Shown here piece after piece: positions 1 to 64,000 of a stretch of DNA of 64,000 nucleotides. A model generated the notes under the pieces. That model was not told where the DNA came from, did not search any database, and worked only from the letters and a program-made list of their open reading frames with translations. A program made the position numbers and the translations under genes. The stretch spans positions 1 through 64,000 of the forward strand of contig JBBECS010000016.1 in assembly GCA_040881685.1 (NCBI GenBank), read 5' to 3'. Origin of the DNA: Acidimicrobiia bacterium (GTDB lineage Bacteria; Actinomycetota; Acidimicrobiia; IMCC26256; PALSA-555). How positions within the stretch are numbered: position 1 is the stretch's first letter; each line of letters begins with the position of its first letter.

Positions 1-1
1 T

Positions 2-77
2 TGGAGCGGACGACGGGATTCGAACCCGCGACCCTCACCTTGGCAAGGTGATGCTCTACCAGCTGAGCCACGTCCGC
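2..77 (-). tRNA. tRNA-Gly (anticodon GCC)
   Basis: The minus strand folds as a complete tRNA. The acceptor stem GCGGACG pairs with CGTCCGC, the anticodon stem TCACC/GGTGA encloses the loop TTGCCAA with anticodon GCC, and a T-arm GGTTCGAATCC is present. The discriminator is T, as is usual for bacterial tRNA-Gly, and the 3' CCA is genome-encoded (complement of positions 2-4). It decodes GGC and GGU, among the commonest glycine codons at this GC content. No partner tRNA follows within the window. Confidence 0.97.
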
Positions 78-181
78 GTGAGCCATCGAGGATATCGCGG
101 GCGGTCGGACCAGCGACGCGGCGGGTTTGCCGAGCCGGCGTGGCGGGAACCTCCCTCTTGAACATCTTGGAGGTGATGGCC

Positions 182-508
182 GTGCCGCAGCGCGCATGGA
201 GTGACACACGCGAGCGCCAGTACAAGCACGTCAAGTCCGGGCTGAAGAAGCACGGGTGGTCCGATGACGTGGCCGGGGAGATCGCGGCTCGCACGGTCAA
301 CAAGGAGCGGGCACGAAGCGGTGAGGCGAAGTCGTCGAGCCGACTGTCTCGAACCGACATCTCCTCGGGTCGCCGCGGCGGTCTGCGCTCCCACAGCGGG
401 CCGGGTGGCCGGACTCGCGAGCAGCTCTACGAAGAGGCGAAGCGCAAGAACGTCCCTGGCCGCTCCAGGATGACCAAGGCGCAACTCGCCCGAGCCGTCG
501 CGCGGTAG
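182..508 (+). CDS. small basic Rho-N-like protein (often annotated 'plasmid stabilization protein')
   Basis: A 108-residue, very basic protein beginning MPQRAWSD. The first half is a Lys/Arg/Glu-rich helix; the C-terminus (GRTREQLYEEAKRKNVPGRS onward) resembles the SAP/Rho-N helix-extended-loop-helix fold that binds nucleic acid. Similar actinobacterial proteins are often labelled plasmid stabilization or Rho termination factor-like, with no firm function. I place the start at the GTG because GGAGGTG lies 6 bases upstream and homologs begin MPQRAW. An ATG 6 bases earlier overlaps the ribosome-binding site and an ATG at 140 is less likely. Probably a single-gene unit. Function is not established. 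Confidence 0.8.
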   Translation: MPQRAWSDTRERQYKHVKSGLKKHGWSDDVAGEIAARTVNKERARSGEAKSSSRLSRTDISSGRRGGLRSHSGPGGRTREQLYEEAKRKNVPGRSRMTKAQLARAVAR

Positions 509-541
509 CGCCAACTCCGTTCGGTCGGATAGGAAGCACAT

Positions 542-1174
542 ATCCCGATCGACCTGAGCCAACTCGTTGACCCGAGCCACACCGCGCTGCTGACCGTCGA
601 GGTCCAGAACGCGGTCGTCGGTCGCGGCAGCGTGCTGCCCGCGCTGGCGGAAGCGGTCGCCGCCAGCGACATGCTCGCCAACATCGCCGCCCTCGCTCGC
701 GCGGCGAGGAAGGCGGGCGTTCCCGTCATCCATTGCACGGCAGAAGCCCGGCCCGACGGGTTCGGTGCCAACCGCAACGCCAAGCTGTTCGCCGTTGCTA
801 ACAAGGCGCGCACCGGCAAGGCGGCACCAGTCGGCGCGTTCGATGTGCACGCCGATGTCGGGGCCGAACCGAGCGACATCGTGCTCCCCCGCGCCCACGG
901 CGCGTCACCGATGACCGGAACGTCGCTCGACACCATCCTGCGCAACGAGGGCATCACGACCATCGTTGCGACCGGGGTCTCCTTGAACGTGGCGCTGCTC
1001 GGGCTCGTGTTCGATGCGGTCAACCGCGCCTACCAGGTGGTCATACCGCGGGACGCGGTGGCCGGCGTGGACGCGACCTATGCGGACGCGGTGCTCGAGA
1101 ACACCGTGTCCATGCTGGGAACCGTCACCACGACTGCGGCCGTCGCGGACCTGTGGAGCCGGTCGAGGGATTGA
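542..1174 (+). CDS. isochorismatase-fold (cysteine hydrolase family) protein with ATC start and altered triad
   Basis: A roughly 210-residue protein of the isochorismatase-like alpha/beta fold, seen in a first strand ending TVEVQNAVVG, the block PMTGTSLDTILRNEGI and a later strand-helix unit GVSLNVALLGLVF. Related actinobacterial proteins, from memory, begin MPIDL; here the matching codons read ATC-CCG-ATC-GAC-CTG, 5 bases after AGGAAG. No ATG, GTG or TTG lies between the upstream in-frame stop at 530 and a GTG at 632, which would remove the first strand. ATC at 542 is therefore the likely initiation codon, or the site holds an error. The usual Asp-Lys-Cys triad appears as Glu, Arg and Ala, so hydrolase activity is doubtful. 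The stop abuts the stop of the convergent CoA-transferase. Confidence 0.72.
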   Translation: MPIDLSQLVDPSHTALLTVEVQNAVVGRGSVLPALAEAVAASDMLANIAALARAARKAGVPVIHCTAEARPDGFGANRNAKLFAVANKARTGKAAPVGAFDVHADVGAEPSDIVLPRAHGASPMTGTSLDTILRNEGITTIVATGVSLNVALLGLVFDAVNRAYQVVIPRDAVAGVDATYADAVLENTVSMLGTVTTTAAVADLWSRSRD

Positions 1175-2362
1175 TCACCGCACGACGCCCTGCTCTCGTA
1201 GAGCGTTGACACGACCGGTGTCGTAGCCAAGCTCTCCCAGCACTTCGTCGGTGTGCTCACCCTGCGCCGGCGCCGGGCCCACGGGAACGATCGGTTCGCG
1301 GGTGTGGATCGGCGTCCCGAGCATCCGCAGCGGGCCGGCTTCGGGATGCACGTGCTCGACGATCTGCGAGCGGTCCAGAAACTGGGGATCGTTGAGCAGA
1401 TCGGCGGTGGCATTCACCGGTGCACCGGGCACATCGGCGTCGATGAAGAGCGCGACCCACTCTGCCTGCGTGCGCGTCTTGAACAGCTGCGCGAGTTGTT
1501 GGCGAAGCGCGACGTCGCCACGTCCGTGCTCACCGAACTCGGCGTCGGACTCGCTCACGAGATCGTCACGCTCGACCGCCTTGCAGAACCGGCGAAAGAA
1601 GTGCCGCTCTGATGCGGCGAACAGGATCGTCCGGTCGTCGGACGTCTCGTAGTACTGGTAGCGCACCGACTCCTGGAGATCAGGGCCACGCGCCCCGATG
1701 GCCGGCGCACCACTCAGGAGCGGGTCGAGACGCGTGGCATTCCACGAGACGGCGGCGTCGGCCTGGGCGATGTCGAGGTACGCACCTTCACCAGTCGCGC
1801 GTGCATGGATCACCGCAGCGAGCACACCGACCGTCGCGTAGAGACCACCCGCCTGGGTGCCGATGTCGTAGTACCGGCGCGGGATGGTGACGAAGCCGTC
1901 GTCCGTGGTCTCGGGGGGCGCGTGCCCGGCATACGCGTCATACGCGACACCGTGGCTCGCCAAGTCTCGGTACGGACCGGTTTGACCGAGTCCGGAGAGA
2001 CTGCAGAAGACGATCGACGCCTTCATGGCCCGTAGCGCCTCGTATCCGAGTCCACGACGCTCGAGCGCACCCGCGCGCATGCCCTCGATCACGACCTCGG
2101 CCGACATCACGAGGTCGCGGAACACGTCAGCCCCCTCGGAGGTGCGGAGGTCGATCACCGCGCTGCGCTTCCCGCGGTTCCAACGAAGATGGAGGAACGA
2201 GAGCTCGCCTTGCTTCGCCGCACCGACATGGCGCGTGTAGTCACCCGCGCCAGGATCTTCGACCTTGATCACATCAGCGCCCAAGTCGGCGAGGTGCATG
2301 CCGAGCATGTTCGGCGCGAGCAGCGCCACCTCCACGACGCGGAGGCCGTCGAGCAGCGCCAT
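1175..2362 (-). CDS. CaiB/BaiF (class III) CoA-transferase
   Basis: 395 residues, normal family length. It opens MALLDGLRVVEVALLAPNML, the typical first unit of class III CoA-transferases, followed by GADVIKVEDPGAGDYTR. The candidate catalytic aspartate that forms the acyl anhydride is D166 in RYYDIGTQAGG. These enzymes move CoA between acyl-CoA and a free acid, or act as racemases. The ATG is chosen because the conserved N-terminus begins there; the frame stays open upstream but that part looks non-coding. It is the last gene of the nine-gene catabolic operon, two bases after the enoyl-CoA hydratase stop, suggesting it activates the substrate or recycles CoA for the same pathway. Substrate unknown. 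Confidence 0.9.
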   Translation of the reverse strand: MALLDGLRVVEVALLAPNMLGMHLADLGADVIKVEDPGAGDYTRHVGAAKQGELSFLHLRWNRGKRSAVIDLRTSEGADVFRDLVMSAEVVIEGMRAGALERRGLGYEALRAMKASIVFCSLSGLGQTGPYRDLASHGVAYDAYAGHAPPETTDDGFVTIPRRYYDIGTQAGGLYATVGVLAAVIHARATGEGAYLDIAQADAAVSWNATRLDPLLSGAPAIGARGPDLQESVRYQYYETSDDRTILFAASERHFFRRFCKAVERDDLVSESDAEFGEHGRGDVALRQQLAQLFKTRTQAEWVALFIDADVPGAPVNATADLLNDPQFLDRSQIVEHVHPEAGPLRMLGTPIHTREPIVPVGPAPAQGEHTDEVLGELGYDTGRVNALREQGVVR

Positions 2363-2364
2363 CG

Positions 2365-3180
2365 TCAGTCGCCGATGAAGTCGGCCTTGCGACCCTCGAT
2401 GAGTGACTTCACGCCCTCCATCCGGTCCTGGGTCTGGGAGATCATCGCGGTCGCCGCGGCTTCCTCGGCGAACGCGGTCGCCATGTCGCTCACGAGCGAA
2501 CGGCGGTAGAGGCGCTTCGTCATCCCGAGGCTGCGCGTCGGACCAAACGCGAGGCGCTGCGCGAGCTCGCCAGCCGTCGCCTCGACCTGATCGGCAGGAA
2601 CGAGGCGGTTGATGGTACCCCACTCGTGCAACGTCTCCGACGTCACACCGTCGGGAAGGAGCGCGATCTCATTGAGACGATGAAACGGCAGGATCCGAGG
2701 CAGGAAGAAGCCGTCACCGCCGTGAGGCACCATGCCGCGCCGCGCGAACACGTGCGTCCAGCGCGCACCCTCGGCCGCGACGACGAGATCGGCGAGCAAG
2801 GCGAGCATCCAGCCGGCGCCGGCCGTGGTGCCGTTCACCGCGCTGACGACCGGGGTCTCCATCTCCCAGAGCGCCTGGAACATGCGCTGCCAGGTCTCGA
2901 CATGAGATCGGTAGTCCAGAACGCCGATGGACGTGCGTACGGCGATCTTCGTGTCACCACCGGGCGTGAGGTCGCCACCGGTGCAGAAGTCCTTGCCCGT
3001 GCCGGTGATGACGACGGCCCGGACCTCGTGGTCGGCGTCGAGCGCCGGGAACAGCGCGGTGAGCTCGTCGCGCAGGGCGAAGTCGATGCCGTTGCGCTTC
3101 TCGGGGCGGTTCAACCGGATCCACTGGACCGCGCCGTCGCGCTCGAGGAGGAGACTCGTGGGCTCGCTGATGGCGGGCAC
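2365..3180 (-). CDS. enoyl-CoA hydratase/isomerase family protein
   Basis: 271 residues of the crotonase superfamily. The two oxyanion-hole segments are FCTGGD (about 65-70) and NGTTAGAGWM (about 116-125). The second half contains FARRGMVPHGGDGFFLPRI, where hydratases usually carry a catalytic Glu; I do not see a clear Glu at that place, so hydration, isomerisation or another crotonase reaction are all possible. It follows the acyl-CoA ligase with a 1-base gap and precedes the CoA-transferase, so it is likely translated from the shared operon mRNA and acts on the unsaturated acyl-CoA made by the paired dehydrogenases. Confidence 0.9.
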   Translation of the reverse strand: MPAISEPTSLLLERDGAVQWIRLNRPEKRNGIDFALRDELTALFPALDADHEVRAVVITGTGKDFCTGGDLTPGGDTKIAVRTSIGVLDYRSHVETWQRMFQALWEMETPVVSAVNGTTAGAGWMLALLADLVVAAEGARWTHVFARRGMVPHGGDGFFLPRILPFHRLNEIALLPDGVTSETLHEWGTINRLVPADQVEATAGELAQRLAFGPTRSLGMTKRLYRRSLVSDMATAFAEEAAATAMISQTQDRMEGVKSLIEGRKADFIGD

Positions 3181-3181
3181 C

Positions 3182-4615
3182 CTATCGTCCGCCGTTGTCG
3201 TCGCCAGGGGACGCCAGCCGCGCCTTCAGCTCGTGCTTCTTGACCTTGCCGCTGGCGGTCATCGGGAGCTCGGCCACCAGGTCGAGCTGCTCGGGAAGCT
3301 TGCGCCGTGACAGCCCGCGCGCGAGCAGGAACTCCCCCAGGTCCTCGAGCGCCGGCGGATCGGCCGCGTCACGCGGCACAACGCATGCGCATGCGCGCTC
3401 ACCGGTCCGATCGTCGGGCACCGCCACGACCGCGGCGGCTCGTACCTTCGGGTGCTCGTGCAGCACGTCCTCGATCTCGCGCGCGCTGAGCTTCTCGCCC
3501 GAGCGCACGACGATGTCCTTCAACCGGCCGGTGACCGTGAGGTAGCCCTCGTCGTCGAGGAAGCCGAGGTCGCCGGTGTGCAGCCAGCCATCGCTCGTGA
3601 ACGCGTCGGCGTCGAGCGACGAATCCTTGTAGCCGAGGAACATCTCGGGCCCGCGCGCCTGGATCTCGCCATCGACGATGCGCACCTCGTTGCCGCCGAT
3701 CGGCCGGCCGTCGGTCTCCGCACGCTTCTCATCGGGCTCCCCTGGCCCCGATGAGCTCGTGATGCTCGGAAACTCAGTGGAGCCGTAGCCGCGTCCGGTT
3801 CGTACGCCGAGACGCACCATGGCTCTGCGGATCAGGTCCGGCGGCACGTCGGCACCACCACACGGGAACAGCCGGAACGACGAAAGGTCGTAGCGATCGA
3901 GGTCGGGATGGTCCACCACGCCCTGGAGGAACGGCGTGGCGCCACCACAGAACGTGCCGCGTTCGGCTTCCACCAGCTCGAGAAAGTGGCCGGGCTCCCA
4001 TGCGGGCATCAGCACGCTCTTTGCGCCGAGCAGGACCGGGAGCAAGATGCCGTAGAGCAGCCCCGAGATGTGCGCGACCGGCGACGGCATCACGAAGACC
4101 TCGTCGCTCGTCATGCGGTGGAACTCGGCTTGAGCGCGACACTCCGCCAGCAACGTGTGATCGGAGTGCAGGACACCCTTTGGGTCGGCAGTAGAGCCGG
4201 ACGTGTACAGGAGGTAATGCGGTGACTGCGGGTCGACCTTCGGAGGCTGGGGACGGGCGCCCGGTTCGCTCATCGCGACGACGGCCTGGGGGCTGTCGAC
4301 GAACAGCGCGCTCCGGGCCTGCTCCCGGATGAAGCTGACCTCTCGCTCGCGGTAGATCGTGACGATCGGGTTGTGCACCGCGCCGAGACGATCGACTGCG
4401 AAGCACAACAGCATCGACTCGATGCAGTTCGGGAGCTGCGACGAGACAACGGCGCCCGGTCTGATGGCCTCGCGTCGAAGTCCCGCCGCGAGCTCATCGA
4501 CCGCGGCGTCGAGCTCCGCGTACGTGAGACGCCGGTTGGCGTCCACGACCGCCGTCTTCATCGGTTGGTGCGCGGCCCATTGAGCCAACGCGTCGGCGAA
4601 CGTCGCTGCAGTCAC
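3182..4615 (-). CDS. AMP-forming acyl-CoA synthetase/ligase (ANL superfamily)
   Basis: 477 residues, slightly short for the family. The phosphate-binding motif YTSGSTADPKG lies at about 137-147, the acyl-adenylate motif YGSTE at about 277-281, GWLHTGDLG near 343-351, and the hinge GRLKDIVVRSGEKL after it. The catalytic lysine of the C-terminal domain is present in MTASGKVKKHEL. It should activate a carboxylic acid with ATP and CoA. Its start overlaps the upstream acyl-CoA dehydrogenase stop by 4 bases (ATGA), which implies translational coupling. As the operon's only ligase it probably primes the substrate. Chain length or ring type cannot be told. Confidence 0.93.
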   Translation of the reverse strand: MTAATFADALAQWAAHQPMKTAVVDANRRLTYAELDAAVDELAAGLRREAIRPGAVVSSQLPNCIESMLLCFAVDRLGAVHNPIVTIYREREVSFIREQARSALFVDSPQAVVAMSEPGARPQPPKVDPQSPHYLLYTSGSTADPKGVLHSDHTLLAECRAQAEFHRMTSDEVFVMPSPVAHISGLLYGILLPVLLGAKSVLMPAWEPGHFLELVEAERGTFCGGATPFLQGVVDHPDLDRYDLSSFRLFPCGGADVPPDLIRRAMVRLGVRTGRGYGSTEFPSITSSSGPGEPDEKRAETDGRPIGGNEVRIVDGEIQARGPEMFLGYKDSSLDADAFTSDGWLHTGDLGFLDDEGYLTVTGRLKDIVVRSGEKLSAREIEDVLHEHPKVRAAAVVAVPDDRTGERACACVVPRDAADPPALEDLGEFLLARGLSRRKLPEQLDLVAELPMTASGKVKKHELKARLASPGDDNGGR

Positions 4616-5673
4616 CGGCGCGTTCCGAGACCCATGGCGGTCGCCAGCCGGTCGCGGTGACGGGCCGTGCTCCCGTGGGTGAGCTCAAATGCCTTGGCGC
4701 GACGGGTGAAGGTGTGCAGATCGTGCTCGGTAGAGAAGCCGATCGCACCGTGCACCTGATGTGCGTTGAGGAAGACCCGTCGGATGGCGTCGTTGGCGTA
4801 GGACTTCGCGGCGGTGACCGCGAGCACGGCAGTCGCAGGATCACGATCGAGTGCCCAGGCGGCCTGGTAGGCGAGGTAGCGGCAGGCGTCCACGTCGGCG
4901 CGCATGTCCGCGCAACGGTGCGCGACCGCCTGGAACGAGCCGATCGGCCGGCCGAACTGGGTTCGGTCCTTGGCGTGCTGCACGCTGAGATCCAGCGCCC
5001 GCTCGGCCGCCCCCACCGCGAACGCGAGCTCCGCGATCGCGGCGTGATCCAGGACCCGGTCCAGCACATCCTTCGCGTCTGCAGTGCCGCCCAGCGGCTC
5101 GGCGGTCGCGCCGTCGAACATGACCAGTCCGGTTGGCTCGCCGTCGAGCGTGTCGTGGGCATCCACGCGCACCGTCTCGTCGGCCACCTCGAGGAGACGC
5201 AAGCCGTCGGCTGTCACCACGACCATCACGTCCGCACCAACGGCCCACGGCACCAGGACCTTCTTGCCCGAGAGAGATGCGGCACCCGCGATGCGAGGCG
5301 CGTCCCACTCGTCGCGCATCCCCGGCTCCAGCAGCGCGAGCGTGCCAACCGTCGCTCCTGCGGCAAGACCGGGCAGCCAACGTTCGCGCTGCTCCGCGCT
5401 TCCGAGCCAGAGCACCGGGAGCGCGGCGAGCACCCCGGACGCGATCAGGGGCGACGACACCGGTCCACGACCCAACGCCTCGCAGACAAGGGCAACGTCG
5501 ACCATGCCGCCACCCGCCCCACCTTGATCCTCGGGGATGAGCAACCCCGACCAGCCCGCGCCCACCATCGTCGGCCATGGGTCAACAGCACTCGCGTCGG
5601 TGCCGTGACGATCGACGAACGCGCGCGCGGTCTCGGCCAGCAACCGCTGCTCGGCACTGAGCTCGAGGTTCAT
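4612..5673 (-). CDS. acyl-CoA dehydrogenase, short subunit of a probable heteromeric pair
   Basis: 353 residues, shorter than a typical acyl-CoA dehydrogenase (about 380-400). The FAD-binding segment DRTQFGRPIGSFQ and the helix HGAIGFSTEHDLHTF are clear, but the C-terminal flavin/catalytic motif of the AGTxEIQ kind is missing. The gene overlaps the 388-residue dehydrogenase upstream by 4 bases. In mycobacterial steroid catabolism, adjacent pairs of short and long subunits (the FadE/ChsE pairs) form alpha2beta2 enzymes with half the usual number of active sites. The same architecture is inferred here. It oxidises an acyl-CoA to the 2,3-enoyl-CoA, passing electrons to an electron-transfer flavoprotein not encoded nearby. 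Confidence 0.92.
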   Translation of the reverse strand: MNLELSAEQRLLAETARAFVDRHGTDASAVDPWPTMVGAGWSGLLIPEDQGGAGGGMVDVALVCEALGRGPVSSPLIASGVLAALPVLWLGSAEQRERWLPGLAAGATVGTLALLEPGMRDEWDAPRIAGAASLSGKKVLVPWAVGADVMVVVTADGLRLLEVADETVRVDAHDTLDGEPTGLVMFDGATAEPLGGTADAKDVLDRVLDHAAIAELAFAVGAAERALDLSVQHAKDRTQFGRPIGSFQAVAHRCADMRADVDACRYLAYQAAWALDRDPATAVLAVTAAKSYANDAIRRVFLNAHQVHGAIGFSTEHDLHTFTRRAKAFELTHGSTARHRDRLATAMGLGTRR

Positions 5674-6836
5674 GGTGCGCGCGGGAGCCCGAGGCCCCGC
5701 TGAGCAACGATGTTCTTCTGGATCTCCAACGTGCCCGCCGCGACCGTCGTGGGGATGTTGCGCGTCCAGTACCGGTGGATCTCCCCTTCCAACGGTGCCA
5801 ACGGGTCCTTCGAGCGCAACCGCCCCAACGGTCCGAGCAGCTCGAGACCGACGTGCCCAACCTGTTGCTCGAGCTGGGTGTTGTGCATGCGGGCGACGGA
5901 CGCCTCGATCGTCGGTACCACCCCCGCCGCTTGCATCGAGACGGCGCGGTAGTTGAGGAGGCGCGCGGCCTCGTAGCGGGCGCGCATGTCGGCCAAGCGG
6001 TCACGCACTGCGGGGTCGTCGCCGCGGCCCGTCGCGTTGGCATACTCGACGAGGACCTCGATGACGCGTCCCGCCCGTGCGTACCGCGCGATGCCGACGC
6101 GCTCGAAGGTGAGCCCGGCGACGATCACGTCCCACCCGTGGTCCTGCTCCCCCAACAGGCACTCTCGTGGCACCCGGACGTCGTCGAGGAACACTTCGTT
6201 GAACTCGTGCGGTCCGGCCATGGTGTCGATCGGTCGCACGGTGATCCCGGGCGTCGTCATGTCCACCAGCAACACCGAGATGCCGTGATGCTTGGGCGCA
6301 TCCCGATTCGTGCGCGTGAGCAGCAGGCACCAGTCGGCCGGCGCGTCGGCATAGCTCGTCCAGATCTTCTGACCGTTCACGATGAAGTGGTCGCCGCGAT
6401 CCTCGGCGCGGGTGATCAACGAGGCAAGATCGGAGCCGGCATCGGGCTCGGAGAACCCCTGGGTCCAGATCACTTCGCCCTGGGCCATCGGCGGCAAGAA
6501 CCGCGCCTGTTGCTCGGGGGTGCCGAAGCGCATCACGAGCGGTCCGATGTAGTTGAGGTTCATGTACTGCGGCCCGCGCGGCTCTTCGCGTGCCCACATC
6601 TCCTCGCGCACGATCGCTTGCATCCACACGCTCGCGCCTGCGCCACCATGCTCGGGTGGCCAGGCCATCGTGAGCCAGCCGCGCCCGGCGAGCATGCGGC
6701 ACAGCTCGCGGGTGAACGGCATCGTCCGCTCGTCGTCGACGAACATGCCGCGCCACCAGTCGGGAACCTCGGCATCGAGGAACGCACGCAGGTCGGCCCG
6801 GAAGGCTTCTTCCTCTGCGGTGAAGGCGAAGTCCAT
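5670..6836 (-). CDS. acyl-CoA dehydrogenase, long subunit
   Basis: 388 residues beginning MDFAFTAEEEAFRADLRAFL, the usual N-terminus. The substrate/FAD block QGFSEPDAGSDLASL lies in the middle third, and the C-terminus AAGTLEIQKNIVAQRGLGLP is the standard flavin-binding end of FadE-type enzymes. The ATG at this N-terminus is chosen over an earlier in-frame start because residues before it look non-coding and would run into the upstream SDR gene. It overlaps the shorter dehydrogenase by 4 bases, which fits co-translation and subunit assembly. Its segment FNEVFLDDVRVP is close to those in other CoA-ester dehydrogenases of this window. Confidence 0.94.
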   Translation of the reverse strand: MDFAFTAEEEAFRADLRAFLDAEVPDWWRGMFVDDERTMPFTRELCRMLAGRGWLTMAWPPEHGGAGASVWMQAIVREEMWAREEPRGPQYMNLNYIGPLVMRFGTPEQQARFLPPMAQGEVIWTQGFSEPDAGSDLASLITRAEDRGDHFIVNGQKIWTSYADAPADWCLLLTRTNRDAPKHHGISVLLVDMTTPGITVRPIDTMAGPHEFNEVFLDDVRVPRECLLGEQDHGWDVIVAGLTFERVGIARYARAGRVIEVLVEYANATGRGDDPAVRDRLADMRARYEAARLLNYRAVSMQAAGVVPTIEASVARMHNTQLEQQVGHVGLELLGPLGRLRSKDPLAPLEGEIHRYWTRNIPTTVAAGTLEIQKNIVAQRGLGLPRAP

Positions 6837-6850
6837 GGTCCCCGCCCGCG

Positions 6851-7648
6851 TCAGCGGTCGCTGCGAACGATGCCGCCGTCGACCGTGAAGCAGCTGCCGG
6901 TGATCCACGCACCGCGCTCCGACACGAGCAGCGCGACCAGCCCGGAGATGTCGCTCGGCTCGCCGAGACGACCAGCGGGGATCGGACGCTTGCGCAGCGT
7001 GGCTTCGTAGACCTCCTCGACCGTCTTGCCCGTCACCTCGGCGCTGCGCTCGGCCGCTTCCTGCACGCCTTCACCGCGGATCAGCCCGGGCACGACGCAG
7101 TTGGTGAGCACGCCATCGCGCGAGAACGCGTTGGCCTGCGTCTTCGAGAAGTTGATGAGCGCCGCCTTCGCTGCGGCGTACGGGCCGAAGAACTCGTCGG
7201 GCTCACGGCCGACCCGTGACGAGATGTTCACGATCCGCCCCCAACCGCGCTCGCGCATCCCTGGCACGCATGCGACCGACACCCGGACCGCGCTCATGAG
7301 GTTGAGCTCGATGCTGGCGTACCAATCGTCGTCGGTGAGCTCGAGCAGCGGCTTCGGTGACCCCTTGCCTGCGTTGTTCACGAGGATGTCGACCCGGCCG
7401 AAACGCTCGTGGGCGGCGTCGACCACGTGCCGGGCGCCGTCGGCGGTCGCGACGTCGGCCTGCACCGCGACTACTTCACGACCGAGCGCACCGATGTCGG
7501 CGGCGGTCACCTCGAGGGGCTCACGCCGGCGGGCACAGATCACGATGTCGGCGCCCTCACCGGCGAGTGTGAGGGCGATCTCGCGGCCGATGCCCTGACT
7601 CCCACCCGTGACCAGGGCGACGCGACCATCGAGCCCGAGGTCCATCAC
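6851..7648 (-). CDS. short-chain dehydrogenase/reductase (SDR)
   Basis: 265 residues, classical SDR length. The dinucleotide motif TGGSQGIG is at 14-21, NNAG at 91-94, the catalytic asparagine near 116, then Ser143/144, Tyr157 and Lys161 in NISSRVG and PYAAAK. The C-terminus WITGSCFTVDGG is the typical SDR end. The basic residues after the second strand (CARRREP) suggest NADP(H) preference, an inference only. In this operon the likely role is oxidation of a 3-hydroxyacyl-CoA or of another alcohol on the substrate. Its start overlaps the upstream amidohydrolase stop by 4 bases. Confidence 0.94.
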   Translation of the reverse strand: MMDLGLDGRVALVTGGSQGIGREIALTLAGEGADIVICARRREPLEVTAADIGALGREVVAVQADVATADGARHVVDAAHERFGRVDILVNNAGKGSPKPLLELTDDDWYASIELNLMSAVRVSVACVPGMRERGWGRIVNISSRVGREPDEFFGPYAAAKAALINFSKTQANAFSRDGVLTNCVVPGLIRGEGVQEAAERSAEVTGKTVEEVYEATLRKRPIPAGRLGEPSDISGLVALLVSERGAWITGSCFTVDGGIVRSDR

Positions 7649-8859
7649 AAAGGAAGGCGGTAGGCCTCGATCGCGTTGCCTCCGAGGATCTTGCGCTGGT
7701 CTTCGTCGGCGAGCCCGCCGATGCCCTCACGCAGCTCCTTCACCACCTCGGGGTGAAACTCAGGGTGCGGGTAGTCCGACGCCCACAGCACCCGGTCGGT
7801 GCCGAGGAACTCCGCGCAGGCGGCGATGTTCCACTCCTCAGCTTCGAAGCCCGCGTAGCACTGGCGCGCGAAGTACTCGCTCGGGAGCATGCTCAGCCAG
7901 CGCTTCTCGAGCGGGAACGCCTTGACCTGCTCGTCCATGCGCTGGAGCTGGGTGGGGATCCAGCCACCACCGGCTTCGAGGAACAGCAAACGCAAGCGCG
8001 GGAAGCGCTCGCACACGCCACCCATCAACAGCCGACCCATGCTCACGATCATGTCGGCGGTGTTGCCGACCGCTTGCCCGAGCCCCGAGCCGCCGTGGAG
8101 CTCGTCGCGCGCCGAGTTCGACAGCATGATGTTCTCGGTCACCGCGACCAACGCGAACTTGCGGCACGCGCCCGGCGTGTCCACGTGCACGCCAGGGTGC
8201 AATGCGACCGGCAGGTCGAGGTCCTGGCAGGCGGCCCAGAACCGGTCGTACGCGGAGTGGTTGAGTGGCAGGTCGGTGCCGTCGTCCGCGAACAGGTACG
8301 CCGACGGGCGGATGAACACGCCGCGCAGCCCGAGCTCGTTGACCGCGTGCTCGGCCTCGGCAACGGCACGATCGACGTCCTGGAGTGGGACCGCACCGAT
8401 ACCGAACAGTCGCGTCGGCGCCGCCGAGCAGTACTCGGCCACCCACTCGTTGTACGCACGCTGGCAGGCGGCCACGAACTCCGTGTCGTGCAAGGCAGGG
8501 ATCTCGTCGACCGGGCCGAAGAACATCGCGATCGACGGGTACAAGACCGCCGCGTCGATGCCGTCGCGGTCCATGTCGGCGAGTCGCGCGTGCGGGTCGT
8601 ACCCGCCAGGGATGCGGATGCTCTCGAGGAGGTCGTACAGCTCCTTGGGTGTCTTGCCCACGGCCTTGGCCACCGCGTCGCGCAGCTCACGACCACCGCT
8701 TCTGACCACACCACCCATATACGTGGTCTCGTAGACGTCGTCCTCGGTCACCTTCCTGGGGATCCAGTCGCCCCAGCGCTCGTGGTCCATACGCTCGACC
8801 CACAGGTCGTCGGCTTCCATCGTGTGCCCGTCGGCATCGATGACGAGATCCGTGGTCAT
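7645..8859 (-). CDS. amidohydrolase 2 family (COG2159) metal-dependent hydrolase/decarboxylase
   Basis: 404 residues with a TIM-barrel amidohydrolase-2 pattern: an N-terminal metal-site strand VIDADGH (6-12), a histidine strand ALHPGV, LEAGGGW, and the late aspartate strand WASDYPHPE. This family includes decarboxylases such as ACMSD and gamma-resorcylate decarboxylase as well as hydrolases; members in actinobacterial lipid and steroid operons are mostly uncharacterised. A strong ribosome-binding site GGGGGAGGA lies just before the ATG, unusual among the tightly overlapping neighbours, so it may reinitiate translation after the F420 oxidoreductase. Substrate not identified. Confidence 0.9.
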   Translation of the reverse strand: MTTDLVIDADGHTMEADDLWVERMDHERWGDWIPRKVTEDDVYETTYMGGVVRSGGRELRDAVAKAVGKTPKELYDLLESIRIPGGYDPHARLADMDRDGIDAAVLYPSIAMFFGPVDEIPALHDTEFVAACQRAYNEWVAEYCSAAPTRLFGIGAVPLQDVDRAVAEAEHAVNELGLRGVFIRPSAYLFADDGTDLPLNHSAYDRFWAACQDLDLPVALHPGVHVDTPGACRKFALVAVTENIMLSNSARDELHGGSGLGQAVGNTADMIVSMGRLLMGGVCERFPRLRLLFLEAGGGWIPTQLQRMDEQVKAFPLEKRWLSMLPSEYFARQCYAGFEAEEWNIAACAEFLGTDRVLWASDYPHPEFHPEVVKELREGIGGLADEDQRKILGGNAIEAYRLPL

Positions 8860-8872
8860 TGCTTCCTCCCCC

Positions 8873-9814
8873 TCAGGTACCGGCGAGCGCGGCCACCACC
8901 GGCGCGAACGCTTCGAACGTGTCGTCGCCGAGCACCGCGTAGCTCACGCCCCACTCGTCGCGGCGCTTGTGGAGCGTCTCGATGACCTGCTCGACGGTGC
9001 CGACGAGCGCGACGCCCGACTCCAGCGCGTCTTGCGCGCTCAAGCCGAACCCGCCGGCGGCCGCGCCGGCGAACCCCTCGGCGTCATCGGTGATGGACGC
9101 GAGGAAATAGCGGATCTGGAGCTCGATGTCCTTGAAGCGCTTCCCCGCGCCCTCCTTCACCCACTCGATCTTCTGGCGCGTGCCCTCGGCCAGCGCGCTC
9201 TTGATCGCGTCGTCGGTGATCGCTCCTTTGCGAAGGTTGGGATTGATCCCGACGATGTCAGCCTCGCGGCCTGCGAGCTTGAGGACGCGCGGGGCGCCGC
9301 CGCCGATCACGATGGGCGGGTGCGGCTTCTGGACCGGCTTCGGGACGCCTACGTAGTCGGTGATCTCGTAGTGCTTGCCCTTGAAGCTGAACTTCTCGCC
9401 CGACCACGCGCCTTTCACGACGGCGAGCGCTTCCTCGAGCCGTTCCACGCGTGTCCCGGCCTTGTCATATGGCATGCCGAGCGCGTCGTAGTCGGTTTGC
9501 ATCCATCCCGCGCCGAGGCCGAACTCGTGGCGTCCGCCGGAGAGCACGTCGACTGTCGCCGCTTCCTTCGCGGTGACTGCGGGGTGCTTGTAGTCGTTGC
9601 CGAGGACGAGGTGACCGATGCGCAGGGTGGTGGTATGCGCGGCGGCGAACGCGATCGCGACCATCGGGGCCAGCTCAGTGTCGATGAAGTGGTCGGGCAT
9701 GAAGAGCGTGGAGTACCCGAGGTCCTCCATCTTTCGAGCCTTGGTGCGCCAGTCATCGGCCGAGCTCGCGCTCGACACCTGCACACCGAATCGGAACTTG
9801 TGGTCGTGTGCCAT
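8873..9814 (-). CDS. F420-dependent LLM-class (luciferase-fold) oxidoreductase
   Basis: 313 residues with the bacterial-luciferase fold. Visible blocks are GYSTLFMPDHF, LRIGHLVLGNDYKHP, GGRHEFGLGAGWM and PPIVIGGGAPRVLKLAGREAD, which match the actinobacterial TIGR03621-like group expected to use coenzyme F420. It is about 55-60 percent alike by eye to the gene just upstream, so the two are tandem duplicates. A 10-base gap separates them. They probably catalyse hydride transfer to or from F420 on the pathway substrate. No F420 biosynthesis gene is in the window. Confidence 0.92.
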   Translation of the reverse strand: MAHDHKFRFGVQVSSASSADDWRTKARKMEDLGYSTLFMPDHFIDTELAPMVAIAFAAAHTTTLRIGHLVLGNDYKHPAVTAKEAATVDVLSGGRHEFGLGAGWMQTDYDALGMPYDKAGTRVERLEEALAVVKGAWSGEKFSFKGKHYEITDYVGVPKPVQKPHPPIVIGGGAPRVLKLAGREADIVGINPNLRKGAITDDAIKSALAEGTRQKIEWVKEGAGKRFKDIELQIRYFLASITDDAEGFAGAAAGGFGLSAQDALESGVALVGTVEQVIETLHKRRDEWGVSYAVLGDDTFEAFAPVVAALAGT

Positions 9815-9824
9815 GGTCAGCTGC

Positions 9825-10769
9825 TCACGTGCCGGCCACTGCGGAGACGACGGCTGCGAACTCGTCCATCACCTCGGAGCCCACGACGTGGTAGCTCATC
9901 TGCCACCGTTCCCGGCGACGCTGAATCGTGTCGATCATCTCGTCCACCGTGCCGACGAGACCGACCGGGCTGTCGAGCACTTCCTTCGGCGAGCAGTCGA
10001 AGGCCGGCGCCATCGCCTCTGCGATTTGCTTCGAATCCTCGGTGAAGAGCGTGAAGCCGGCGAACGCCTGGATCTCGATGGCGTCGAACCGATCCCCCGC
10101 GCCTTCCCGTACCCAGCCGAGCTTTTCGTCGGTCGTTGCGGGGTTCATCGACGACGCGGTGCCGGGGTCGTTGGCGACACCCGTCTTCAGGTTGGCGTTG
10201 ATGCCGATGATGTCGGCCTCGCGCCCGGCCAGTCGCAGGACGCGCGGCGCGCCGCCGCCGATGACGATGGGTGGGCATGGCTTCTGCACAGGCTTGGGCA
10301 TGCCGTCGAGCTCGGTGATCGTGTAGTACTCGCCTTTGAACGAGAACTCCCCCTCGGCCATCAGTCCCTTGATCACGGTGATCGCCTCGGCCAAGCGGTC
10401 CACGCGCACACCGGGGCGGTCGAGCGGGATGCCCGTCTTCTCGTAGTCGACCGTCATCCACCCGGCGCCCAGCCCGAGCTCGAGCCGGCCGTCGGAGAGC
10501 AGGTCGAGGGTGGCCGCGTCGCGTGCGACCACGACGGGGTGGCGGTAGTCGTTGCCGAGCACGAGCGACCCGACGCGCAACGTGCTCGTGGCCTCGGCGG
10601 CCATCGCCATTGCGGGGAACGGCCCGAACGGGTGATCCACGAAGTGGTCCGGCACGTAGAGGGTTGAGTACCCGAGGTCTTCGGCCTTGCGAGCCGTCTC
10701 GCGGTACTCCTTGCCCGACTCGGCGCTGAGCGCCATCACTCCGAAGCGAAACTTTCGGTCATGCGCCAC
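9825..10769 (-). CDS. F420-dependent LLM-class oxidoreductase, tandem paralog; first gene of operon
   Basis: 314 residues, paralogous to the next gene down (same GYSTLYVPDHF, LGNDYRHP, GLGAGWM and IVIGGGAPRVLRLAGREAD blocks). The GTG start giving VAHDRKFRFGV aligns exactly with MAHDHKFRFGV of the paralog. A longer reading frame exists but includes the intergenic region. A TAGGGT box ends 8 bases before this GTG, and no ribosome-binding site is present, so the operon mRNA probably begins at or near the start codon. It heads the nine-gene acyl-CoA operon. Confidence 0.92.
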   Translation of the reverse strand: MAHDRKFRFGVMALSAESGKEYRETARKAEDLGYSTLYVPDHFVDHPFGPFPAMAMAAEATSTLRVGSLVLGNDYRHPVVVARDAATLDLLSDGRLELGLGAGWMTVDYEKTGIPLDRPGVRVDRLAEAITVIKGLMAEGEFSFKGEYYTITELDGMPKPVQKPCPPIVIGGGAPRVLRLAGREADIIGINANLKTGVANDPGTASSMNPATTDEKLGWVREGAGDRFDAIEIQAFAGFTLFTEDSKQIAEAMAPAFDCSPKEVLDSPVGLVGTVDEMIDTIQRRRERWQMSYHVVGSEVMDEFAAVVSAVAGT

Positions 10770-10777
10770 GGCGCCGC

Positions 10778-10783
10778 ACCCTA
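10778..10783 (-). promoter_or_regulatory. minus-10 box of the acyl-CoA operon (leaderless)
   Basis: TAGGGT on the minus strand, 8 bases upstream of the GTG of the first F420 oxidoreductase. It fits the TANNNT pattern seen before many genes in this window. The promoter lies in the short gap after the dUTPase stop. Inferred from spacing and recurrence; no convincing -35 box was found. Confidence 0.55.
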
Positions 10784-10795
10784 CTGCGGTGGGGG

Positions 10796-11233
10796 TCAGC
10801 GGCCGGTGGAGCCGAAGCCGTACGTATCCCGCGTGGTCTCGTCGAGCTCGTCCACTTCGTGCCACTCCACCTGTGACTCGACCTTCGTGATCACGAGCTG
10901 GGCGATGCGGTCACCGCGTTGCACGGTGTAGGGCTCGCTCGGATCCGTGTTCACGAGCAGCACCTTGAGCTCGCCCCGGTAGAGCGGATCGATGAGGCCT
11001 GGCGTGTTGAGGCACGTGACGCCGTGACGCAACGCGAGCCCTGACCGCGGGATCAGGAGGCCGGCGCACCCCTCCGGGATCGCGACGGCGAGACCGGTCG
11101 GCACGATTCCCCGCCCGCCTGCCGGCGCGAGCGTGACGCTCTCGTTGGCGTGCAGGTCGTAGCCCGCGTCGTGAACGTGCTGCTGGGTTGGGACTTGTGC
11201 CCCTTGGTCGAGCTTCGTGAACTCGATCTTCAC
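10796..11233 (-). CDS. dut: dUTP diphosphatase
   Basis: 145 residues, standard length for trimeric dUTPase, which hydrolyses dUTP to dUMP and pyrophosphate and so limits uracil in DNA and feeds dTMP synthesis. All five motifs are intact: DAGYDL (22-27), PRSGLA (62-67), NTPGLIDPLYRGEL (76-89, with the catalytic Asp), RGDRIAQLV (106-114) and the C-terminal GFGSTG (139-144) that closes over the base. The GTG start is set by the conserved N-terminus and by a TAGGTT box ending 7 bases before it; there is no ribosome-binding site. It follows the DUF3501 gene by only 10 bases but seems to have its own promoter. Confidence 0.97.
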   Translation of the reverse strand: MKIEFTKLDQGAQVPTQQHVHDAGYDLHANESVTLAPAGGRGIVPTGLAVAIPEGCAGLLIPRSGLALRHGVTCLNTPGLIDPLYRGELKVLLVNTDPSEPYTVQRGDRIAQLVITKVESQVEWHEVDELDETTRDTYGFGSTGR

Positions 11234-11240
11234 CGGCCGG

Positions 11241-11246
11241 AACCTA
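11241..11246 (-). promoter_or_regulatory. minus-10 box of dut, containing the DUF3501 stop codon
   Basis: TAGGTT on the minus strand, 7 bases before the dut GTG. Its first three bases are the TAG stop codon of the upstream DUF3501 gene. This would let dut be transcribed independently of the peroxide/iron genes. Inferred from the recurring TANNNT-N7-9-start pattern. Confidence 0.55.
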
Positions 11247-11822
11247 CGCCGTGAAGTCGCTCGCGAGCTCGACGCGCTGCTCGTCGCTCAACGTGATGTC
11301 GGCGCGGTACTCCGGGTGATCGATTGCGATGCCGACCGGGCCCGCGGCGAAGGCGCGCTGCTGGTCAGGCGTGAACGCGAACTTGAGGTAGTGGACCGCT
11401 GAGGTGACGTCCTCTCGCGTGAGGCGCTCGGCGTCTTCCTCGCGAGCAGACACCCTGTCGCCGGCGACAGCGAACGACACGTGGTGTTCGACGCCGAAGA
11501 GCCGCGGGAGCCATTCGCGGAGTGCTGCCTGGTCGTCAATCTCGATGAACATCGTGCCAGACAGCTCCCCCGTCTCCGGCAGGAGCTGGTTGTACGTGTT
11601 GATCTCGTGGGCGATCTGCTCGTCGCGGAGCATTTTCTCGGCGCGCGCCATCTCTTGGATCTGGAATCGCATCGTGTCGGTGTTCTCGAACACGATCGAG
11701 ATCAAATCGCCGAGGTTCAGTCTTCGGCGGTTCTTGGTCGCGATGATCTCCGCGCGGAACTCATCGCGCTCGCGCTCGTACTCGCGGAGGTCCTTGATGT
11801 CGCTCGTGGAGAGCTTGCGCAC
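11244..11822 (-). CDS. DUF3501 family protein
   Basis: 192 residues. The N-terminus ([20 protein letters not shown]), the segment FENTDTMRFQIQEMARAEK and the middle block NQLLPETGELSGTMFIEI match the DUF3501 family. Genes of this family commonly sit beside a rubrerythrin and a GlpC-like Fe-S protein in bacteria, and the function of the trio is unknown. The GTG start shares one base with the TAG stop of the Fe-S gene, so the two are coupled. The protein is soluble, acidic and helical with no cysteine cluster; a scaffolding or electron-transfer partner role is a guess from its neighbours. Confidence 0.88.
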   Translation of the reverse strand: MRKLSTSDIKDLREYERERDEFRAEIIATKNRRRLNLGDLISIVFENTDTMRFQIQEMARAEKMLRDEQIAHEINTYNQLLPETGELSGTMFIEIDDQAALREWLPRLFGVEHHVSFAVAGDRVSAREEDAERLTREDVTSAVHYLKFAFTPDQQRAFAAGPVGIAIDHPEYRADITLSDEQRVELASDFTA

Positions 11823-13114
11823 TAGTCCTCCCCGAGCCCGTACGCGGCTGCGAGCACCTGGATCGGATGACTCGGCACCTTGCCGGTGGCCTCTCGGATC
11901 GCGGTGTTCGCGAGATGGCAGTCGCCCGCGACGAGATCGGTGTCGGCCTTGCTGACTGCCTCCATCAACGGCTTGGCGATGCGTCGGGCCATCTCGACGT
12001 TCTCGGCCCGCAGGCCCCACGTGCCGTCGATGGCAGAGCATCGCTCCACCATCGTGACCTTCGCGCCCGTGAGCGCCATCAGGTCGCGACTCTTCGGGCC
12101 GATCTGCTGCGCGCGGTAGTGACAAGCCGCGTGCCACGTGATCGTCTCGTGGGTGGGGCCAGTGAAGTTCGTGTCGAGCGGCTGTTCGCGATGGCGCGCC
12201 ATGAGGTACTCGGCGACATCGAAGGTGTGCTTGGCGACCAGCCGGGCGTCGTCGGTTCCCAGGAAGTCGGGGACTTCGTTCTTCATCACGTACGCGCACG
12301 TGGGCTGGGGCACGATCACGTCGCACCCGGCCTTCACCGCATCGACGAGCGCCGCCACGTTGCGCTCCGCGTGCTCCCGGAACTTGTCCACGTCGCCGGC
12401 ATCGAGCCAGGGCATCCCGCAGCACACCTGGTCGGCGGGGAGATCGCACGAGATGCCGTTTCGCTCACAGACGCCGACGGTTGCCTTGCCGATCTCCGGG
12501 TCCTGGTACTCGACGAGGCAGGTGGTGAACAGCGCGACGCGCGTGGCAGCCGCGTGGTCGCGCAGCGCAGGGGTTCGCCTCGCGAACCACTTCGAGAATC
12601 GCTCCCGGGCGTACTCAGGGAGCAGGCGGACCCTCGAGATGCCCGTGGCCTTCTCCATGAGGAAGCGAAGGGGCCGGACGTCGTTGGTGCGGTTGACCAG
12701 GGGCGCGAGCTTCGTGGCCACCTTGCCCTGGAGATCGGTGCGGGCGAGCAGCCGCGCGCCCTTCTGCACGTCCCGCTTCTCCGCCTGGATCGCCAACGAG
12801 CGCAGCATGAGCCGGGGGAAGTCGATCACCCACTCTTGACCCTGTTCAGGGGTGTACGGGCAGGCGATAAAGCAGAGCTTGCACTGGTAGCACTCGTCGA
12901 CGACGACCTTGTGCTGCTCGTCAGAGAGGAAGGTCACGTCGTGCGCGCCGTCGTCGCGCTCGTCGATCATCTTGAAGAGGTCCTTGAACGACGGGCAGAA
13001 CTTCACGCAGATCCGACAGTCGGAGCAGATCTGGAACGTGCGATCGCGCTCGGCGCGCGCGCCACCTCCGTCGAGATAGGACGCGTCGAGCGGATCGTAG
13101 AGATGCGAGGTCAT
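11822..13114 (-). CDS. GlpC/heterodisulfide reductase-like Fe-S oxidoreductase
   Basis: 430 residues from the ATG. Two [4Fe-4S] ferredoxin-type motifs are near the N-terminus (C30, C33, C36, C40 and C75, C78, C81, C85), followed by CCG-type domains, of which [10 protein letters not shown] is the clearest, as in GlpC and HdrD-like proteins. It is predicted to pass electrons between a quinone, thiol or flavin partner and a redox acceptor. A GTG 15 bases earlier (at 13129) is an alternative start; neither has a strong ribosome-binding site. Rubrerythrin lies upstream and DUF3501 downstream, suggesting it supplies electrons for peroxide reduction. A large palindrome separates it from rubrerythrin and may lower its expression. 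Confidence 0.9.
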
Positions 13115-13131
13115 GGACTCAAACGTCACAA

Positions 13132-13175
13132 GGGTGCGTCTCTGACCCCGGAATAGCCGGGTCAGGGACGCACCC
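13132..13175. repeat. dispersed palindromic repeat, copy A
   Basis: A 44-base imperfect palindrome with arms GGGTGCGTC/GACGCACCC and an inner stem around GAATAGC. Its reverse complement matches copy B at 33201-33242 with only 3 mismatches in 42 bases. It fills the gap between rubrerythrin and the Fe-S gene, so in the mRNA it would form a strong hairpin that could terminate, attenuate or protect the transcript. It resembles REP-type palindromic units. Only two copies were seen in the window. Confidence 0.8.
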
Positions 13176-13187
13176 CGGTGGTGACGT

Positions 13188-13607
13188 TTACTTGATGGAC
13201 TCGAGGCCCGACGTGAAGCGGCCGGCGTGGCTCGTCTCGGCCTTGGCCAGTGTCTCGAGCCACTCCGCGATCTCGTCGAAGCCCTCGTCGCGGGCGGTCT
13301 TGGCGAAGCCCGGGTACATCTCGGTGTACTCGTACGTCTCGCCCTCGATCGCCGACTTCAAGTTGTCGGACGTGGCTCCCACGGTCACACCGGTGACCGG
13401 GTCGCCAACCTCGGCGAGGAAGTCGAAGTGACCGAACGCGTGCCCGGTCTCACCTTCCGACACCGAGCGGAAGAGTGCCGCCACGTCGGGGTACCCCTCC
13501 ACGTCGGCTTTCTGCGCGAAGTAGAGGTAGCGGCGGTTCGCCTGGCTCTCGCCGGCGAAAGCCTCCTTCAAGTTGTCGTGCGTCTTGGATCCTTTGAGTT
13601 CTGGCAT
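13188..13607 (-). CDS. rubrerythrin (ferritin-like diiron peroxidase, no rubredoxin domain)
   Basis: 139 residues, a four-helix ferritin-like domain with the diiron ligands in [37 protein letters not shown] and [10 protein letters not shown]. The usual C-terminal rubredoxin-like domain is absent, so electrons must come from another protein, plausibly the Fe-S protein encoded next. Rubrerythrins reduce hydrogen peroxide to water. The ATG is preceded by AGGGAAAG. It lies 40 bases downstream of the PerR-like regulator gene, consistent with peroxide-responsive co-transcription. Confidence 0.95.
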
Positions 13608-13647
13608 CAGATGTCTTTCCCTTTCGTGTCGTTTGCTGCGAAACAGG

Positions 13648-14085
13648 TCACGTTGGATCTTCGATGGTGGCGGCGCACTCGTCGCACACGCCGCGGAAGT
13701 TCACCTCGACGTCGGCAACCGTGAAGCCACGCCGCTCGCGTGCGGAGATGCGCAGCGCGCCGACGTCGACGAGCACGTCGCGCGCCTTCCCACAGCTCGT
13801 GCACACGAGGTGGTGGTGGGCATCCTCGACATTGGGGTCGACCCGCACACTCCCCGTACCCACGTCGAGAAGCGCAACTTCACCCAGCGCCTCGAGGTCG
13901 TGGACGGTCTGGTACACGGTCTTGAGCGAGATCGTCGGCATCTCGCTTCGCGCCGCCTCGTGGAGCGCCTCCACCGTGGGGTGCGACGCGTTGCCGTGGA
14001 GCAGCCGGAAGATCGCCTGGCGCTGCGGCGTGACCCGCAGCCCCTGCGCCCGGAACCGCCCCGTGAGCTCCTCGACCGTCTTCAT
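13648..14085 (-). CDS. Fur-family regulator, PerR-like
   Basis: 145 residues. The winged-helix domain (RVTPQRQAIFRLL, then SLKTVYQTVHDLEALG) is followed by the metal-binding dimerisation domain. H35, D83, H90-H92 and D103 fit the regulatory metal site. D83 in SVRVDP stands where PerR has its Asp and Fur a Glu, which favours peroxide sensing by metal-catalysed His oxidation. Two CxxC pairs (C95/C98 and C134/C137) form the structural zinc site. The gene precedes rubrerythrin, the usual PerR target. A palindromic region in front of it suggests autoregulation. PerR versus Fur remains an inference. Confidence 0.88.
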   Translation of the reverse strand: MKTVEELTGRFRAQGLRVTPQRQAIFRLLHGNASHPTVEALHEAARSEMPTISLKTVYQTVHDLEALGEVALLDVGTGSVRVDPNVEDAHHHLVCTSCGKARDVLVDVGALRISARERRGFTVADVEVNFRGVCDECAATIEDPT

Positions 14086-14094
14086 GCGACGGCC

Positions 14095-14127
14095 ACCCTA
14101 TCAACAACGATTGTCAATTACCAATCG
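14095..14127 (-). promoter_or_regulatory. promoter and candidate Fur/PerR operator
   Basis: On the minus strand a TTGACA element and a TAGGGT box (9 bases before the ATG) lie ahead of the regulator gene. The AT-rich stretch contains nested palindromes: CGATTG at 14108-14113 and CAATCG at 14122-14127, and ATTGTCAAT at 14110-14118. This is the most AT-rich stretch nearby. Symmetry and location suggest an operator for the regulator itself. Binding is inferred. Confidence 0.5.
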
Positions 14128-14136
14128 CTCCCCCCT

Positions 14137-14187
14137 CGAGCAAGTGACGGAAAGGCTCCGTATTTGACCCTCAGCGTCACTTGCTCG
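14137..14187 (-). terminator. 13-bp inverted repeat downstream of the KARI-like gene
   Basis: CGAGCAAGTGACG (14137-14149) and CGTCACTTGCTCG (14175-14187) are perfect inverted copies separated by 25 bases, starting 18 bases after the ketol-acid reductoisomerase-like stop. This is the expected place for its terminator and would insulate the regulator gene below. No T-run follows, as is common in actinobacteria. A repeat unit is an alternative reading. Confidence 0.6.
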
Positions 14188-14205
14188 GGGAGAGGGACCG
14201 CGGCG

Positions 14206-15180
14206 TCAGCCCTTGAGGGCGCCTTCGCCGAGCTTGGAACGGATCTCCTTCTCGAAGGCGGCGACGCTCTCCCCTGCGTGCTGCTCGCGCAGGCTCTCGA
14301 GCTTGGGGTAGCCGGCGTCGCGCTCGGCATCCCACTCGTCGGCGAAGTCCCCCGACGCGATGTACTCGAGCATCTCGCGCATCTTCGGGGCGACGTCGAA
14401 CTCCGAGAACGCCTCGCGCCGGGTCAGCTGGCCGTACTGGCTCGTGGGTGAGTGGAAGCGGAACTGCCCCGTGTACCCGATCTCTCGCACGAGTCGCATC
14501 GTGCGCTCGCTCTCCCCCGACAACGTCATCTCGGTGATGACGGCCTCGAGCGGGATTCCCATCTCGACGAGGCACTTCACGTACGCACCGCTCACGTGCG
14601 TCATGACCGCGGAGCGCACCTGCTCTTCGGCGAGGTCGAGGAGCGCCTCCTGGTGGGGCGTGAGCTCGATCGCGCCCTGGCGGAGCCCGCCGATCGCCTT
14701 GGCGACGGCGAGCGTGCGTTCGCGCGCCCGACCAGTCACGTCGGTCTGCACGCCGACTGCGGTGATGAACCCGATGCCTTCCTCGTAGCAGAGGCGCACC
14801 TCGGGTCCGAGCATGCGTGGGGCGACCATGCCCACGTCGCCGTCAGGAGCGAAGCGGTCGAAGGCGAGGCAATAGCCGCTCGCGAGAATCGTGAGGCCAT
14901 CGGCCTTGCGCTTGATGGGCAGCGACGGGATCACGTCGTCAGGCACGAGCACGCACACGACATCGACGTCGCTCGCCTCCTCGAGATCGAGGGGCGTGAA
15001 CCCGTCCGTCTCGGCCTTGGTGCGCGTCTCATCGGCGCGCACGCACACCCGCACGTCGAAGCCCGAGTCGCGCCAGTTCAGCGCCCACGAGCGCCCCTGG
15101 TTGCCGTAGCCAACCACCGCCACGGTCGCGCCCTCGAGCGCCTTCAGGTCAGCGTCCTCGTCATGGAAGATCGTCGTCAT
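14206..15180 (-). CDS. ketol-acid reductoisomerase-like protein with altered active site
   Basis: 324 residues similar to class I ketol-acid reductoisomerase (IlvC). The nucleotide motif GYGNQG (24-29), the block GDVGMVAPRMLGPEVR and the metal-site helix LLDLAEEQVRSAV (D182 and E186, spaced as the Mg ligands) are present. The active-site His of the HG pair is replaced (ASGYC, S101), the lysine in APK is arginine (R122), and the second-domain metal glutamates are not in register. Normal isomeroreductase activity is therefore doubtful. The ATG lies 8 bases after a TAGGTT box. The gene diverges from an acyl-CoA ligase with a 22-base gap. It may be a KARI-derived reductase on another substrate. 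Confidence 0.82.
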   Translation of the reverse strand: MTTIFHDEDADLKALEGATVAVVGYGNQGRSWALNWRDSGFDVRVCVRADETRTKAETDGFTPLDLEEASDVDVVCVLVPDDVIPSLPIKRKADGLTILASGYCLAFDRFAPDGDVGMVAPRMLGPEVRLCYEEGIGFITAVGVQTDVTGRARERTLAVAKAIGGLRQGAIELTPHQEALLDLAEEQVRSAVMTHVSGAYVKCLVEMGIPLEAVITEMTLSGESERTMRLVREIGYTGQFRFHSPTSQYGQLTRREAFSEFDVAPKMREMLEYIASGDFADEWDAERDAGYPKLESLREQHAGESVAAFEKEIRSKLGEGALKG

Positions 15181-15187
15181 GGCACCG

Positions 15188-15194
15188 TAACCTA
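15188..15194. promoter_or_regulatory. overlapping divergent minus-10 boxes
   Basis: The seven bases TAACCTA hold TAACCT on the plus strand, 9 bases before the ligase ATG, and TAGGTT on the minus strand, 8 bases before the KARI-like ATG. With only 22 bases between the two start codons neither gene has room for a normal 5' leader, so both are probably leaderless and compete for one polymerase footprint. Confidence 0.6.
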
Positions 15195-15202
15195 CGCGAT
15201 CC

Positions 15203-16669
15203 ATGGGGCTGCTCGTCGGGGACGTCATCCGTCACGCCGCGAGCGTCACGCCTCACCAGCTCGCCGCCACCATGGGCGACGAGGAGCTGCGCTTCGCCGA
15301 GCTCGAATCCGCAGCGAACCAAGTGGCCCGAACCCTCGCCGCGGCAGGCGTGGGCCGAGGCGATCGGGTCGCGTGGTGGGGTGAGACCTCACTCGAAGCG
15401 ATGCCGATCTTCGCCGCCTGCGCCAAGCTCGGAGCGGCGTTCATGCCGGTCAACGCCAGGTTGGGTGCCGACGAAGCGTCCGAGGTGATCGGCTACGCCC
15501 GACCACGGCTGACGATCGTCGACGAAGACCACGCCGCCACCAAACCCGCATTCGAGTACGTCGAACAGGCGGCGATGTTCCACGACGCTTCGGGTCGCGA
15601 GCGGACCGATGTGGTCGATGCCGCCCTGGACGAACGCGACACGCATGTCATCTTCTTCACGAGCGGGAGCACGGGTCGATCCAAGGGAGTCGTGCTGTCA
15701 AACCGAGTCAGCTTCTTGCGGAGCTTTCCGCATCTGCTCACCGACCACGACGGTGGCACCGTCTGCATGTTCCCACTGTTTCACATGTCGGGCTGGTCGA
15801 TGACGCTCAACGCGTGGCAGATGCGCTGCCCGGTGCACATGGTGCCAACACCCGACGCGCATTCGTTGCTCGCTACTGCCGAGCGGCGTGGCGCAAGCCG
15901 TCTCTATTGCATCCCTGCGGTATGGACTCGCGTGCTCGACCACGATCGCACGGGCTACGACCTCTCGACGGTGCGCGAGGCCGACACGGGAACTTCCGCG
16001 ACGCCACCGGAACTCCTCGCTGCGATCAAGGAAGCGTTCCCGGGCACGGTGACGCGCGTGTACTACGGGTCGACGGAAGCCGGGCCCGCCGCATTGCTCG
16101 GCGACGCCGACCTCGCGCGTAAGGCGGGCTCGGTCGGGTTGCCACCGCCGACGGTCTCGATCCGGCTCACGCCCGAGGGAGAGGTGTGCGTGTACAGCGA
16201 GCTGCTCATGGACGAGTACTTCGAGCAGCCAGATGCGACCGCCGAAGCCCTGCGGCCACTCGATCCGGGCGGGCCGTTCTGGTACCACACCGGTGACCTC
16301 GGAGCGCTCGATGACGAGGGCTACCTGTCGATCGTCGGGCGCGCACGCGACCTGCTCCGCACGGGAGGTGAGACAGTCGCGCCCGGCGAGGTCGAGACCG
16401 TTCTCGCCGACCATCCCGCGGTCGCCGAGGTGGCCGTCATCGGGATCCCCGACTCGGACTGGGGTGAGGTCGTGTGCGCGGTAATCGTCGCACGCGTCGG
16501 ACACGAATCCAGCGTTGACGTCGACGCGCTGCGCGCACATTGCGAGGGGCGCCTTGCCGGATTCAAGCATCCACGGCGGGTCGAGCTGGTGAACGAGCTC
16601 CCGCGGACAGCGGCGACCGGACAGATCCAGCGCACGCTTCTCGTGGAGCGGATTACCGCGACCGGCTGA
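15203..16669 (+). CDS. AMP-dependent acyl-CoA synthetase-like protein lacking the C-terminal catalytic Lys
   Basis: 488 residues of the ANL superfamily: FTSGSTGRSKG at 152-162, the adenylate motif YYGSTEAGPA, WYHTGDLGALDDEGY and the hinge GRARDLLRTGGE. The C-terminal motif that normally reads PRTxxGK reads PRTAATGQIQR, so the lysine needed for adenylate formation is Gln. The enzyme may be impaired in the first half reaction, use a preformed adenylate, or use another residue. The ATG is fixed by the tight divergent promoter. Downstream comes the ABC transporter operon behind its own promoter. The only close partner is the KARI-like gene across the promoter. Confidence 0.88.
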   Translation: MGLLVGDVIRHAASVTPHQLAATMGDEELRFAELESAANQVARTLAAAGVGRGDRVAWWGETSLEAMPIFAACAKLGAAFMPVNARLGADEASEVIGYARPRLTIVDEDHAATKPAFEYVEQAAMFHDASGRERTDVVDAALDERDTHVIFFTSGSTGRSKGVVLSNRVSFLRSFPHLLTDHDGGTVCMFPLFHMSGWSMTLNAWQMRCPVHMVPTPDAHSLLATAERRGASRLYCIPAVWTRVLDHDRTGYDLSTVREADTGTSATPPELLAAIKEAFPGTVTRVYYGSTEAGPAALLGDADLARKAGSVGLPPPTVSIRLTPEGEVCVYSELLMDEYFEQPDATAEALRPLDPGGPFWYHTGDLGALDDEGYLSIVGRARDLLRTGGETVAPGEVETVLADHPAVAEVAVIGIPDSDWGEVVCAVIVARVGHESSVDVDALRAHCEGRLAGFKHPRRVELVNELPRTAATGQIQRTLLVERITATG

Positions 16670-16697
16670 TCGATCCGGCCACCTCGACCCCCCGTTT

Positions 16698-16717
16698 CCC
16701 TGACGGTTGCGTCAGGG
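16698..16717. promoter_or_regulatory. candidate operator CCTGAC-N6-GTCAGG before the liv operon
   Basis: CCCTGACGGTTGCGTCAGGG is a 20-base perfect palindrome with 8-base arms. The core CCTGAC-N6-GTCAGG also occurs at 38891-38908 in another promoter region. A possible -35 TTGCGT (16707-16712) lies inside it, with a -10-like GAAGAT 17 bases further on. It may instead serve as a terminator for the ligase gene, but its repetition at a divergent promoter favours a repressor site. Confidence 0.5.
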
Positions 16718-16770
16718 TGAGGGGTGTTAGAAGATGCCGCAGCACGCCACGACCTAGGGGGGATCAAGGG

Positions 16771-18093
16771 ATGGTTGGACGTCGGATCACCACCGCGCTC
16801 GTCACACTCGCACTCGGCTTGGGCGGCACCATCGCCACAACCGCAGTAGCGGGTGCCGGCGAGAAGAAGCCTGACTTCTCCAAGCTCAAGGAGATCAAGG
16901 AGCCCGCGAACTGCGACAAGCCCGACCCGGGCATCACCGACGACACCATCAAGGTCGGCGTGATCACGATCTTGAGTGGCCCCCAGGGCGTCAGCTTCGC
17001 GCCGAGCACCGAGAACGGCATCCGGGCCCGGATCGACGCGGCGAACGCGAGCGGCGAGCTCGGCGACCGTCAGATCGAGCTCGTGGTGAAGGACGACCAG
17101 GCGAACCAGGCCAACAACCTCACGGCCGCGCAGCAGCTGGTCGAAGAAGAAGAGGTCTTCGGCATCATCGAGGTGTCCAACGTCGCCGACGGCAGCGGCG
17201 AGTACCTCAACGAGGAGAAGATCCCCGTTGGTGGGTGGCACCTCGGCCAGAAGGAGTGGGGCATCTACCCCAACATGTTCTCGTGGCGGAACTCGCAGCC
17301 GCCCGAGCCGACCGAGACGTTCAGCAGTCGCAACGCCGACGTGATGAAGGCACTCGGCGCCAAGAAGATCGCCCTGGTCGGAGCCAACATCGCGTCCAGC
17401 GCGGTCTTCATGGACCAGGCCGGCGTCGCGGTTGAGAACACCAAGGGCCTCGAGCTCGTCTTCAAGACGACCGACGTGACGCCCGAGCAGCAGGACTTCA
17501 CCGGTATCGCCGCGCAGATCAAGGAGAGCGGCGCCGACGGCATGTACACCGGCCTCGCCGGCATCCAGGCGAACGGGCTGGTCCAGGCGCTCAACCAAGC
17601 AGGCGTCGAGCTCAAGGCGACCGTGTTCCCCGGCGGCTACGACAGCCGCGTCACGGCGCTTCCCGGCTACGAAGGCGCGTACATGGGCACGGAGTTCAAG
17701 CCGCTCGAAGTGGGCTCACCGGGGCTCACCGCCTACGAGGACGCGATCGCGGCCTTCGACCCCGAGGCCAACCCGCTCAACTTCTTCCAGATTCAGGGCT
17801 ACTTCAGTGCGGACGTGTTCGTGCAGGGCCTGATCGCGGCCGGCGTGGGGTGCCCGACGCGCAAGGCCTTCATCAACAACCTGCGCCTGGTCAAGGGCTA
17901 CGACGGAGGCGGTGCGTTCGTCCCGGTCGACTACGACGAGATCTTCGGTCGCATCTTCTACTGCGTGTACTACGTGCAGCTGGTGGAAGGTGAGTTCGTG
18001 CCGCAGTTCGACGGTGAGCCGCTCTGCGCCAAGAAGCTCATCGACCACGGCAAGGTCAGGAAGCTGAAGGCGGCCGAGGTGGCCAAGGGCTAG
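16771..18093 (+). CDS. ABC transporter substrate-binding protein (branched-chain amino acid type)
   Basis: 440 residues. A Sec signal peptide (basic start, hydrophobic core, cleavage near TAVAGAGE around residue 28) is followed by a periplasmic-binding-protein type I fold: IKVGVITILSGPQG, then GDRQIELVVKDDQ and LVGANIAS. The ligand could be an amino acid or an acyl/aromatic acid, since this family is broad. The ATG has AGGGGGGA before it; an upstream open frame overlapping the ligase gene is not coding. A strong hairpin after the stop probably makes this the most abundant product of the operon, which continues with permease and ATPases. Confidence 0.93.
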   Translation: MVGRRITTALVTLALGLGGTIATTAVAGAGEKKPDFSKLKEIKEPANCDKPDPGITDDTIKVGVITILSGPQGVSFAPSTENGIRARIDAANASGELGDRQIELVVKDDQANQANNLTAAQQLVEEEEVFGIIEVSNVADGSGEYLNEEKIPVGGWHLGQKEWGIYPNMFSWRNSQPPEPTETFSSRNADVMKALGAKKIALVGANIASSAVFMDQAGVAVENTKGLELVFKTTDVTPEQQDFTGIAAQIKESGADGMYTGLAGIQANGLVQALNQAGVELKATVFPGGYDSRVTALPGYEGAYMGTEFKPLEVGSPGLTAYEDAIAAFDPEANPLNFFQIQGYFSADVFVQGLIAAGVGCPTRKAFINNLRLVKGYDGGGAFVPVDYDEIFGRIFYCVYYVQLVEGEFVPQFDGEPLCAKKLIDHGKVRKLKAAEVAKG

Positions 18094-18116
18094 GTCATCC
18101 CGAACTGATCGCTCGT

Positions 18117-18147
18117 CTGGGCCGGGTCACCTCGTGACCCGGCCCAG
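18117..18147 (+). terminator. intra-operon hairpin after the substrate-binding protein gene
   Basis: CTGGGCCGGGTCAC and GTGACCCGGCCCAG form a perfect 14-bp stem with the 3-base loop CTC, between the binding-protein and permease genes. No U-run follows. In binding-protein ABC operons such stems usually act as partial terminators or mRNA stabilisers, giving more binding protein than permease. Confidence 0.75.
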
Positions 18148-18168
18148 CCGGTAGTCCGGAAAGGGCCA

Positions 18169-20310
18169 ATGGGTCCGTTCATCCTCACGGGGCTGGTGCT
18201 GGGCAGCATCTACGCGGTCTCGGTGCTCGGCCTCGTGCTCACCTACAACGCGTCACGCGTGTTCAACTTCGCCCACGGCGCGATCGCGTACTTCGCTGCC
18301 GTCACGTACTACTGGCTCACCAAGTTCCAAGGTTGGTCTGTGCCGCTCGCGGCGATCACGTGCGTCTTCGTGGTCGGCCCACTGCTCGGGCTCTTCCTCT
18401 TCCGCATCGTCTTCCACCGACTCACCGCCGCGCCTCCGGTCGTGCGGTTCGTGTCCACGGTGGGCCTGTGGGTGGCGATCCCCGCGTTCGCCAAGCTGAT
18501 CTACGGGACCACCGTGGTCGGCGGCGAGGTGCTCGCACCCGGCTTCGGCGGCAGCCCGCCGGGCGAGTTCGACGTCTTCGGACTGACCGTCAACTGGAAC
18601 CAAGCCAGCGTGATCATCGGCGCGGCGCTCGTCGCCGCGGTGTTCGGGCTCATGATGCGCTTCACGCCCTTCGGACTCGCCACCCGCGCCGCCGTGGACT
18701 CGCCACGCGTCGCGGCCCTCTCCGGGATCAACCCCGCAGTGATCAGCGCCATCTCTTGGATGCTCGGCTGCGGCCTCGCCGCGTTCGCGGGGGTGCTCCT
18801 CAGCCCAACGGCCGGGCTCGGTGAGGTGCAGTTCACGCTGCTGCTCGTCGTGTCGTTCGCGGCTGTCGTGGTCGGACGATTGCGCAGCCTGCCGCTGGCG
18901 TTCGCCGGAGCGCTCGGCATCGGACTCCTGCAAGGGCTGTCCGAGAAGTACATCCCAAAATGGTTCTTGACCGACAGCTCGGCCCTGGGCACCGCGATCA
19001 AGACCGGGTTCAAACCCAGCATCCCCTTCATCGTGATGCTCGGCGTGCTCCTCGCGTACCAAGGGTTGCGTCGCGAGCAGTTCGAGGTGGACCTCCGTGC
19101 CGGACCCGCGGAAGAGGAGATCGCACCCGTCACCCGCATCACCGGATGGCGCGCCGCGATCGGACCGGCCGCGCTTGCGCTGGCGCTCTTCTCGGTCCCG
19201 CTTTGGAACAGCGACTTCTGGGTCGGAACTGTCCTGAGTCAAGCGATGGCGCTCGGTGTCCTGTTCTTGACCTTCACCGTCGTCACCGGTGAGGGCGGCA
19301 TGCTCTCGCTCACGCAGACAGCACTCGCGGGAGTAGGCGCGTTCACTGCGGCGAAGCTCGCGACCAACGCCGGATGGCCCGTCTGGGCCGCACTCCTGAT
19401 GGGCGCCATCGTGGCCGTGCCGGTCGGGCTCATCGTGGCGGGCTTGAGCCTGCGACTCGGCGGGCTCTACCTCGCGCTCGCCACGTTGGCCTTCTCGCAG
19501 CTCCTCCGCTATCTCGTGTTCGCGCGCTCCGACTTCGACAACTTCAACAGCGGCGTCACGATCGACCGCCCTGCGATGTTCGGTATCGACTTCAACGGCG
19601 ACGACAACTTCTACTTCCTGCTCGTGATCATCTTCTTGATCGTCGCGCTCGTCGTCGTGAACCTCCGCCGATCGACAACGGGCATGGTGCTGGCCGCCAT
19701 GCGGTCGAGCGAGGCCGCGGCTGCCACGATCGGCATCAGCGTCGTTCGATCCAAGCTCATCGTGTTCGGGCTCAGCGCGTTCATCGCCGGTCTCGGTGGA
19801 GGCCTCTACGCCGTCAGCTTCGGCAGGGCGACCGTCCCGTCGTTCGACGTGCTCATCGGGATCGTCTGGCTCGCGATCGTCGTGACCTGGGGAATCCGCT
19901 CGGTCGTCGGCGCGTTGATGTCCGCGGTCCTCTTCGTCGCCCTCCAGGCACCCACCAACAAGCTGAGCCTGATCTTCGTGGTGATCGTGGTCTTCATCGT
20001 GATGGGCATGACCGCGCGACTCTTCGGGTCGGGTGCGATGCGCACCTCCAAGGGAATCGGCCTCGCTATCGCGCTCTATGTGGTCGGCACTGCCTTGGTC
20101 GTGTTGATCTTGCCGATCAACGTTCGGGAGGAGATCGACCTCGGGACGGCGTGGGACTACATCCCGACGATCTTGTTCGGTCTCGGCGCCGTCTTCCTGG
20201 CCAAGCAGCCCCGCGGCGTGCTGTTCGACGTGATGAATCGCATCCGGCTGCGCGACCTCCAACGTGAGGCACGCCGAGCTGAAGCAGAGGCCGCGGAGGT
20301 GCCGGCATGA
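18169..20310 (+). CDS. fused LivH-LivM-type ABC permease
   Basis: 713 residues, twice the length of a single permease. The first half (GPFILTGLVLGSIYAVSVLG, NFAHGAIAYFAAVTYYWL) is LivH-like. After a linker near 295-330 the second half (GEGGMLSLTQTALAGVGAFT, GGLYLALATLAFSQLLRYL, MRSSEAAAATIGI) is LivM-like. About 16-18 transmembrane helices are expected. The fusion supplies both halves of the membrane channel in one chain. The ATG has GGAAAGGG before it. The stop overlaps the next ATPase gene by 4 bases. Confidence 0.94.
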   Translation: MGPFILTGLVLGSIYAVSVLGLVLTYNASRVFNFAHGAIAYFAAVTYYWLTKFQGWSVPLAAITCVFVVGPLLGLFLFRIVFHRLTAAPPVVRFVSTVGLWVAIPAFAKLIYGTTVVGGEVLAPGFGGSPPGEFDVFGLTVNWNQASVIIGAALVAAVFGLMMRFTPFGLATRAAVDSPRVAALSGINPAVISAISWMLGCGLAAFAGVLLSPTAGLGEVQFTLLLVVSFAAVVVGRLRSLPLAFAGALGIGLLQGLSEKYIPKWFLTDSSALGTAIKTGFKPSIPFIVMLGVLLAYQGLRREQFEVDLRAGPAEEEIAPVTRITGWRAAIGPAALALALFSVPLWNSDFWVGTVLSQAMALGVLFLTFTVVTGEGGMLSLTQTALAGVGAFTAAKLATNAGWPVWAALLMGAIVAVPVGLIVAGLSLRLGGLYLALATLAFSQLLRYLVFARSDFDNFNSGVTIDRPAMFGIDFNGDDNFYFLLVIIFLIVALVVVNLRRSTTGMVLAAMRSSEAAAATIGISVVRSKLIVFGLSAFIAGLGGGLYAVSFGRATVPSFDVLIGIVWLAIVVTWGIRSVVGALMSAVLFVALQAPTNKLSLIFVVIVVFIVMGMTARLFGSGAMRTSKGIGLAIALYVVGTALVVLILPINVREEIDLGTAWDYIPTILFGLGAVFLAKQPRGVLFDVMNRIRLRDLQREARRAEAEAAEVPA

Positions 20311-21095
20311 GCGCTCCCCTGCTCGACGCACGCGGCGTCACGGTGCAATTCGGCGGCGTGGTCGCGTTGGATGCCGTCGACTTCGCCGCGAACGAAGGTG
20401 CGATCACCGGGCTTGTCGGTCCCAACGGTGCCGGCAAGACCACCTTGTTCGGCATCCTGTCGGGCTTGATCCGCCCGAAAGCAGGCCAGGTCACCCTCGG
20501 CAACATCGACATCACCAACATGAGCCCGCAGAAGCGGACTCGTCTCGGGCTGGCTCGGACCTTCCAACGGCTCGAGCTCTTCGGCGAGATGACCGTGCGT
20601 GAGCACCTCGTGGTCGCGCACCGCGTGCGCCAGCGGCGCGATCGCACCCTCGTGCGCGACTTGCTGGGGCTCGGCGGCAGGCCCTCGGCGGGGGAAGATG
20701 AGGCGGTCGACGCGATCCTCGAGCTCTTGGGTCTCGATGCAGTCGCGGAGCAACCCGTCGTGCTGCTCCCCCTCGGGACGGGCCGGATCGTCGAGATCGC
20801 CCGTGCGCTCGCCACAGAGCCGCGCATCGTGCTGCTCGACGAGCCCACGTCTGGTCTGGACGTGCACGAGACTGCGCAGGTTGCGACCGCACTGCGCGGC
20901 GCTCGCGACGATCGAGGCGTTGCGTTCGTGGTCGTTGAGCACGATGTGGAGCTCGTGCTCGAGATCTCGGAGGTGATCACCGTGCTCGACTTCGGGAAGG
21001 TGATCGCGCAGGGTCCGCCGTCCTACATCCGCGCCAGCACCGAGGTGCAGGCCGCATACCTCGGCACCGCCACCGCGGACGCGGGGCCGTCGTGA
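20307..21095 (+). CDS. ABC transporter ATP-binding protein, LivG-like
   Basis: 262 residues. Walker A is GPNGAGKTT, Walker B is RIVLLDEPTSGLD, and the switch His is in VEHDVELVLE. The C-terminus STEVQAAYLG is the usual LivG end. The signature motif reads LPLGTGRIVEIARAL instead of LSxGQ, a variant I believe is common in actinobacterial LivG proteins. It hydrolyses ATP to drive the fused permease, as a heterodimer with the next gene product. It overlaps the permease stop by 4 bases (ATGA). Confidence 0.95.
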   Translation: MSAPLLDARGVTVQFGGVVALDAVDFAANEGAITGLVGPNGAGKTTLFGILSGLIRPKAGQVTLGNIDITNMSPQKRTRLGLARTFQRLELFGEMTVREHLVVAHRVRQRRDRTLVRDLLGLGGRPSAGEDEAVDAILELLGLDAVAEQPVVLLPLGTGRIVEIARALATEPRIVLLDEPTSGLDVHETAQVATALRGARDDRGVAFVVVEHDVELVLEISEVITVLDFGKVIAQGPPSYIRASTEVQAAYLGTATADAGPS

Positions 21096-21817
21096 ACGAC
21101 ACCGCCGCACCGGTGCTGGAGGTCGAGGGCCTCGAAGTGCACTACGGCGAGGCGCGCGCGGTCTTCGGTGTGGACCTGAAAATCGCGTCCGGAGAGGTCC
21201 TCGCGGTGCTCGGCCCCAACGGTGCCGGCAAGTCGTCCCTCGCGGCCGCGATCACCGGTCGTGTGTCACCTGCGGCCGGCACCGTACGCATCGCTGGTCA
21301 GGACGTCACCAAGAGCTCGGCGGCGGACATCAGTCGACTCGGGGTTGCATACGTGCCCGAAGAGCGCGCGATCTTCCCGCACCTCTCGGTGGCGGACAAC
21401 CTGCGCGTACTGTTGCGCTATGCCGTCCCGCGCGACGACCGCGCCGCGGCCGTGGAGCGCGCCCTCGAGCTGTTCCCCGTCCTCGGCGAGCGTCGCCGCC
21501 AACAGGCGGGCACGCTCTCAGGCGGCGAGCAGCAGATGCTCAGCCTCGCCCGGATGCTTGCCGCGCCGCCGAAACTGCTGATCGCCGACGAGATGTCGCT
21601 CGGACTCGCGCCGCGCCTCGTGGATCTCGTGTTCGACTCCCTCCGGCGCGCCCGCGAGGAAGGCGTGACGATCCTCCTCATCGAGCAGTACGTCGAACGC
21701 GCGCTCGGAATCGCGAACGATGCCGTCATCCTCCGCCGTGGACGCATCGGCTGGAGTGGTCCCGCGAGCGAGGCGCACGCTGAGCTCGTCGCGGGCTATC
21801 TCGGCTCGGAGAGCTGA
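21092..21817 (+). CDS. ABC transporter ATP-binding protein, LivF-like
   Basis: 241 residues with Walker A GPNGAGKSS, signature LSGGEQQMLSLARML, Walker B LLIADEMSLGLAP and the switch segment LIEQYVERAL, typical of LivF. The GTG start overlaps the LivG stop (GTGA). It is the last gene of the transporter operon; the exonuclease gene after it has a separate start context. Confidence 0.95.
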   Translation: MNDTAAPVLEVEGLEVHYGEARAVFGVDLKIASGEVLAVLGPNGAGKSSLAAAITGRVSPAAGTVRIAGQDVTKSSAADISRLGVAYVPEERAIFPHLSVADNLRVLLRYAVPRDDRAAAVERALELFPVLGERRRQQAGTLSGGEQQMLSLARMLAAPPKLLIADEMSLGLAPRLVDLVFDSLRRAREEGVTILLIEQYVERALGIANDAVILRRGRIGWSGPASEAHAELVAGYLGSES

Positions 21818-21858
21818 CCGGCCGCGAACTTGCGCGACGCGCGCGCCAGACTGCCTGC

Positions 21859-22377
21859 ATGCGATACGTGATGGTCGACATCGAGGCCGACGGGCCGGTT
21901 CCCGGCGACTACTCGATGATCTCCGTGGGCGCCGTGCTCGTCGACAAGGCACTCGAGACCACGTTCTACCGCCGCATACGACCGATCTCCAACCAGTGGA
22001 TGCCCGACGCGCTCGCGATCTCCGGCTTCAGCCGTGAGCAGACCCTTGCCTTCGATGACCCCGCGGAGGTCATGCCCGCGTTCCGAGAGTGGCTGAACGG
22101 CATTGAGCGCGGCGACTGTTGGTTCATCGCCGACAACGCGGGCTTCGACTGGGGCTTCGTCAACTGGTACTTCCATCGGTTCTGCGGCACCAACCCGTTC
22201 GGACACAACAGCGACGACCTCGGGAGTCTCTACAAGGGCATCGTGGGTGACACTACGAAGGACTTCGAGCACCTGCGCGTGACCCGGCACACGCACAACG
22301 CGTTGGAAGATGCGATCGGCAATGCCGAAGCACTGCTCCGCATGCGCTCGGAGCTCGGCCTCCAGATCGACCTCTAG
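21859..22377 (+). CDS. DEDDh-type 3'-5' exonuclease
   Basis: 172 residues of the RNase T/DnaQ-like exonuclease superfamily. The three Exo motifs are visible: VDIEADG at 6-12 (first Asp/Glu pair), DNAGFDW (second Asp) and RHTHNALEDAIGNA (His and final Asp). This single-domain form degrades single-stranded RNA or DNA from the 3' end with two metal ions. It lacks any polymerase-associated part. It follows the transporter by 41 bases, has no strong ribosome-binding site and ends 7 bases from a convergent acyl-CoA ligase. The physiological substrate is unknown. Confidence 0.88.
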   Translation: MRYVMVDIEADGPVPGDYSMISVGAVLVDKALETTFYRRIRPISNQWMPDALAISGFSREQTLAFDDPAEVMPAFREWLNGIERGDCWFIADNAGFDWGFVNWYFHRFCGTNPFGHNSDDLGSLYKGIVGDTTKDFEHLRVTRHTHNALEDAIGNAEALLRMRSELGLQIDL

Positions 22378-22384
22378 ATCTGTC

Positions 22385-24010
22385 TCAGGGGTTGCGGAGG
22401 CGGTCGCGGAGCACGAACTTCTGCACCTTGCCCGACGGAGTGCGTGGGAACTCCTCGATCGGGTGCACTTCCTCCGGCCACTTCTGCTTGGCGAGTCCGG
22501 ACGCGCCGAGGTGCTCGCGCATCGCCTCGAGTGACGGCACCGCGCCGGCTCCCGGCTGCATCCGCACGAACGCGGCACCGTGCTCTCCGAACTTCGGATC
22601 CGGTGCCGCCACGACCGCGACCTCGGCCACGCCGGGCATGCGCACGATCTGGTCCTCGACCTCGAGCGCGCTGACGTTCTCGCCGCCGCGGATGATGATG
22701 TCCTTCTTGCGGTCGACGATGGTGAGGTAGCCATCCTCGTCGAGGACGCCCACGTCACCCGTCGCGAACCAGCCGTCGTCGTCGAGCGACGCCTTGGTGA
22801 GTACCGGATCCGTGTAACCGACGAAGCAGTCGGGACCCTTGCTCCAGATCTCACCGGGTTCCCCGAGCGCAACCGGCTTGCCCTCGTCGTCCCGAAGCTC
22901 GATCTCCACCCCAGGCAGCGGATGCCCGTCGGTGCTGAGCCGCTTGTCGCGCGGCTCGTCGTGTGTGGCCCCGGTGATGGACGGATGCTCGGTGGATCCG
23001 AAGCTGCGGACGACGGACATGCCGAGTCGCTCAGCCCGCTCGCCGACCGCCGAGGGAACCGGGGATCCCCCGAGGCCGATGCGCCGCATCTTCGCCGCGT
23101 GCTCGGGCGTGAAGTCGGGGTGATCGAGGAGGCTCGTGAGGAAGTAGGTCGCACCCGACCCGCTCGAGAGGTCGTCCTCGAGCATCGCCGCCAGCACCGT
23201 CTTCGGATCCCACACGTCGATGAGATAGATCGGCTCGCGGCGATACACGGGGATGAGGAGTGCGGCGAGCATCCCGATCGCGTGCCCAACCGGTGCGCCC
23301 ACGAGCATCGCCCGTTCCGAGGCGGTCGCGGCCATCTCGGCGAGCTGCTTGACCTCGGAGCCGATGGTGCGGTGTGAGTGCACGACACCCTTCGGATCCG
23401 ATGTCGTGCCCGAGGTGTACGCGATGAGCGCTGGCCAAGATGGATCGACGTCGGCTGGGACGTCGATGGGATCGTGTGCGGACAACTCGTCGAACGAGCG
23501 CGCGCCGGGGGGCACGGAGTCACCCACGACGTAGGTCTGCTCGAGCGCCGGCAGCTCGGGCAGCGTCTCGAGGTTGGCGAGGTAGTCGAGGTGCCCGAAG
23601 CGGTCGGCGGTGATGAACCAGCGTGCGCCCGACTGCCGGAGGATGAACCCGACTTCCTTCGGTCCGTAGAAGTGCACGATCGGTACCACGACGGCTCCGA
23701 GGAACGCGGTGGCCCAGAAGGTGGCCGCGGCCTCGAGCCAGTTCGGCAGCTGGAACGCCACCGGGTCGCCGGGACGTACGCCGGCGGCGCGCAGGCCTCC
23801 GGCGACGCGCCGGGCGAGGTCCGCCGCGTCGGCGTACGTGCCGCGCCAGGGCCGGACATCGGAGCGGAACGAGACGACGTTGTTCGGCGCCTCGGGGAAG
23901 CCGGCCGCCAGGATTGATCCGAGCGTCTCGTCGGTCCATGACCCGTCGGCGAGGTAGCGCTTCGCCCGCTCGCCGTCGTCAGGGCGCAGCTCGAGGTCGA
24001 GGAGACTCAC
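22385..24010 (-). CDS. AMP-forming acyl-CoA synthetase/ligase
   Basis: 541 residues. The ANL motifs are all present: AYTSGTTSDPKGV, RSFGSTEHPS, GWFATGDVGVLDEDGY, DRKKDIIIRGGENVSALEVE and the C-terminal catalytic lysine in PRTPSGKVQKF. It makes an acyl-CoA from a free acid, ATP and CoA. The GTG start gives MSLLDLELRPDDG and lies 7 bases after a TAGGTT box with no ribosome-binding site, so it is probably leaderless. It diverges from the TetR gene and shares a regulatory region with it, which suggests it belongs to the same regulon as the 2-oxoacid oxidoreductase genes. Confidence 0.94.
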   Translation of the reverse strand: MSLLDLELRPDDGERAKRYLADGSWTDETLGSILAAGFPEAPNNVVSFRSDVRPWRGTYADAADLARRVAGGLRAAGVRPGDPVAFQLPNWLEAAATFWATAFLGAVVVPIVHFYGPKEVGFILRQSGARWFITADRFGHLDYLANLETLPELPALEQTYVVGDSVPPGARSFDELSAHDPIDVPADVDPSWPALIAYTSGTTSDPKGVVHSHRTIGSEVKQLAEMAATASERAMLVGAPVGHAIGMLAALLIPVYRREPIYLIDVWDPKTVLAAMLEDDLSSGSGATYFLTSLLDHPDFTPEHAAKMRRIGLGGSPVPSAVGERAERLGMSVVRSFGSTEHPSITGATHDEPRDKRLSTDGHPLPGVEIELRDDEGKPVALGEPGEIWSKGPDCFVGYTDPVLTKASLDDDGWFATGDVGVLDEDGYLTIVDRKKDIIIRGGENVSALEVEDQIVRMPGVAEVAVVAAPDPKFGEHGAAFVRMQPGAGAVPSLEAMREHLGASGLAKQKWPEEVHPIEEFPRTPSGKVQKFVLRDRLRNP

Positions 24011-24017
24011 AGGCCCG

Positions 24018-24092
24018 AACCTACAAGGGGCGACGGTAGTTGCGTCAGGGTCCAGGCGGGAATAGCGTTCCTGCAGTGCAGAATATCATTCC
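24018..24092. promoter_or_regulatory. divergent leaderless promoters with two 13-bp TetR-type boxes
   Basis: Toward the ligase: TAGGTT (24018-24023) 7 bases before its GTG. Toward TetR: TTGCGT (24040-24045), 17 bases, TAGCGT (24063-24068), 7 bases, then GTG at 24076. Two similar palindromes, GGAATAGCGTTCC (24059-24071) and AGAATATCATTCC (24080-24092), match at 10 of 13 positions and start 21 bases apart, two helical turns. The first covers the -10 box and the second the first codons. This is a good layout for autorepression by the TetR protein. Confidence 0.65.
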
Positions 24093-24723
24093 CGTCGGTA
24101 GGGCGCTGGCCGAGCCGGTGGAGCAGACCGTCGCCGCACGCACGCTGCAGGAGCGGTCCGACACCTACACCGAAGAGGTCCGGCGCCTGCTCGATGCCAC
24201 GTATGCCGTCATGCGTCGGACCGGCAGCGTCGACCCGCGGGTGAGCGACATCGTCGCGGAGGCAGGCCTGTCGAACCAGGCGTTCTATCGCCACTTCCGC
24301 GGCAAAGACGAGCTCCTGCTCGCGGTGCTCGACGACGGGCAGCGCCGGCTCGTGTCCTACCTCGAGGCCCGCCTTGGTCGCGTCGATCCAGGCGCGCCGC
24401 GCGTGCGCGCGTGGATCGAAGGTGTGCTGGAGCAGGCACGCAACCGGGACGCGGCAGCGAACACCCGACCGTTCATGGTGAACAGCGCGCGTCTCGCGGA
24501 TCAGTTTCCGGATGACACCTCCCGTTCGCGCGAACAGATGATGGCGCCGCTGCGTGCCGCGATTGCCGACGCCGGCGGAGATCCGGTGCGCGATGCCGAC
24601 GCGATCTACCACCTCGCCATGGGACAAGCCGGTGACGCCATCGCCCGCGGGCAGCTCCCGACGAAGGCCGTGGTCGGCCATCTCGTGCAGTTCGCACTGC
24701 GAGGCATCGGAGGGACTCGATGA
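24076..24723 (+). CDS. TetR-family transcriptional regulator
   Basis: 215 residues from GTG. The helix-turn-helix is VSDIVAEAGLSNQAFYRHFRGKDELLLAV, here shortened to its key parts SDIVAEAGLSNQAFYRHF, a clear TetR signature; the C-terminal ligand domain is specific to the subfamily. The GTG at 24076 is chosen because a -35/-10 pair with correct spacing ends 7 bases before it; a TTG at 24040 would be inside the -35 box, and a GTG at 24118 is possible. Its stop overlaps the oxidoreductase gamma gene (ATGA), so regulator and enzyme are one operon. The ligand is probably an acyl-CoA of the pathway. Confidence 0.9.
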   Translation: MQNIIPVGRALAEPVEQTVAARTLQERSDTYTEEVRRLLDATYAVMRRTGSVDPRVSDIVAEAGLSNQAFYRHFRGKDELLLAVLDDGQRRLVSYLEARLGRVDPGAPRVRAWIEGVLEQARNRDAAANTRPFMVNSARLADQFPDDTSRSREQMMAPLRAAIADAGGDPVRDADAIYHLAMGQAGDAIARGQLPTKAVVGHLVQFALRGIGGTR

Positions 24724-25304
24724 GCGAGCGCGAGCTGATGGTGACGGGGATGGGCGGGCAAGGGGTGCAGCTGGCCGCGCAGGTCATCGCGCAAGGCGCG
24801 ACGATCGAAGGTCGCAACGTGCAGCTGTTCGGCGTGTACGGCGGCATGATGCGCGGCGGCAACACCGACGCCAGCGTCGTCGTCGGCGATGGCCCGATTC
24901 AGGCACCTCCCGTGCTCTCGCACACGTGGTCGGCGATTGGCATGCACGACAAGTTCTGGGCCCAGATCGGCCCGAAGGTGCGCGACGGCGGGTTGGTGCT
25001 CGTGAACGATGCAACCTTCGCGACCGAGCTCGACGAGGCACGCTTGCAGGTGTTGCGCGTTCCTGCCACCGACATCGCTACGACGCTCGGAAGCGAGCTC
25101 GGCGGCTCTCTGGTGATGGTCGGCGCGTACCTGGCCACCACCGGGCTCGTTGGGCTCGACGCGGCGATCGAGGGCATGCGCGAATCGATCCCGTCGTACC
25201 GAACACAGCACATCGCGGCCAACGAGACCGCGCTGCGCGCGGGATACGACGCGGTCGACCACGGCATGGTGCCGGCATGGTCCAACGAGGGGGTTCCGGC
25301 TTGA
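24720..25304 (+). CDS. 2-oxoacid:ferredoxin oxidoreductase, gamma subunit
   Basis: 194 residues. MVTGMGGQGVQLAAQVIAQG and the block YGGMMRGGNTDASVVV are typical of the gamma domain of pyruvate, 2-ketoisovalerate and 2-oxoglutarate ferredoxin oxidoreductases. The complex converts a 2-oxoacid and CoA to acyl-CoA, CO2 and reduced ferredoxin. The gene order here is gamma, delta, alpha, beta, as in four-subunit POR/VOR enzymes. The start overlaps the TetR stop and the stop overlaps the ferredoxin start. Substrate is not determined; the nearby Liv-type transporter and acyl-CoA enzymes make a branched-chain oxoacid a reasonable guess. Confidence 0.92.
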   Translation: MSERELMVTGMGGQGVQLAAQVIAQGATIEGRNVQLFGVYGGMMRGGNTDASVVVGDGPIQAPPVLSHTWSAIGMHDKFWAQIGPKVRDGGLVLVNDATFATELDEARLQVLRVPATDIATTLGSELGGSLVMVGAYLATTGLVGLDAAIEGMRESIPSYRTQHIAANETALRAGYDAVDHGMVPAWSNEGVPA

Positions 25305-25558
25305 GCACCACAACGATCAAGAGCCGCGGCACGATCACGATCGACACCGAGACGTGCAAGGGCTGCGAGCTGTGCATCACCGCGTGTCCGCCCCGCGTGC
25401 TCACGATGACGCCCAGTGCCGTGAACGGTCTCGGATACCACTACCCGCAGTTGCACCCCGGGTGCACCGGCTGCGCCGCCTGCCTGTTCGTGTGCCCCGA
25501 CTTCTGCTTCGAGGTCTTCCGCTACGACGAGCCCGTCCTCACCGAGGTCGCACAATGA
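25301..25558 (+). CDS. 2[4Fe-4S] ferredoxin-like delta subunit of the 2-oxoacid oxidoreductase
   Basis: 85 residues, with two ferredoxin motifs, CKGCELCITACP and CTGCAACLFVCPD, for two [4Fe-4S] clusters that conduct electrons from the thiamine site to external ferredoxin. The TTG start overlaps the gamma stop (TTGA) and has GAGGGGG 7 bases upstream. A longer open frame upstream runs through the gamma gene in a different frame and is rejected. The stop overlaps the alpha start (ATGA). Confidence 0.93.
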   Translation: MSTTTIKSRGTITIDTETCKGCELCITACPPRVLTMTPSAVNGLGYHYPQLHPGCTGCAACLFVCPDFCFEVFRYDEPVLTEVAQ

Positions 25559-26739
25559 GCGTTTTGGCGTCGAAGAACCCCGATATGCGGGGTCTATCGA
25601 CGCCAAAACCCGATCTTCTCCCCCGGCGCGGGCTGATGGAGGGGTCGGAGGCGATCGCGTTGGCGTCGATCGCGGCGGGGTGCCGGTTCTTCGCGGGGTA
25701 CCCGATGACGCCGTTCACGGAGGTGCTCGAGCACTTCGCCAAGTACCTGCCCGACGTGGGCGGTGCGTGCATCAACGCCGAGAGCGAGCTCGAGGCGGTC
25801 GGCATGGCGTGGGGGGCACTGTCCACCGGCGCGCGTGCCGCGACGGGCTCCACCGGACAGGGTCTGTCGCTCATGCAGGAGTCATTCTCCGAGATCACGC
25901 TCGCGGAGCTCCCGCTCGTGATCTTCAACATGGCGCGCGGTCAGCAGGACTACTTCCAGGCCACGCGGGGTGGCGGCCACGGCGACTACCGACACATCGT
26001 CCTCGCGCCGATTGACATCACCGAGGCCGTCGAGCTCACCCAGCTCGCGTTCCATCTCGCGGATACCTGGCGCAACCCGGTGCTCGTCTACGGCGACTAC
26101 CTCACCGCGCACACACGCGAGTCGGTCACGGTCGAGCCGATCGACTTCGGCCCTCTACCAGAGAAGCAGTGGGCGCTCGACGGCTCACTCACCGGAACGA
26201 ACCGCTCGCGGCTGGTGTCGCCGCTCGGCTTCGGCAAGCACGGCCGCCTCAGCCCAGGCATCGAGGCGCACCTGCGCACCATCGCCGCCAAGCACCAAGA
26301 GATGGAGGCCGCTGAGGTCCGCGTCGAGTCGGCGTTCACCGACGACGCCGAGACCGTGGTGGTCGCGTTCGGCACGCCGGCCAAGTTCGTGCGCTACGTG
26401 GTGCAGCAGTTGCGCGCCGACGGCGAACGCGTCGGCTACGTGCGCCCGATCTCGCTGTGGCCATTCCCGTACGCCGCCGTCGCCGACGCAGCCGCGGACG
26501 TACGCACGGTGGCGGTGTTCGAGCTGTGCGCCGGGCAGATGATCGACGACGTGCGCCTCGGTGTGCTCGGCGCCGCGCCCGTCGTCGGCATCGGCGGAAT
26601 CTCCACCGACGGCTCGGGGTTCGGCGTCGGCCCGCTGCTCGATGCGGAGCTCATCCGCGACCGCATCCTCGCGGTACACCGTGGCGGCCCCGACGCGCAG
26701 CTCCCTCCCCTACCCGACAACGAGAGGACCCAGGGATGA
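25555..26739 (+). CDS. 2-oxoacid:ferredoxin oxidoreductase, alpha subunit
   Basis: 394 residues. MEGSEAIALASIAAGCRFFAGYPMTPFTE is the usual N-terminal block (only its key part GCRFFAGYPMTP is needed for recognition), followed by the ATGSTGQGLSLM and QDYFQATRGGGHGDYR segments of the pyrimidine/thiamine-binding half and a C-terminal domain with VVVAFGTPAKFVRYVV. The first 27 residues form an unusual extension encoded by a large palindrome. The start at 25555 is favoured by the 4-base overlap with the ferredoxin gene; an internal ATG at 25636 would give the family-typical length. The complex is cytoplasmic. Confidence 0.92.
   Translation: MSVLASKNPDMRGLSTPKPDLLPRRGLMEGSEAIALASIAAGCRFFAGYPMTPFTEVLEHFAKYLPDVGGACINAESELEAVGMAWGALSTGARAATGSTGQGLSLMQESFSEITLAELPLVIFNMARGQQDYFQATRGGGHGDYRHIVLAPIDITEAVELTQLAFHLADTWRNPVLVYGDYLTAHTRESVTVEPIDFGPLPEKQWALDGSLTGTNRSRLVSPLGFGKHGRLSPGIEAHLRTIAAKHQEMEAAEVRVESAFTDDAETVVVAFGTPAKFVRYVVQQLRADGERVGYVRPISLWPFPYAAVADAAADVRTVAVFELCAGQMIDDVRLGVLGAAPVVGIGGISTDGSGFGVGPLLDAELIRDRILAVHRGGPDAQLPPLPDNERTQG
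25561..25609 (+). repeat. 49-bp palindrome inside the start of the alpha-subunit gene
   Basis: Perfect 13-base arms GTTTTGGCGTCGA (25561-25573) and TCGACGCCAAAAC (25597-25609) enclose a smaller stem ACCCC/GGGGT (25577-25581 and 25589-25593). It begins 3 bases after the start codon and is read in frame, encoding part of a non-conserved N-terminal extension. In mRNA it would form a very stable hairpin at the translation start. It may be an inserted palindromic element, comparable in style to Rickettsia palindromic elements, or a translation control structure. Confidence 0.8.
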
Positions 26740-26770
26740 GGCACAGAGTGCCTGCGGAGCAAGCGAAGCA

Positions 26771-27667
26771 ATGGAGATGAGCACGCCCATCGCCTTGGGA
26801 CCGGTGCTCGACACGACCGTCGCGCCCACCGCAGCACGCAAGGTCGGCGATCTCAAGCCCGACCTGCTGCTGACGCAGGAGCACAACATGTGCCCCGGCT
26901 GTGGCGAGCCGCTCGTGCTGCGGTCGTTCCTCGAGTCACTCGGCGAGCTCGGCGTTGCGCAACAGTCCATCGCCGTCCTCGGCATCGGCTGCTACACGAG
27001 CTTCGCGGGCTCGATGGACGTCGACCTCGTGCAAGCGCTACACGGCCGAGCTCCCTCGGTCGCGACCGGTGTGAAGCGGATGCTCCCCGACTCGATCGTT
27101 TTCACGCTCCAGGGCGACGGCGACATGGTCAACGAGGGGCTTCAAGAGGTACTGCACACGGCAGCACGCGGCGAGAACGTGACGTGCATCCTCTTGAACA
27201 ACGGCGTGTTCGGCGAGACGGGCGGTCACATGACCGCCACGACCGTGCTGGGACAACGCACCAAGAACTCGCTCGACGGACGAGACGCCGAGTACCACGG
27301 CTACCCGATCCTCATCGGCGACCTCTTGGCTCGGCTCGAGGGCGCGGCATACGTGGCACGCGGGTCGGTGCACAACGCCGGCGCGGTTGCACGCACCAAG
27401 AAGATGCTCAAGCGCGCGTTCGAGATCCAGCGCGACGGTGGCGGCTTCACCTTCGTCGAGGTGCTCACGATGTGCCCGACGGGCTGGTTCATCCCGACCG
27501 GCGAAGGTCCCGACTACATGCACGAGACGCTGGGCGAGGTGCACGTGATGGGCGAGCTCAAGGTCGACGGCCGCATCAAGACGACCGAGGAGCTCCATGA
27601 GGAGAACACCAAGCGCCAGCAAGAGATCGAGGCGCGCCTCGCGGCGGGTTGGGTGGACGAGGGATGA
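26771..27667 (+). CDS. 2-oxoacid:ferredoxin oxidoreductase, beta subunit
   Basis: 298 residues. The Fe-S/thiamine N-terminal motif HNMCPGCGEPLVLRSF, the TPP motif QGDGDMVNEGLQEV with its Asn in LLNNGVFGETGGHMTATT, and the C-terminal VEVLTMCPTGW identify the thiamine-pyrophosphate-binding subunit. The GxTGGQ-type motif reads GETGGH, a variant of the family. The ATG at 26771 is chosen; a second ATG two codons on is equally possible. It is separated from the alpha gene by a 31-base spacer holding an AGGCAC-AGA-GTGCCT hairpin. Confidence 0.92.
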   Translation: MEMSTPIALGPVLDTTVAPTAARKVGDLKPDLLLTQEHNMCPGCGEPLVLRSFLESLGELGVAQQSIAVLGIGCYTSFAGSMDVDLVQALHGRAPSVATGVKRMLPDSIVFTLQGDGDMVNEGLQEVLHTAARGENVTCILLNNGVFGETGGHMTATTVLGQRTKNSLDGRDAEYHGYPILIGDLLARLEGAAYVARGSVHNAGAVARTKKMLKRAFEIQRDGGGFTFVEVLTMCPTGWFIPTGEGPDYMHETLGEVHVMGELKVDGRIKTTEELHEENTKRQQEIEARLAAGWVDEG

Positions 27668-27820
27668 TGGCCGCGCGGCGCCCGTAGGGCGCTCGCCAGC
27701 GAGTGGAGCCGGCGGCTCGGCCGACCGGCGGAGCAGGAGTCGGCGCTTGACGCCGACGACCAATGGAGGCGAACGGCCGCGGGCCGGGCATCCCGGCCCG
27801 CCGAGAGCGAGCGAGACACG
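27668..27820 (+). other. hairpin-rich spacer between oxidoreductase and acyl-CoA dehydrogenase
   Basis: This 153-base gap holds no gene. It contains three perfect hairpins: GCGCCC-GTA-GGGCGC, GTCGGCG-CTTGA-CGCCGAC, and a 9-bp stem CGGGCCGGG/CCCGGCCCG at 27780-27800 with loop CAT. Between them run purine-rich units of the GCGGAGC/GCGAGTGGAGC kind, also present in two other spacers. The last hairpin could attenuate transcription into the dehydrogenase. Confidence 0.6.
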
Positions 27821-28987
27821 GTGAACTTCGAGTATCCGGCGGACGCTGAGGCGTTCCGTGCCGAGCTGCGGGCATGGCTCGACGCCAACTTCACCGACGA
27901 GTACCGCTCAATGAAGTCGGTCATCGGGTGCAAACCCGAGGACCCGGATCTCGCCAAGAACCGGGAGTGGAACGGCAAGCTCGCCGATGCGCGCTACACC
28001 GCGATCGCCTGGCCCGAGGAGTACGGCGGGCGTGGCGCCGGGATCATGGACCAAGTCGTCTACGCCGAGGAGATGCACCGCGCGGGCGCACCGTCCACGG
28101 TGAACCTCATCGGCTTGTCCAACATCGCGCCGGCGATCATGGAGTACGGCACCGACGACCAGCGCTCAACGTTGCTCCCGCGCATGCTGCGCGGTGACGA
28201 CATCTGGTGCCAGGGGTTCTCCGAACCGGACGCGGGCTCCGACCTCGCCGGCCTGAAGGCGAGTGCGGTGCGAGATGGTGACTCCTTCGTCGTCAACGGC
28301 CAGAAGACATGGAACACGCTCGGGCAGATCTCGAATTGGTGCGAGCTCCTCGTGCGCACCGATCCCGATGCCGCGAAGCACAAGGGCATCACGTGCCTGC
28401 TGGTGGACATGACGCTTCCCGGCATCGAGGTGCGGCCGCTCACCACGATGACCGGGGATTCCGAGTTCAACGAGATCTTCTTCACCGATGTTCGGGTGCC
28501 GGAGACTGCGTTGCTCGGGGCCGAGAACGAAGGGTGGCGCGTGGCGATCACGACGCTGATCCACGAGCGGGGCGGGGTGGCAGCGCTTCATCTGGGTCTG
28601 CGGGCGCAGATCCGGTCGTTGCTCGACCTCGCCAAGGCCACGCCGCTGGGTAACGGTCGCGTCGCGGTCGACGACCCGGCACTGCGCCAGCGCCTCGCGC
28701 GCGTCTACCTCGAGGGTGAGCTGCTCAAGCTGCTCTCGGAGCGGGCGCTCTCAGGTGCGCTGCACGGGCGCGAGCTCGGGCCCGAGAGCAGCCTGGCCAA
28801 GCTCGTGTGGAGCGAGACGGCTCAGCACGTCGGTGAAGTGGCCGGCGCGGTGCTCGGGCCTGATGCGAACTCAGGATCGTGGGGGCGGGACCGGGTCTCG
28901 ATGCGGTCACACACCATCGCCGGTGGGACCACGCAGGTGAACAAGAACATCATCGCTCAGCGGGTGCTGGGGCTTCCCCGCGCGTGA
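27821..28987 (+). CDS. acyl-CoA dehydrogenase
   Basis: 388 residues. Key segments are WPEEYGGRGAG, QGFSEPDAGSDLAGLKAS, the NGQKTWNT segment, FNEIFFTDVRVPE and the C-terminal TIAGGTTQVNKNIIAQRVLG. It oxidises a short- or branched-chain acyl-CoA and would act directly on the acyl-CoA released by the ferredoxin oxidoreductase upstream. That logic resembles branched-chain amino acid catabolism, as isovaleryl- or isobutyryl-CoA dehydrogenase follows oxoacid oxidation, but the substrate is not proved. The GTG start lacks a clear ribosome-binding site. The last 38 bases overlap the end of the convergent AftD-like gene. Confidence 0.93.
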   Translation: MNFEYPADAEAFRAELRAWLDANFTDEYRSMKSVIGCKPEDPDLAKNREWNGKLADARYTAIAWPEEYGGRGAGIMDQVVYAEEMHRAGAPSTVNLIGLSNIAPAIMEYGTDDQRSTLLPRMLRGDDIWCQGFSEPDAGSDLAGLKASAVRDGDSFVVNGQKTWNTLGQISNWCELLVRTDPDAAKHKGITCLLVDMTLPGIEVRPLTTMTGDSEFNEIFFTDVRVPETALLGAENEGWRVAITTLIHERGGVAALHLGLRAQIRSLLDLAKATPLGNGRVAVDDPALRQRLARVYLEGELLKLLSERALSGALHGRELGPESSLAKLVWSETAQHVGEVAGAVLGPDANSGSWGRDRVSMRSHTIAGGTTQVNKNIIAQRVLGLPRA

Positions 28988-31900
28988 GCGCGTAGCTGCA
29001 CACGACGTCGGCACCCAGCAGCAGCACCGCGACCCACCCGAGCTCCGGCGCGCTCGCCGCCTTCGACAGCAACAATGCGGCCGGTGCGCCCGCGACCAGG
29101 AGAACACGTCCGCCGCGTACGCGCATCGCCAGCAGCGTGCCCGCACCGACCAGGAGGCCGATCCAGGGACGCGAGACCACGGCTGCGGCGGCACCGGTCA
29201 GCACGGCCGCACCAACTGCGGTTCGGGGCGAGAGCGACGAGGCTCCGAATGTGAACGGTGACGTGAGGGTTGCCGTGTCTTCCACACCGAGCGCCGCGCC
29301 CGCGCGTCGGCGCGTGCGCCAGAGCAGCACGAGGCAACCGAGGATCGCGATGACGGACACGGCCATCCCGATCCAGACGAGGCGTTGCGGCTTCCAGCGC
29401 AGGTGGATGACGAGCGTGCCCGGCTCACTCGGATCGACCGTCCACCCGTTCGCGTACCCGTTCACGAGACGCGGCTTGCCGAGCGAAGTGCCGTCGGCGA
29501 GCTCGGCCTCCCAACCGTCGTTGAGGCTCTGTCCGAGCACGAGCCAGAACGGCTTGCCGTCGGTGCGCACGCGCACGTCGACGTTCGTCATCCCCGAGTC
29601 GACAACGTGGACTCGCGTGCCTGACGAGGACGGTCGGGCTCCGACGCGAGCCGTCGGATCGGGCGCGGGCCCACCGCCCGGTGACGACGCCAGCAGTAGT
29701 CGGTCGATGTCGATCCCGGTGTCGAGCCCTGCCTGCGATCGGATGACGTGGCTGCCGCGATCCAGGTCGAGCGCCGGGCCGCACGGCTCGATCGTGAAGC
29801 CCGTGCGCGCGTCGGCTGCGTCCCCCTCGAGCTGGACGGGGACGGCTTCGCCGTCGATCTCGACCAGGTCGGCACGGCACGTGCGGTCGAGATCGCCCGA
29901 TCCGACCGTTGGCGTCACGCCCGGCAGCAGCACGTTCATCGAGACGGGCGCGGTCACCGTCGACCCTGGGTTGTCGCCGACGTGGGTGACCGGGCGGACG
30001 GCCTCGACCACGATCTGAAAGTCCGTTCCGGTGACCGCAGGGAAGCGGACCACGCCTGAATGAGAGGCTCCCTCATCGGGGCTGTCCCCCACCGCTGGAA
30101 CGTTCAGCGGCGACGACGTCACCCCATCCACGACGAGCTGGAGGCGCGTCGGTACCGAGTGACGGCCGTCGTGCAACACATCGAAACCGAGCTGATCGAT
30201 CGTGACCGCCTCGGGAACCGCGATCTCCACATACTGACCCTCTTGCTCACCGAGCGCGGCAGTCCAGCGAGTCTCCGGATCGTTGTCGAACGCCAACGAC
30301 GCCCGCGAGTCCACGTCTCCGTGCAAGTGCCCGGAGGACCTGATCTCGACCCCGGGCGCCGCGGTGCCGAGCAACGCGTCGACGAGGTCATCGCGTGCAT
30401 CCGGATTCACCCGCGCCGTGCCCGCGATCGAGAACCCCCTTTGCTCCGGAAGCTGGATGCGCCGGACGAGTGTGAGCTCCGCGTCCTCACGACCAGCCCT
30501 GGTCGACTCGTAACGCTGGCGCGACAGCACGAACACAACTCGGTGGTCTGTGCTCTCGCGGCCTGCTCGGTCGAGCAGCGTGACCGGTGGGCGGATGATC
30601 TCCTCGACGCGCACGTCGCCGAGGTAGATCTCGGCGAACCCGACTGGATCCGCACCCGCGGTCGGCTCGAGGAGCTCGACTTCGAACTTCCGAATGGTGC
30701 GCTCCGGGAACGTCACGATCTGCCCGTTCGGCGCGCGCGACGACTCGTCGAGGTTGACGGTCACGGGCGCGCCGCGGTCGAAGTGCAGCCGCACTCGTGT
30801 GAGCCACCGACCGTTCGGCAGGTCGAGGGGCTGCACGAGTCGCACCTGATCGGTCCGCACCGGATCGTGCGGTCGAAGCACGATGCTCTGTCCCGCGACG
30901 TCCTCGCCACCCGCCGCACGCCACGCGGTACGCGTGTCGCCGTCGAATGCGTGCACGGGCCGATCCTCGGGGAGGTACACGCCGGTGAAGCCGTAGCCGG
31001 TGGCGTCCACACGGCCGCCGCGCTGCTCGGCCACGGTTCGCTCGGCGTCGGAGTTCCCGGAGACCGGTTCGAGCCGATAGTCGCTGATGTCGTCTCGCAA
31101 CGAGGTCTGGCCGGCGCGCTCGGTCATCCCGGTCTCGTCACGCAGCGTGTCCCACCGACGGGCCCGGCGGCGATTCGAGTCGGTCACCACGAGGTCGGCT
31201 CCTTGGCGGAGCGCGTCCCGGAGCTCGGCGTCACCGAGCGAAGCCGCGTAGAGCACCAGCTCGTCGCCTTCGAGCAGCCCGGCTGCGGCGGCGTCGACGA
31301 GGCCGTCGCCACTGCCGGCCACGATCACGGGGTGCCGCGTCGACGCGGTACCGACGAGTCCGGGCACATCGTCCACCGGAATGAGGGCGACTTCAGGCGG
31401 ATGGTCGGATCCGGATGAGACCAGCTCGAGCTCGTCGAACATCTCGAGGGAAGGTGACGCACGATTCGGGTCCCCGGGCCCGAATCCCTTCGGCTCCCCC
31501 AACCCGGGGGCGAGCGGGTCCGTGAGCAGCGCCCACAACACCCGCGGTCGCGGCGTCTCGAAGCGCTCGTACTCCAGGTCGGAGCGCACCAACAGCGTGC
31601 CGGATCGGAAGAAGCGTGCGATGCGCGCCAACGACTGCGGCTCGAACGTGCCCTCCTGCATGCGACGGTCGAGTGCCGCGAGGAGGTCGACCCCGGCCGG
31701 CGACCCGTGCGGTGGCAGCTCGCGGGCAACCCAGGCGCGATCGGTCAGCCCCGGCGTGATCGGGTCCACGGTGTCGCCCCAGCGGTACGCAGCGAACAAC
31801 GACCCCGGTAGCTCGAGTACCCGCGTCCGGGCGTCCGCGCCTCCGAGCGCATCGGTCGCGTCGGCCCAGTAACCGGGGATGTCTTCGGCCCGGTCGAGAT

Positions 31901-33170
31901 GCTCCGAGAGAGATCCGTGTTGCCACACCGGGGCGAAGCCCACGATCACGCACAGCGTCACGACGCCGGCGGCGAGCATCTCGAGTCGGCACCGCGTCGA
32001 GAGCGCCGAGATCGCGGCGGCGAGCAGACCGGCGACCCCGAGCACGATGATCGGCACGACCCGAGGGGTGTTGCGCAGCGCAAGGCCGAAGGCCGAGCTC
32101 TCGGCCGCATCCTTGAAGAGCGCGCCCACCGGGCTGGGATGGTCGTACGGCCAAGTCCCGACGCCGACGATCACGCCCACGACGACGAGCGCCGCGAAGT
32201 ACGCGCGATACCGCCATCGCAGGGCCGCCGCGCCGACGAGGGCAAGCCCGGGAATCGCGTACGTGGCAACCGAGAGCCACGGGTCGTCGGCGAAGGCGGC
32301 CGACTGGTCGAGCCATCGGCCGAGCCGGTCGCTGCCGGACAGGAACCAGTTGCCGAGCCCGCGGAGCAGGTCGGCAGGGTTCGAAGCGCTCGCGACCATC
32401 TCCAGGTTCTCGGTCACGTCGAGGATCGGGATGCCGTATCGAGACTGGGTGACGAGCCCGGTTGCCCACCAGACCGACACCCCCATCGTGAGCACCCCGA
32501 TGCGCCCGGCCGCGGCCAGTGCCACGCGTGGCGTCGTGCGCGCGTCGAGCACCGCGAAGACAAGCCAGAGAACCGGCGCGATCCCGACCAGCATCAACGA
32601 CGGCGCGCTCGTGCTCCCCGCCGCGAGCACGACCAACGCGAAAAGCGCGGGGTCGCGCCAACCACCCCGTTTCAACGCGCGGACGGTTAGTCCGACCAGC
32701 CATGGAAGCGCAGCCCACGGAAGCAGCAACACCGAGAGCCGCGCCGTGAACGCGAGCTGGTACGGACTGAGCATGTAGACCAGCGCGGCCGCGATCGCGC
32801 CGACGCGTCGGGTGCCGAGCATCGTGAGGAGCCAGAGCACACCGAGTCCCGCCGCGAACGAGAGGGTCCCCCACCACAGGCGCTGCGCCACCCAGTCGGG
32901 CACGCCGACCTGCTCCATCGCCCAGTAATAAGGACCCATCGGGAATAGGAACCCGACGTTCTGGTGCGGCACCGTGCCCGTGCCGAAGTGCGGGTCCCAG
33001 AGGTACGGAGCGCGCGACAGCATCCGCCCGGGTTCGAGATACAGGAAGTGCTTCGTGTCGGCGCTGATCCTGCCGGGAGACGACAGCAGGAACGGCACGT
33101 ACGCGAGCAGCCCGAGACCGAGGATCTCGAGTCGACGGCCGCGCGCGCGTACCCCAGTCGTGCCGTTCAT
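28950..33170 (-). CDS. AftD-like alpha-(1->3)-arabinofuranosyltransferase (first paralog)
   Basis: 1406 residues. A polytopic GT-C-type N-terminal half (about 10-12 membrane helices) carries the conserved first-loop segment ISADTKHFLYLEPGRMLSRA with the likely catalytic Asp. A long extracytoplasmic half has discoidin/carbohydrate-binding-like repeats (for example VTIDQLGFDVLHDGRHSVPT), and the C-terminus has further membrane helices. In mycobacteria AftD adds branch arabinose residues to arabinogalactan from decaprenyl-phosphoarabinose. Whether this lineage makes arabinan is unknown. The ATG is set by a TAGCGT box 7 bases upstream. Its 3' end overlaps the acyl-CoA dehydrogenase by 38 bases. 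A second copy lies at 54137-58555. Confidence 0.88.
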   Translation of the reverse strand: MNGTTGVRARGRRLEILGLGLLAYVPFLLSSPGRISADTKHFLYLEPGRMLSRAPYLWDPHFGTGTVPHQNVGFLFPMGPYYWAMEQVGVPDWVAQRLWWGTLSFAAGLGVLWLLTMLGTRRVGAIAAALVYMLSPYQLAFTARLSVLLLPWAALPWLVGLTVRALKRGGWRDPALFALVVLAAGSTSAPSLMLVGIAPVLWLVFAVLDARTTPRVALAAAGRIGVLTMGVSVWWATGLVTQSRYGIPILDVTENLEMVASASNPADLLRGLGNWFLSGSDRLGRWLDQSAAFADDPWLSVATYAIPGLALVGAAALRWRYRAYFAALVVVGVIVGVGTWPYDHPSPVGALFKDAAESSAFGLALRNTPRVVPIIVLGVAGLLAAAISALSTRCRLEMLAAGVVTLCVIVGFAPVWQHGSLSEHLDRAEDIPGYWADATDALGGADARTRVLELPGSLFAAYRWGDTVDPITPGLTDRAWVARELPPHGSPAGVDLLAALDRRMQEGTFEPQSLARIARFFRSGTLLVRSDLEYERFETPRPRVLWALLTDPLAPGLGEPKGFGPGDPNRASPSLEMFDELELVSSGSDHPPEVALIPVDDVPGLVGTASTRHPVIVAGSGDGLVDAAAAGLLEGDELVLYAASLGDAELRDALRQGADLVVTDSNRRRARRWDTLRDETGMTERAGQTSLRDDISDYRLEPVSGNSDAERTVAEQRGGRVDATGYGFTGVYLPEDRPVHAFDGDTRTAWRAAGGEDVAGQSIVLRPHDPVRTDQVRLVQPLDLPNGRWLTRVRLHFDRGAPVTVNLDESSRAPNGQIVTFPERTIRKFEVELLEPTAGADPVGFAEIYLGDVRVEEIIRPPVTLLDRAGRESTDHRVVFVLSRQRYESTRAGREDAELTLVRRIQLPEQRGFSIAGTARVNPDARDDLVDALLGTAAPGVEIRSSGHLHGDVDSRASLAFDNDPETRWTAALGEQEGQYVEIAVPEAVTIDQLGFDVLHDGRHSVPTRLQLVVDGVTSSPLNVPAVGDSPDEGASHSGVVRFPAVTGTDFQIVVEAVRPVTHVGDNPGSTVTAPVSMNVLLPGVTPTVGSGDLDRTCRADLVEIDGEAVPVQLEGDAADARTGFTIEPCGPALDLDRGSHVIRSQAGLDTGIDIDRLLLASSPGGGPAPDPTARVGARPSSSGTRVHVVDSGMTNVDVRVRTDGKPFWLVLGQSLNDGWEAELADGTSLGKPRLVNGYANGWTVDPSEPGTLVIHLRWKPQRLVWIGMAVSVIAILGCLVLLWRTRRRAGAALGVEDTATLTSPFTFGASSLSPRTAVGAAVLTGAAAAVVSRPWIGLLVGAGTLLAMRVRGGRVLLVAGAPAALLLSKAASAPELGWVAVLLLGADVVCSYALTRGEAPAPAER

Positions 33171-33177
33171 CCGGCCC

Positions 33178-33183
33178 ACGCTA
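33178..33183 (-). promoter_or_regulatory. minus-10 box of the first AftD-like gene (leaderless)
   Basis: TAGCGT on the minus strand, 7 bases before the ATG, the same hexamer and spacing as at the TetR gene (24063-24068). No ribosome-binding site is visible between it and the start. Confidence 0.55.
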
Positions 33184-33200
33184 GGCCGACCCACCCCCTT

Positions 33201-33242
33201 GGGTGCGTCCCTCACCCGGCTATTCCGTGGTCAGGGACGCAC
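33201..33242. repeat. dispersed palindromic repeat, copy B
   Basis: A 42-base palindrome with perfect 10-base outer arms GTGCGTCCCT/AGGGACGCAC and inner stem around CGGCTATTCCG. It is the inverted, 39-of-42 match of copy A at 13132-13175. It sits in the gap between the AftD-like promoter and a DUF559 pseudogene. Confidence 0.8.
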
Positions 33243-33295
33243 GTCGGAAGCAGAACGACGTCACCGTCCCAGCACGCGCTTGTTCCGCGGTGAGC

Positions 33296-34022
33296 ATGGC
33301 CGACGATGCGCGGACCAAGAGCGACGCTTCGAAGAATCGGGAGCTGGCTGCAACAGCTACCCGCCAGCATGGCGTCTTCACCCGTAGGCAAGCGCGATGA
33401 GCGGATACTCAGAGACCGCGGTTGACCACCGAGTCAGACGCGGTCATTGGGTCGCAGTCGACCATGGGGTCTACCGATTGGCCGCGACACCGCAGACCTG
33501 GCACCAACGTCTGCTCGCAGCGTGTCTCGCTGGCCCGGCAGTCGCATCGCATCGATCGAGCGCAGCGCTCTGGCGGCTGCCAGGTTTCGCCTTGGCTCGT
33601 GTGGAGGTCACCGCGGTACGTCATCGACGGCGGAAGGCCCACGACGTCATCGGGCACGAATCGAGGCGCCTCGACGCCCGCGACGTGACCGAGATCGAGC
33701 GTGTGCCAGTCACGGCGGTGACGCGCACCTTGCTGGATCTCGGCGCGGTCGTAGACGTTCCGACATTGCTCGTGTGCTTCGACGACGGAGTCCGGCGATC
33801 CCTAACGTCGTGGCTACGGCTCAGTTCGAACTCGAAGCGTTTGGCTATCGAGATCGACGGAGCCCGCAATCACGCCGGCACCGCCGATTGGCAGGCCGAC
33901 CTCGCGCGCCAGAACCGCCGCGTCGCGTTGGGTTGGCGCATTCTCCGGTTCACTGCCTACGACCTGCAGCGCCGGCCCCAGGAGGTGGCGGATGAGATCC
34001 GAAAGGCCTTGACGAATGGACG
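33296..34022 (+). pseudogene. degraded AbiEi-antitoxin-domain/DUF559 protein
   Basis: The pieces belong to a family with an N-terminal AbiEi-type helix-turn-helix and a C-terminal DUF559 (Vsr/endonuclease-like) domain. Frame 1 gives MADDARTKSDASKN to GVFTRRQAR and stops at 33398-33400. The next frame, from 33397, continues GYSETAVDHRVRRGHWVAVD and VASHRSSAALWRLPGF as an intact homolog would. At about 33815 the text jumps from VRRSLTS to KRLAIEIDGARNHAGT, lacking perhaps 80-100 residues. The end reads into the convergent kinase gene without its own stop. A frameshift plus internal deletion make it non-functional. Confidence 0.75.
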
Positions 34023-35114
34023 TCAGAGATTCGCGTTCCGGGTGAGATCTGCGGTCTTGTTCAGCATGTCGACGACGATCGGGGCGAACGCCTCGATCTT
34101 CGGGTTGTCGAGCTTGCCCGTCTTGAATCGTGAGTACTGGCCCTCGAGCACGATCGCAAGCTTGAAGCCGGCCAGGATCTCGTAGTAGTCGATCTCGTCG
34201 GTCGGGCGGCCGCTCACCTCGGTGTAGTGCGCGAGCAGCTCCGTACGCTTGGGCATGCCCTCCATCGGGACGTAGCCCGCGTTCGAGAAGTCCTGGTCGT
34301 CGCGCGGCCACCCCTGGATCACCCAGCCGAGGTCGATGAGCGGGTCGCCGATGGTGGTCATCTCCCAGTCGACCATCGCCGCGAGCTGGGCCGGCGCACC
34401 ATGGTTGAACATCACGTTCGCGAACTGGTAGTCGCCGTGGATGATGCCGGGCTTGTACACCTTCGGCTTGTGGTCGCGCAGCCATTGCGCGACCATGTCG
34501 ACGCCCTCGAGATCGCGAGTCTTCATCTTCTCGTAGTGCGCAGCCCAGCGATCAGCCTGGCGCTCGAGGAACCCGTCGGGCTTTCCGAAGCCCTCGAGCC
34601 CGCGCGCCTTCCAGTCGACACGCGACAGCCGGGCGATCCCATCGACCAGCTGGATGCCGAGCTGCTTGCGCTCGGCATCGTTCGACTTGAACGGCTCGGG
34701 CCATGAGTCGCCCATGCTCATGGGCGACCAGCCGTCGATCATGCCCATCAGGTAGAAGCAGCCGCCGATCACGCTCTCGTCATCGCACGCCGCGAGCGCC
34801 TCGGGGTGCGGCACGTCGGTCCCGTTCAGGGCTTCGAGTACCCGGTACTCACGCAGCATCGTCTCGTTGCGACCTTCGGGCACGACCCGCGGCGGTCGGC
34901 GCAGCGCGCACGCGTGCTCACCGCGCCGGATCTCGAAGATCTCGTTGGACGACCCGCCGCTCAGGTACTTCGTCTCCACGGGCTCCCCCTTGCCGGGCAG
35001 TCCGCGCTCGTCCATCCATCGACCGAGCGCATCGCGATCGATGAGCCCCTCCGTGCGGACGTCGTCGTCCACGCCCTCCCAAGGCTTCTCGTTCGTTCCC
35101 GCGGTCTCGGTCAA
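34023..35114 (-). CDS. APH-family phosphotransferase (ACAD10/11-type kinase domain, LvaA-like)
   Basis: 363 residues from a TTG start. The kinase-like fold shows LSGGSSNEIFEI (50-62), the catalytic Brenner motif HGDYQFAN (226-233) and the metal-binding DWE (249-251). Such proteins next to acyl-CoA dehydrogenases correspond to the N-terminal half of eukaryotic ACAD10/ACAD11 and to LvaA of Pseudomonas levulinate catabolism, which phosphorylate 4-hydroxyacyl-CoA. The start overlaps the dehydrogenase stop (TTGA) and has an excellent AGGTGG 7 bases before. Phosphorylation of a hydroxyacyl-CoA is the inferred role; antibiotic resistance is unlikely in this context. Confidence 0.9.
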   Translation of the reverse strand: MTETAGTNEKPWEGVDDDVRTEGLIDRDALGRWMDERGLPGKGEPVETKYLSGGSSNEIFEIRRGEHACALRRPPRVVPEGRNETMLREYRVLEALNGTDVPHPEALAACDDESVIGGCFYLMGMIDGWSPMSMGDSWPEPFKSNDAERKQLGIQLVDGIARLSRVDWKARGLEGFGKPDGFLERQADRWAAHYEKMKTRDLEGVDMVAQWLRDHKPKVYKPGIIHGDYQFANVMFNHGAPAQLAAMVDWEMTTIGDPLIDLGWVIQGWPRDDQDFSNAGYVPMEGMPKRTELLAHYTEVSGRPTDEIDYYEILAGFKLAIVLEGQYSRFKTGKLDNPKIEAFAPIVVDMLNKTADLTRNANL

Positions 35115-36412
35115 TGCTGTGCCACCTCGTGCTCGAGTAAATCGGCGAACTTCTTGCGGGCGGCCTCGATGCGCGGCGGGAGGTGCGTGCTGGGGAACAA
35201 CCCTTCGGAAGGCTTGTAGCCCTTGAGCACCTGCCGCGCCACCGTGACCTTGTGCACCTCGGTCGGACCGTCGGCGATACCCATGACCGGCATCATCGCC
35301 CACATGCCCATGAGCGGCATCTCGTTCGATGTCCCGAGCGAGCCGTGGATGTGCAGCGACCGGTACACGATGTCGTGGAGCACTTGCGGCGTCAACACCT
35401 TGACCATCGCGATCTCCATGCGACCGGTCTTGCTCCCTACCTGGTCGAGTGTCCACGCCGCGTGCATGACCATGAGGCGGAACTGCTGGAGCTGGATGTA
35501 GGAGTCGGCGATCTTCTCCTGCACCATCTGCTTCTTGGCGAGCACCTCACCTTGCGTGACTCGCGAAAGGGCCCGCTCGCACATCATGTCGAGGGCTCGC
35601 TGGCACATGCCGACGGTGCGCATCGCGTGGTGGATGCGGCCGCCACCGAGGCGGGTCTGCGCGATCGCGAACGCCTGCCCCTCTCCTCCGAGCAGGTTGT
35701 CCGCGGGCACGCGCACCTGGTTGTAGCGAACGTACGCGTGTGAGCCTTCGCCCGCCTTCTCGCTACCGATCCCGACGTTGCGGATGATCTCGATGCCCGG
35801 CGTGTCGGTCGGCACGAGCAGCATCGACGTGCCCTGGTACACCGGCACGTCGGGGTCGCTCACCGCCATGACGATCGCGAAGCTCGCGTAGCGGAAGTTC
35901 GACGAGAACCACTTCTCGCCGTCGATCACGTACTCGTCGCCGTCGCGGGTGACCCGACATTTGAACTCCTGCGGGTCAGAGCCGGCCTGTGGCTCGGTCA
36001 TCGAGTAGCACGACACGATCTTGCCGTCGAGCAACGGCTGGAGGTACTTGGCCTTCTGCTCGTCGGTGCCGTAGTGAGCGAGGATCTCAGCGTTGCCGCT
36101 GTCGGGCGCTTGGCAACCGAACACCATCGGGGCGAAGCTCGAGCGACCGAGGATCTCGTTCATGAGCGCGAGCTTGAGCTGGCCATAGCCGAGGCCACCG
36201 AGGTCGGGACCGAGGTGGCAGGCCCAGAGGCCCTGCTGCTTCACCTGCTCCTGGAGCGGTGGGATCACCGTGCGGTGGATCTCGTGTGTTCGGTCATAGA
36301 CGAGGTGAGAGCTGAACGCGAGGTCGAGTGGTTCGACCTCCTTCGTCACGAACTCGTCGATCCAGTCGAGCTTTTCTTGGAACTCAGGGTCGGTCGTGAA
36401 ATCCCACGCCAT
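35111..36412 (-). CDS. ACAD10/11-type acyl-CoA dehydrogenase (LvaC-like)
   Basis: 433 residues, longer than ordinary acyl-CoA dehydrogenases. The FAD/substrate block YSMTEPQAGSDPQEFKCR and the C-terminal GIADGPTEVHKVTVARQVLKG match the ACAD11 group, where the Glu of the GPxEVH motif is the likely catalytic base. It is translationally coupled to the kinase gene. In the ACAD10/11 and LvaC systems the phosphorylated 4-hydroxyacyl-CoA is converted to the enoyl- or 3-hydroxyacyl-CoA isomer, entering beta-oxidation. The same chemistry is inferred here. The ATG is 38 bases after the thiolase-like stop. Confidence 0.92.
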   Translation of the reverse strand: MAWDFTTDPEFQEKLDWIDEFVTKEVEPLDLAFSSHLVYDRTHEIHRTVIPPLQEQVKQQGLWACHLGPDLGGLGYGQLKLALMNEILGRSSFAPMVFGCQAPDSGNAEILAHYGTDEQKAKYLQPLLDGKIVSCYSMTEPQAGSDPQEFKCRVTRDGDEYVIDGEKWFSSNFRYASFAIVMAVSDPDVPVYQGTSMLLVPTDTPGIEIIRNVGIGSEKAGEGSHAYVRYNQVRVPADNLLGGEGQAFAIAQTRLGGGRIHHAMRTVGMCQRALDMMCERALSRVTQGEVLAKKQMVQEKIADSYIQLQQFRLMVMHAAWTLDQVGSKTGRMEIAMVKVLTPQVLHDIVYRSLHIHGSLGTSNEMPLMGMWAMMPVMGIADGPTEVHKVTVARQVLKGYKPSEGLFPSTHLPPRIEAARKKFADLLEHEVAQH

Positions 36413-36450
36413 GGCAGTCGGTCCTTTGTCGGTCGGGTCGTCGAGCTCAG

Positions 36451-37983
36451 CTAGATCGTCGCAAGGTTTGCGCGACCTTCGCCACCTGTCATCAGGGTCA
36501 CAGTCGTCGGGGCGCAGTGCACGGTGGTCCCCACGAGCTCACGCTCCTCGGCAGCAGCAAGCAGCTCGGGCTCCATCGCCTTCGCGTACGTGCGGGCGCC
36601 CCCGTTCCCGTTCTCGATGTCGAGGATGAGCAAAGCCCACTCTGCGGCTTCTCGCCCATGGACCACCGAGTACGCCACGACGGTCGCCTTGCCGTCGTGC
36701 TCAGGCACGACCGGGCGGGCCGGGTGCGCTGCGGTGATCGCATCCTGGACACCCTTGTCCGGTGGCGTCACGGCACCCGGCGTCGAGGAGTACACGCCGT
36801 AGACGTGCTTCGTCATGAACATGCCCACACCGCTCACCATGCCGTACGAGCCCGGGTCATCACGCAGCCCCTCGGCCATCGCGCCGATCGAGTGGCCGAG
36901 ATAGTTGCTCGCTGGCCCACCGTGGTACGGCAAGCCACCCGTCACGGTGAGCGGCCGAGGATCGGAGGCGGCCATGCCCAGCGCATCACGACCGAAGTGC
37001 ACTGACGACGGGAAGCATGAATAGAGGTCGAGGTAGGCCACGTCGTCGGCCGCGATTCCGGCCACGCGCATCGCCTCGCCACTTGCCGCAGCCATCGCGG
37101 GTGAGCGCCACATGTCATCGTGCTCGGCCAGGAGCACGGGATCGTTTGCATAGCACCACCCGCGCAGGTAAACGCGCTTGTCGGGAGCGACTCCGAGCTC
37201 ATCGGCCTTGGCATGCGTCGTGATGAGGAGCGCCGACGCCATGTCGACGTCCATCACCGAGACCATGTACTTCGTGTACGGGTACCCGACCATCCGGTTC
37301 TCGGGGCGTGCCTCGACGATCTCCGACACCGAGCGCGCCACCGGGTACCACGCGTGCGGACTCGCCGCCGCGATCTCGGTCATCGGCGCCATCATCTCGC
37401 CGATGCTGCGCCGGTAGTCATCGAGCGACTCACCAAGGTGCGCGCGCCGCGCGTTGTCGAACACCGCGAACGTGAGCCATGCCGGCGATGCCTCGTGCGC
37501 GATCTCGATCGGATCGGGTGGCCACTCCCACGGATACGCACCACGCTCGGCGGGCGGGAACGAGCACCGGTACTTCTCCCCCCGTTTGCGCGCGGCACGC
37601 TGCGTTGCCAGCGCCTCGGCGCCGGTCACGAGCGCAATGTCGAGCTCGCCTTTCAGCATCGCTTCGGCAGCCCAGTTCACGAGCACCTGAGGTGTCGTGC
37701 CACCGATGCCCGAGTAGAAGCGGTGGGAGGGCGACGCACCCACACGCTCGCACAGTCGCGCCACAGGATCGTCGTACTGCCAGGTCTGGCAGTACACGAT
37801 CTGGACGCTTTGGAGGGCGTCGAGCGCGCTCGCGCCGGCACCACTGTCGTCCGCAGCAGCGCGCGCCATCTGCTCCCACATGTCGAGGGGCTCGGGCGCG
37901 CCGGCTTCGCCGACGTCCTTCGGGTGCCACGTGTGCCGGGCCACCCCGATGATGCAGGGCGAGCGGGGATCTGTTTCCGTCAC
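36451..37983 (-). CDS. thiolase-like protein (SCP2-thiolase-like) without obvious nucleophilic Cys
   Basis: 510 residues of the thiolase superfamily: IIGVARHTW at the start, ALVTGAEALATQRAARKRGE, and the C-terminal GGLPYHGGPASNYLGHSIGAM that aligns with the GGHPxGAS region. Where thiolases carry the acyl-accepting Cys (CaSG), the text reads FYSGIGGTTPQ, so the classical nucleophile is missing. Members of this group occur in actinobacterial lipid operons and may act as aldolases or chain-shortening partners, as SCP2-like proteins do in steroid side-chain removal. It has a GTG start after a purine-rich spacer. Confidence 0.82.
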   Translation of the reverse strand: MTETDPRSPCIIGVARHTWHPKDVGEAGAPEPLDMWEQMARAAADDSGAGASALDALQSVQIVYCQTWQYDDPVARLCERVGASPSHRFYSGIGGTTPQVLVNWAAEAMLKGELDIALVTGAEALATQRAARKRGEKYRCSFPPAERGAYPWEWPPDPIEIAHEASPAWLTFAVFDNARRAHLGESLDDYRRSIGEMMAPMTEIAAASPHAWYPVARSVSEIVEARPENRMVGYPYTKYMVSVMDVDMASALLITTHAKADELGVAPDKRVYLRGWCYANDPVLLAEHDDMWRSPAMAAASGEAMRVAGIAADDVAYLDLYSCFPSSVHFGRDALGMAASDPRPLTVTGGLPYHGGPASNYLGHSIGAMAEGLRDDPGSYGMVSGVGMFMTKHVYGVYSSTPGAVTPPDKGVQDAITAAHPARPVVPEHDGKATVVAYSVVHGREAAEWALLILDIENGNGGARTYAKAMEPELLAAAEERELVGTTVHCAPTTVTLMTGGEGRANLATI

Positions 37984-38046
37984 CTCGATTGCTCCGCTCC
38001 CACTCCGCTACTTCCGCTTCGCTTCATCCGCTGCGTTCGCTACGCA

Positions 38047-38856
38047 CTACTTCCCCTGCCAGTTCGGCTTGCGCTTCTCCGCGAACGCCTTGGGCCCTTC
38101 CTTGGCATCCTCAGTCTGGAAGATGTACGAGGAGATCTTCGACTCGTTCTTGTACGCGTCCTTCAGCGGCATGCCCAGGCCCTCCCACACCGCTTGCTTC
38201 GTGGCCCGTACGGCCAAGGGTGCGTTGGCGGTCATACGTCGGGCGTACTCGTACGCCTTGTCGAGCAGCTCCTCGCGCGGGACGATCGCGTTCAGGAAGC
38301 CCATCTCGTAGGCGCGTTGGGCCGGGATGAGATCGGCGCAGAGCAGGAACTCCATCGCCTGGGGGAACGGCACCTGCCGGGGCAGACGCACCGTGGTGCC
38401 ACCGCCGGCGAACAGCCCGCGCTTGGGCTCCATCACCGCGAACTTCGCCTCGGGGCATGCAACCCGGATGTCGACGCCACCGAGCATCTCCATGCCGCCC
38501 GCGGTGCAGAACCCGTTGACCGCCGCGATGATCGGCTTCCAGATCTTGGCGCCCCGAAGCACCGCCTTCGTGCCGTCATCGAGGCGGTACCCGTCGATCT
38601 CCATCACGCCTTCGTTGGCGATCTGGCTCTGCATCTTGGTGATCTCGGGGATGTACTGCTTGAGATCGGCACCGGTGAAGAACGCGTCGCCGACGCCGGT
38701 GATGATCGCGACCCAAGCGTCGTCGTCGGCGTCGAAGCGCTCCCACGACTCCCGCAGCACCTTGAAGTGCTCCATGTCGGCCGAGTTCTTAGCCTCCGGC
38801 CGGTCGATGGTGATGAGGACGATGTGCTCGTCGTCCTTCTCATAGTGGATCGGCAT
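38047..38856 (-). CDS. enoyl-CoA hydratase/isomerase family protein
   Basis: 269 residues. Oxyanion-hole segments are FFTGADLKQY and NGFCTAGGMEML; the C-terminal KAFAEKRKPNWQGK is a typical crotonase end, and FAGGGTTVRLPRQV holds the helix before the active site. It is the first gene of the minus-strand operon that continues with the thiolase-like protein, dehydrogenase and kinase. The ATG has GGGGAACG directly upstream; an earlier in-frame start would extend into the operator. It likely hydrates the enoyl-CoA produced by the dehydrogenase. Confidence 0.92.
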   Translation of the reverse strand: MPIHYEKDDEHIVLITIDRPEAKNSADMEHFKVLRESWERFDADDDAWVAIITGVGDAFFTGADLKQYIPEITKMQSQIANEGVMEIDGYRLDDGTKAVLRGAKIWKPIIAAVNGFCTAGGMEMLGGVDIRVACPEAKFAVMEPKRGLFAGGGTTVRLPRQVPFPQAMEFLLCADLIPAQRAYEMGFLNAIVPREELLDKAYEYARRMTANAPLAVRATKQAVWEGLGMPLKDAYKNESKISSYIFQTEDAKEGPKAFAEKRKPNWQGK

Positions 38857-38890
38857 CGTTCCCCTTGAGCGCCCTTGCCCGGCGGTGGAA

Positions 38891-38908
38891 CCTGACACGA
38901 TAGTCAGG
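38891..38908. promoter_or_regulatory. divergent promoter with operator CCTGAC-N6-GTCAGG
   Basis: CCTGACACGATAGTCAGG is a perfect 6-base inverted repeat with a 6-base centre. The plus strand holds GATAGT and the minus strand TATCGT inside it, -10-like boxes for the SRPBCC gene and the hydratase operon. The same palindrome core stands before the liv operon (16699-16716). A repressor bound here would close both divergent units. Confidence 0.55.
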
Positions 38909-38947
38909 GATCTCGGCAGCCCGCCGGGGCGCCGCGGGAGGGCGCTG

Positions 38948-39430
38948 ATGCGCGAACACCAGTACTCGTTCGAGATGCCGCACAGCCCGCCCCGGATCTG
39001 GGCGCTCTTCCAGGACTATGACCGCTGGACCAACTACGCGCCGATGGTGAAGCGCGTCGATGTGCTCTGGTCCGGCGACGAGCACCACAACGGCCGACTT
39101 CGGCGCGTCATCTACAAGATGCCGTTCGGTCGAGAAGGCTCGGCGCTCGAGCTCGTCCAGGACGTGAAACCCGAGCGCGGCTACACGTACACGATGATCT
39201 CGAGGGACCCGGGCAACGACCAGACCGGGACGATCCTCCTCGAGGCGATCGGCAAGAACCAGACGAAGTTCTCGTTCACTGAGCGGTACCACCTCACCAA
39301 GGCGCCGTGGAAGTGGTTCGAGGGCTTCATCTACAAGTTCATCAACAAGCAGAACGAGGCGAGCATGCGCGCCGCGTCGAAGTACCTGAGCGACCACCCT
39401 GAGTTCCGCCCCGACTTGGTCGAGAAGTAG
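38948..39430 (+). CDS. SRPBCC (START/polyketide cyclase-like) family protein
   Basis: 160 residues with the helix-grip pattern: an N-terminal strand MREHQYSFEM, PPRIWALFQDYDRW (first helix), central strands and a long C-terminal helix with KAPWKWFEGFIYKFINKQNE. Members bind hydrophobic ligands and act as cyclases, lipid carriers or co-chaperones. The ATG has GGGAGGG 5 bases before it; an upstream in-frame start lies within the operator. It faces the hydratase operon across the shared operator, and its TAG stop forms part of the next gene's promoter. Ligand unknown. Confidence 0.85.
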   Translation: MREHQYSFEMPHSPPRIWALFQDYDRWTNYAPMVKRVDVLWSGDEHHNGRLRRVIYKMPFGREGSALELVQDVKPERGYTYTMISRDPGNDQTGTILLEAIGKNQTKFSFTERYHLTKAPWKWFEGFIYKFINKQNEASMRAASKYLSDHPEFRPDLVEK

Positions 39431-39433
39431 GTT
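39428..39433 (+). promoter_or_regulatory. minus-10 box of the 2-hydroxyacid dehydrogenase gene, containing an upstream stop codon
   Basis: TAGGTT, whose TAG is the stop codon of the SRPBCC gene, 7 bases before the GTG. Same arrangement as dut at 11241-11246. Inferred leaderless start. Confidence 0.5.
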
Positions 39434-39440
39434 CCGGGCC

Positions 39441-40421
39441 GTGGGCGACACGCACAAGGCATTGGTGACTGCGCCGTTTCGCGGGGAGGGGCTCGACACG
39501 TTGCACGGTCTGGCCGACGTGGTGCTCGATCCCTGGATCGACCAGGAGCCGCTGCGGATGTACAAGAGCGAGCAGCTGGCCGAGCGGATCGCGGCCGAGG
39601 GCGCCGACATCCTGATCGTGGAGTCGGACTCGGTGAAGGGCCCGGTGTTCGACCAGCCGCTGATCGCCATCGGCTCGTGCCGCGGTGACCCGAACAACGT
39701 CGACGTCGAGGCCGCGACAGCGAAGGGCATCCCCGTGTTGCGCGCGCCGGGTCGCAACGCCGACGCCGTCGCGGAGATGACGATCGCGCTGCTGCTCGCC
39801 GTGAACCGCGGCATCGTCCAGGGTGACCGCGACGTGCGGGAGAACCAGACGTACCGCAATGGCACGATCCCCTACCAGCGGTACCGCGCCTGGCAGCTCG
39901 CCGGGCGCACGGCCGGCATCGTGGGCCTCGGCGCGGTCGGGCGCGCGACGAAGTGGCGCTTCGAGGGCCTGGGCATGAAGGTGATCGCGTTCGACCCCTA
40001 CAACCCCGATGCCACCCACTCGCTCGACGATCTCCTGGCCGAGGCCGACGTGGTGTCGATGCACGCGATGGTCACGCCCGAGTCCACTGGGATCATTGGT
40101 CCGGATCAATTCGCAAGCATGAAGAAGGGCTGCATCTACGTGAACTCCGCGCGCGCAATCTTGCACGACACCGATGCACTCGTGGCTGCGCTCCAGTCCG
40201 GGCACCTCGGGGGCGCGGGGCTCGACCACTTCATGGGGGAGCACCTCGAGCCCGACCACCCGCTGTGCTCGATGACCAACGTCGTGCTCACACCACACAT
40301 CGGTGGGGCGACGTACGACACCGAAGCCAACCATTCGAAGCTCATCGCCGATGGCTTGGCCACGCTGCTGAGCGGCGGCAAGCCCGACAACATCGTGAAT
40401 CCGGAGGTACTCAGTGGCTGA
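39441..40421 (+). CDS. D-isomer-specific 2-hydroxyacid dehydrogenase
   Basis: 326 residues. The Rossmann motif GIVGLGAVGRATKW, the catalytic Arg in VNSARAI, the Glu in LDHFMGEHLEPDHP and the His in LTPHIGGATYD are visible, as is the N-terminal RGDPNNVDVEAA block. It interconverts a D-2-hydroxyacid and its 2-oxoacid with NAD(H). It overlaps the aldolase gene by 8 bases, so the two probably handle the same small hydroxyacid or sugar-acid. The GTG start follows a TAGGTT box with a 7-base gap. Confidence 0.92.
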   Translation: MGDTHKALVTAPFRGEGLDTLHGLADVVLDPWIDQEPLRMYKSEQLAERIAAEGADILIVESDSVKGPVFDQPLIAIGSCRGDPNNVDVEAATAKGIPVLRAPGRNADAVAEMTIALLLAVNRGIVQGDRDVRENQTYRNGTIPYQRYRAWQLAGRTAGIVGLGAVGRATKWRFEGLGMKVIAFDPYNPDATHSLDDLLAEADVVSMHAMVTPESTGIIGPDQFASMKKGCIYVNSARAILHDTDALVAALQSGHLGGAGLDHFMGEHLEPDHPLCSMTNVVLTPHIGGATYDTEANHSKLIADGLATLLSGGKPDNIVNPEVLSG

Positions 40422-41079
40422 CAAGTCCGCGCTTACCGCGCAAGAGACGAAGGAGCAGCTCCTCTGGGTTGCGAAGGAGATGCTCACGTCAAACCTGGTC
40501 CAGGGCACGGCCGGCAACTGCGCGGCACGCCTGCCCGACGGGAACGCGGTGCTCACGCCGTCGTCCCTCGACTACCTCGACATGACGCTCGACGACCTCG
40601 TGGTGTGCGACCTCGACGGCAATGTGCTCGAAGGCGAACGGAGCCCCACGACCGAGAAGGCGTTGCACCTCAGCGCGCTGCGACTCCACGACGAGATCAA
40701 CGCGACGATGCACTGCCACGCCAAGTTCGCGACGATGTTCGCCCTCACCCGCAAGGCGATCCCCGCGTGCATCGAGGAGTTCGACGTGTTCGTGGGCGGC
40801 GACGTCGAGGTGGCCGACTACCGAACCACCGGCACCGACGAGCTGGCCGAGGAGATCGCCAAGCGCCTCGGCGAGAAGGCCGCGGTGCTCATGGCCAACC
40901 ACGGGCTGTTCGCGGTGGGCAAGAACCCCAAGGACGTGCTGCACATCGCGCACTTGGTCGAGCGCACGGCCGAGATCATTTGGGGCGCGGAGCAGCTCGG
41001 CGAGCTTGTCCCGCTGCCCGACGAGGTCAACAAGCAGTTCGCGAGCTACTACCGCTACGGGCGCACCGGGAAGTTCTAG
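40414..41079 (+). CDS. class II aldolase/adducin family protein
   Basis: 221 residues. The zinc-site histidines are in NATMHCHAKFATM and MANHGLFAVG, and the acidic region is PACIEEFDVF, as in L-fuculose-phosphate and L-ribulose-5-phosphate epimerase/aldolase family members. It cleaves or epimerises a hydroxy-keto compound with a zinc-bound enediolate. The GTG start lies inside the dehydrogenase gene's last codons (8-base overlap). Ends 12 bases from a convergent gene. Substrate unknown. Confidence 0.9.
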   Translation: MADKSALTAQETKEQLLWVAKEMLTSNLVQGTAGNCAARLPDGNAVLTPSSLDYLDMTLDDLVVCDLDGNVLEGERSPTTEKALHLSALRLHDEINATMHCHAKFATMFALTRKAIPACIEEFDVFVGGDVEVADYRTTGTDELAEEIAKRLGEKAAVLMANHGLFAVGKNPKDVLHIAHLVERTAEIIWGAEQLGELVPLPDEVNKQFASYYRYGRTGKF

Positions 41080-41091
41080 GACCCGGGGCCT

Positions 41092-41553
41092 TCACGCCCC
41101 GATCGCGGCCAAGAAGTCGTCGTGGAAGCCTTTGCTTCCCGCGGTCATGGCCTCGAGCTCGTAGTGGTCACCGGTCGATGACACGTCGATCGACACCTGG
41201 CTGGTGATCTTCTTCTGCTCGACCGAGAACTTCACGTCCTTGCGGTCCCACTCCCCGAGCTGCTCCTCGACCTTCCAGTTGTAACCCTTTTGTTTCGTGC
41301 GAAAGGCGTAGACCTTCCCGGCCGTCAACACGATGGCGGCGAGCTTAGTGTTCGTGAACACACCGGTCTTGGCGAGGCCGCCCGCCTTCTCGTTCACACC
41401 CTTGTTCTTGACCATCGCGGCGAGCGGGCTCAGCTTCGCAAGCCCGAACGAGCCCATCGTGCCCGCCGGCTGGAGCAGGCCGACCGCGGTCACCGGCTCC
41501 GTCACATGCGGCTGAAACGTGTCCTTCAGCTGCTGCACCCAATCTCGTCCCAC
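41092..41553 (-). CDS. hypothetical conserved protein
   Basis: 153 residues, not recognised with certainty. An amphipathic N-terminal helix (GRDWVQQLKDTFQPHV), a small Gly/Ala-rich hydrophobic part, then a beta-rich C-terminal part rich in Lys and Val (KVYAFRTKQKGYNWKVEEQL) with a pleckstrin-homology-like or bacterial-PH flavour. Strong GGAGGG 5 bases before the GTG supports expression. It stands downstream of the methyltransferase gene but is separated from it by a hairpin, so may be an independent gene. Confidence 0.6.
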   Translation of the reverse strand: MGRDWVQQLKDTFQPHVTEPVTAVGLLQPAGTMGSFGLAKLSPLAAMVKNKGVNEKAGGLAKTGVFTNTKLAAIVLTAGKVYAFRTKQKGYNWKVEEQLGEWDRKDVKFSVEQKKITSQVSIDVSSTGDHYELEAMTAGSKGFHDDFLAAIGA

Positions 41554-41605
41554 GACACCCTCCTTCTCGAGCGATCCGTCGCCATCATGACGCCCGGCCC
41601 GCCGA

Positions 41606-41625
41606 CCCGCTGACGGCGAAGCGGG
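41606..41625 (-). terminator. hairpin after the O-methyltransferase gene
   Basis: CCCGCT (41606-41611) and AGCGGG (41620-41625) form a 6-bp stem with an 8-base loop right after the methyltransferase stop. It is the only terminator-like structure there. No T-run; weak. Confidence 0.4.
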
Positions 41626-41626
41626 G

Positions 41627-42292
41627 TCAGCGCTTGCGGAGGAGGGTGAGGCCGTCGCCCACGGCGATCATCGAGGTATCGACGCGGTCGTCGGCGGCCA
41701 CCATGTCGTTGAAGGCCCGGATCGCCTTGGTATCGGCATCGGTGACCTTCGGGTCCGCGACGGCGCCCATCCACAGCACGTTGTCGACGAGGATCACACC
41801 GCCGGTGCGCAGCCGGGGGATGAGCTCCTCGTAGTAGCCCGCATACCCCTGCTTGTCGGCATCGATGAACGCCAGGTCGACCACCACGTCCTTCGGTAGC
41901 CCGCGGAGCGTCTCGATGGCAGGCGCGATCACCAGCTCGATCCGCTCAGCGACGCCGGCCCGCGCCCACGCGTCGCGTGCAATCGCGGTCCACTCCTCGC
42001 TGATGTCGCAACAGACCAGGTGACCTTCCGGGGGCAGGCCGTAGGCGATGGCCAGCGACGAGTAGCCGGTGAACGTACCGATCTCGACCGCGTACTTTGC
42101 CCCGATCGCGCGGGTGAGCAGCGTCATGAACGCGCCCTGCTCCGGTGCGATCTGCATCATCGACAGATCGGGAACCTTGGCGCGGGTCTCCTCGATCAGC
42201 CACTGCTGCACCTCGTCGGGCGGCGAGCTGTGCTCGACGATGTACTCGTGGATCGGCGGGGTCAGGAAGAAGGACTTGGGATCAGTCGCCAT
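41627..42292 (-). CDS. SAM-dependent O-methyltransferase (family 3, catechol-type)
   Basis: 221 residues. The S-adenosylmethionine motif AVEIGTFTGYSSLAIA and the metal/substrate block DLAFIDADKQGYAGYYEEL with VILVDNVLWMGAV are characteristic of class-I, cation-dependent caffeoyl-CoA/catechol O-methyltransferase-like proteins. It should methylate a vicinal hydroxyl of a small aromatic or similar substrate. The ATG is 8 bases after TAGGGT, without a ribosome-binding site, indicating a leaderless message. Upstream lies the end of the glycan operon on the same strand. Confidence 0.93.
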   Translation of the reverse strand: MATDPKSFFLTPPIHEYIVEHSSPPDEVQQWLIEETRAKVPDLSMMQIAPEQGAFMTLLTRAIGAKYAVEIGTFTGYSSLAIAYGLPPEGHLVCCDISEEWTAIARDAWARAGVAERIELVIAPAIETLRGLPKDVVVDLAFIDADKQGYAGYYEELIPRLRTGGVILVDNVLWMGAVADPKVTDADTKAIRAFNDMVAADDRVDTSMIAVGDGLTLLRKR

Positions 42293-42300
42293 GGTCCGAA

Positions 42301-42306
42301 ACCCTA
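42301..42306 (-). promoter_or_regulatory. minus-10 box of the O-methyltransferase gene
   Basis: TAGGGT on the minus strand, 8 bases before the ATG, in the short gap downstream of the acyltransferase gene. Follows the TANNNT pattern of other genes here. Confidence 0.5.
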
Positions 42307-42337
42307 GGTCGCGGGCACGAGAACCAGAGTGTCGAAA

Positions 42338-43612
42338 TCAGACCTGCGCCGCGCGCGAGGAGCGTCGCCACGGCGGGTTGTCCTTGAAGCGCAGGATCGG
42401 ACGCTCCAGGAGGTAGTAGCTCACGGTCGCGGTCACGAGGGTGAAGGCGAACGCGATCACGAGGGTGGAGACCACGGGCCCGCCAATCGGCTCGTCGTGC
42501 CCGAGGATGTCCTCACGCACGAACTCGATCCACGCCTTGTGCCACAAGTACACGCCGTACGACACGAGCCCCACGTAGGCGACGGGCGCCCACCTGAGGA
42601 ACCGCCGAACCACTCCCTTGTCCTGATCGCCGAACACCGCAGGAAGGAGGAGGAAGAACGCGGTGAGGCCGTAGAGCGCTTGGCGCATGAAGTACTCGCC
42701 CTGCGTGAGCCCCTCGCCGAGCGAGCGCGGCAACCCCACACGAGTGCTGACCGCCCAGTACGTGAGTGCCGCGAGCGCCCACCAGAGCTCGGGGACGCGA
42801 CCGACCCACTGGACGAGTCGAGGTGCGACCCCACGGTGGGCCACCCACGCGCTGGCGACCGCGAGGCCCATGCCCAGAGCGAACAGGTCGAAGTGGCTCG
42901 GGAGCCAGTACGCGGTGGCCAGCTCGCCGACTTGCCCGCGTGTCGGTTGTACACCGGCCGCGGTCTGCTGGACGGTGGTCTCGTTGACCCACCACGCGAG
43001 ACGCCAGACGACGCACGTGACCACGAGGGCGACGAGTCCGACGATTTCGATATGCACGCGGTGTCGAAGCCAACGAGCTCCGAGCCGGCCGATCCCCCAC
43101 GCGTACAACGGGAGGAACGCATAGAAGCTGAGCTCGGTGGCGAGGCTCCAAGCCTGGTCGATACCGCTGAAGAACCGGGTCGGGTCGTAGATCTGCGCGA
43201 ACCCGAAGTACGCGAGGAAGTCACCGGGCGAGCTGAGCGTGCCGTCGCGAAACCCGAAGACAAGGTAGATGCCGATCAGCGCGGCCCAGTAGCCGGGAAC
43301 GATCCTGAGGATGCGTCGCCACCAGAACCGATCCGCCGACATCGGTCGCTCTCCCGAGAGGTGCCGAGCGACGAACGGGCGGTAGAGCAAGAAACCCGAA
43401 ATGAGGAAGAAGACTGAGACACCAGAGTCGCCGTGCGCGAAGTACGCACCGAAATGACCGTTGACGCCGTACCCGGTGGAGAACCCGACGTGATGGAAGA
43501 CCACTGCCGTCGCGGCGATCGCCCGCAGTCCGTCGAAGCACGGGAAATGCGAGTGCTGGCTCTCACCTGGCTGCGCCGCGTCTGCCGGGTGGTCGGCAAC
43601 CTCGGCGGGCAT
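42338..43612 (-). CDS. acyltransferase 3 family membrane protein
   Basis: 424 residues, about 10 transmembrane helices. The N-terminal FPCFDGLRAIAATAVVFHHVG contains the expected first-helix His; only its core LRAIAATAVVFHHVG is needed. Others are FFLISGFLLYRPF, RRILRIVPGYWAAL and the terminal SYYLLERPILRF. These enzymes O-acetylate or acylate envelope glycans and lipids. It ends an operon behind two GT-C transferases (9-base gap) and has a paralog at 62057-63295. Confidence 0.93.
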   Translation of the reverse strand: MPAEVADHPADAAQPGESQHSHFPCFDGLRAIAATAVVFHHVGFSTGYGVNGHFGAYFAHGDSGVSVFFLISGFLLYRPFVARHLSGERPMSADRFWWRRILRIVPGYWAALIGIYLVFGFRDGTLSSPGDFLAYFGFAQIYDPTRFFSGIDQAWSLATELSFYAFLPLYAWGIGRLGARWLRHRVHIEIVGLVALVVTCVVWRLAWWVNETTVQQTAAGVQPTRGQVGELATAYWLPSHFDLFALGMGLAVASAWVAHRGVAPRLVQWVGRVPELWWALAALTYWAVSTRVGLPRSLGEGLTQGEYFMRQALYGLTAFFLLLPAVFGDQDKGVVRRFLRWAPVAYVGLVSYGVYLWHKAWIEFVREDILGHDEPIGGPVVSTLVIAFAFTLVTATVSYYLLERPILRFKDNPPWRRSSRAAQV

Positions 43613-43621
43613 CAGCGCATC

Positions 43622-44758
43622 CTACGGAACGTACAACCGGAAGAACGCGAGCGCGGCGTACGTGACCAGCCCGCCGGCAGCGAGGGCATTCACCGATCGA
43701 TCCACGTCGGCGCGCGTCGTGACCAGCGCCACCGCGATCGCGAACACGAACGTGCTGAATGCATAGCGCTCGAACGAGCTGATGTTGGAGGCCGTCATGC
43801 CCAGGACCAGCGTGACCGCGCCATACGCGGTGTACGAGGCCGGAAGGCGCCGGGCGAGCACCACGAGCAACCCGAGGAACAACGCCAGCCACAGGAGGTG
43901 CAACCCCGCGCCGAAACGATCGCCGTCGAGCAGGTCGCCCACCGAGTTGACTACGTGCGTGATGGGGTCGACGGCGCCGCCGCGCAGGTCGTGGCGACTC
44001 TGCACACTGAACGGCAGCAACGGGTCGTCGTACTCGATGCCGACCCAGGCGAGATAGATCGCGGTTCCGATCGCGGGTGACGCAACTGCTGCGAGTCGCG
44101 TTCCGCGTTCGCGCCTGCCGCACTCGCGCCAACCCCGCGCCGCTTCAATCGCCGCGGGAACCATCAGGACCAAGCCGACCGGGCGTGTGAGCCCGGCCGC
44201 GACGCCGAGCGCCGCAGCGGGGCCCCATCGGCCCGAGCGAAGCGCGAGGAACATGCCGACGGCGGCCACCATCATCAGCGGCTCCGCATACGACAACACG
44301 AACGACAACGCGGCTGGGAACACCGCGACGAACCATGCGGCTCGCACGGCCACCCGCGCGTCTCCGATCTCTCGGAGCACGAGCCTGTGCACGAGCGCAC
44401 CGAGCACGAGCGCGGCAACGCTCACGATCACGACGAGGGCGACGCCGACGTGGTCGCCGAAGACGGCACCGAGCCAACGACCGAGCAACGGAAACAGCGG
44501 GAAGAACCGGAGTCCTTCCTTCGGGTACGCGGCATATCCGTGCTCGGCGAGGTCGCGGTACCAGCTCCCGTCGTAGATGAAGAGGCCGAGGTCCGGCGCA
44601 CCGTCATGGCGCCGAGGGACGAGCCGATCGTCGAAGAACCGGCTGAGCCAGAGCGAACCGAGCACGAGCACCCGGGCCACCACCCAAGGCAGCGCCGCGG
44701 CGCGCAGGTCACGCCGGACGAAGTCGCTGTCCTTCACCCGCGCCCACGTGGTGCTCAC
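43622..44758 (-). CDS. GT-C mannosyltransferase-like protein (PIG-V-related)
   Basis: 378 residues with about 9-10 membrane helices. The N-terminal segment GLFIYDGSWYRDLAEHGYA and RFFPLFPLLGRWL resemble the first loop and second helix of the bacterial PIG-V-like mannosyltransferases, and LTRPVGLVLMVPA is another conserved block. It should transfer a sugar from a polyprenyl-phosphate donor to an extracytoplasmic acceptor. The GTG start overlaps the next transferase's stop (GTGA). The acceptor is unknown. Confidence 0.85.
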   Translation of the reverse strand: MSTTWARVKDSDFVRRDLRAAALPWVVARVLVLGSLWLSRFFDDRLVPRRHDGAPDLGLFIYDGSWYRDLAEHGYAAYPKEGLRFFPLFPLLGRWLGAVFGDHVGVALVVIVSVAALVLGALVHRLVLREIGDARVAVRAAWFVAVFPAALSFVLSYAEPLMMVAAVGMFLALRSGRWGPAAALGVAAGLTRPVGLVLMVPAAIEAARGWRECGRRERGTRLAAVASPAIGTAIYLAWVGIEYDDPLLPFSVQSRHDLRGGAVDPITHVVNSVGDLLDGDRFGAGLHLLWLALFLGLLVVLARRLPASYTAYGAVTLVLGMTASNISSFERYAFSTFVFAIAVALVTTRADVDRSVNALAAGGLVTYAALAFFRLYVP

Positions 44759-46269
44759 TGTGCGGGGTACTCAGTGAGCGCGCGGACCTCCAACACCTCA
44801 TCATCGGGGAAGACGTGGATGGTCCCCTCGCGGGCACGACTGAAGGCGCCGCCGATGGCCGTGCACTCTCGTTCCAAGTGGTTCAGCCCTGGCGACCAGA
44901 CGAACCAGACCGTCTGATCCCCCGCGCGGTCCAAGACCTCGGCAACGAACTCGTCGGGATCGGCGCGCCGCACCCGCTCGAGGTAGTCGCTCCAGTTCAC
45001 GAACTCCGGAGGAGCAACATCGGGGAACGTGACCTGCTCGAGACCCGGCACGCCGCGCAGCAGCCGACTGACGTCGGGTCCGAGCTGATCGGAGCAGTAC
45101 GCGACCACATCGCCGGGTTGCGACTCGCGCTCGATGACGTCCGCCGCGAGTCCGGCTTGTGTCCGTTCGTACACGACGTTTCGCACACCACCCGCGATGC
45201 CCAGCACGGCGATCAGTGCCAAGACGGCGATCCGGACGCGTTGGTCCAGGAACGCCGTGACGCCGAACGCGGCGACCAGCGCCACGAGCGGGAAGATAAT
45301 CGCCGCGTACCGCGGCGCGAACGTCGTGTCGGTGAGGTACGAGATGACGGAGCCGAGCAGCAGCACGCCGACCGCACTGGCCGCTTCCCATCGCACGGCG
45401 GGCCGCGTCCGGAGGTCGAGCTCGATGCGACGCGAGTCCAGCCCTCGACCGAACACGGCCAGCAACGGGAGCACGAGCAGGAGCAAGGCGAGCATGTACG
45501 CCTCGCCGTCTTTGTTGCTGCCGGCGTAGGCGATCAGCGTGCTCGGCACGACGACCCACGGGAACTGCGGGTCTCCCCACGGCGTACCCGTGCTCCCGAT
45601 CTGGTCCAGGAAGACGGGGAGCCACGCCGCGAAGGCAACCGATCCCACGGCCACGGCACCAAACACACGCCACGCACGACGCCGTTCGGCCGGGTCGCCG
45701 ACACGAAGCGCGCGCCAGAGCAACGCCGCACCGACGATCGCGACCAGGTAGAGGTCCCAATACTGGGTGAGCACGAGCCCGGCGGTGATCGCAGCGACGA
45801 GGGCGAGACGGGGCAACGTTGGCGCTTCGAGCGCGCGACGCAAGGCCAGATAGCCCCCAACCACGAAGAGCATCACCAGCGCGTACATCCGCGCCTCGGT
45901 GGCGTATCGGAACGCGTACGGCGACAACGCGATGACGAGGGCTGCGATCCACGCCACCGTCCGGCCACCGAGGCGATGCCCCGCGAACCAGGCGAGTGGC
46001 AGCGTGGCCAGCGACAAGATCCCTGAGAGCGCGCGCACGGCCACATCGCCGTCGCCGAAGCCCTCGACCCAGAAATGCAGCAGGAAGTAGTAAAGGGGCG
46101 GGTGGCCGTCGTGGCGCAGGGCGTCGGAGATCTCGCCGAGCGGGAGGCTCGCGATGTTGACCGACAGTGCTTCGTCGAACCAGAGGTCCGACCGAGTGAC
46201 GAAGCGGAGTACGACCGACGCCACGACGGCCGCCCCGAGCGCGAGGGCGAGCAACGGTTGTCGGCGCAT
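44755..46269 (-). CDS. GT-C glycosyltransferase, PMT/GT39-ArnT-like
   Basis: 504 residues, about 11-12 membrane helices. The first extracytoplasmic loop motif SDLWFDEALSVN carries the acidic residues that mark the PMT/GT39 superfamily active site, followed by RHDGHPPLYYFLLHFW and YATEARMYALVMLF. It probably uses a polyprenyl-phosphate sugar. Gene order: VOC, F420 oxidoreductase, this, PIG-V-like, acyltransferase, with overlaps of a few bases. Candidate role is transfer of one sugar of an envelope glycan or glycolipid. Confidence 0.88.
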   Translation of the reverse strand: MRRQPLLALALGAAVVASVVLRFVTRSDLWFDEALSVNIASLPLGEISDALRHDGHPPLYYFLLHFWVEGFGDGDVAVRALSGILSLATLPLAWFAGHRLGGRTVAWIAALVIALSPYAFRYATEARMYALVMLFVVGGYLALRRALEAPTLPRLALVAAITAGLVLTQYWDLYLVAIVGAALLWRALRVGDPAERRRAWRVFGAVAVGSVAFAAWLPVFLDQIGSTGTPWGDPQFPWVVVPSTLIAYAGSNKDGEAYMLALLLLVLPLLAVFGRGLDSRRIELDLRTRPAVRWEAASAVGVLLLGSVISYLTDTTFAPRYAAIIFPLVALVAAFGVTAFLDQRVRIAVLALIAVLGIAGGVRNVVYERTQAGLAADVIERESQPGDVVAYCSDQLGPDVSRLLRGVPGLEQVTFPDVAPPEFVNWSDYLERVRRADPDEFVAEVLDRAGDQTVWFVWSPGLNHLERECTAIGGAFSRAREGTIHVFPDDEVLEVRALTEYPAQ

Positions 46270-46271
46270 CG

Positions 46272-47249
46272 CTAGGACGTGACCCGAGGAGCGACTTCGG
46301 TCGCGAACCGCTCCAGGCTCTCGCTCTCCGGGAAGTCACGGAACCAGAGCACGAACTCGCGACAGCCCGCGTCGACGTAACCCTGCACCTTCTCCGCGAC
46401 CTGCTCGACCGTCCCGACGAAGTTGTCGCGGACGTACACCTCCGGATCGTCTCGACCCCACAGACTGCCGCCGCCGGGCGCTTCGAGCCACGACGCCAGG
46501 TCGCGTTCGGAGTCGAAGAGCCGGCAGTCGGGGCCGTGCGTGCGAACGATCGAGTCGAAGTCGCGCCCCGCCCGCTCGCAGTGCTCGCTCAGCACCTTGG
46601 ACTTGTGCACGAACTGGTCGAGCCCGACCTGCCAGTTGGTCTTGTCCGCATGCTGGGCGGCGATGCGCAGGGTGACGCGCTCTCCCCCGCCACCCACCCA
46701 GATCTCCGGAAGCTGCTGGAGCGGCTTCGGGTCGCAATAGGCGCCGTCGAAATGGAGATGGTCGCCGTTGAAGGTGACCGTCTCTTCGGTCCAGAGGCGC
46801 TTGATGCAGACGATGGTCTCTTCGAGCACCGCGAGGCGCTGCCCGGCCGACAGGAACGGGTAGCCGTACGCCGCGTACTCGCGCTCGTACCATCCCGCGC
46901 CGAGGCCGAGGATCAACCGCCCACCTGACACCACGTCGACGCCGGCCGCCTCCTTGGCCAGCAACCCCGCGTTCCGATATGACGAGCACGTCACCATCTG
47001 GCCCAAGCGGATGCGCTCCGTGTGCTGGGCCAGGGCAGCGAGCGTCGTGAACGCTTCGAAGACGTGGGTCGGCTCGCGGCGTGGCACCGTCTCGACGTGG
47101 TCATACACCCAGAGGTGGTCGTAACCCACGCGTTCGGCGATCTTCGACAACTCGACCGTGCGCGCCCACGACTCCGCGGCGCCCCACCCCGAGTACTCGA
47201 GCTTCCAACCCTGTGGCGCGAACGCGCCATAGGCGATCGTTGACGTCAA
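46272..47249 (-). CDS. F420-dependent LLM-class oxidoreductase
   Basis: 325 residues of the luciferase fold: VGYDHLWVYDHVETVPR, GGRLILGLGAGWYEREY, and PEIWVGGGGERVTLRIAA. It belongs to a different F420 subfamily from the pair at 8873-10769. The TTG start overlaps the VOC gene (TTGA). Placement between a VOC protein and membrane glycosyltransferases is unusual: it may modify a lipid or sugar precursor, such as a polyprenol, before glycosylation. This is inference from the operon. Confidence 0.9.
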   Translation of the reverse strand: MTSTIAYGAFAPQGWKLEYSGWGAAESWARTVELSKIAERVGYDHLWVYDHVETVPRREPTHVFEAFTTLAALAQHTERIRLGQMVTCSSYRNAGLLAKEAAGVDVVSGGRLILGLGAGWYEREYAAYGYPFLSAGQRLAVLEETIVCIKRLWTEETVTFNGDHLHFDGAYCDPKPLQQLPEIWVGGGGERVTLRIAAQHADKTNWQVGLDQFVHKSKVLSEHCERAGRDFDSIVRTHGPDCRLFDSERDLASWLEAPGGGSLWGRDDPEVYVRDNFVGTVEQVAEKVQGYVDAGCREFVLWFRDFPESESLERFATEVAPRVTS

Positions 47250-47713
47250 GCGGTGGTCTCCGCGGGGTAGTCGTCAGTCTTGAAGTCCCACCACTGGATC
47301 TCGACCATCATCGGGAGCAGGTAGCGGACGTAGATGCTCGTGATCGCCAGCATCTCGTAGTCGTCGACCTTCTTGTCGATGATCTCGACGCGGTCGTCAC
47401 GCTTCTGATACCGCTTCGCTCGATCGAGCATCGCGTCGAGCTCTTCCTCGGTCTCGACCGACAGCCCGTAGTGGTCGAGTCGGGCGCACGTCATCGGCGG
47501 GTCGTCGGCGATGAGGAACACGAACTGCTCGTACGTGTAACAGGACAGCACGAGGCGGTACTTGTCTTGCGTGAGCGTCGGGAGCTCTTTCCACCCAAAC
47601 ACCTCGTCGTAGAAGTCGAGGATGAGCTTCCGGTGCTCCTCGTCGAGCAGATCGGCCGGCAAGCTCATGGCCACATGGTTGAAGCGCGGGCTCCGCGGCT
47701 TGGCCAGTGTCAT
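47246..47713 (-). CDS. VOC/glyoxalase superfamily protein
   Basis: 155 residues. The beta-alpha-beta-beta-beta pattern is seen in FNHVAMSLPADLL, YEQFVFLIADDPPMTCARLDHYGL (His in RLDHYGL) and VEIQWWDF, fitting the two metal ligand positions of the VOC fold. Members act as isomerases, dioxygenases or binding proteins. A strong AGGAGGGTGAG precedes the ATG, and the stop is shared with the F420 oxidoreductase start. Metal and substrate unknown. Confidence 0.85.
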   Translation of the reverse strand: MTLAKPRSPRFNHVAMSLPADLLDEEHRKLILDFYDEVFGWKELPTLTQDKYRLVLSCYTYEQFVFLIADDPPMTCARLDHYGLSVETEEELDAMLDRAKRYQKRDDRVEIIDKKVDDYEMLAITSIYVRYLLPMMVEIQWWDFKTDDYPAETTA

Positions 47714-47735
47714 CTCACCCTCCTACTTCCTGCTC

Positions 47736-48788
47736 CTACTTGTCTCGCCTGGGCACGATCATCACCTTGGCGGCGAGCTCGCCGTCGTGGAGTCCTGCAA
47801 TCGCGCCGAGGATGTTGTCGAGCGGCACGTCGTCGGCTTCGATGAGCGTGTCACTCGGGAACGACCGGTTGGCGAGGAGCTCGAGCGCCCGGTCGAAGCC
47901 GTCGGCGTCGTAGATGAACGCGCCGGTGATCAGCAGCTCGTTGAGAAGGATGCGGTTGTTGTCGAAGCGCGGTCGGTGCATCCCGGCCCCGACGAGTACC
48001 AAAGTGCCACCGCGCTTCAGCTGTCCGAGCGCAGACTCCATGGCGCCCGCATGGCCCGAGCACTCGAGTGCCACGTCGAACGGCTCGGCGACGACGTCAC
48101 CCGGAGACGGCGGCGTGGCGAGCTCGTCGGGAACGACAACGGTGGCCCCGAGTCGTTCCGCGAGCGCTCGGCGCTTCGGATGAGGCTCGCTCACCACGAT
48201 GTCGGTGACGCCGCGTGCGCGCGCCGCGGCAACGCTCAGCGTGCCGATCGGTCCCGCGCCGGTAACGAGCACGCGCTGTCCGGCTTGCACGCCACCGCGC
48301 GTGAGCCCGTGCAGCGCGACGGCGAGCGGTTCGGCGAGTGCGGCCACACGGAGCGACATCCCTTCGGGTACGCGTTTGATCCCGGCCTCGCTCGCGACGA
48401 CGTACTCGGCGAAGGCGCCGTCGTTGTGGCCGCTTCCGCCCGGCGAGTTGCGAGCCGCGCACAGCGACGGACGACCGGCGAGACATTGCTCGCACTTGCC
48501 GCACTTCGGTGTGGGGCCACCGACGGCCTTGTCGCCCACGCTCCACTGCGTGACCGCGTCGCCGACTGCCACCACGCGCCCTGACCACTCGTGACCCTCG
48601 ACCGAACCCGGTTGCCCCCACCCTTCCACCACGAAATGCAGATCGCTGCCGCAGATCCCGCAGTGGCTGACCTCGAGCAGCACGTCGTGCGGCCCGATCT
48701 CGGGCACCGGCCGCTCTTCCACGTCCATCGCGCCCTTGCCGCGGTACACCGCCGCGCGCATGGAGGTGGGTGGCTTGACGGTCGTCAT
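47736..48788 (-). CDS. zinc-dependent alcohol dehydrogenase (MDR superfamily)
   Basis: 350 residues. Catalytic zinc ligands are in HCGICGSDLH and EGHEWSG; the structural zinc site is CGKCEQCLAGRPSLC; the NAD-binding motif is VTGAGPIGTLS. This places it with threonine/sorbitol dehydrogenase-like MDR enzymes that oxidise secondary alcohols or polyols. The ATG is 9 bases after TATGCT. It heads an apparent six-gene operon through VOC, F420 oxidoreductase, two glycosyltransferases and an acyltransferase (largest gap 22 bases). Confidence 0.92.
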   Translation of the reverse strand: MTTVKPPTSMRAAVYRGKGAMDVEERPVPEIGPHDVLLEVSHCGICGSDLHFVVEGWGQPGSVEGHEWSGRVVAVGDAVTQWSVGDKAVGGPTPKCGKCEQCLAGRPSLCAARNSPGGSGHNDGAFAEYVVASEAGIKRVPEGMSLRVAALAEPLAVALHGLTRGGVQAGQRVLVTGAGPIGTLSVAAARARGVTDIVVSEPHPKRRALAERLGATVVVPDELATPPSPGDVVAEPFDVALECSGHAGAMESALGQLKRGGTLVLVGAGMHRPRFDNNRILLNELLITGAFIYDADGFDRALELLANRSFPSDTLIEADDVPLDNILGAIAGLHDGELAAKVMIVPRRDK

Positions 48789-48797
48789 GCGCCGCAG

Positions 48798-48803
48798 AGC
48801 ATA
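48798..48803 (-). promoter_or_regulatory. minus-10 box of the alcohol dehydrogenase operon
   Basis: TATGCT on the minus strand, 9 bases before the ATG, in the 27-base gap to the IolB-like gene. It is the best match in the window to the TANNNT pattern with an A/T-rich end. No ribosome-binding site follows. Confidence 0.5.
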
Positions 48804-48815
48804 GAGCGGCGCACC

Positions 48816-49517
48816 TCAGGCATACCGGGGGTCGAGCCTGGTGTCGACGGTGTCGGCGTCACCGGCCAGTGCCCACAAGTAGTACATCGTGAAGCCGGGC
48901 GCGGCGACGACCGGGTGCCATCCCGTGGTGATTCGCTCGATGCTCCCGTCGCGGACGATCACCGGGCGATCCTCGCCATCGTCGTACCCGACGTGCACGC
49001 CGAACCCATGCTCCGGATCGAACCGGTAGAGGTACGCCTCTTCGTGCTCGTGGCGGTGCGGTGGCCAGCTCGACCATCCGCCCGGTGGGTTCAGCGTCTC
49101 ACCGACGATCAACGGTCCTTCCGACACGTACGTGCGCACGCGCCGCGCCGTCGTGCCCTCGCCCCGCGCCTCGTCGGGAACCGTGGCGGGATCGATCGTG
49201 CGCGACTCGAGCCCTTGGTCCGTGGCGCGCCAGACGACCGTGGCCGACAGGTCGCCGGCGAGCGAGAAGCTGCTCTCGGGACCGACCACCGCCGACCAGC
49301 CAGGGCCTTCGAAGACGTCACCGCGGGCGCGCACATCGTCGGCGTGATCGCCGGTGACCAGCTGGCCTGCCCCGCCCTCGATCAGCACCCACGCGATCGC
49401 GCCCGACGTGCGGCCCTGCATCGGGCCACGGGTCCGGGTCACGCCGAGGCGAGCGCCCGGACCGGGTTCGAGCAACGCGTCAGCGTGGTCGGCCTCGAGC
49501 GTGAGCGACGGTGCCAC
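48816..49517 (-). CDS. IolB-like 5-deoxy-glucuronate isomerase
   Basis: 233 residues, cupin fold. The block LNPPGGWSSWPPHRHEHEEA holds the metal-binding His residues of IolB/KduI, followed by YLYRFDPEHGFGVHVGYDD and GWHPVVAAPGFTMYYLWALA. IolB converts 5-deoxy-glucuronate to 2-deoxy-5-keto-gluconate in myo-inositol catabolism. No other iol gene is near, so the role may be different. The GTG start is 9 bases after TACGCT on the minus strand. It is the first gene of that strand here, with its 5' side facing the nuclease gene. Confidence 0.85.
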   Translation of the reverse strand: MAPSLTLEADHADALLEPGPGARLGVTRTRGPMQGRTSGAIAWVLIEGGAGQLVTGDHADDVRARGDVFEGPGWSAVVGPESSFSLAGDLSATVVWRATDQGLESRTIDPATVPDEARGEGTTARRVRTYVSEGPLIVGETLNPPGGWSSWPPHRHEHEEAYLYRFDPEHGFGVHVGYDDGEDRPVIVRDGSIERITTGWHPVVAAPGFTMYYLWALAGDADTVDTRLDPRYA

Positions 49518-49526
49518 GGCGCGGGA

Positions 49527-49532
49527 AGCGTA
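49527..49532 (-). promoter_or_regulatory. minus-10 box of the IolB-like gene
   Basis: TACGCT on the minus strand, 9 bases before the GTG start. Follows the leaderless pattern. Confidence 0.45.
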
Positions 49533-49597
49533 CCGGTCCGCCCTCCGCTGCGATCCTCTCGGGAATTAGGGTTCTGCCCACAGGGACCGGGGGAAGC

Positions 49598-50599
49598 ATG
49601 CGCAAGACCGTTGTCGTCGCAACCATCGTCGCCGTCGTAGCCATCGGGCTGCTCGCCGGCCCGGCCGGGGCCCGTCGGGCTGCAGGATCGGGTGGGTCGT
49701 CCGATGCCAGCGTTCGGATCGTGAACTTCAACGTCTTGCACGGGCTCTTCTGCGCCCCCGAGACCAAGGCGTGTCAGGCGTCGGACCGGATGGATCTCCT
49801 GGCGCAGCAACTCGAGGAGTCGGAGTGCCCCGAGGTCGTGGGTATGCAAGAGGTGAACATCACCATCGGCAAGGAGCTCGACCGGATTCGCAAGACGGTC
49901 TGTGACGGCAAGTACAAGATCGTCTTCGGCGGTCAGCCCAAGAGCAGCGACACCGAAAGGATCTTCACGACCCTGAAGGTCAAGAGCAAGAAGGTGCTCA
50001 AGCTCTTCGGGGGCTTCCGGACGGCGTCACGCATCGTGCTGTCCTCCCCCATCGGGACGATCGTCGTGGTGACCACCCACCAGGATGGGGACCCGGACGA
50101 GCCGTCGCTCACATGCCGAGTCTGCAAGCCGCCGTGCCAGACCGATCGTGGGGTGTACGACTGTCAGACCGACGCCGCGATCGCTCTCGCGAACTCGGCG
50201 GGTGGAGCCAACGCGATCCGCGTGCTCATGGGTGACTTCAATGTCGACGCCACATCCGCGCGCTACGCGTACATCATCGAGGATGGCTTCGTCGACACCC
50301 ACTTCGAGGCCGGCAACGCCGAATGCGTCCCCGAGACCGGGGTCAACTGCACGAGTGGTCGCGATGACCAGAGCCTCGCCGCGCTCCAGGACCCGACCAC
50401 GAGGGAGTCACACCGGATCGACTTCATCTTCGTGAAGTCGACGCCGAAGTGCGACGTCGTGGTGGACACCCCGGATGACGGCGACGGTGACGGGCTCGGT
50501 ACCGGGCTGTTCTTCCCCGAGCCGACGGTGGACGGTCCGGGTGGCCTGGTGTGGGTGTCGGACCACACCGGCACGACCGCAGATCTGTCCTGCGGGTAG
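49598..50599 (+). CDS. secreted endonuclease/exonuclease/phosphatase (EEP) family protein
   Basis: 333 residues. A signal peptide (MRKTVVVATIVAVVAIGLLA, cleavage near AGAR) is followed by an EEP fold: VRIVNFNVLHG, PEVVGMQEVN (metal Glu), VLMGDFNVD (catalytic Asp/Asn) and WVSDHTGT (final Asp-His). Many cysteines (CRVCKPPC, DCQ) suggest disulphides, so it acts outside the cell. Substrates of this family range from DNA to phospholipids and phosphoinositides. The ATG has GGGGGAAGC before it. The closest partner is the D-aminoacylase-type gene 21 bases downstream. Confidence 0.9.
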   Translation: MRKTVVVATIVAVVAIGLLAGPAGARRAAGSGGSSDASVRIVNFNVLHGLFCAPETKACQASDRMDLLAQQLEESECPEVVGMQEVNITIGKELDRIRKTVCDGKYKIVFGGQPKSSDTERIFTTLKVKSKKVLKLFGGFRTASRIVLSSPIGTIVVVTTHQDGDPDEPSLTCRVCKPPCQTDRGVYDCQTDAAIALANSAGGANAIRVLMGDFNVDATSARYAYIIEDGFVDTHFEAGNAECVPETGVNCTSGRDDQSLAALQDPTTRESHRIDFIFVKSTPKCDVVVDTPDDGDGDGLGTGLFFPEPTVDGPGGLVWVSDHTGTTADLSCG

Positions 50600-50620
50600 A
50601 GCGGGCAGAAGGAGCCAAAC

Positions 50621-52276
50621 ATGCCTGACCTCGTGATTCGTGGCGGCACCGTGATCGACGGCACCGGCGCGCCTGCGCAGCGCGCCGACGTCGCGATCGA
50701 CGGCGACACCATCTCGGAGATCGGACACGGGCTCTCAGGAAAAAGAGAGATCGACGCCGGCGGCCATGTCGTCGCGCCGGGATTCATCGACATTCACACC
50801 CACTATGACGCGCAGGTGTTCTGGGATCCTGCGCTGACGCCGTCGTCGTGGCACGGCGTCACCAGCGTCGTGGCCGGCAACTGCGGCTTCTCGATCGCGC
50901 CGTGTCGCCCAGAGCACCGCGGGCTGATCGGTCGCACGCTCATGCACGTCGAGGACATGAGCCTGCCGACACTCGAAGCCGGCATCCCGTGGGACTTCGA
51001 GACGTTTCCCGAGTACCTCGATTCGGTGGAGCAGCACGGCTCGGTCCTCAACTTCACCGCGTACGTCGGACACACCGCCATCCGCCTCTACGTGATGGGC
51101 GACGACGGCTACGAACGCGATGCGACCGACGACGAGCTCGCGCGCATGGCCGACGTCGTACGCGAGGCGGTCGCCGCGGGCGCGGCGGGTGTGGCATCGA
51201 GCAGCGCGCAGACGCACAACGGCGACGGTGGCCGTCCGGTCCCGTCGCGGCTGGCCGGCTTCGCCGAGTACGAGGCGATCTACTCCCCGATGCGCGAGCT
51301 CGGTCGAGGTGTCGGTGCGGTCACCCCCGGCGAGCGCTTCACGCACCCCGAGGCGTACGCGCTGCAGCGGCGCGTCGGTCGACCGTTCACGTGGACCGCC
51401 CTGCTCACGATCAAGGGCTCGTCGTTCGCGTCGGACATGGCCGAGCTGAACACGAGGGAACGGGCTGCCGGCGCGGATGTGTGGCCTCAGATCACCTGTC
51501 GTCCGCTGACCTTCCAGATGACCATGGCCGACCCGTTCACGTTCAACATGGCGCCCGCGTTCAAGGAGCTGATGGACCGACCGGTCGACGAGCGCCTGGC
51601 GGCCTATCGAGACGCCGACTGGGTGGCGCGCGCACAGGCCGACCTCACCACGGGGCGCGTCTTCCGCCCGAGCTGGGATGCGCTGACGATCGCGGAGTCG
51701 CGTGACCCCGAGCTCGTGGGCCGCAGTGTGGCGTCACTCGCAGCCGAGCGGGAGATGGAACCGCTCGAGGCGATGGTCACTCTCGCCGCCGAGGAAGACC
51801 TCACCACGCGCTTCCGCAGCGTGCTCGCCAACAACGACGAGGACATGATCGAGCAGCTCCTCACGACCGACGGGATGCTGATCGGCTTGTCCGACGCGGG
51901 CGCCCACGTGAGCCAGCTGTGCGACGCGTGCCTGCCTACCGACCTCCTCGGCAACTGGGTTCGCGAGCGTGAGGTGCTGCCACTGGAACGTGCGGTGCAC
52001 AAGCTCACCGGCGAGCCCGCCGGAGTGTTCGGCTTCGCCGACCGCGGCATCCTCCGTGAAGGCATGAAGGCCGACCTGGCCGTCTTCGATCCCGACACGG
52101 TCGCTCCGGGCGGGTTGCACCGAGTCCGCGACTTCCCCGCCGACGGAGAGCGGCTCGTCGCCGACGAGCCGCAAGGCATGCAGCATGTGCTCGTGAACGG
52201 GACGCCGATACGCGAGAACGGAGCACCCGTCAAGGAAACCGTCGCCGCGCGCCCAGGTCGCGTGCTCAACCGCTAG
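50621..52276 (+). CDS. N-acyl-D-amino-acid deacylase-type amidohydrolase
   Basis: 551 residues. The metal-site motif GFIDIHTHYDAQ (HTHYDAQ at 59-65), NCGFS (87-91) and the late aspartate in LSDAGAHVSQL place it in the D-aminoacylase/dihydroorotase amidohydrolase group. Family enzymes remove acyl groups from N-acyl-D-amino acids or open cyclic amides; many paralogs act on other substrates. AGAAGGAG precedes the ATG. It is the second gene after the secreted EEP protein but itself has no signal peptide. Substrate unproven. Confidence 0.9.
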   Translation: MPDLVIRGGTVIDGTGAPAQRADVAIDGDTISEIGHGLSGKREIDAGGHVVAPGFIDIHTHYDAQVFWDPALTPSSWHGVTSVVAGNCGFSIAPCRPEHRGLIGRTLMHVEDMSLPTLEAGIPWDFETFPEYLDSVEQHGSVLNFTAYVGHTAIRLYVMGDDGYERDATDDELARMADVVREAVAAGAAGVASSSAQTHNGDGGRPVPSRLAGFAEYEAIYSPMRELGRGVGAVTPGERFTHPEAYALQRRVGRPFTWTALLTIKGSSFASDMAELNTRERAAGADVWPQITCRPLTFQMTMADPFTFNMAPAFKELMDRPVDERLAAYRDADWVARAQADLTTGRVFRPSWDALTIAESRDPELVGRSVASLAAEREMEPLEAMVTLAAEEDLTTRFRSVLANNDEDMIEQLLTTDGMLIGLSDAGAHVSQLCDACLPTDLLGNWVREREVLPLERAVHKLTGEPAGVFGFADRGILREGMKADLAVFDPDTVAPGGLHRVRDFPADGERLVADEPQGMQHVLVNGTPIRENGAPVKETVAARPGRVLNR

Positions 52277-52291
52277 CCGAGCGGCCCCGCG

Positions 52292-52993
52292 TCAGTCGGC
52301 GACGGCGGTAATGCCGATGCAGACGTTCAAGTCGACGAGTGGCACGCGCAACGGGAAGAACCGACGGTGCACGATCCGGAACCGCTCGCGGAGCAGGTCG
52401 GTGATCTCTTTGGGCGAGTTGATGTGCTCCCGACGCACGAAGATCTCGTAGGGCAGCTTGTAACGCTTCTCGAACTCCCGTTGTGCGGTGAACCGCCTGC
52501 CGATCCCGTAGACGAAGCCGGGGTCGCACGGGATCACCACGCTGAGCCGGCCATCGGCGCGCAGCAGGCGCCGCAGCTCGTTGAGCGCCGTCGGGAGGTC
52601 AGGCAGGTGCTCCAGCACGTGCACCGCGACCGCTCGATCGAACGTCCCCGCGTCGAACGGCAGCTGCTGCTGGCAGTCCTCGACGATCGTCGTCACCGAC
52701 GGGAACCGCGCTTGGATGCCGGCTGCCATCTCTGGGCGCATCTCGACGCACGTGTAGTCCTGGCGGGACAGGTCCTCGTACGCGAGCTGCTCGCCCAGGC
52801 CCGCGCCGATCTCGATCGTGCGGACCCGCCCCCCCAAGCCGGCCATCGACCGGAGCGGGTAACGATGGTTGAACCGCTCGATCATCTGGTAGCTCCCGGG
52901 CAGGTCCTCGTGCCATCGGCGGATCGCATCGTCGATCGTTGCTTGGTGCTCGGGATCGATCGGTGGCAGCTCCTTCGGCCACTTCGTGGTCAT
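52292..52993 (-). CDS. class I SAM-dependent methyltransferase
   Basis: 233 residues. Motif I is RTIEIGAGLGEQLAYED, the acidic strand-2 end is VEMRPEM, post-I is IVEDCQQQLPFD, and motif IV is AVAVHVLEHLPD. The lipid- or sugar-methyltransferase type is common at the end of glycan clusters. Its start overlaps the DUF2304 gene stop (ATGA), the last of five coupled genes. It probably methylates a sugar of the envelope glycan, inferred from context. Confidence 0.9.
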   Translation of the reverse strand: MTTKWPKELPPIDPEHQATIDDAIRRWHEDLPGSYQMIERFNHRYPLRSMAGLGGRVRTIEIGAGLGEQLAYEDLSRQDYTCVEMRPEMAAGIQARFPSVTTIVEDCQQQLPFDAGTFDRAVAVHVLEHLPDLPTALNELRRLLRADGRLSVVIPCDPGFVYGIGRRFTAQREFEKRYKLPYEIFVRREHINSPKEITDLLRERFRIVHRRFFPLRVPLVDLNVCIGITAVAD

Positions 52994-53376
52994 GGCTGCG
53001 GTTCCTTGTCGGTGAGCACGGGCGGGGGCGCCGCGGGTTCGGACCCCTGCTCCTTCTCGAGACGGCGTACACGCTCCTCGGTCAGCGCCAACGTCTCCGA
53101 CACGGTTCGCAGCATCTCAGTGAGCCCCGATGCAGTGATCGACAGCTGCACCGAGATGAGCAGCAAGAGGAAGAGCGAGACCCCCAGCAGGAACTCGACC
53201 GGGCGCAAGCCGACCGAATCAGCGAGCGGCTCCGCCAATCCAGTGAGTGCGCCTGACGCTCCGATCGAGACGGCGACGAAGAACCACCCAAGCGCGTACC
53301 GGAGTGTGAGGAGCTGAAGTCGCGCCAGCACAACGATCATCAGCGCCAAGAGCAGACCGAGGAATCCGAGCAACAA
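52990..53376 (-). CDS. DUF2304-type membrane protein
   Basis: 128 residues. Three hydrophobic segments (LLGFLGLLLALMIVVLARL, YALGWFFVAVSIGASGALTG and EFLLGVSLFLLLLISVQLSI) precede a C-terminal coiled-coil tail (LRTVSETLALTEERVRRLEKE). DUF2304 genes commonly follow a dolichol-phosphate-mannose synthase-like GT2, as here, and probably help make or flip the polyprenyl-phosphate sugar; this is inferred from gene association. The TTG start follows directly after the GT2 TAA stop. Confidence 0.82.
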   Translation of the reverse strand: MLLGFLGLLLALMIVVLARLQLLTLRYALGWFFVAVSIGASGALTGLAEPLADSVGLRPVEFLLGVSLFLLLLISVQLSITASGLTEMLRTVSETLALTEERVRRLEKEQGSEPAAPPPVLTDKEPQP

Positions 53377-54114
53377 TTAGGAGCGCTCCAAGGGTGTCGC
53401 CGGACGATAGCGCGTGCCGATTCTCAAAACGACGACGACGAGCGCCCGTACGAGGAATGCGATTGAGGCGGCACCTCCCGCTGAACGCAGGCCACCTTGG
53501 CGCGCACGAATCGCGATGGGGGTCGATACGACTGTGTATCCAGCCCGCGCGCTCGCGACGAGTACCTCGAACGTGTCACCGAGATACTGCGTCGGGTAGT
53601 TACGAGCGAACTCGTTCAAGAGCGGGACCGACACGGCGCGGAAGCCTGACGTCGCGTCTCCGATCGGTCGGCCCGCGGCGCGACTCGCCACCCGCGCCAG
53701 GATGCGCATGACGATCCGGCGAGCGCGCGAGACGTCCATTCGCTGTTCGGCTTCGAATCGGTTGCCGACGACAAGGTGCGCGCGTTCGTCGTTCATCGCC
53801 TCTAAGAGGAGCTGGATGTCCGCTGGGTCGTGCTGCCCGTCCGCATCACATTGGACGGCGACCCGGTACCCGTGCTCCACGGCGTACCGGAAACCACACC
53901 GAAGTGCGGCGCCGACACCGAGGTTCACAGGGAGTCGAACGACGGTCGCCCCTGCTTCCTCAGCGACCTCTCTCGTCCCATCGGTCGAGCCATCGTCGAC
54001 GAGCACGACAGACACGCCTTGCGCACGCACCGCATGAACGACGGCACCCGCGGTCTCCGCCTCGTTGAGCGCCGGGATGATCACCACGACGTCGTTCAGT
54101 TCCATCGTGGCCAT
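53377..54114 (-). CDS. GT2 glycosyltransferase (polyprenyl-phosphate mannose synthase-like)
   Basis: 245 residues. ALNEAET, VDDGSTDGT, and the DxD-type CDADGQHDP are typical of DPM1-like GT2 enzymes, with a C-terminal hydrophobic stretch that may bind the membrane. It would transfer a sugar from a nucleotide donor to polyprenyl phosphate, making the lipid-linked donor for the GT-C enzymes around it. Start at the ATG 54114; ATG 54105 or a TTG at 54150 are possible. It lies between the AftD-like gene and DUF2304. Confidence 0.92.
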   Translation of the reverse strand: MATMELNDVVVIIPALNEAETAGAVVHAVRAQGVSVVLVDDGSTDGTREVAEEAGATVVRLPVNLGVGAALRCGFRYAVEHGYRVAVQCDADGQHDPADIQLLLEAMNDERAHLVVGNRFEAEQRMDVSRARRIVMRILARVASRAAGRPIGDATSGFRAVSVPLLNEFARNYPTQYLGDTFEVLVASARAGYTVVSTPIAIRARQGGLRSAGGAASIAFLVRALVVVVLRIGTRYRPATPLERS

Positions 54115-54136
54115 CTCATTGTCTGTAGTAGCGCGC

Positions 54137-57100
54137 TCATGGAGTGTCAAGACCGCGACCTCGCGAGCGAACAGTCTCGACGATCACGTCCGTGAGTAGC
54201 AACACGACAGCGATCATGCCGACCACGTGGACGGCGTCGAAGCGCGACGGCCAGTCGAGTCCGGGGGGATAGCCGTAACGGCTCTGCTGCACGAAGACGT
54301 ACAAGCCCGTCGCCGCGAGCGCCGCTGGCGCACCGATCGCGAGCAGCCAGCGCGTTCTTGGAACCAGCAACACCGCGAGTGCTGCCGCACCCGCAAGCGC
54401 GCCGACCCACGGCTCGACGAGGAGCCCGCTCAGCACCGCGACCATCACGGTCGTCGCAACGACACGCGACCGTGACGGCGTCGTGCCTGCTGCCACGAGC
54501 AGTGACGCCGCAGTGGGAGCAGCGTCGGCATCGACCGTCGGCGCACGCGATCGGCCGCGGAGAGCGAGGACCGCGCAGCCGAGCAACGTGAGCCCCGAGA
54601 TCACGATGCCGACCCAGACCGTGCGCTGCGGGGCCCACGTGAAGTTGATCTCCAGGTTCCGCCGGGCGGGATCGATCCGCCATCCGTTCGCCATGCCGTC
54701 GACGAGCACGGGTTCCCCGAGATCGCGACCGTTGACCTCCGCGTGCCAGCCACGGTTCAGGCTCTGCCCGAGCACGAGCCAGAACGGGTTGTCGGCGCCG
54801 CGGACGCGTGCTTCGATCCGCGTCCGGCCGTTGTGCAGCACGTCGACCTGCGGGCTGGGCTCCCGCTTGGCCGCGACGACATCAATCAATGCGCCGCGAC
54901 CGTCGAGCGCGTCACCGCCGCCCGCGGACGCGAGAACGAGCCCGTCGACATCGATCCCGGTCTCCGCGCCCGACGCCGCCCGCAGCTCGTGCTTGCCTTG
55001 CTTCAGCCGTAGACCCGATGGCGCACCACCCGTCGGGTTGCAGCGCTCGATCTGGAACGTCTGGTACGCCGAGCCGGCCTCGATCGCACCGACCAGGCGC
55101 ACTGCGACCGGTGCGCCGTCGATCTCGAGCAGGTCGCTACGACAGGCTGTTGGCACTGCGCCGGGAAGCGACGCGCGCTGCACGCCGGGGAATCCGAGCT
55201 CCGCGACGGCGACGGGGAGGGCGGTCTCCAATCCTGAGTCGTAGTCGATGGTTTCGACGGCGCGAACCTCCTCGATGGCCACCCGCACGCGGTCACCGGT
55301 GAGCGCGGGGAAGGTCGCCCGCGCCTCAACCGTGCTGCCAACATTGTCCCCGTCCTTGATGGCGGGCACGTCAACCGTCCGCGTCTCGCCGCCGGCTTCG
55401 AGTCGCAGCCGGGTGGGAACCGAATGTCTTCCGTCCGCGACCAGCTCGAGTGCCAGCTCGTCGAATGTCACGGGGGTCGGGAGCTCGAGGTCGATCCACT
55501 CCCCCACCGGCGACACGTCGGCGTCAGTGATCCACGCCGTGGCCGCGTCGCCATCGATCGCCGACGACCCCCGGGCCAACGCCGTGGTCCGGAGGTGCCC
55601 AGACGCCCGCACGGTGACGCCCCCCGAGTCGGCGTCGGCAATGCCGAGCACACGGTCGAGCACGTCGTCGGGCGCCGCCGGCGAGAGTCGGGCAGTGCCA
55701 GCGACGCCGAAATCGCGAGCAGTCGGCACGAGGAATGAGCGCGCCAACCTCCCCTCTTCTTCGGTGACGTTCGGCGGGGAGAGCACCGAGCGCAGCCGCG
55801 TCATCTCGTAGAGAAGTGGGTTGCTGAGCATACGGGCCGCCGCCGTGCCCACCAGGTCCGTGGGCATCCGCACGACCTCATCGACGACTACGGCGTGTTC
55901 GGCCGACGATTCGTCGGCGAGGCGAATCTCGGCGAACCCGACGGCGCTGTCGTGCTGGTAGCGGTCGCGGTCGCCCACATTGTCAGCGAGCACGATCACC
56001 TCGAGCTGCGCGAACCGACGGGGCTCGAACGAGACGTCCTGACCATCGACGGTGCGCGACACCTCACCGAGGTCCACGGTGACGGGCTGCCCGACCGACC
56101 GGCCGTTCCCGTCACCGAAGCGCAGCTCGACACGCGTGAGGTACCGATCCCGACGGCCGGTCAGGGGCTGCACGAGGTTGACGTGGTCGGTCGTGATGGC
56201 CTCGCCAGGGCGGATGCTGATCCACTCACCTTGGACCGGCCCATAGGCACCGACCCTCCACGCCGTCCCCAGGTCGCTGTCGAGAGCGCGCGCGGGACGA
56301 TCGGATGGCACGAACCTCGTGGCCGTCCCGTACGCGGACGCTGACACCTTTGCGCCACGCTGCTCCATCACGGTGAACGCGTCCTGCCCTGCGTCCGGGA
56401 ACACGTCGAGCCGTTGGTCCTGGTCGTCCTCCACAATCTGCCGCTCGTTCGGGCGCTGCGTGTAGCCGAGGTCGTCGTGCTCCGACCAGTGCTGAGCCCG
56501 TGAGCGATTCGTGTCGGTCACGATCAGCACGGAGTCCGCATGCAGCGCCCGCACGAGGAGACGGCGGTCATGTGAGAACGACGCCGAGTAGCGCAACGCG
56601 GAAGAGTCAACCAAGAGGCCGGCCTGGGCGAGGTCGACCAGACCGTCGCCGTCACCCGAGACCAGCAACAGGCGCGAACCCGGCTCGGCACGCACGATCG
56701 GTCGTGTGCGCTCGACTCCGAACACCGCGACCGGAGGAGGTGACGGCACCGCGTCCGGGACGGCGAGCTCTCGGGCGTCGAGCTGGTCGAGCTCGAGCGG
56801 TGGCGCGAGCTTGTTTCCGAAGCGTTCCGGCGCGACGAGACCGTCGGGCGTCGGGCGGAACACCAGCCACGCCTCCCGCGGTCGCGCGAGGTCGTACTGA
56901 TCGACCTGAACGTCGCTGCGAAGCACGACGTCACCCACGCTCATGAGCGCGGCGATCGGGGCAACGGAGTCGGGATCGAGCAATCCGCGCTGGATGCGCC
57001 GATCGAACGCCTCCAGCAGGTTGGCCGACGCGGCCGAGCCGTACGGGATCAGCTCGCGAGCCACATATGGTCGGTCCGTGAGCCCGGGCGTGATCGGCAC

Positions 57101-58555
57101 GTTCGTGTCGCCCCAGCGGTACACCGCGGCATCCATCCCCGGTAGCTCGAGGATGCGGGTGTCGTGGCCCTCGCCATCGAGCGCGTTGATCGCATCGGTC
57201 CAGTACACCGGGATCTCATCGCGGCGCTGGACGTTCGCCCCGTAGACGTCACCCGTCCAGAAGAGAGGAAGGTTGACCGCGGCCAGAACGGCGAGGACCG
57301 CGCACACGGCAAACGCCATCCGAGGACGATGACGCTGCGCAAGTCGCTCAGAGAGCACGTTCGCGCCAACGCCGAGGAGCACCGCCACTCCGAGTACCAA
57401 GAGCGGCACCGCGCGCCCGACGCTGCGCAAACCGAGACCCACCGTGGATCCCTCGCCGAACTTCTTCACCACCGCGCCGAACGGCGACGGGTCGTCGTAC
57501 GGGTGCGTACCGACGGCGATTGCCACCCCGACGACGATCAATGCGACGAAGTAGGCGCGGTGCTTCCACCGGACGAATGCCGCGGACAGCATCGCCAGCA
57601 CCGGGACCGTGTAGCCCGTGACCACCAGCCAACGACGCGAGTAGTCGACCGACGCCTCGGTCCACGGTCCAAGGCGGTCGCCACCGTAGAAGAGCCAATA
57701 GCCGAGGCCGCGCAGGACCTCGCCCGAGTGGCCTGCGACTGCTACCGCCTCGATCGACTCCGAGTACCGAAGAACATCGAGGCCGTACGCGCCTTGCACG
57801 ATGAGGCCAGCGACCCACCACGCCGATGCAAGGACGGTGAGCAACGCGATTCGGGCGCACGTACGGAGCGCCTGACGAGCCGACACTTCTCCACTCACCC
57901 AGATCGCATGCGCGACCCAGAGCAGCGGCGCGAGGCCAACGAAGAACAGTGACGGAGGGTTCACGCTGCCGGCGAGCTGCACCACGATCGCGAAGGCAGC
58001 CGGATAGCGCCATCCACCGTCGCGCAACGCTCGAGCGATCAGCGCGATCAACCACGGTGCTGCGCTCCACGCCACGAGGATGATGGAGATCCGCGACGCG
58101 TACTGGAGGAAGTACGGGCTGAACATGTATACGAGCGCAGCAACCACCGCGCCGGGACCCGAGATTTTGAGCGTACGGAGCAGGTAGAGCACGCCGAGTC
58201 CGGCGGCGAAGATGATCGATCCGAGCCAGAGCCGCTGCGCCGCCCAGACCGGAACACCCAACTGATCAAACAGCCAATAGAAAGGACCGGCCGGGAACAG
58301 GTAGCCGATGTCCTGATGGGTGAGGGAGCCTTGGTGGACGTTGGGGCTCCACAGATACGGAGCGCGTGACAAGAGCCGACCCGGATCCAGGTACAGATAC
58401 TGCTTCGTGTCGGTGACGGCACGCCCGGACGCGCTCAGGAGCAGCGGGACGTACGAGAGCGCGGCGAGGAGCGCGTATCCGAGAACGCGTTGCCGGCGTG
58501 ACGTGGCGGCCGGCGAAGCTCCGCGACCGATTGCCGGCGCGGGCGTGCGACTCAA
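54137..58555 (-). CDS. AftD-like alpha-(1->3)-arabinofuranosyltransferase (second paralog)
   Basis: 1472 residues from a TTG start, which overlaps the GT4 stop (TTGA). The first loop VTDTKQYLYLDPGRLLSRAP parallels the first paralog, with the same Asp. The domain order is also the same: GT-C membrane half, long discoidin/carbohydrate-binding-like extracytoplasmic part, C-terminal membrane helices (LLVPRTRWLLAIGAPAALA). By eye the two are clearly homologous but divergent. It sits in a glycan operon with GT4, GT2, DUF2304 and methyltransferase, unlike the isolated first paralog, so it may act on a different glycan. Confidence 0.88.
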   Translation of the reverse strand: MSRTPAPAIGRGASPAATSRRQRVLGYALLAALSYVPLLLSASGRAVTDTKQYLYLDPGRLLSRAPYLWSPNVHQGSLTHQDIGYLFPAGPFYWLFDQLGVPVWAAQRLWLGSIIFAAGLGVLYLLRTLKISGPGAVVAALVYMFSPYFLQYASRISIILVAWSAAPWLIALIARALRDGGWRYPAAFAIVVQLAGSVNPPSLFFVGLAPLLWVAHAIWVSGEVSARQALRTCARIALLTVLASAWWVAGLIVQGAYGLDVLRYSESIEAVAVAGHSGEVLRGLGYWLFYGGDRLGPWTEASVDYSRRWLVVTGYTVPVLAMLSAAFVRWKHRAYFVALIVVGVAIAVGTHPYDDPSPFGAVVKKFGEGSTVGLGLRSVGRAVPLLVLGVAVLLGVGANVLSERLAQRHRPRMAFAVCAVLAVLAAVNLPLFWTGDVYGANVQRRDEIPVYWTDAINALDGEGHDTRILELPGMDAAVYRWGDTNVPITPGLTDRPYVARELIPYGSAASANLLEAFDRRIQRGLLDPDSVAPIAALMSVGDVVLRSDVQVDQYDLARPREAWLVFRPTPDGLVAPERFGNKLAPPLELDQLDARELAVPDAVPSPPPVAVFGVERTRPIVRAEPGSRLLLVSGDGDGLVDLAQAGLLVDSSALRYSASFSHDRRLLVRALHADSVLIVTDTNRSRAQHWSEHDDLGYTQRPNERQIVEDDQDQRLDVFPDAGQDAFTVMEQRGAKVSASAYGTATRFVPSDRPARALDSDLGTAWRVGAYGPVQGEWISIRPGEAITTDHVNLVQPLTGRRDRYLTRVELRFGDGNGRSVGQPVTVDLGEVSRTVDGQDVSFEPRRFAQLEVIVLADNVGDRDRYQHDSAVGFAEIRLADESSAEHAVVVDEVVRMPTDLVGTAAARMLSNPLLYEMTRLRSVLSPPNVTEEEGRLARSFLVPTARDFGVAGTARLSPAAPDDVLDRVLGIADADSGGVTVRASGHLRTTALARGSSAIDGDAATAWITDADVSPVGEWIDLELPTPVTFDELALELVADGRHSVPTRLRLEAGGETRTVDVPAIKDGDNVGSTVEARATFPALTGDRVRVAIEEVRAVETIDYDSGLETALPVAVAELGFPGVQRASLPGAVPTACRSDLLEIDGAPVAVRLVGAIEAGSAYQTFQIERCNPTGGAPSGLRLKQGKHELRAASGAETGIDVDGLVLASAGGGDALDGRGALIDVVAAKREPSPQVDVLHNGRTRIEARVRGADNPFWLVLGQSLNRGWHAEVNGRDLGEPVLVDGMANGWRIDPARRNLEINFTWAPQRTVWVGIVISGLTLLGCAVLALRGRSRAPTVDADAAPTAASLLVAAGTTPSRSRVVATTVMVAVLSGLLVEPWVGALAGAAALAVLLVPRTRWLLAIGAPAALAATGLYVFVQQSRYGYPPGLDWPSRFDAVHVVGMIAVVLLLTDVIVETVRSRGRGLDTP

Positions 58556-59733
58556 CGCCGCGACTGGAGCTCGCGGCGACGGATGGCGTCAGTAGCCAGC
58601 ACGTCGAACATGTCGAGCGCCGATCTCTCCCAGGTCAGGTCCGAGGCACGCCCCAGGGCTGCCTTGGAGAGGCGGATGCGCAGCTCTTTGTCGCGCACCA
58701 GCCGATCGAGGCACTCGACCATCTCCGCGGGGTCCGACGCGAGCATCCCCGTCCGGCCGTCCTCGATCGCGTCGAGATGTCCGACGATCCGCGTCGCAAC
58801 GGCGGTGGTCCCGCAGGCTGCTGCTTCGCTGATCGTGAGACCCCAACCCTCACGTGCAGAGGCGCTCGCGACGGCCCACGCGCGGCGGTACAGATCCACG
58901 ACCTCCTCGTCGCTGATGCGACCCGGAAGTCGGATCCAATTCTCGGCGTACACGGCGTGGATGCACTCCTCGAGGTGGTCGCGCTCGTACCCTTCACCCG
59001 CGATCACGACCTCGAGTTCGGGATGGAGACGCTTCAAGCGCACCACCACGTCGATCAGCACGTGGAACTGCTTCACGGGAACAAGACGGCCGACCGCGGC
59101 GATCAACGGCGTCGGTGACTTCTCACCTCCCGGCTTGAACCGGGGATCGATGCCCGGTTGCACGACCGTCACCATCGCGGGTGAGAAGCCCATCACCTCG
59201 ACCATCTCGTGCTTGCTCGATTCAGACGGTGTGACGATGGGCGTGCGTCGATACAACGGCGGAGCGAGCTTCGACTCGATGAAGTTCCCGAGTGCCGCCA
59301 AGCGTGGTGGGAGCGTCATCCGCCACATCTCCCCGTGCACGTGATGCACCATGGTGATACGCGGGTTACGTGACCAAACGGGGGAGAAGAAGGGCATGCC
59401 GTTCCAATGCTCAACGAGCCCGTGCGCGGGATCACGCGGCGCGACCATCTCGCTGAGCGCGACGCGGGGGAACACGAGATAGCGCCCTCCCTTGCGAACC
59501 ACCCGGTAGCCGTCCCGCCAGGCGAACGCGGGGTGATTGACCGCGAACGACGAGCGCATCGTGACCTCGAGCCCGGCCTCCGCCCAGTACTTCGCGGTCA
59601 TCGCCGCGGAGACCTCCGAACCCCCGGCTTCTGGGTCGTCGAGGTCGCGCCACGCGAGGATCGTCACCCGCCGCAGGCCGGCTTCGGCCGCGAGATCCTT
59701 CATCTCCGAGATCGTGGCGTCGTGGTTGGTCAT
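58552..59733 (-). CDS. GT4 family glycosyltransferase
   Basis: 393 residues. The N-terminal ILAWRDLDDPEAGGSE and VVHPGI-like VVQPGIDPRF motifs, the nucleotide-sugar block AVGRLVPVKQFHVLIDVV, and GLTISEAAACGTT with the conserved Glu identify a retaining GT4 (GT-B). It works in the cytoplasm on a lipid-linked or free acceptor. The start is placed at ATG 59733; GTG 59790 and ATG 59775 would add non-conserved residues. It is the first gene of the minus-strand run ending at 52292. Confidence 0.9.
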   Translation of the reverse strand: MTNHDATISEMKDLAAEAGLRRVTILAWRDLDDPEAGGSEVSAAMTAKYWAEAGLEVTMRSSFAVNHPAFAWRDGYRVVRKGGRYLVFPRVALSEMVAPRDPAHGLVEHWNGMPFFSPVWSRNPRITMVHHVHGEMWRMTLPPRLAALGNFIESKLAPPLYRRTPIVTPSESSKHEMVEVMGFSPAMVTVVQPGIDPRFKPGGEKSPTPLIAAVGRLVPVKQFHVLIDVVVRLKRLHPELEVVIAGEGYERDHLEECIHAVYAENWIRLPGRISDEEVVDLYRRAWAVASASAREGWGLTISEAAACGTTAVATRIVGHLDAIEDGRTGMLASDPAEMVECLDRLVRDKELRIRLSKAALGRASDLTWERSALDMFDVLATDAIRRRELQSRR

Positions 59734-59857
59734 GTCGGCGTTCACGGGTGGGGCGGTACACGGCAACCCGGTCATGCGTAGGGACCCCACGCTCCCGGAG
59801 GCGCCACTCTACCCGACGAGTTGCGATCGAAGCCGCGCCCGCGTGAGCGCTGGTTTG

Positions 59858-60664
59858 ATGATGCGAGCGCGATCGCTCCACAATGACCGCGTGCTTCGAA
59901 GAAAGTTGGCGGCGAGCTCGACCGTGCCCCCTGGTTTCATCGAGACGCTCGATGCCGTCGCGGATGTCCACGGCTGGACGACCCACGCGCAGCTGCGCCA
60001 GCTCTGGGAGTGCGCGTCGGAAGTCCCCGAGGGAGGTCGAATCGTCGAGATCGGAAGCTTTCATGGTCGGTCGGCGATCGTGCTCGCGCACGGCGCACGC
60101 CCGAGCGTCGAAGTCGTTGCCATCGATCCCCATGCCGGAAATGACCGCGGTCCCGGGGAGATCCGTGGGTCTTCCGCGCAGGGTGATCGCGATCACGAGG
60201 TGTTCGTCGCCAACCTCGAACGTTTCGGGGTGAAGGACCGCGTCCGCTACGTGCGCCGCGCGTCGCAGGAGTCAGGGTTGGAAGTCAAAGGTTCGATCGA
60301 TCTCCTGTACATCGACGGTGCCCACCGCTTCGCACCCGCGCGCGCGGACATCCGCGACTGGGGACGGCGTGTGAGCGATGGCGGAAGGATGCTGATCCAC
60401 GATTCGTTCTCGTCGGTCGGGGTGACCGGCGCGATCGCGACCGAGCTGCTCGGCAACCGGCGATTCCACTATGTCGGACGAACGGGCTCCCTCGCCGAGT
60501 ACCGGTGCGGAACGCGGGGATCCCGAGTGCGGAGCACTGCCCATCAGCTGGCCCAGCTCCCATGGTTCATCCGGAATGTCCTGGTGAAGGCACTCATGAT
60601 CGTGCACCTCCATCCACTCACGCGCCTGCTCGGGCACCGGTCGAATCGTTTGCCACCGTTCTGA
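59858..60664 (+). CDS. class I SAM-dependent methyltransferase
   Basis: 268 residues. Motif I is RIVEIGSFHGRSAIVLA, post-I is VVAIDPHAG, and the acidic/aromatic strand is IDLLYIDGAHRFA, as in Methyltransf_24-type proteins that modify glycans or lipids. The C-terminal part (TAHQLAQLPWFIRNVLVKAL) is amphipathic, suggesting membrane association. The start is uncertain: ATG 59858 or 59861 and GTG 59891 are in frame. It faces the GT4 operon divergently and precedes the GT-C gene by 67 bases. Confidence 0.8.
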   Translation: MMRARSLHNDRVLRRKLAASSTVPPGFIETLDAVADVHGWTTHAQLRQLWECASEVPEGGRIVEIGSFHGRSAIVLAHGARPSVEVVAIDPHAGNDRGPGEIRGSSAQGDRDHEVFVANLERFGVKDRVRYVRRASQESGLEVKGSIDLLYIDGAHRFAPARADIRDWGRRVSDGGRMLIHDSFSSVGVTGAIATELLGNRRFHYVGRTGSLAEYRCGTRGSRVRSTAHQLAQLPWFIRNVLVKALMIVHLHPLTRLLGHRSNRLPPF

Positions 60665-60717
60665 AGGCGAGTGCGCGGCGGAGCGCGCATCGACCAAGGG
60701 ACGAAGGGCTCGTTTGC

Positions 60718-60723
60718 TACCTT
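60718..60723 (+). promoter_or_regulatory. minus-10 box of the GT-C transferase gene
   Basis: TACCTT, 8 bases before the ATG, in the gap after the methyltransferase gene. Leaderless pattern; inferred. Confidence 0.45.
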
Positions 60724-60731
60724 CTCTCGCC

Positions 60732-62060
60732 ATGACCCGCGAAACCCGGCGGTTCTTGGTGGGTCTTGGGGCGATCGCGGCCGTCGGACTCGTGATCCGA
60801 GTCGCCTTCCTCTTCATCATGCACCACCCGTATTACCCCGTCGGTGACGCGCTCCTGTACCACTCCGGCGCAAACTCGCTCGTCGACGGGAAAGGCTTCG
60901 TCCTCGCCTTCTTCCTCGAGAACGGGCAGCAGGCGCAAGGCGCGAGCAACCCCCCGCTCTACGTGCTGTGGCTCGCGATCCCGTCAATGCTCGGGTTCCG
61001 CAGCCCGCTCGTCCACCAGCTGTGGTCGTGCGTCCTGGGTCTGGGGACGGTCGCGCTCTTGGGGGTCCTCGGCCGGCAGCTGGCGGGGTACCGCGCCGGC
61101 CTCATCGCGGCAGCCCTCGCTGCGATCGGACCAAACGTCTTCTACTGGGACACCGTCATCCTCTCCGAGACGATGTCGTTGTTCGTGGCCACGCTCGTCG
61201 TCCTCCTCTGCTATCGCTACTGGCGCGCGCCGGACACTCGCGGACTCTTACTCGTCGGGCTCTCGTGTGGCGCGGCCGCCCTCTCACGGGCCGAGCTCGT
61301 GCTCCTCGTCCCGTTCGTGCTCGTTCCGCTCGCCCTCGGCTCGTGCACGATCGACTTCGCGGCGCGGCTTCGCCGACTGGTGGTCGCAGGTCTGATGGCG
61401 GCGCTCGTGGTGGCACCGTGGATCACGTACAACGTCACCAGGTTCGACAAGCCGGTCTTCCTGTCGAACGGGCTCGGGGTCACGCTTGCGGCCACACAGT
61501 GCGATGACGCGTACTACGGCGAGTTCACCGGGTTGTGGTCGATCCGGTGCGGTCTCCGCGTCCAGCGCACGTTCCCGAAGGGATACGACGAGTCCGAGCG
61601 TGACGCCGGGTACAGGGAGGCGGCGCTCGACTACCTCGGTGATCATTTGGGACGCGCGCCGGTGGTCGTCTTGTCCCGGTGGGGTCGCTCGCTCGGTCTC
61701 TACCGGCCGATTCATTCCGTGGAGTTCGACCACTTCCCCGAAGGTCGTGACTGGCCGATCGCAATCGGGGGTCTGATCAGCTTCTGGGTCCTCGGTGCGC
61801 TTTCGGTGTACGGCGCCGTGCTGCTCCGGCGGCGCAAGGTGCCCGTCTATCCGCTCGTCGCGCTGCCTGCCATCGCGATGATCGCCATCGGGATCGCGTT
61901 CTCGTCGTCGCGGTACCGATCGACGGCCGAGCCCGCGCTCGCGATCCTTGCCGCCGTCGCAATCGATGCGTTCATCCGTCGAAGGCGCGGCGAGAGCGAC
62001 CCCGACCCCGCCGATCTGGATGATCGAAACGAGACCGCGGCCGGAGCCGCGACGTCGTGA
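60732..62060 (+). CDS. GT-C glycosyltransferase, PMT/GT39-ArnT-like
   Basis: 442 residues, about 11 membrane helices. The first loop HPYYPVGDALLYHSGANSL carries an Asp in a position like the PMT active site, followed by GASNPPLYVLWLAIPS. The middle loop has TWCDDAYYGEFTGLW-like residues (here ATQCDDAYYGEF). The tail is a charged cytoplasmic end. It adds a sugar from a polyprenyl donor, inferred. The start at ATG 60732 follows a TACCTT box; an earlier ATG at 60714 lies in the promoter. It overlaps the acyltransferase gene by 4 bases (GTGA). Confidence 0.88.
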   Translation: MTRETRRFLVGLGAIAAVGLVIRVAFLFIMHHPYYPVGDALLYHSGANSLVDGKGFVLAFFLENGQQAQGASNPPLYVLWLAIPSMLGFRSPLVHQLWSCVLGLGTVALLGVLGRQLAGYRAGLIAAALAAIGPNVFYWDTVILSETMSLFVATLVVLLCYRYWRAPDTRGLLLVGLSCGAAALSRAELVLLVPFVLVPLALGSCTIDFAARLRRLVVAGLMAALVVAPWITYNVTRFDKPVFLSNGLGVTLAATQCDDAYYGEFTGLWSIRCGLRVQRTFPKGYDESERDAGYREAALDYLGDHLGRAPVVVLSRWGRSLGLYRPIHSVEFDHFPEGRDWPIAIGGLISFWVLGALSVYGAVLLRRRKVPVYPLVALPAIAMIAIGIAFSSSRYRSTAEPALAILAAVAIDAFIRRRRGESDPDPADLDDRNETAAGAATS

Positions 62061-63295
62061 CCACGACGGCGCGGGCCACGGAGGCGCGCACGTCGCGCTT
62101 TCCGTGCTTCGATGGCTTCCGGGCCATCGCTGCGCTCGGCGTGGTTGTCAATCACGTCGGCTTCTTCAGCGGGAAGAACGTTCGCAGCGACACGTTCGGA
62201 CCGTTCCTGGCGCGCCTCGACATCGGCGTCGCCATCTTCTTTCTGATCTCGGGGTTCCTGCTGTACCGGCCCTTCGTCGACCGGATCTTCGCTGGCACGA
62301 AGAGCCCGGCGCTCGGTTCGTTCCTCAAGCGTCGGGCGTTGCGGATCTTCCCGGCCTACTGGGTGTGCCTCATCGTCGTGATCTTCGTGTTCGAGTTCCA
62401 GACGGTGGACGTGAAGGGGTTCTTCCTCCACTTCAGCTTGCTGCAGATCTACAGCCACGACCACATCATCGGCGGCCCGGTACAGCAAGCATGGACCCTT
62501 GCCGTCGAGATCACCTTCTATCTGTTCCTCCCGTTCTACGCGTGGCTCACGGCGCGCTTCACATGCGGCACGCGCAACGCGTTGCGCGTACAGCTCTGGG
62601 GTGCCGCGATCTTGTACGCGATCAGTGTCCTCTACCGAGGCTTGTTGTACGCGACCAACGTCGAGGACACCGGCCGGTACCGCAGCTGGCTCCCTGGGTA
62701 CTTCGACTACTTCGCGCTGGGGATCCTTCTCGCCGTCGCGAGCGCATGGGTCGCCCGGTCGGGTCGTCGAGAGTGGTCGTTCACCGCCTCCCGGGCGTTC
62801 CCGTGGGTGTGCTGGACGATCTCACTGGTGATGTTCGTCATCGTCTCCAAAGGCATCGACCTCCAACCGGCCCCGGCGGAGCTCACGACGCGCAACGGGA
62901 TCCAGGTCATCACCGACCTCCCGTTCGGCAAGGAGTTCGGGCTCCAGTTCTTCTACAGCACGGCCGCGTTCTTCTTCCTCTTACCCGGGGTGTTCGGACC
63001 CCAGGACCGCGGCCTCATCCGGCGCTTCCTCAGGAATCCGGTGATCGTCTGGCTTGGACTCATCTCCTACGGGATCTACCTCTGGCACGAAGCCGCGCTC
63101 GACGGGTACGCGAAGTGGACCGACACGCAGCCGTTCGCCGGCAACTTCTCGTCGATGCTTCCCGCGACGCTGGGAGCCACGCTCGTGGTCGCCGCGATCA
63201 GCTACTACCTGATCGAGCGTCCCGCGCTTGGTCTGAAGGACCGACCCCTCTGGCGCGCGCCACGTCCTCCAGCCGATGCCGAACCCGCCCCGTGA
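62057..63295 (+). CDS. acyltransferase 3 family membrane protein (second paralog)
   Basis: 412 residues, about 10 membrane helices. The motifs FRAIAALGVVVNHVGF, FFLISGFLLYRPF, RRALRIFPAYWV and SYYLIERPALGL are those of the gene at 42338-43612, so the two are paralogs. The His of the first helix is present. It probably acylates the glycan or glycolipid assembled by neighbouring transferases. The GTG start overlaps the GT-C gene. Its stop lies inside a hairpin. Confidence 0.93.
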   Translation: MTTTARATEARTSRFPCFDGFRAIAALGVVVNHVGFFSGKNVRSDTFGPFLARLDIGVAIFFLISGFLLYRPFVDRIFAGTKSPALGSFLKRRALRIFPAYWVCLIVVIFVFEFQTVDVKGFFLHFSLLQIYSHDHIIGGPVQQAWTLAVEITFYLFLPFYAWLTARFTCGTRNALRVQLWGAAILYAISVLYRGLLYATNVEDTGRYRSWLPGYFDYFALGILLAVASAWVARSGRREWSFTASRAFPWVCWTISLVMFVIVSKGIDLQPAPAELTTRNGIQVITDLPFGKEFGLQFFYSTAAFFFLLPGVFGPQDRGLIRRFLRNPVIVWLGLISYGIYLWHEAALDGYAKWTDTQPFAGNFSSMLPATLGATLVVAAISYYLIERPALGLKDRPLWRAPRPPADAEPAP

Positions 63296-63308
63296 CGGGG
63301 CCCGTCAC
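63292..63308 (+). terminator. GTGACGGG/CCCGTCAC hairpin at the acyltransferase stop
   Basis: GTGACGGGGCCCGTCAC has perfect 8-base arms with one central base, and includes the acyltransferase TGA. A TAGAGT box follows at 63310-63315, 11 bases before the next ATG. It could be a terminator, or an operator for the next gene. Confidence 0.45.
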
Positions 63309-63326
63309 CTAGAGTCCTTCACTTCC

Positions 63327-64000
63327 ATGGGCGCGGTGACGACGACCAAGTCAAAGTCTGCTCCCTCGGCCGGGAGCGGCACGACCTGGCGCAACCTCTC
63401 TCCCCGCTCCCTCGATCTGATCGCCTTCGCCATCCTCGCGGCGGGGTTCTTGCTGCCCCTCCGAGGCTTGCTCGGCAGCCCCGGCGCGCCGATGGAAGAG
63501 GGCTTCATGCTCGTGTTCCCCGAGCGCGTGCTCGCGGGCGACATTCCCAACAAGGACTTCCTGCACCTCTACGGCCCGGGCAGCCTGTGGGTGCTTGCCG
63601 CCGTCTACAAGGTGTTCGGCACGACGCTCGTCACCGAGCGACTCTTCGGGTTGATCCAGGAAGCGGCCGTCGTCTTCGGGATCTACTTCATCGTGCGTCC
63701 GTGGGGCCGCACGACCGCGCTCGGATGTGCACTCGTGTCGCTGCTCATCATCCTCGAACCGCACGGCCTCGTCGCCATGCCCTGGGTCGGCGCACTTGGC
63801 CTTGGGGTCTTCGGCATCGTTGCCGGCATCGCGAGTCGCGACGCAGGCGACTCACAACGAGGCCGACGCCTGGCGTTGACGTGCGGCCTGTTGTTCGGCC
63901 TAGCACTGCTCTACCGGATTGATCTCGTGATCGCGATCACCCTCGCGTCGCTCGCGCTTGCATCGGGTGTCGGCGCAGCGGTGCGCAAGCGCTTCGCGCT
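63327..64000 (+). CDS. GT-C-type or related polytopic membrane protein (partial, cut by the window end)
   Basis: At least 224 residues, open to the window edge. A basic N-terminal tail (TTTKSKSAPSAGSGTT) is followed by at least five hydrophobic helices (LDLIAFAILAAGFLLPL, LWVLAAVYKVF, ALGCALVSLLIIL and others). The loop PMEEGFMLVFPERVLAGDIP with the NKDFLHLYGPGS segment resembles the first extracytoplasmic region of GT39/DUF-type membrane glycosyltransferases, with EE and D residues. The ATG follows a TAGAGT box. Its 3' end and full family cannot be judged here. Confidence 0.78.
   Translation, partial: MGAVTTTKSKSAPSAGSGTTWRNLSPRSLDLIAFAILAAGFLLPLRGLLGSPGAPMEEGFMLVFPERVLAGDIPNKDFLHLYGPGSLWVLAAVYKVFGTTLVTERLFGLIQEAAVVFGIYFIVRPWGRTTALGCALVSLLIILEPHGLVAMPWVGALGLGVFGIVAGIASRDAGDSQRGRRLALTCGLLFGLALLYRIDLVIAITLASLALASGVGAAVRKRFA

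Follow-up and report, generated by a model that had tools for sequence, protein, structure and literature searches.

A redox gene cassette and a glycosyltransferase pair in one gene run of an Acidimicrobiia genome: two modules probably joined end to end

Background

Among the described systems that resemble our locus, the AftD-type arabinan/envelope loci of Corynebacteriales combine an AftD GT-C domain with nearby GT4, GT2, methyltransferase and acyltransferase genes; in C. glutamicum, AftD (cg3161) lies near TmaT (cg3163, a mycolylacetyltransferase), a putative glycosyltransferase (cg3166) and MtrP (cg3168, a methyltransferase) (PMC7775120). The stretch of DNA analyzed here at its full length of 64,000 nucleotides (the window) has the same kinds of genes but, unlike the Corynebacteriales loci, belongs to an Acidimicrobiia genome and carries an embedded redox cassette; the likeness is one of gene content, and an arabinan in this organism would be a prediction from it. 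The mycobacterial mannosyltransferase MT1671 (Rv1635c) and GT-C enzymes such as PimE share the GT-C architecture and an early acidic motif with two proteins of the window, PMT and the PIG-V-like protein, although the window protein scores 21.4 bits against an MT1671 model whose cut-off is 900. As in inositol catabolism by IolB and IolM, a KduI/IolB family protein is encoded beside a related Zn dehydrogenase (ADH), but membership in this pathway was rejected, since the KduI/IolB-type protein scores 105.4 bits against a cut-off of 205 for the IolB equivalog model, and ADH 176 bits against 450 for IolM (scyllo-inosose 3-dehydrogenase). Single-domain VOC metalloenzymes (L-DOPA dioxygenase, FosX and glyoxalase I) share the VOC fold with the window's VOC protein, at 7-22% identity among the matches listed; the window's protein also has two conserved His and one conserved Glu, candidates for the ligand positions of these enzymes. 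Our literature searches found no paper joining F420-dependent enzymes with a polyprenol mannosyltransferase or glycosyltransferase operon, none on a gene cluster of VOC, LLM class, F420 and alcohol dehydrogenase, none on an arabinofuranosyltransferase in Acidimicrobiia and, for arabinogalactan or cell-wall glycosyltransferases in Acidimicrobiales, nothing that looked on topic.

Results

The genes of the run and their neighbours are listed in Table 1. The original prediction had described six genes, from ADH to the acyltransferase, as a closely spaced series, and their families, common strand and tight spacing are real, with gaps of 22, -4, 2, -4 and 9 nt in that order. The run is longer than proposed: it begins with the KduI/IolB-type gene, 27 nt upstream of ADH, which had been overlooked, and closes with the O-methyltransferase gene, 45 nt downstream of the acyltransferase gene. 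Such spacing is not by itself unusual, because tight co-directional runs (gaps of at most 60 nt) are common among our gene calls for the window, including 12 genes at 1175-13114 and five at 52292-59745. Co-transcription of the run in this genome is nevertheless likely, as predicted from the spacing. Between 41000 and 50700, a scan for sigma-70-like consensus sites returned none (0.5 expected) and one for terminator-like sites returned six (3.6 expected), both being weak guides in a GC-rich actinobacterium.

Table 1. Features of the gene run and its surroundings in the window
Feature	Position	Strand	Evidence or remark
AftD-type homolog, second copy	28950-33215	-	PF11847, 307 bits (cut-off 26); opposite side of the six-gene run
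2-hydroxyacid dehydrogenase	39441-40421	+	convergent to the run
Class II aldolase	40414-41079	+	convergent to the run
Hypothetical protein	41092-41553	-	73-nt gap to the O-methyltransferase gene
O-methyltransferase	41627-42292	-	Pfam Methyltransf_3, 195.6 bits; closes the tight run
Acyl_transf_3 membrane acyltransferase	42338-43612	-	Pfam Acyl_transf_3, 92.9 bits
PIG-V-like GT-C glycosyltransferase	43622-44758	-	invariant D63 and R84-F85-F86-P87; AlphaFold model; GT-C structure matches
PMT, PMT_2 GT-C glycosyltransferase	44755-46269	-	Pfam PMT_2; invariant D32-E33
LLM, F420-type luciferase-like oxidoreductase	46272-47249	-	Pfam Bac_luciferase; TIGR03560
VOC-fold protein	47246-47713	-	alignments, AlphaFold model, VOC structure matches
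ADH, Zn-type medium-chain dehydrogenase (sorbitol/threonine dehydrogenase-like)	47736-48788	-	Pfam ADH_N and ADH_zinc_N
KduI/IolB-type isomerase-like protein	48816-49517	-	Pfam KduI, 136.3 bits (cut-off 23.9)
D-aminoacylase-type amidohydrolase	50621-52276	+	Amidohydro_3; D-aminoacylase relatives; divergent from the run
Methyltransferase	52292-52993	-	after the DUF2304 gene
DUF2304 protein	52990-53376	-	after the GT2 gene
GT2 glycosyltransferase	53377-54150	-	possibly a polyprenyl-phosphate sugar synthase that may supply a donor
AftD-type GT-C arabinofuranosyltransferase homolog	54137-58555	-	PF11847, 295.6 bits (cut-off 26)

Of the proteins encoded ahead of PMT, the KduI/IolB-type protein matches an IolB-like solved structure by sequence (E 1.5e-11), the solved relatives of ADH include ketose reductase and threonine, sorbitol and idonate dehydrogenases, and LLM scores 251.9 bits against the F420 LLM model TIGR03560 (cut-off 231.4). 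The genome has two CofD-family matches, which are no proof of F420 synthesis, because the family was also matched in 10 of 14 control genomes, including E. coli. The VOC protein has no Pfam match at 1e-3 (Glyoxalase appears at 0.073, below the family cut-off, when E up to 10 is allowed) and no convincing solved relative by sequence (best E 0.099). Its AlphaFold model (pLDDT 93.7) is predicted to adopt the paired beta-alpha-beta-beta-beta fold of the VOC superfamily: the 50 structure matches listed, mostly of glyoxalase, fosfomycin-resistance and dioxygenase type, have Z of 9.9-12.3 and rmsd of 2.2-5.0. H13, H81 and E138, a candidate metal triad, are invariant in an alignment of 30 sequences; in one of 61, H81 and E138 are invariant and H13 is kept in at least 90%.

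PMT scores 37.4 bits against Pfam PMT_2 (cut-off 26.1), and its D32-E33, the early acidic motif, is invariant among 19 aligned sequences; its profile found only a receptor among solved structures (E 0.057). We use the name PIG-V-like only as a label, since no curated PIG-V family was matched: Pfam gave nothing at 1e-3, a PIG-V model was still missing when E up to 10 was allowed, and NCBIfam AZOBR_p60025 gave 35.3 bits against a cut-off of 150. The residues given for this protein in Table 1 are invariant among 18 sequences. With its AlphaFold model (pLDDT 88.7), Foldseek returned eight matches at E up to 1e-3, all of them oligosaccharyltransferase subunits or complexes, followed by Pmt4, ALG9, AftA, Emb, ArnT and PimE. 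The model thus appears to share the fold of GT-C enzymes, with a similarity that is modest because the query TM is 0.36-0.52. For the acyltransferase, no solved relative was found by sequence at 0.01.

The gene order was compared in 39 of the 40 genomes of the order that have a VOC ortholog; the one left out is G052, in which VOC sits at the end of a contig. Gaps and gene starts were determined by an automatic script. In 32 of the 39, the redox cassette is followed immediately by a glycosyltransferase gene, G009 being counted from two contigs. The seven without an adjacent transferase comprise two contig edges (G028, G039) and five genomes with none (G057, G054, G056, G025 and G017, whose stretch stops 567 nt past LLM). 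Much of one order of Acidimicrobiia, probably GTDB IMCC26256 (family PALSA-555), thus shares the series ADH-VOC-LLM-PMT-PIG-V, and this part of the original prediction holds. The six-gene order does not, since the acyltransferase directly follows PIG-V in one of 22 loci with a whole PIG-V gene and at least 1 kb beyond, namely the window's own. This count rules it out as a member of the conserved block, to which it is a local addition. The KduI/IolB-type gene is present at the loci of eight of the 39 genomes, the divergent amidohydrolase in 30, and AftD in 48 of the 58 order genomes, with two copies in the window.

The original prediction went on to propose that the redox enzymes modify a polyprenol or a rare sugar before its transfer. 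In its substrate-preparing form, a sugar or cyclitol would be oxidised by ADH, reduced by LLM and isomerised by VOC together with the IolB-like protein, and PMT and PIG-V would attach the resulting keto, epimerised or reduced product to an arabinan-type envelope glycan. The conserved five-gene order and the sugar-directed look of ADH and the IolB-like protein favour such a route; if true, it would be an F420-linked sugar-tailoring route in Acidimicrobiia. Against it, LLM is absent at five of the 32 linked loci, and two genomes that retain LLM-PIG-V, G011 (80% complete) and G009 (64% complete), yielded no PMT. While 4-nt overlaps are frequent within ADH-VOC-LLM and within PMT-PIG-V, LLM and PMT are separated by 26-634 nt at 22 of the 25 loci with PMT after LLM, leaving room for a separate promoter before PMT; the gap is at most 2 nt in the other three.

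Each gene set also occurs without the other. PMT and PIG-V are neighbours in eight of the 18 order genomes that lack a VOC ortholog; in four of these 18 (G019, G021, G022, G042) PMT adjoins the amidohydrolase gene without any intervening cassette gene. From other orders we fetched PMT loci from 18 of the 46 genomes with a PMT match; PIG-V lies within 2 kb of PMT in 13 of them, and ADH, VOC and LLM in none. AftD or GT4 occurs near the PMT-PIG-V pair in other genomes.

For the cassette, we compared 81 loci (the window and the best 80 of 89 relatives, 34 in the order and 46 outside), calling genes with a codon-score script and clustering them by blastp single linkage. Rows were placed in the order when matched to the 58-genome set, so that an order member absent from that set counts as outside. 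ADH adjoins VOC in 73 of the 81 loci. Among the matches listed, none of the 46 outside loci, 10 of which are shorter than 8 kb, has PMT or PIG-V by clustering and tblastn (the tblastn repeat covered the absence of PMT, PIG-V and the amidohydrolase). Of these outside matches, 41 have ADH adjoining VOC, six have an ABC ATPase gene that shares 1-4 nt with ADH, nine contain a hydroxyacid dehydrogenase or a class II aldolase, and 13 contain acyl-CoA synthetase-type (AMP-binding) genes. Relatives of the window's own hydroxyacid dehydrogenase and class II aldolase thus lie near ADH-VOC in other lineages; HADH-FUCA-ADH-VOC are co-directional in L168 and L170, and, among the seven listed outside loci with a hydroxyacid dehydrogenase, identity is 65-71% in three and 32-35% in four. 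By eye, some outside loci contain acyl-CoA dehydrogenases or a P450; these, like the acyl-CoA synthetase-type genes, are contexts that are not sugar-like.

This separate occurrence of the transferase pair and of the redox genes, together with the importer and aldolase partners of the latter outside the order, argues further against substrate preparation, which is disfavoured and which we consider improbable. A further observation speaks for it: in a class sample of 296 genomes, itself taken from a larger set, all eight sampled genomes outside the order with a VOC ortholog have a PMT homolog, on another contig, versus 38 of 230 without the ortholog (Fisher p about 1e-6, kinship ignored); inside the order the counts are 35 of 40 versus 11 of 18 (p 0.035). 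The co-occurrence outside the order, and the same importer and aldolase partners, would suit a cassette that salvages a sugar or cyclitol from envelope turnover, both modules handling one sugar at opposite ends. No glycan hydrolase was seen among the annotated neighbours of the run, however, and we regard salvage as the least probable of the readings weighed here.

A tree was built from 70 of the 81 loci, rows lacking a usable ADH beside VOC being dropped; 30 of the 31 in-order ADH+VOC rows fall in one clade (SH-aLRT 96), and three branches, one of them L227, are long. One clade is also what pure operon inertia would give, that is, an accidental single join of unrelated modules, with a cassette that is not catabolic, kept because breaking the promoter arrangement is costly. 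The amidohydrolase, retained alongside in most genomes without an obvious glycan role, fits this too, whereas the long retention of the join and the catabolic look of the importer and aldolase partners elsewhere do not. We hold inertia alone to be unlikely, if less so than substrate preparation.

Discussion

The explanation we favour, at somewhat better than even confidence, is that the run consists of two modules end to end, a catabolic cassette having become attached to an envelope locus in a single event and been retained in most cases. A chemical task shared by redox and transferase genes is conceivable, though less likely, because each set also occurs without the other. PMT and PIG-V would act outside the cytoplasm as GT-C transferases of an envelope glycan locus of AftD type. 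Their donors would probably be polyprenyl-phosphate sugars, which GT2 could make; donor and acceptor alike are predictions. ADH-VOC-LLM, with the KduI/IolB-type protein in some genomes, would be a soluble catabolic cassette, as its association with importer and aldolase genes outside the order suggests. In it, ADH may oxidise a hydroxyl group on an imported small molecule, carbohydrate-like or otherwise hydroxylated; the VOC enzyme, predicted to bind metal, may isomerise or open the ketone, and LLM may add an optional F420-linked redox step. From tree and synteny, the join would have occurred in an ancestor of much of the order, between the divergent amidohydrolase gene and the glycosyltransferase pair, where the cassette mostly stayed.

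Several observations sit uneasily with two joined modules. The join is kept in most genomes even though PMT identity to the window's PMT falls to about 41%; all sampled outside genomes with a VOC ortholog have a PMT homolog; LLM and PMT are just 2 nt apart in the window's genome and in G010; and, among the outside matches listed, some contexts are not sugar-like and the hydroxyacid dehydrogenase is a close relative in only three of seven loci.

Conclusions

Two separable modules can stay joined for long enough to look like a suggestive operon, and gene order alone should thus not be read as one pathway. Two further points emerge: other lineages have ABC-importer genes coupled to an ADH-VOC(-LLM) cassette whose VOC protein falls below Pfam cut-offs, and AftD-type envelope loci are common in this order of Acidimicrobiia, which is represented here mainly by metagenome-assembled genomes.

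Gene run and its conservation

The original prediction placed six ORFs on one strand in a tight run, and the ORFs, their strand and their spacing all match the ORF coordinates (Table): from the alcohol dehydrogenase gene (ADH) through the VOC-fold (VOC), luciferase-like oxidoreductase (LLM), PMT_2 glycosyltransferase (PMT) and PIG-V-like glycosyltransferase (PIG-V) genes to the acyltransferase gene, the successive spacings are 22, -4, 2, -4 and 9 nt. Tight gene runs are common in the window, the gene calls giving others of 12 genes (1175-13114) and 5 genes (52292-59745). The two genes scanned in the co-directional 12-gene run encode an Fe-S/CCG protein (11822-13129) and an LLM oxidoreductase (9825-10865).

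Coordinates of the gene run and of the AftD-type genes in the window
Gene	Position	Strand	Remark
AftD-type	28950-33215
O-methyltransferase	41627-42292		downstream of acyltransferase, same run
Acyltransferase	42338-43612	-	ORF
PIG-V-like	43622-44758	-	ORF
PMT	44755-46269	-	ORF
LLM	46272-47249	-	ORF
VOC	47246-47713	-	ORF
ADH	47736-48788	-	ORF
KduI/IolB-type	48816-49517		upstream of ADH, same run
AftD-type	54137-58555

We found a VOC ortholog (E <=1e-38) in 40 of the 58 genomes of the order. The cassette-transferase neighbourhood is real and conserved: in 32 of the 39 order genomes examined, the next searched gene after the redox cassette is a transferase gene (PMT in 29, PIG-V in 3), with LLM missing from five of these 32 loci; two further loci are cut off by a contig edge, and the other five lack an adjacent transferase gene. 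The predicted six-gene order is therefore kept in its cassette-then-transferase part but not at its end, since the acyltransferase gene directly follows PIG-V in one of the 22 loci with a whole PIG-V gene and at least 1 kb beyond it, namely that of the window's own genome. An IolB-like gene occurs at 8 of the 39 order loci, and a divergent D-aminoacylase-type amidohydrolase gene at 30; in several order genomes the latter adjoins a hydantoinase B/oxoprolinase gene (cluster c24, e.g. L171, 4280-6058). Overlaps of 4 nt are frequent within ADH-VOC-LLM and within PMT-PIG-V at the order loci; of the 25 LLM-PMT gaps, 22 measure 26-634 nt and three are 2 nt or less. At one locus (L084, genome G041), ADH and PIG-V are broken across several frames, possibly by decay or assembly error, and VOC and PMT are apparently whole.

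Separate occurrence and origin of the join

PMT and PIG-V are adjacent in 8 of the 18 order genomes without a VOC ortholog, and in four of the 18 the amidohydrolase gene directly adjoins PMT with no cassette gene between; one of these four, G019, consists of one contig and has a completeness rating of 99%. Outside the order, 46 of the 238 sampled class genomes have a PMT homolog (E <=1e-40). PIG-V lies within 2 kb of PMT in 13 of the 18 PMT loci fetched from these 46, and ADH, VOC and LLM were found at none of the 18. A VOC ortholog occurs in eight of the 238, in all eight on a different contig from the PMT homolog. ADH adjoins VOC in 41 of the 46 named loci assigned outside the order; by clustering and by tblastn, PMT, PIG-V and amidohydrolase were found in none of these 46 stretches, ten of which are shorter than 8 kb.

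In a quick-method tree of ADH plus VOC (70 rows), a single clade with SH-aLRT 96 unites 30 of the 31 in-order rows; the remaining row, L189 (G025), is without transferase linkage. The simplest account is one ancestral join with mostly vertical descent and later loss of linkage, as L165, L182 and L185 are placed inside the in-order clade.

Genomic context of each module

Two homologs of AftD-type arabinofuranosyltransferases are encoded in the window of this Acidimicrobiia genome, and GT2, GT4, DUF2304 and methyltransferase genes adjoin the second. AftD occurs in 48 of the 58 order genomes and, among 14 control genomes, is matched in Corynebacterium glutamicum only. In several further genomes (e.g. 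L130-L132, L238, L241), AftD or GT4 is close to the PMT-PIG-V pair.

Outside the order, ADH overlaps a branched-chain amino acid-type ABC ATPase gene by 1-4 nt in six of the 46 loci (L178, L204-L207, L227), amounting to about three lineages because the tree places L204-L207 close together; four of the six (L178, L204, L205, L227) have permease and binding-protein genes as well. A 2-hydroxyacid dehydrogenase (HADH) or class II aldolase (FUCA) gene lies within the stretch in nine of the 46, and in L168 and L170 HADH, FUCA, ADH and VOC lie close together in the same direction. HADH is 65-71% identical to the window's in L168, L170 and L227, and 32-35% in the other four of seven. The HADH-FUCA pair is near the cassette in three of the 35 in-order loci, the window included. 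Further neighbours encode ThuA, RraA, cupin, RidA and PEP-mutase-like proteins. AMP-binding (acyl-CoA synthetase-type) genes occur in 13 of the 46 loci, and some loci have genes resembling, as judged by eye, those for acyl-CoA dehydrogenases or P450; these three kinds of neighbour do not indicate sugars. Four Acidimicrobiia-type loci (L151, L179, L205, L207) come from records titled Bifidobacterium breve, titles that appear wrong.

Protein identities and possible roles

ADH is a Zn-type medium-chain dehydrogenase; ketose reductase and threonine, sorbitol and idonate dehydrogenases are among its relatives of solved structure. LLM passes the TIGR03560 F420 cut-off. F420/FMN-type oxidoreductases are numerous in its own genome, since a search with the LLM protein gives 31 matching places at E <=0.001, the LLM gene itself included. 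At 1e-3 nothing in Pfam matches the VOC protein (best 0.073); its predicted model (pLDDT 93.7) matches VOC structures with Z up to 12.3. His13, His81 and Glu138 are invariant among 30 aligned relatives; in a 61-sequence alignment, His81 and Glu138 are invariant and His13 is conserved in at least 90%. PMT carries the PMT_2 domain of Pfam, and its D-E pair is invariant. The PIG-V-like protein reaches family cut-offs in neither Pfam nor NCBIfam, and the top matches of its predicted model are GT-C enzymes, with modest scores.

A role shared by both modules, for example in sugar tailoring or in salvage of the same sugar, is possible, because the join is long-lasting, persisting though PMT identity to the window's drops to about 41%, and because PMT and VOC co-occur. 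Outside the order, PMT is present in 8/8 VOC-bearing genomes versus 38/230 others (Fisher p about 1e-6), and within it in 35/40 with VOC versus 11/18 without (p 0.035), both values being uncorrected for kinship, completeness and thresholds. The most likely reading is a catabolic redox cassette that was joined a single time to an AftD-type envelope locus.
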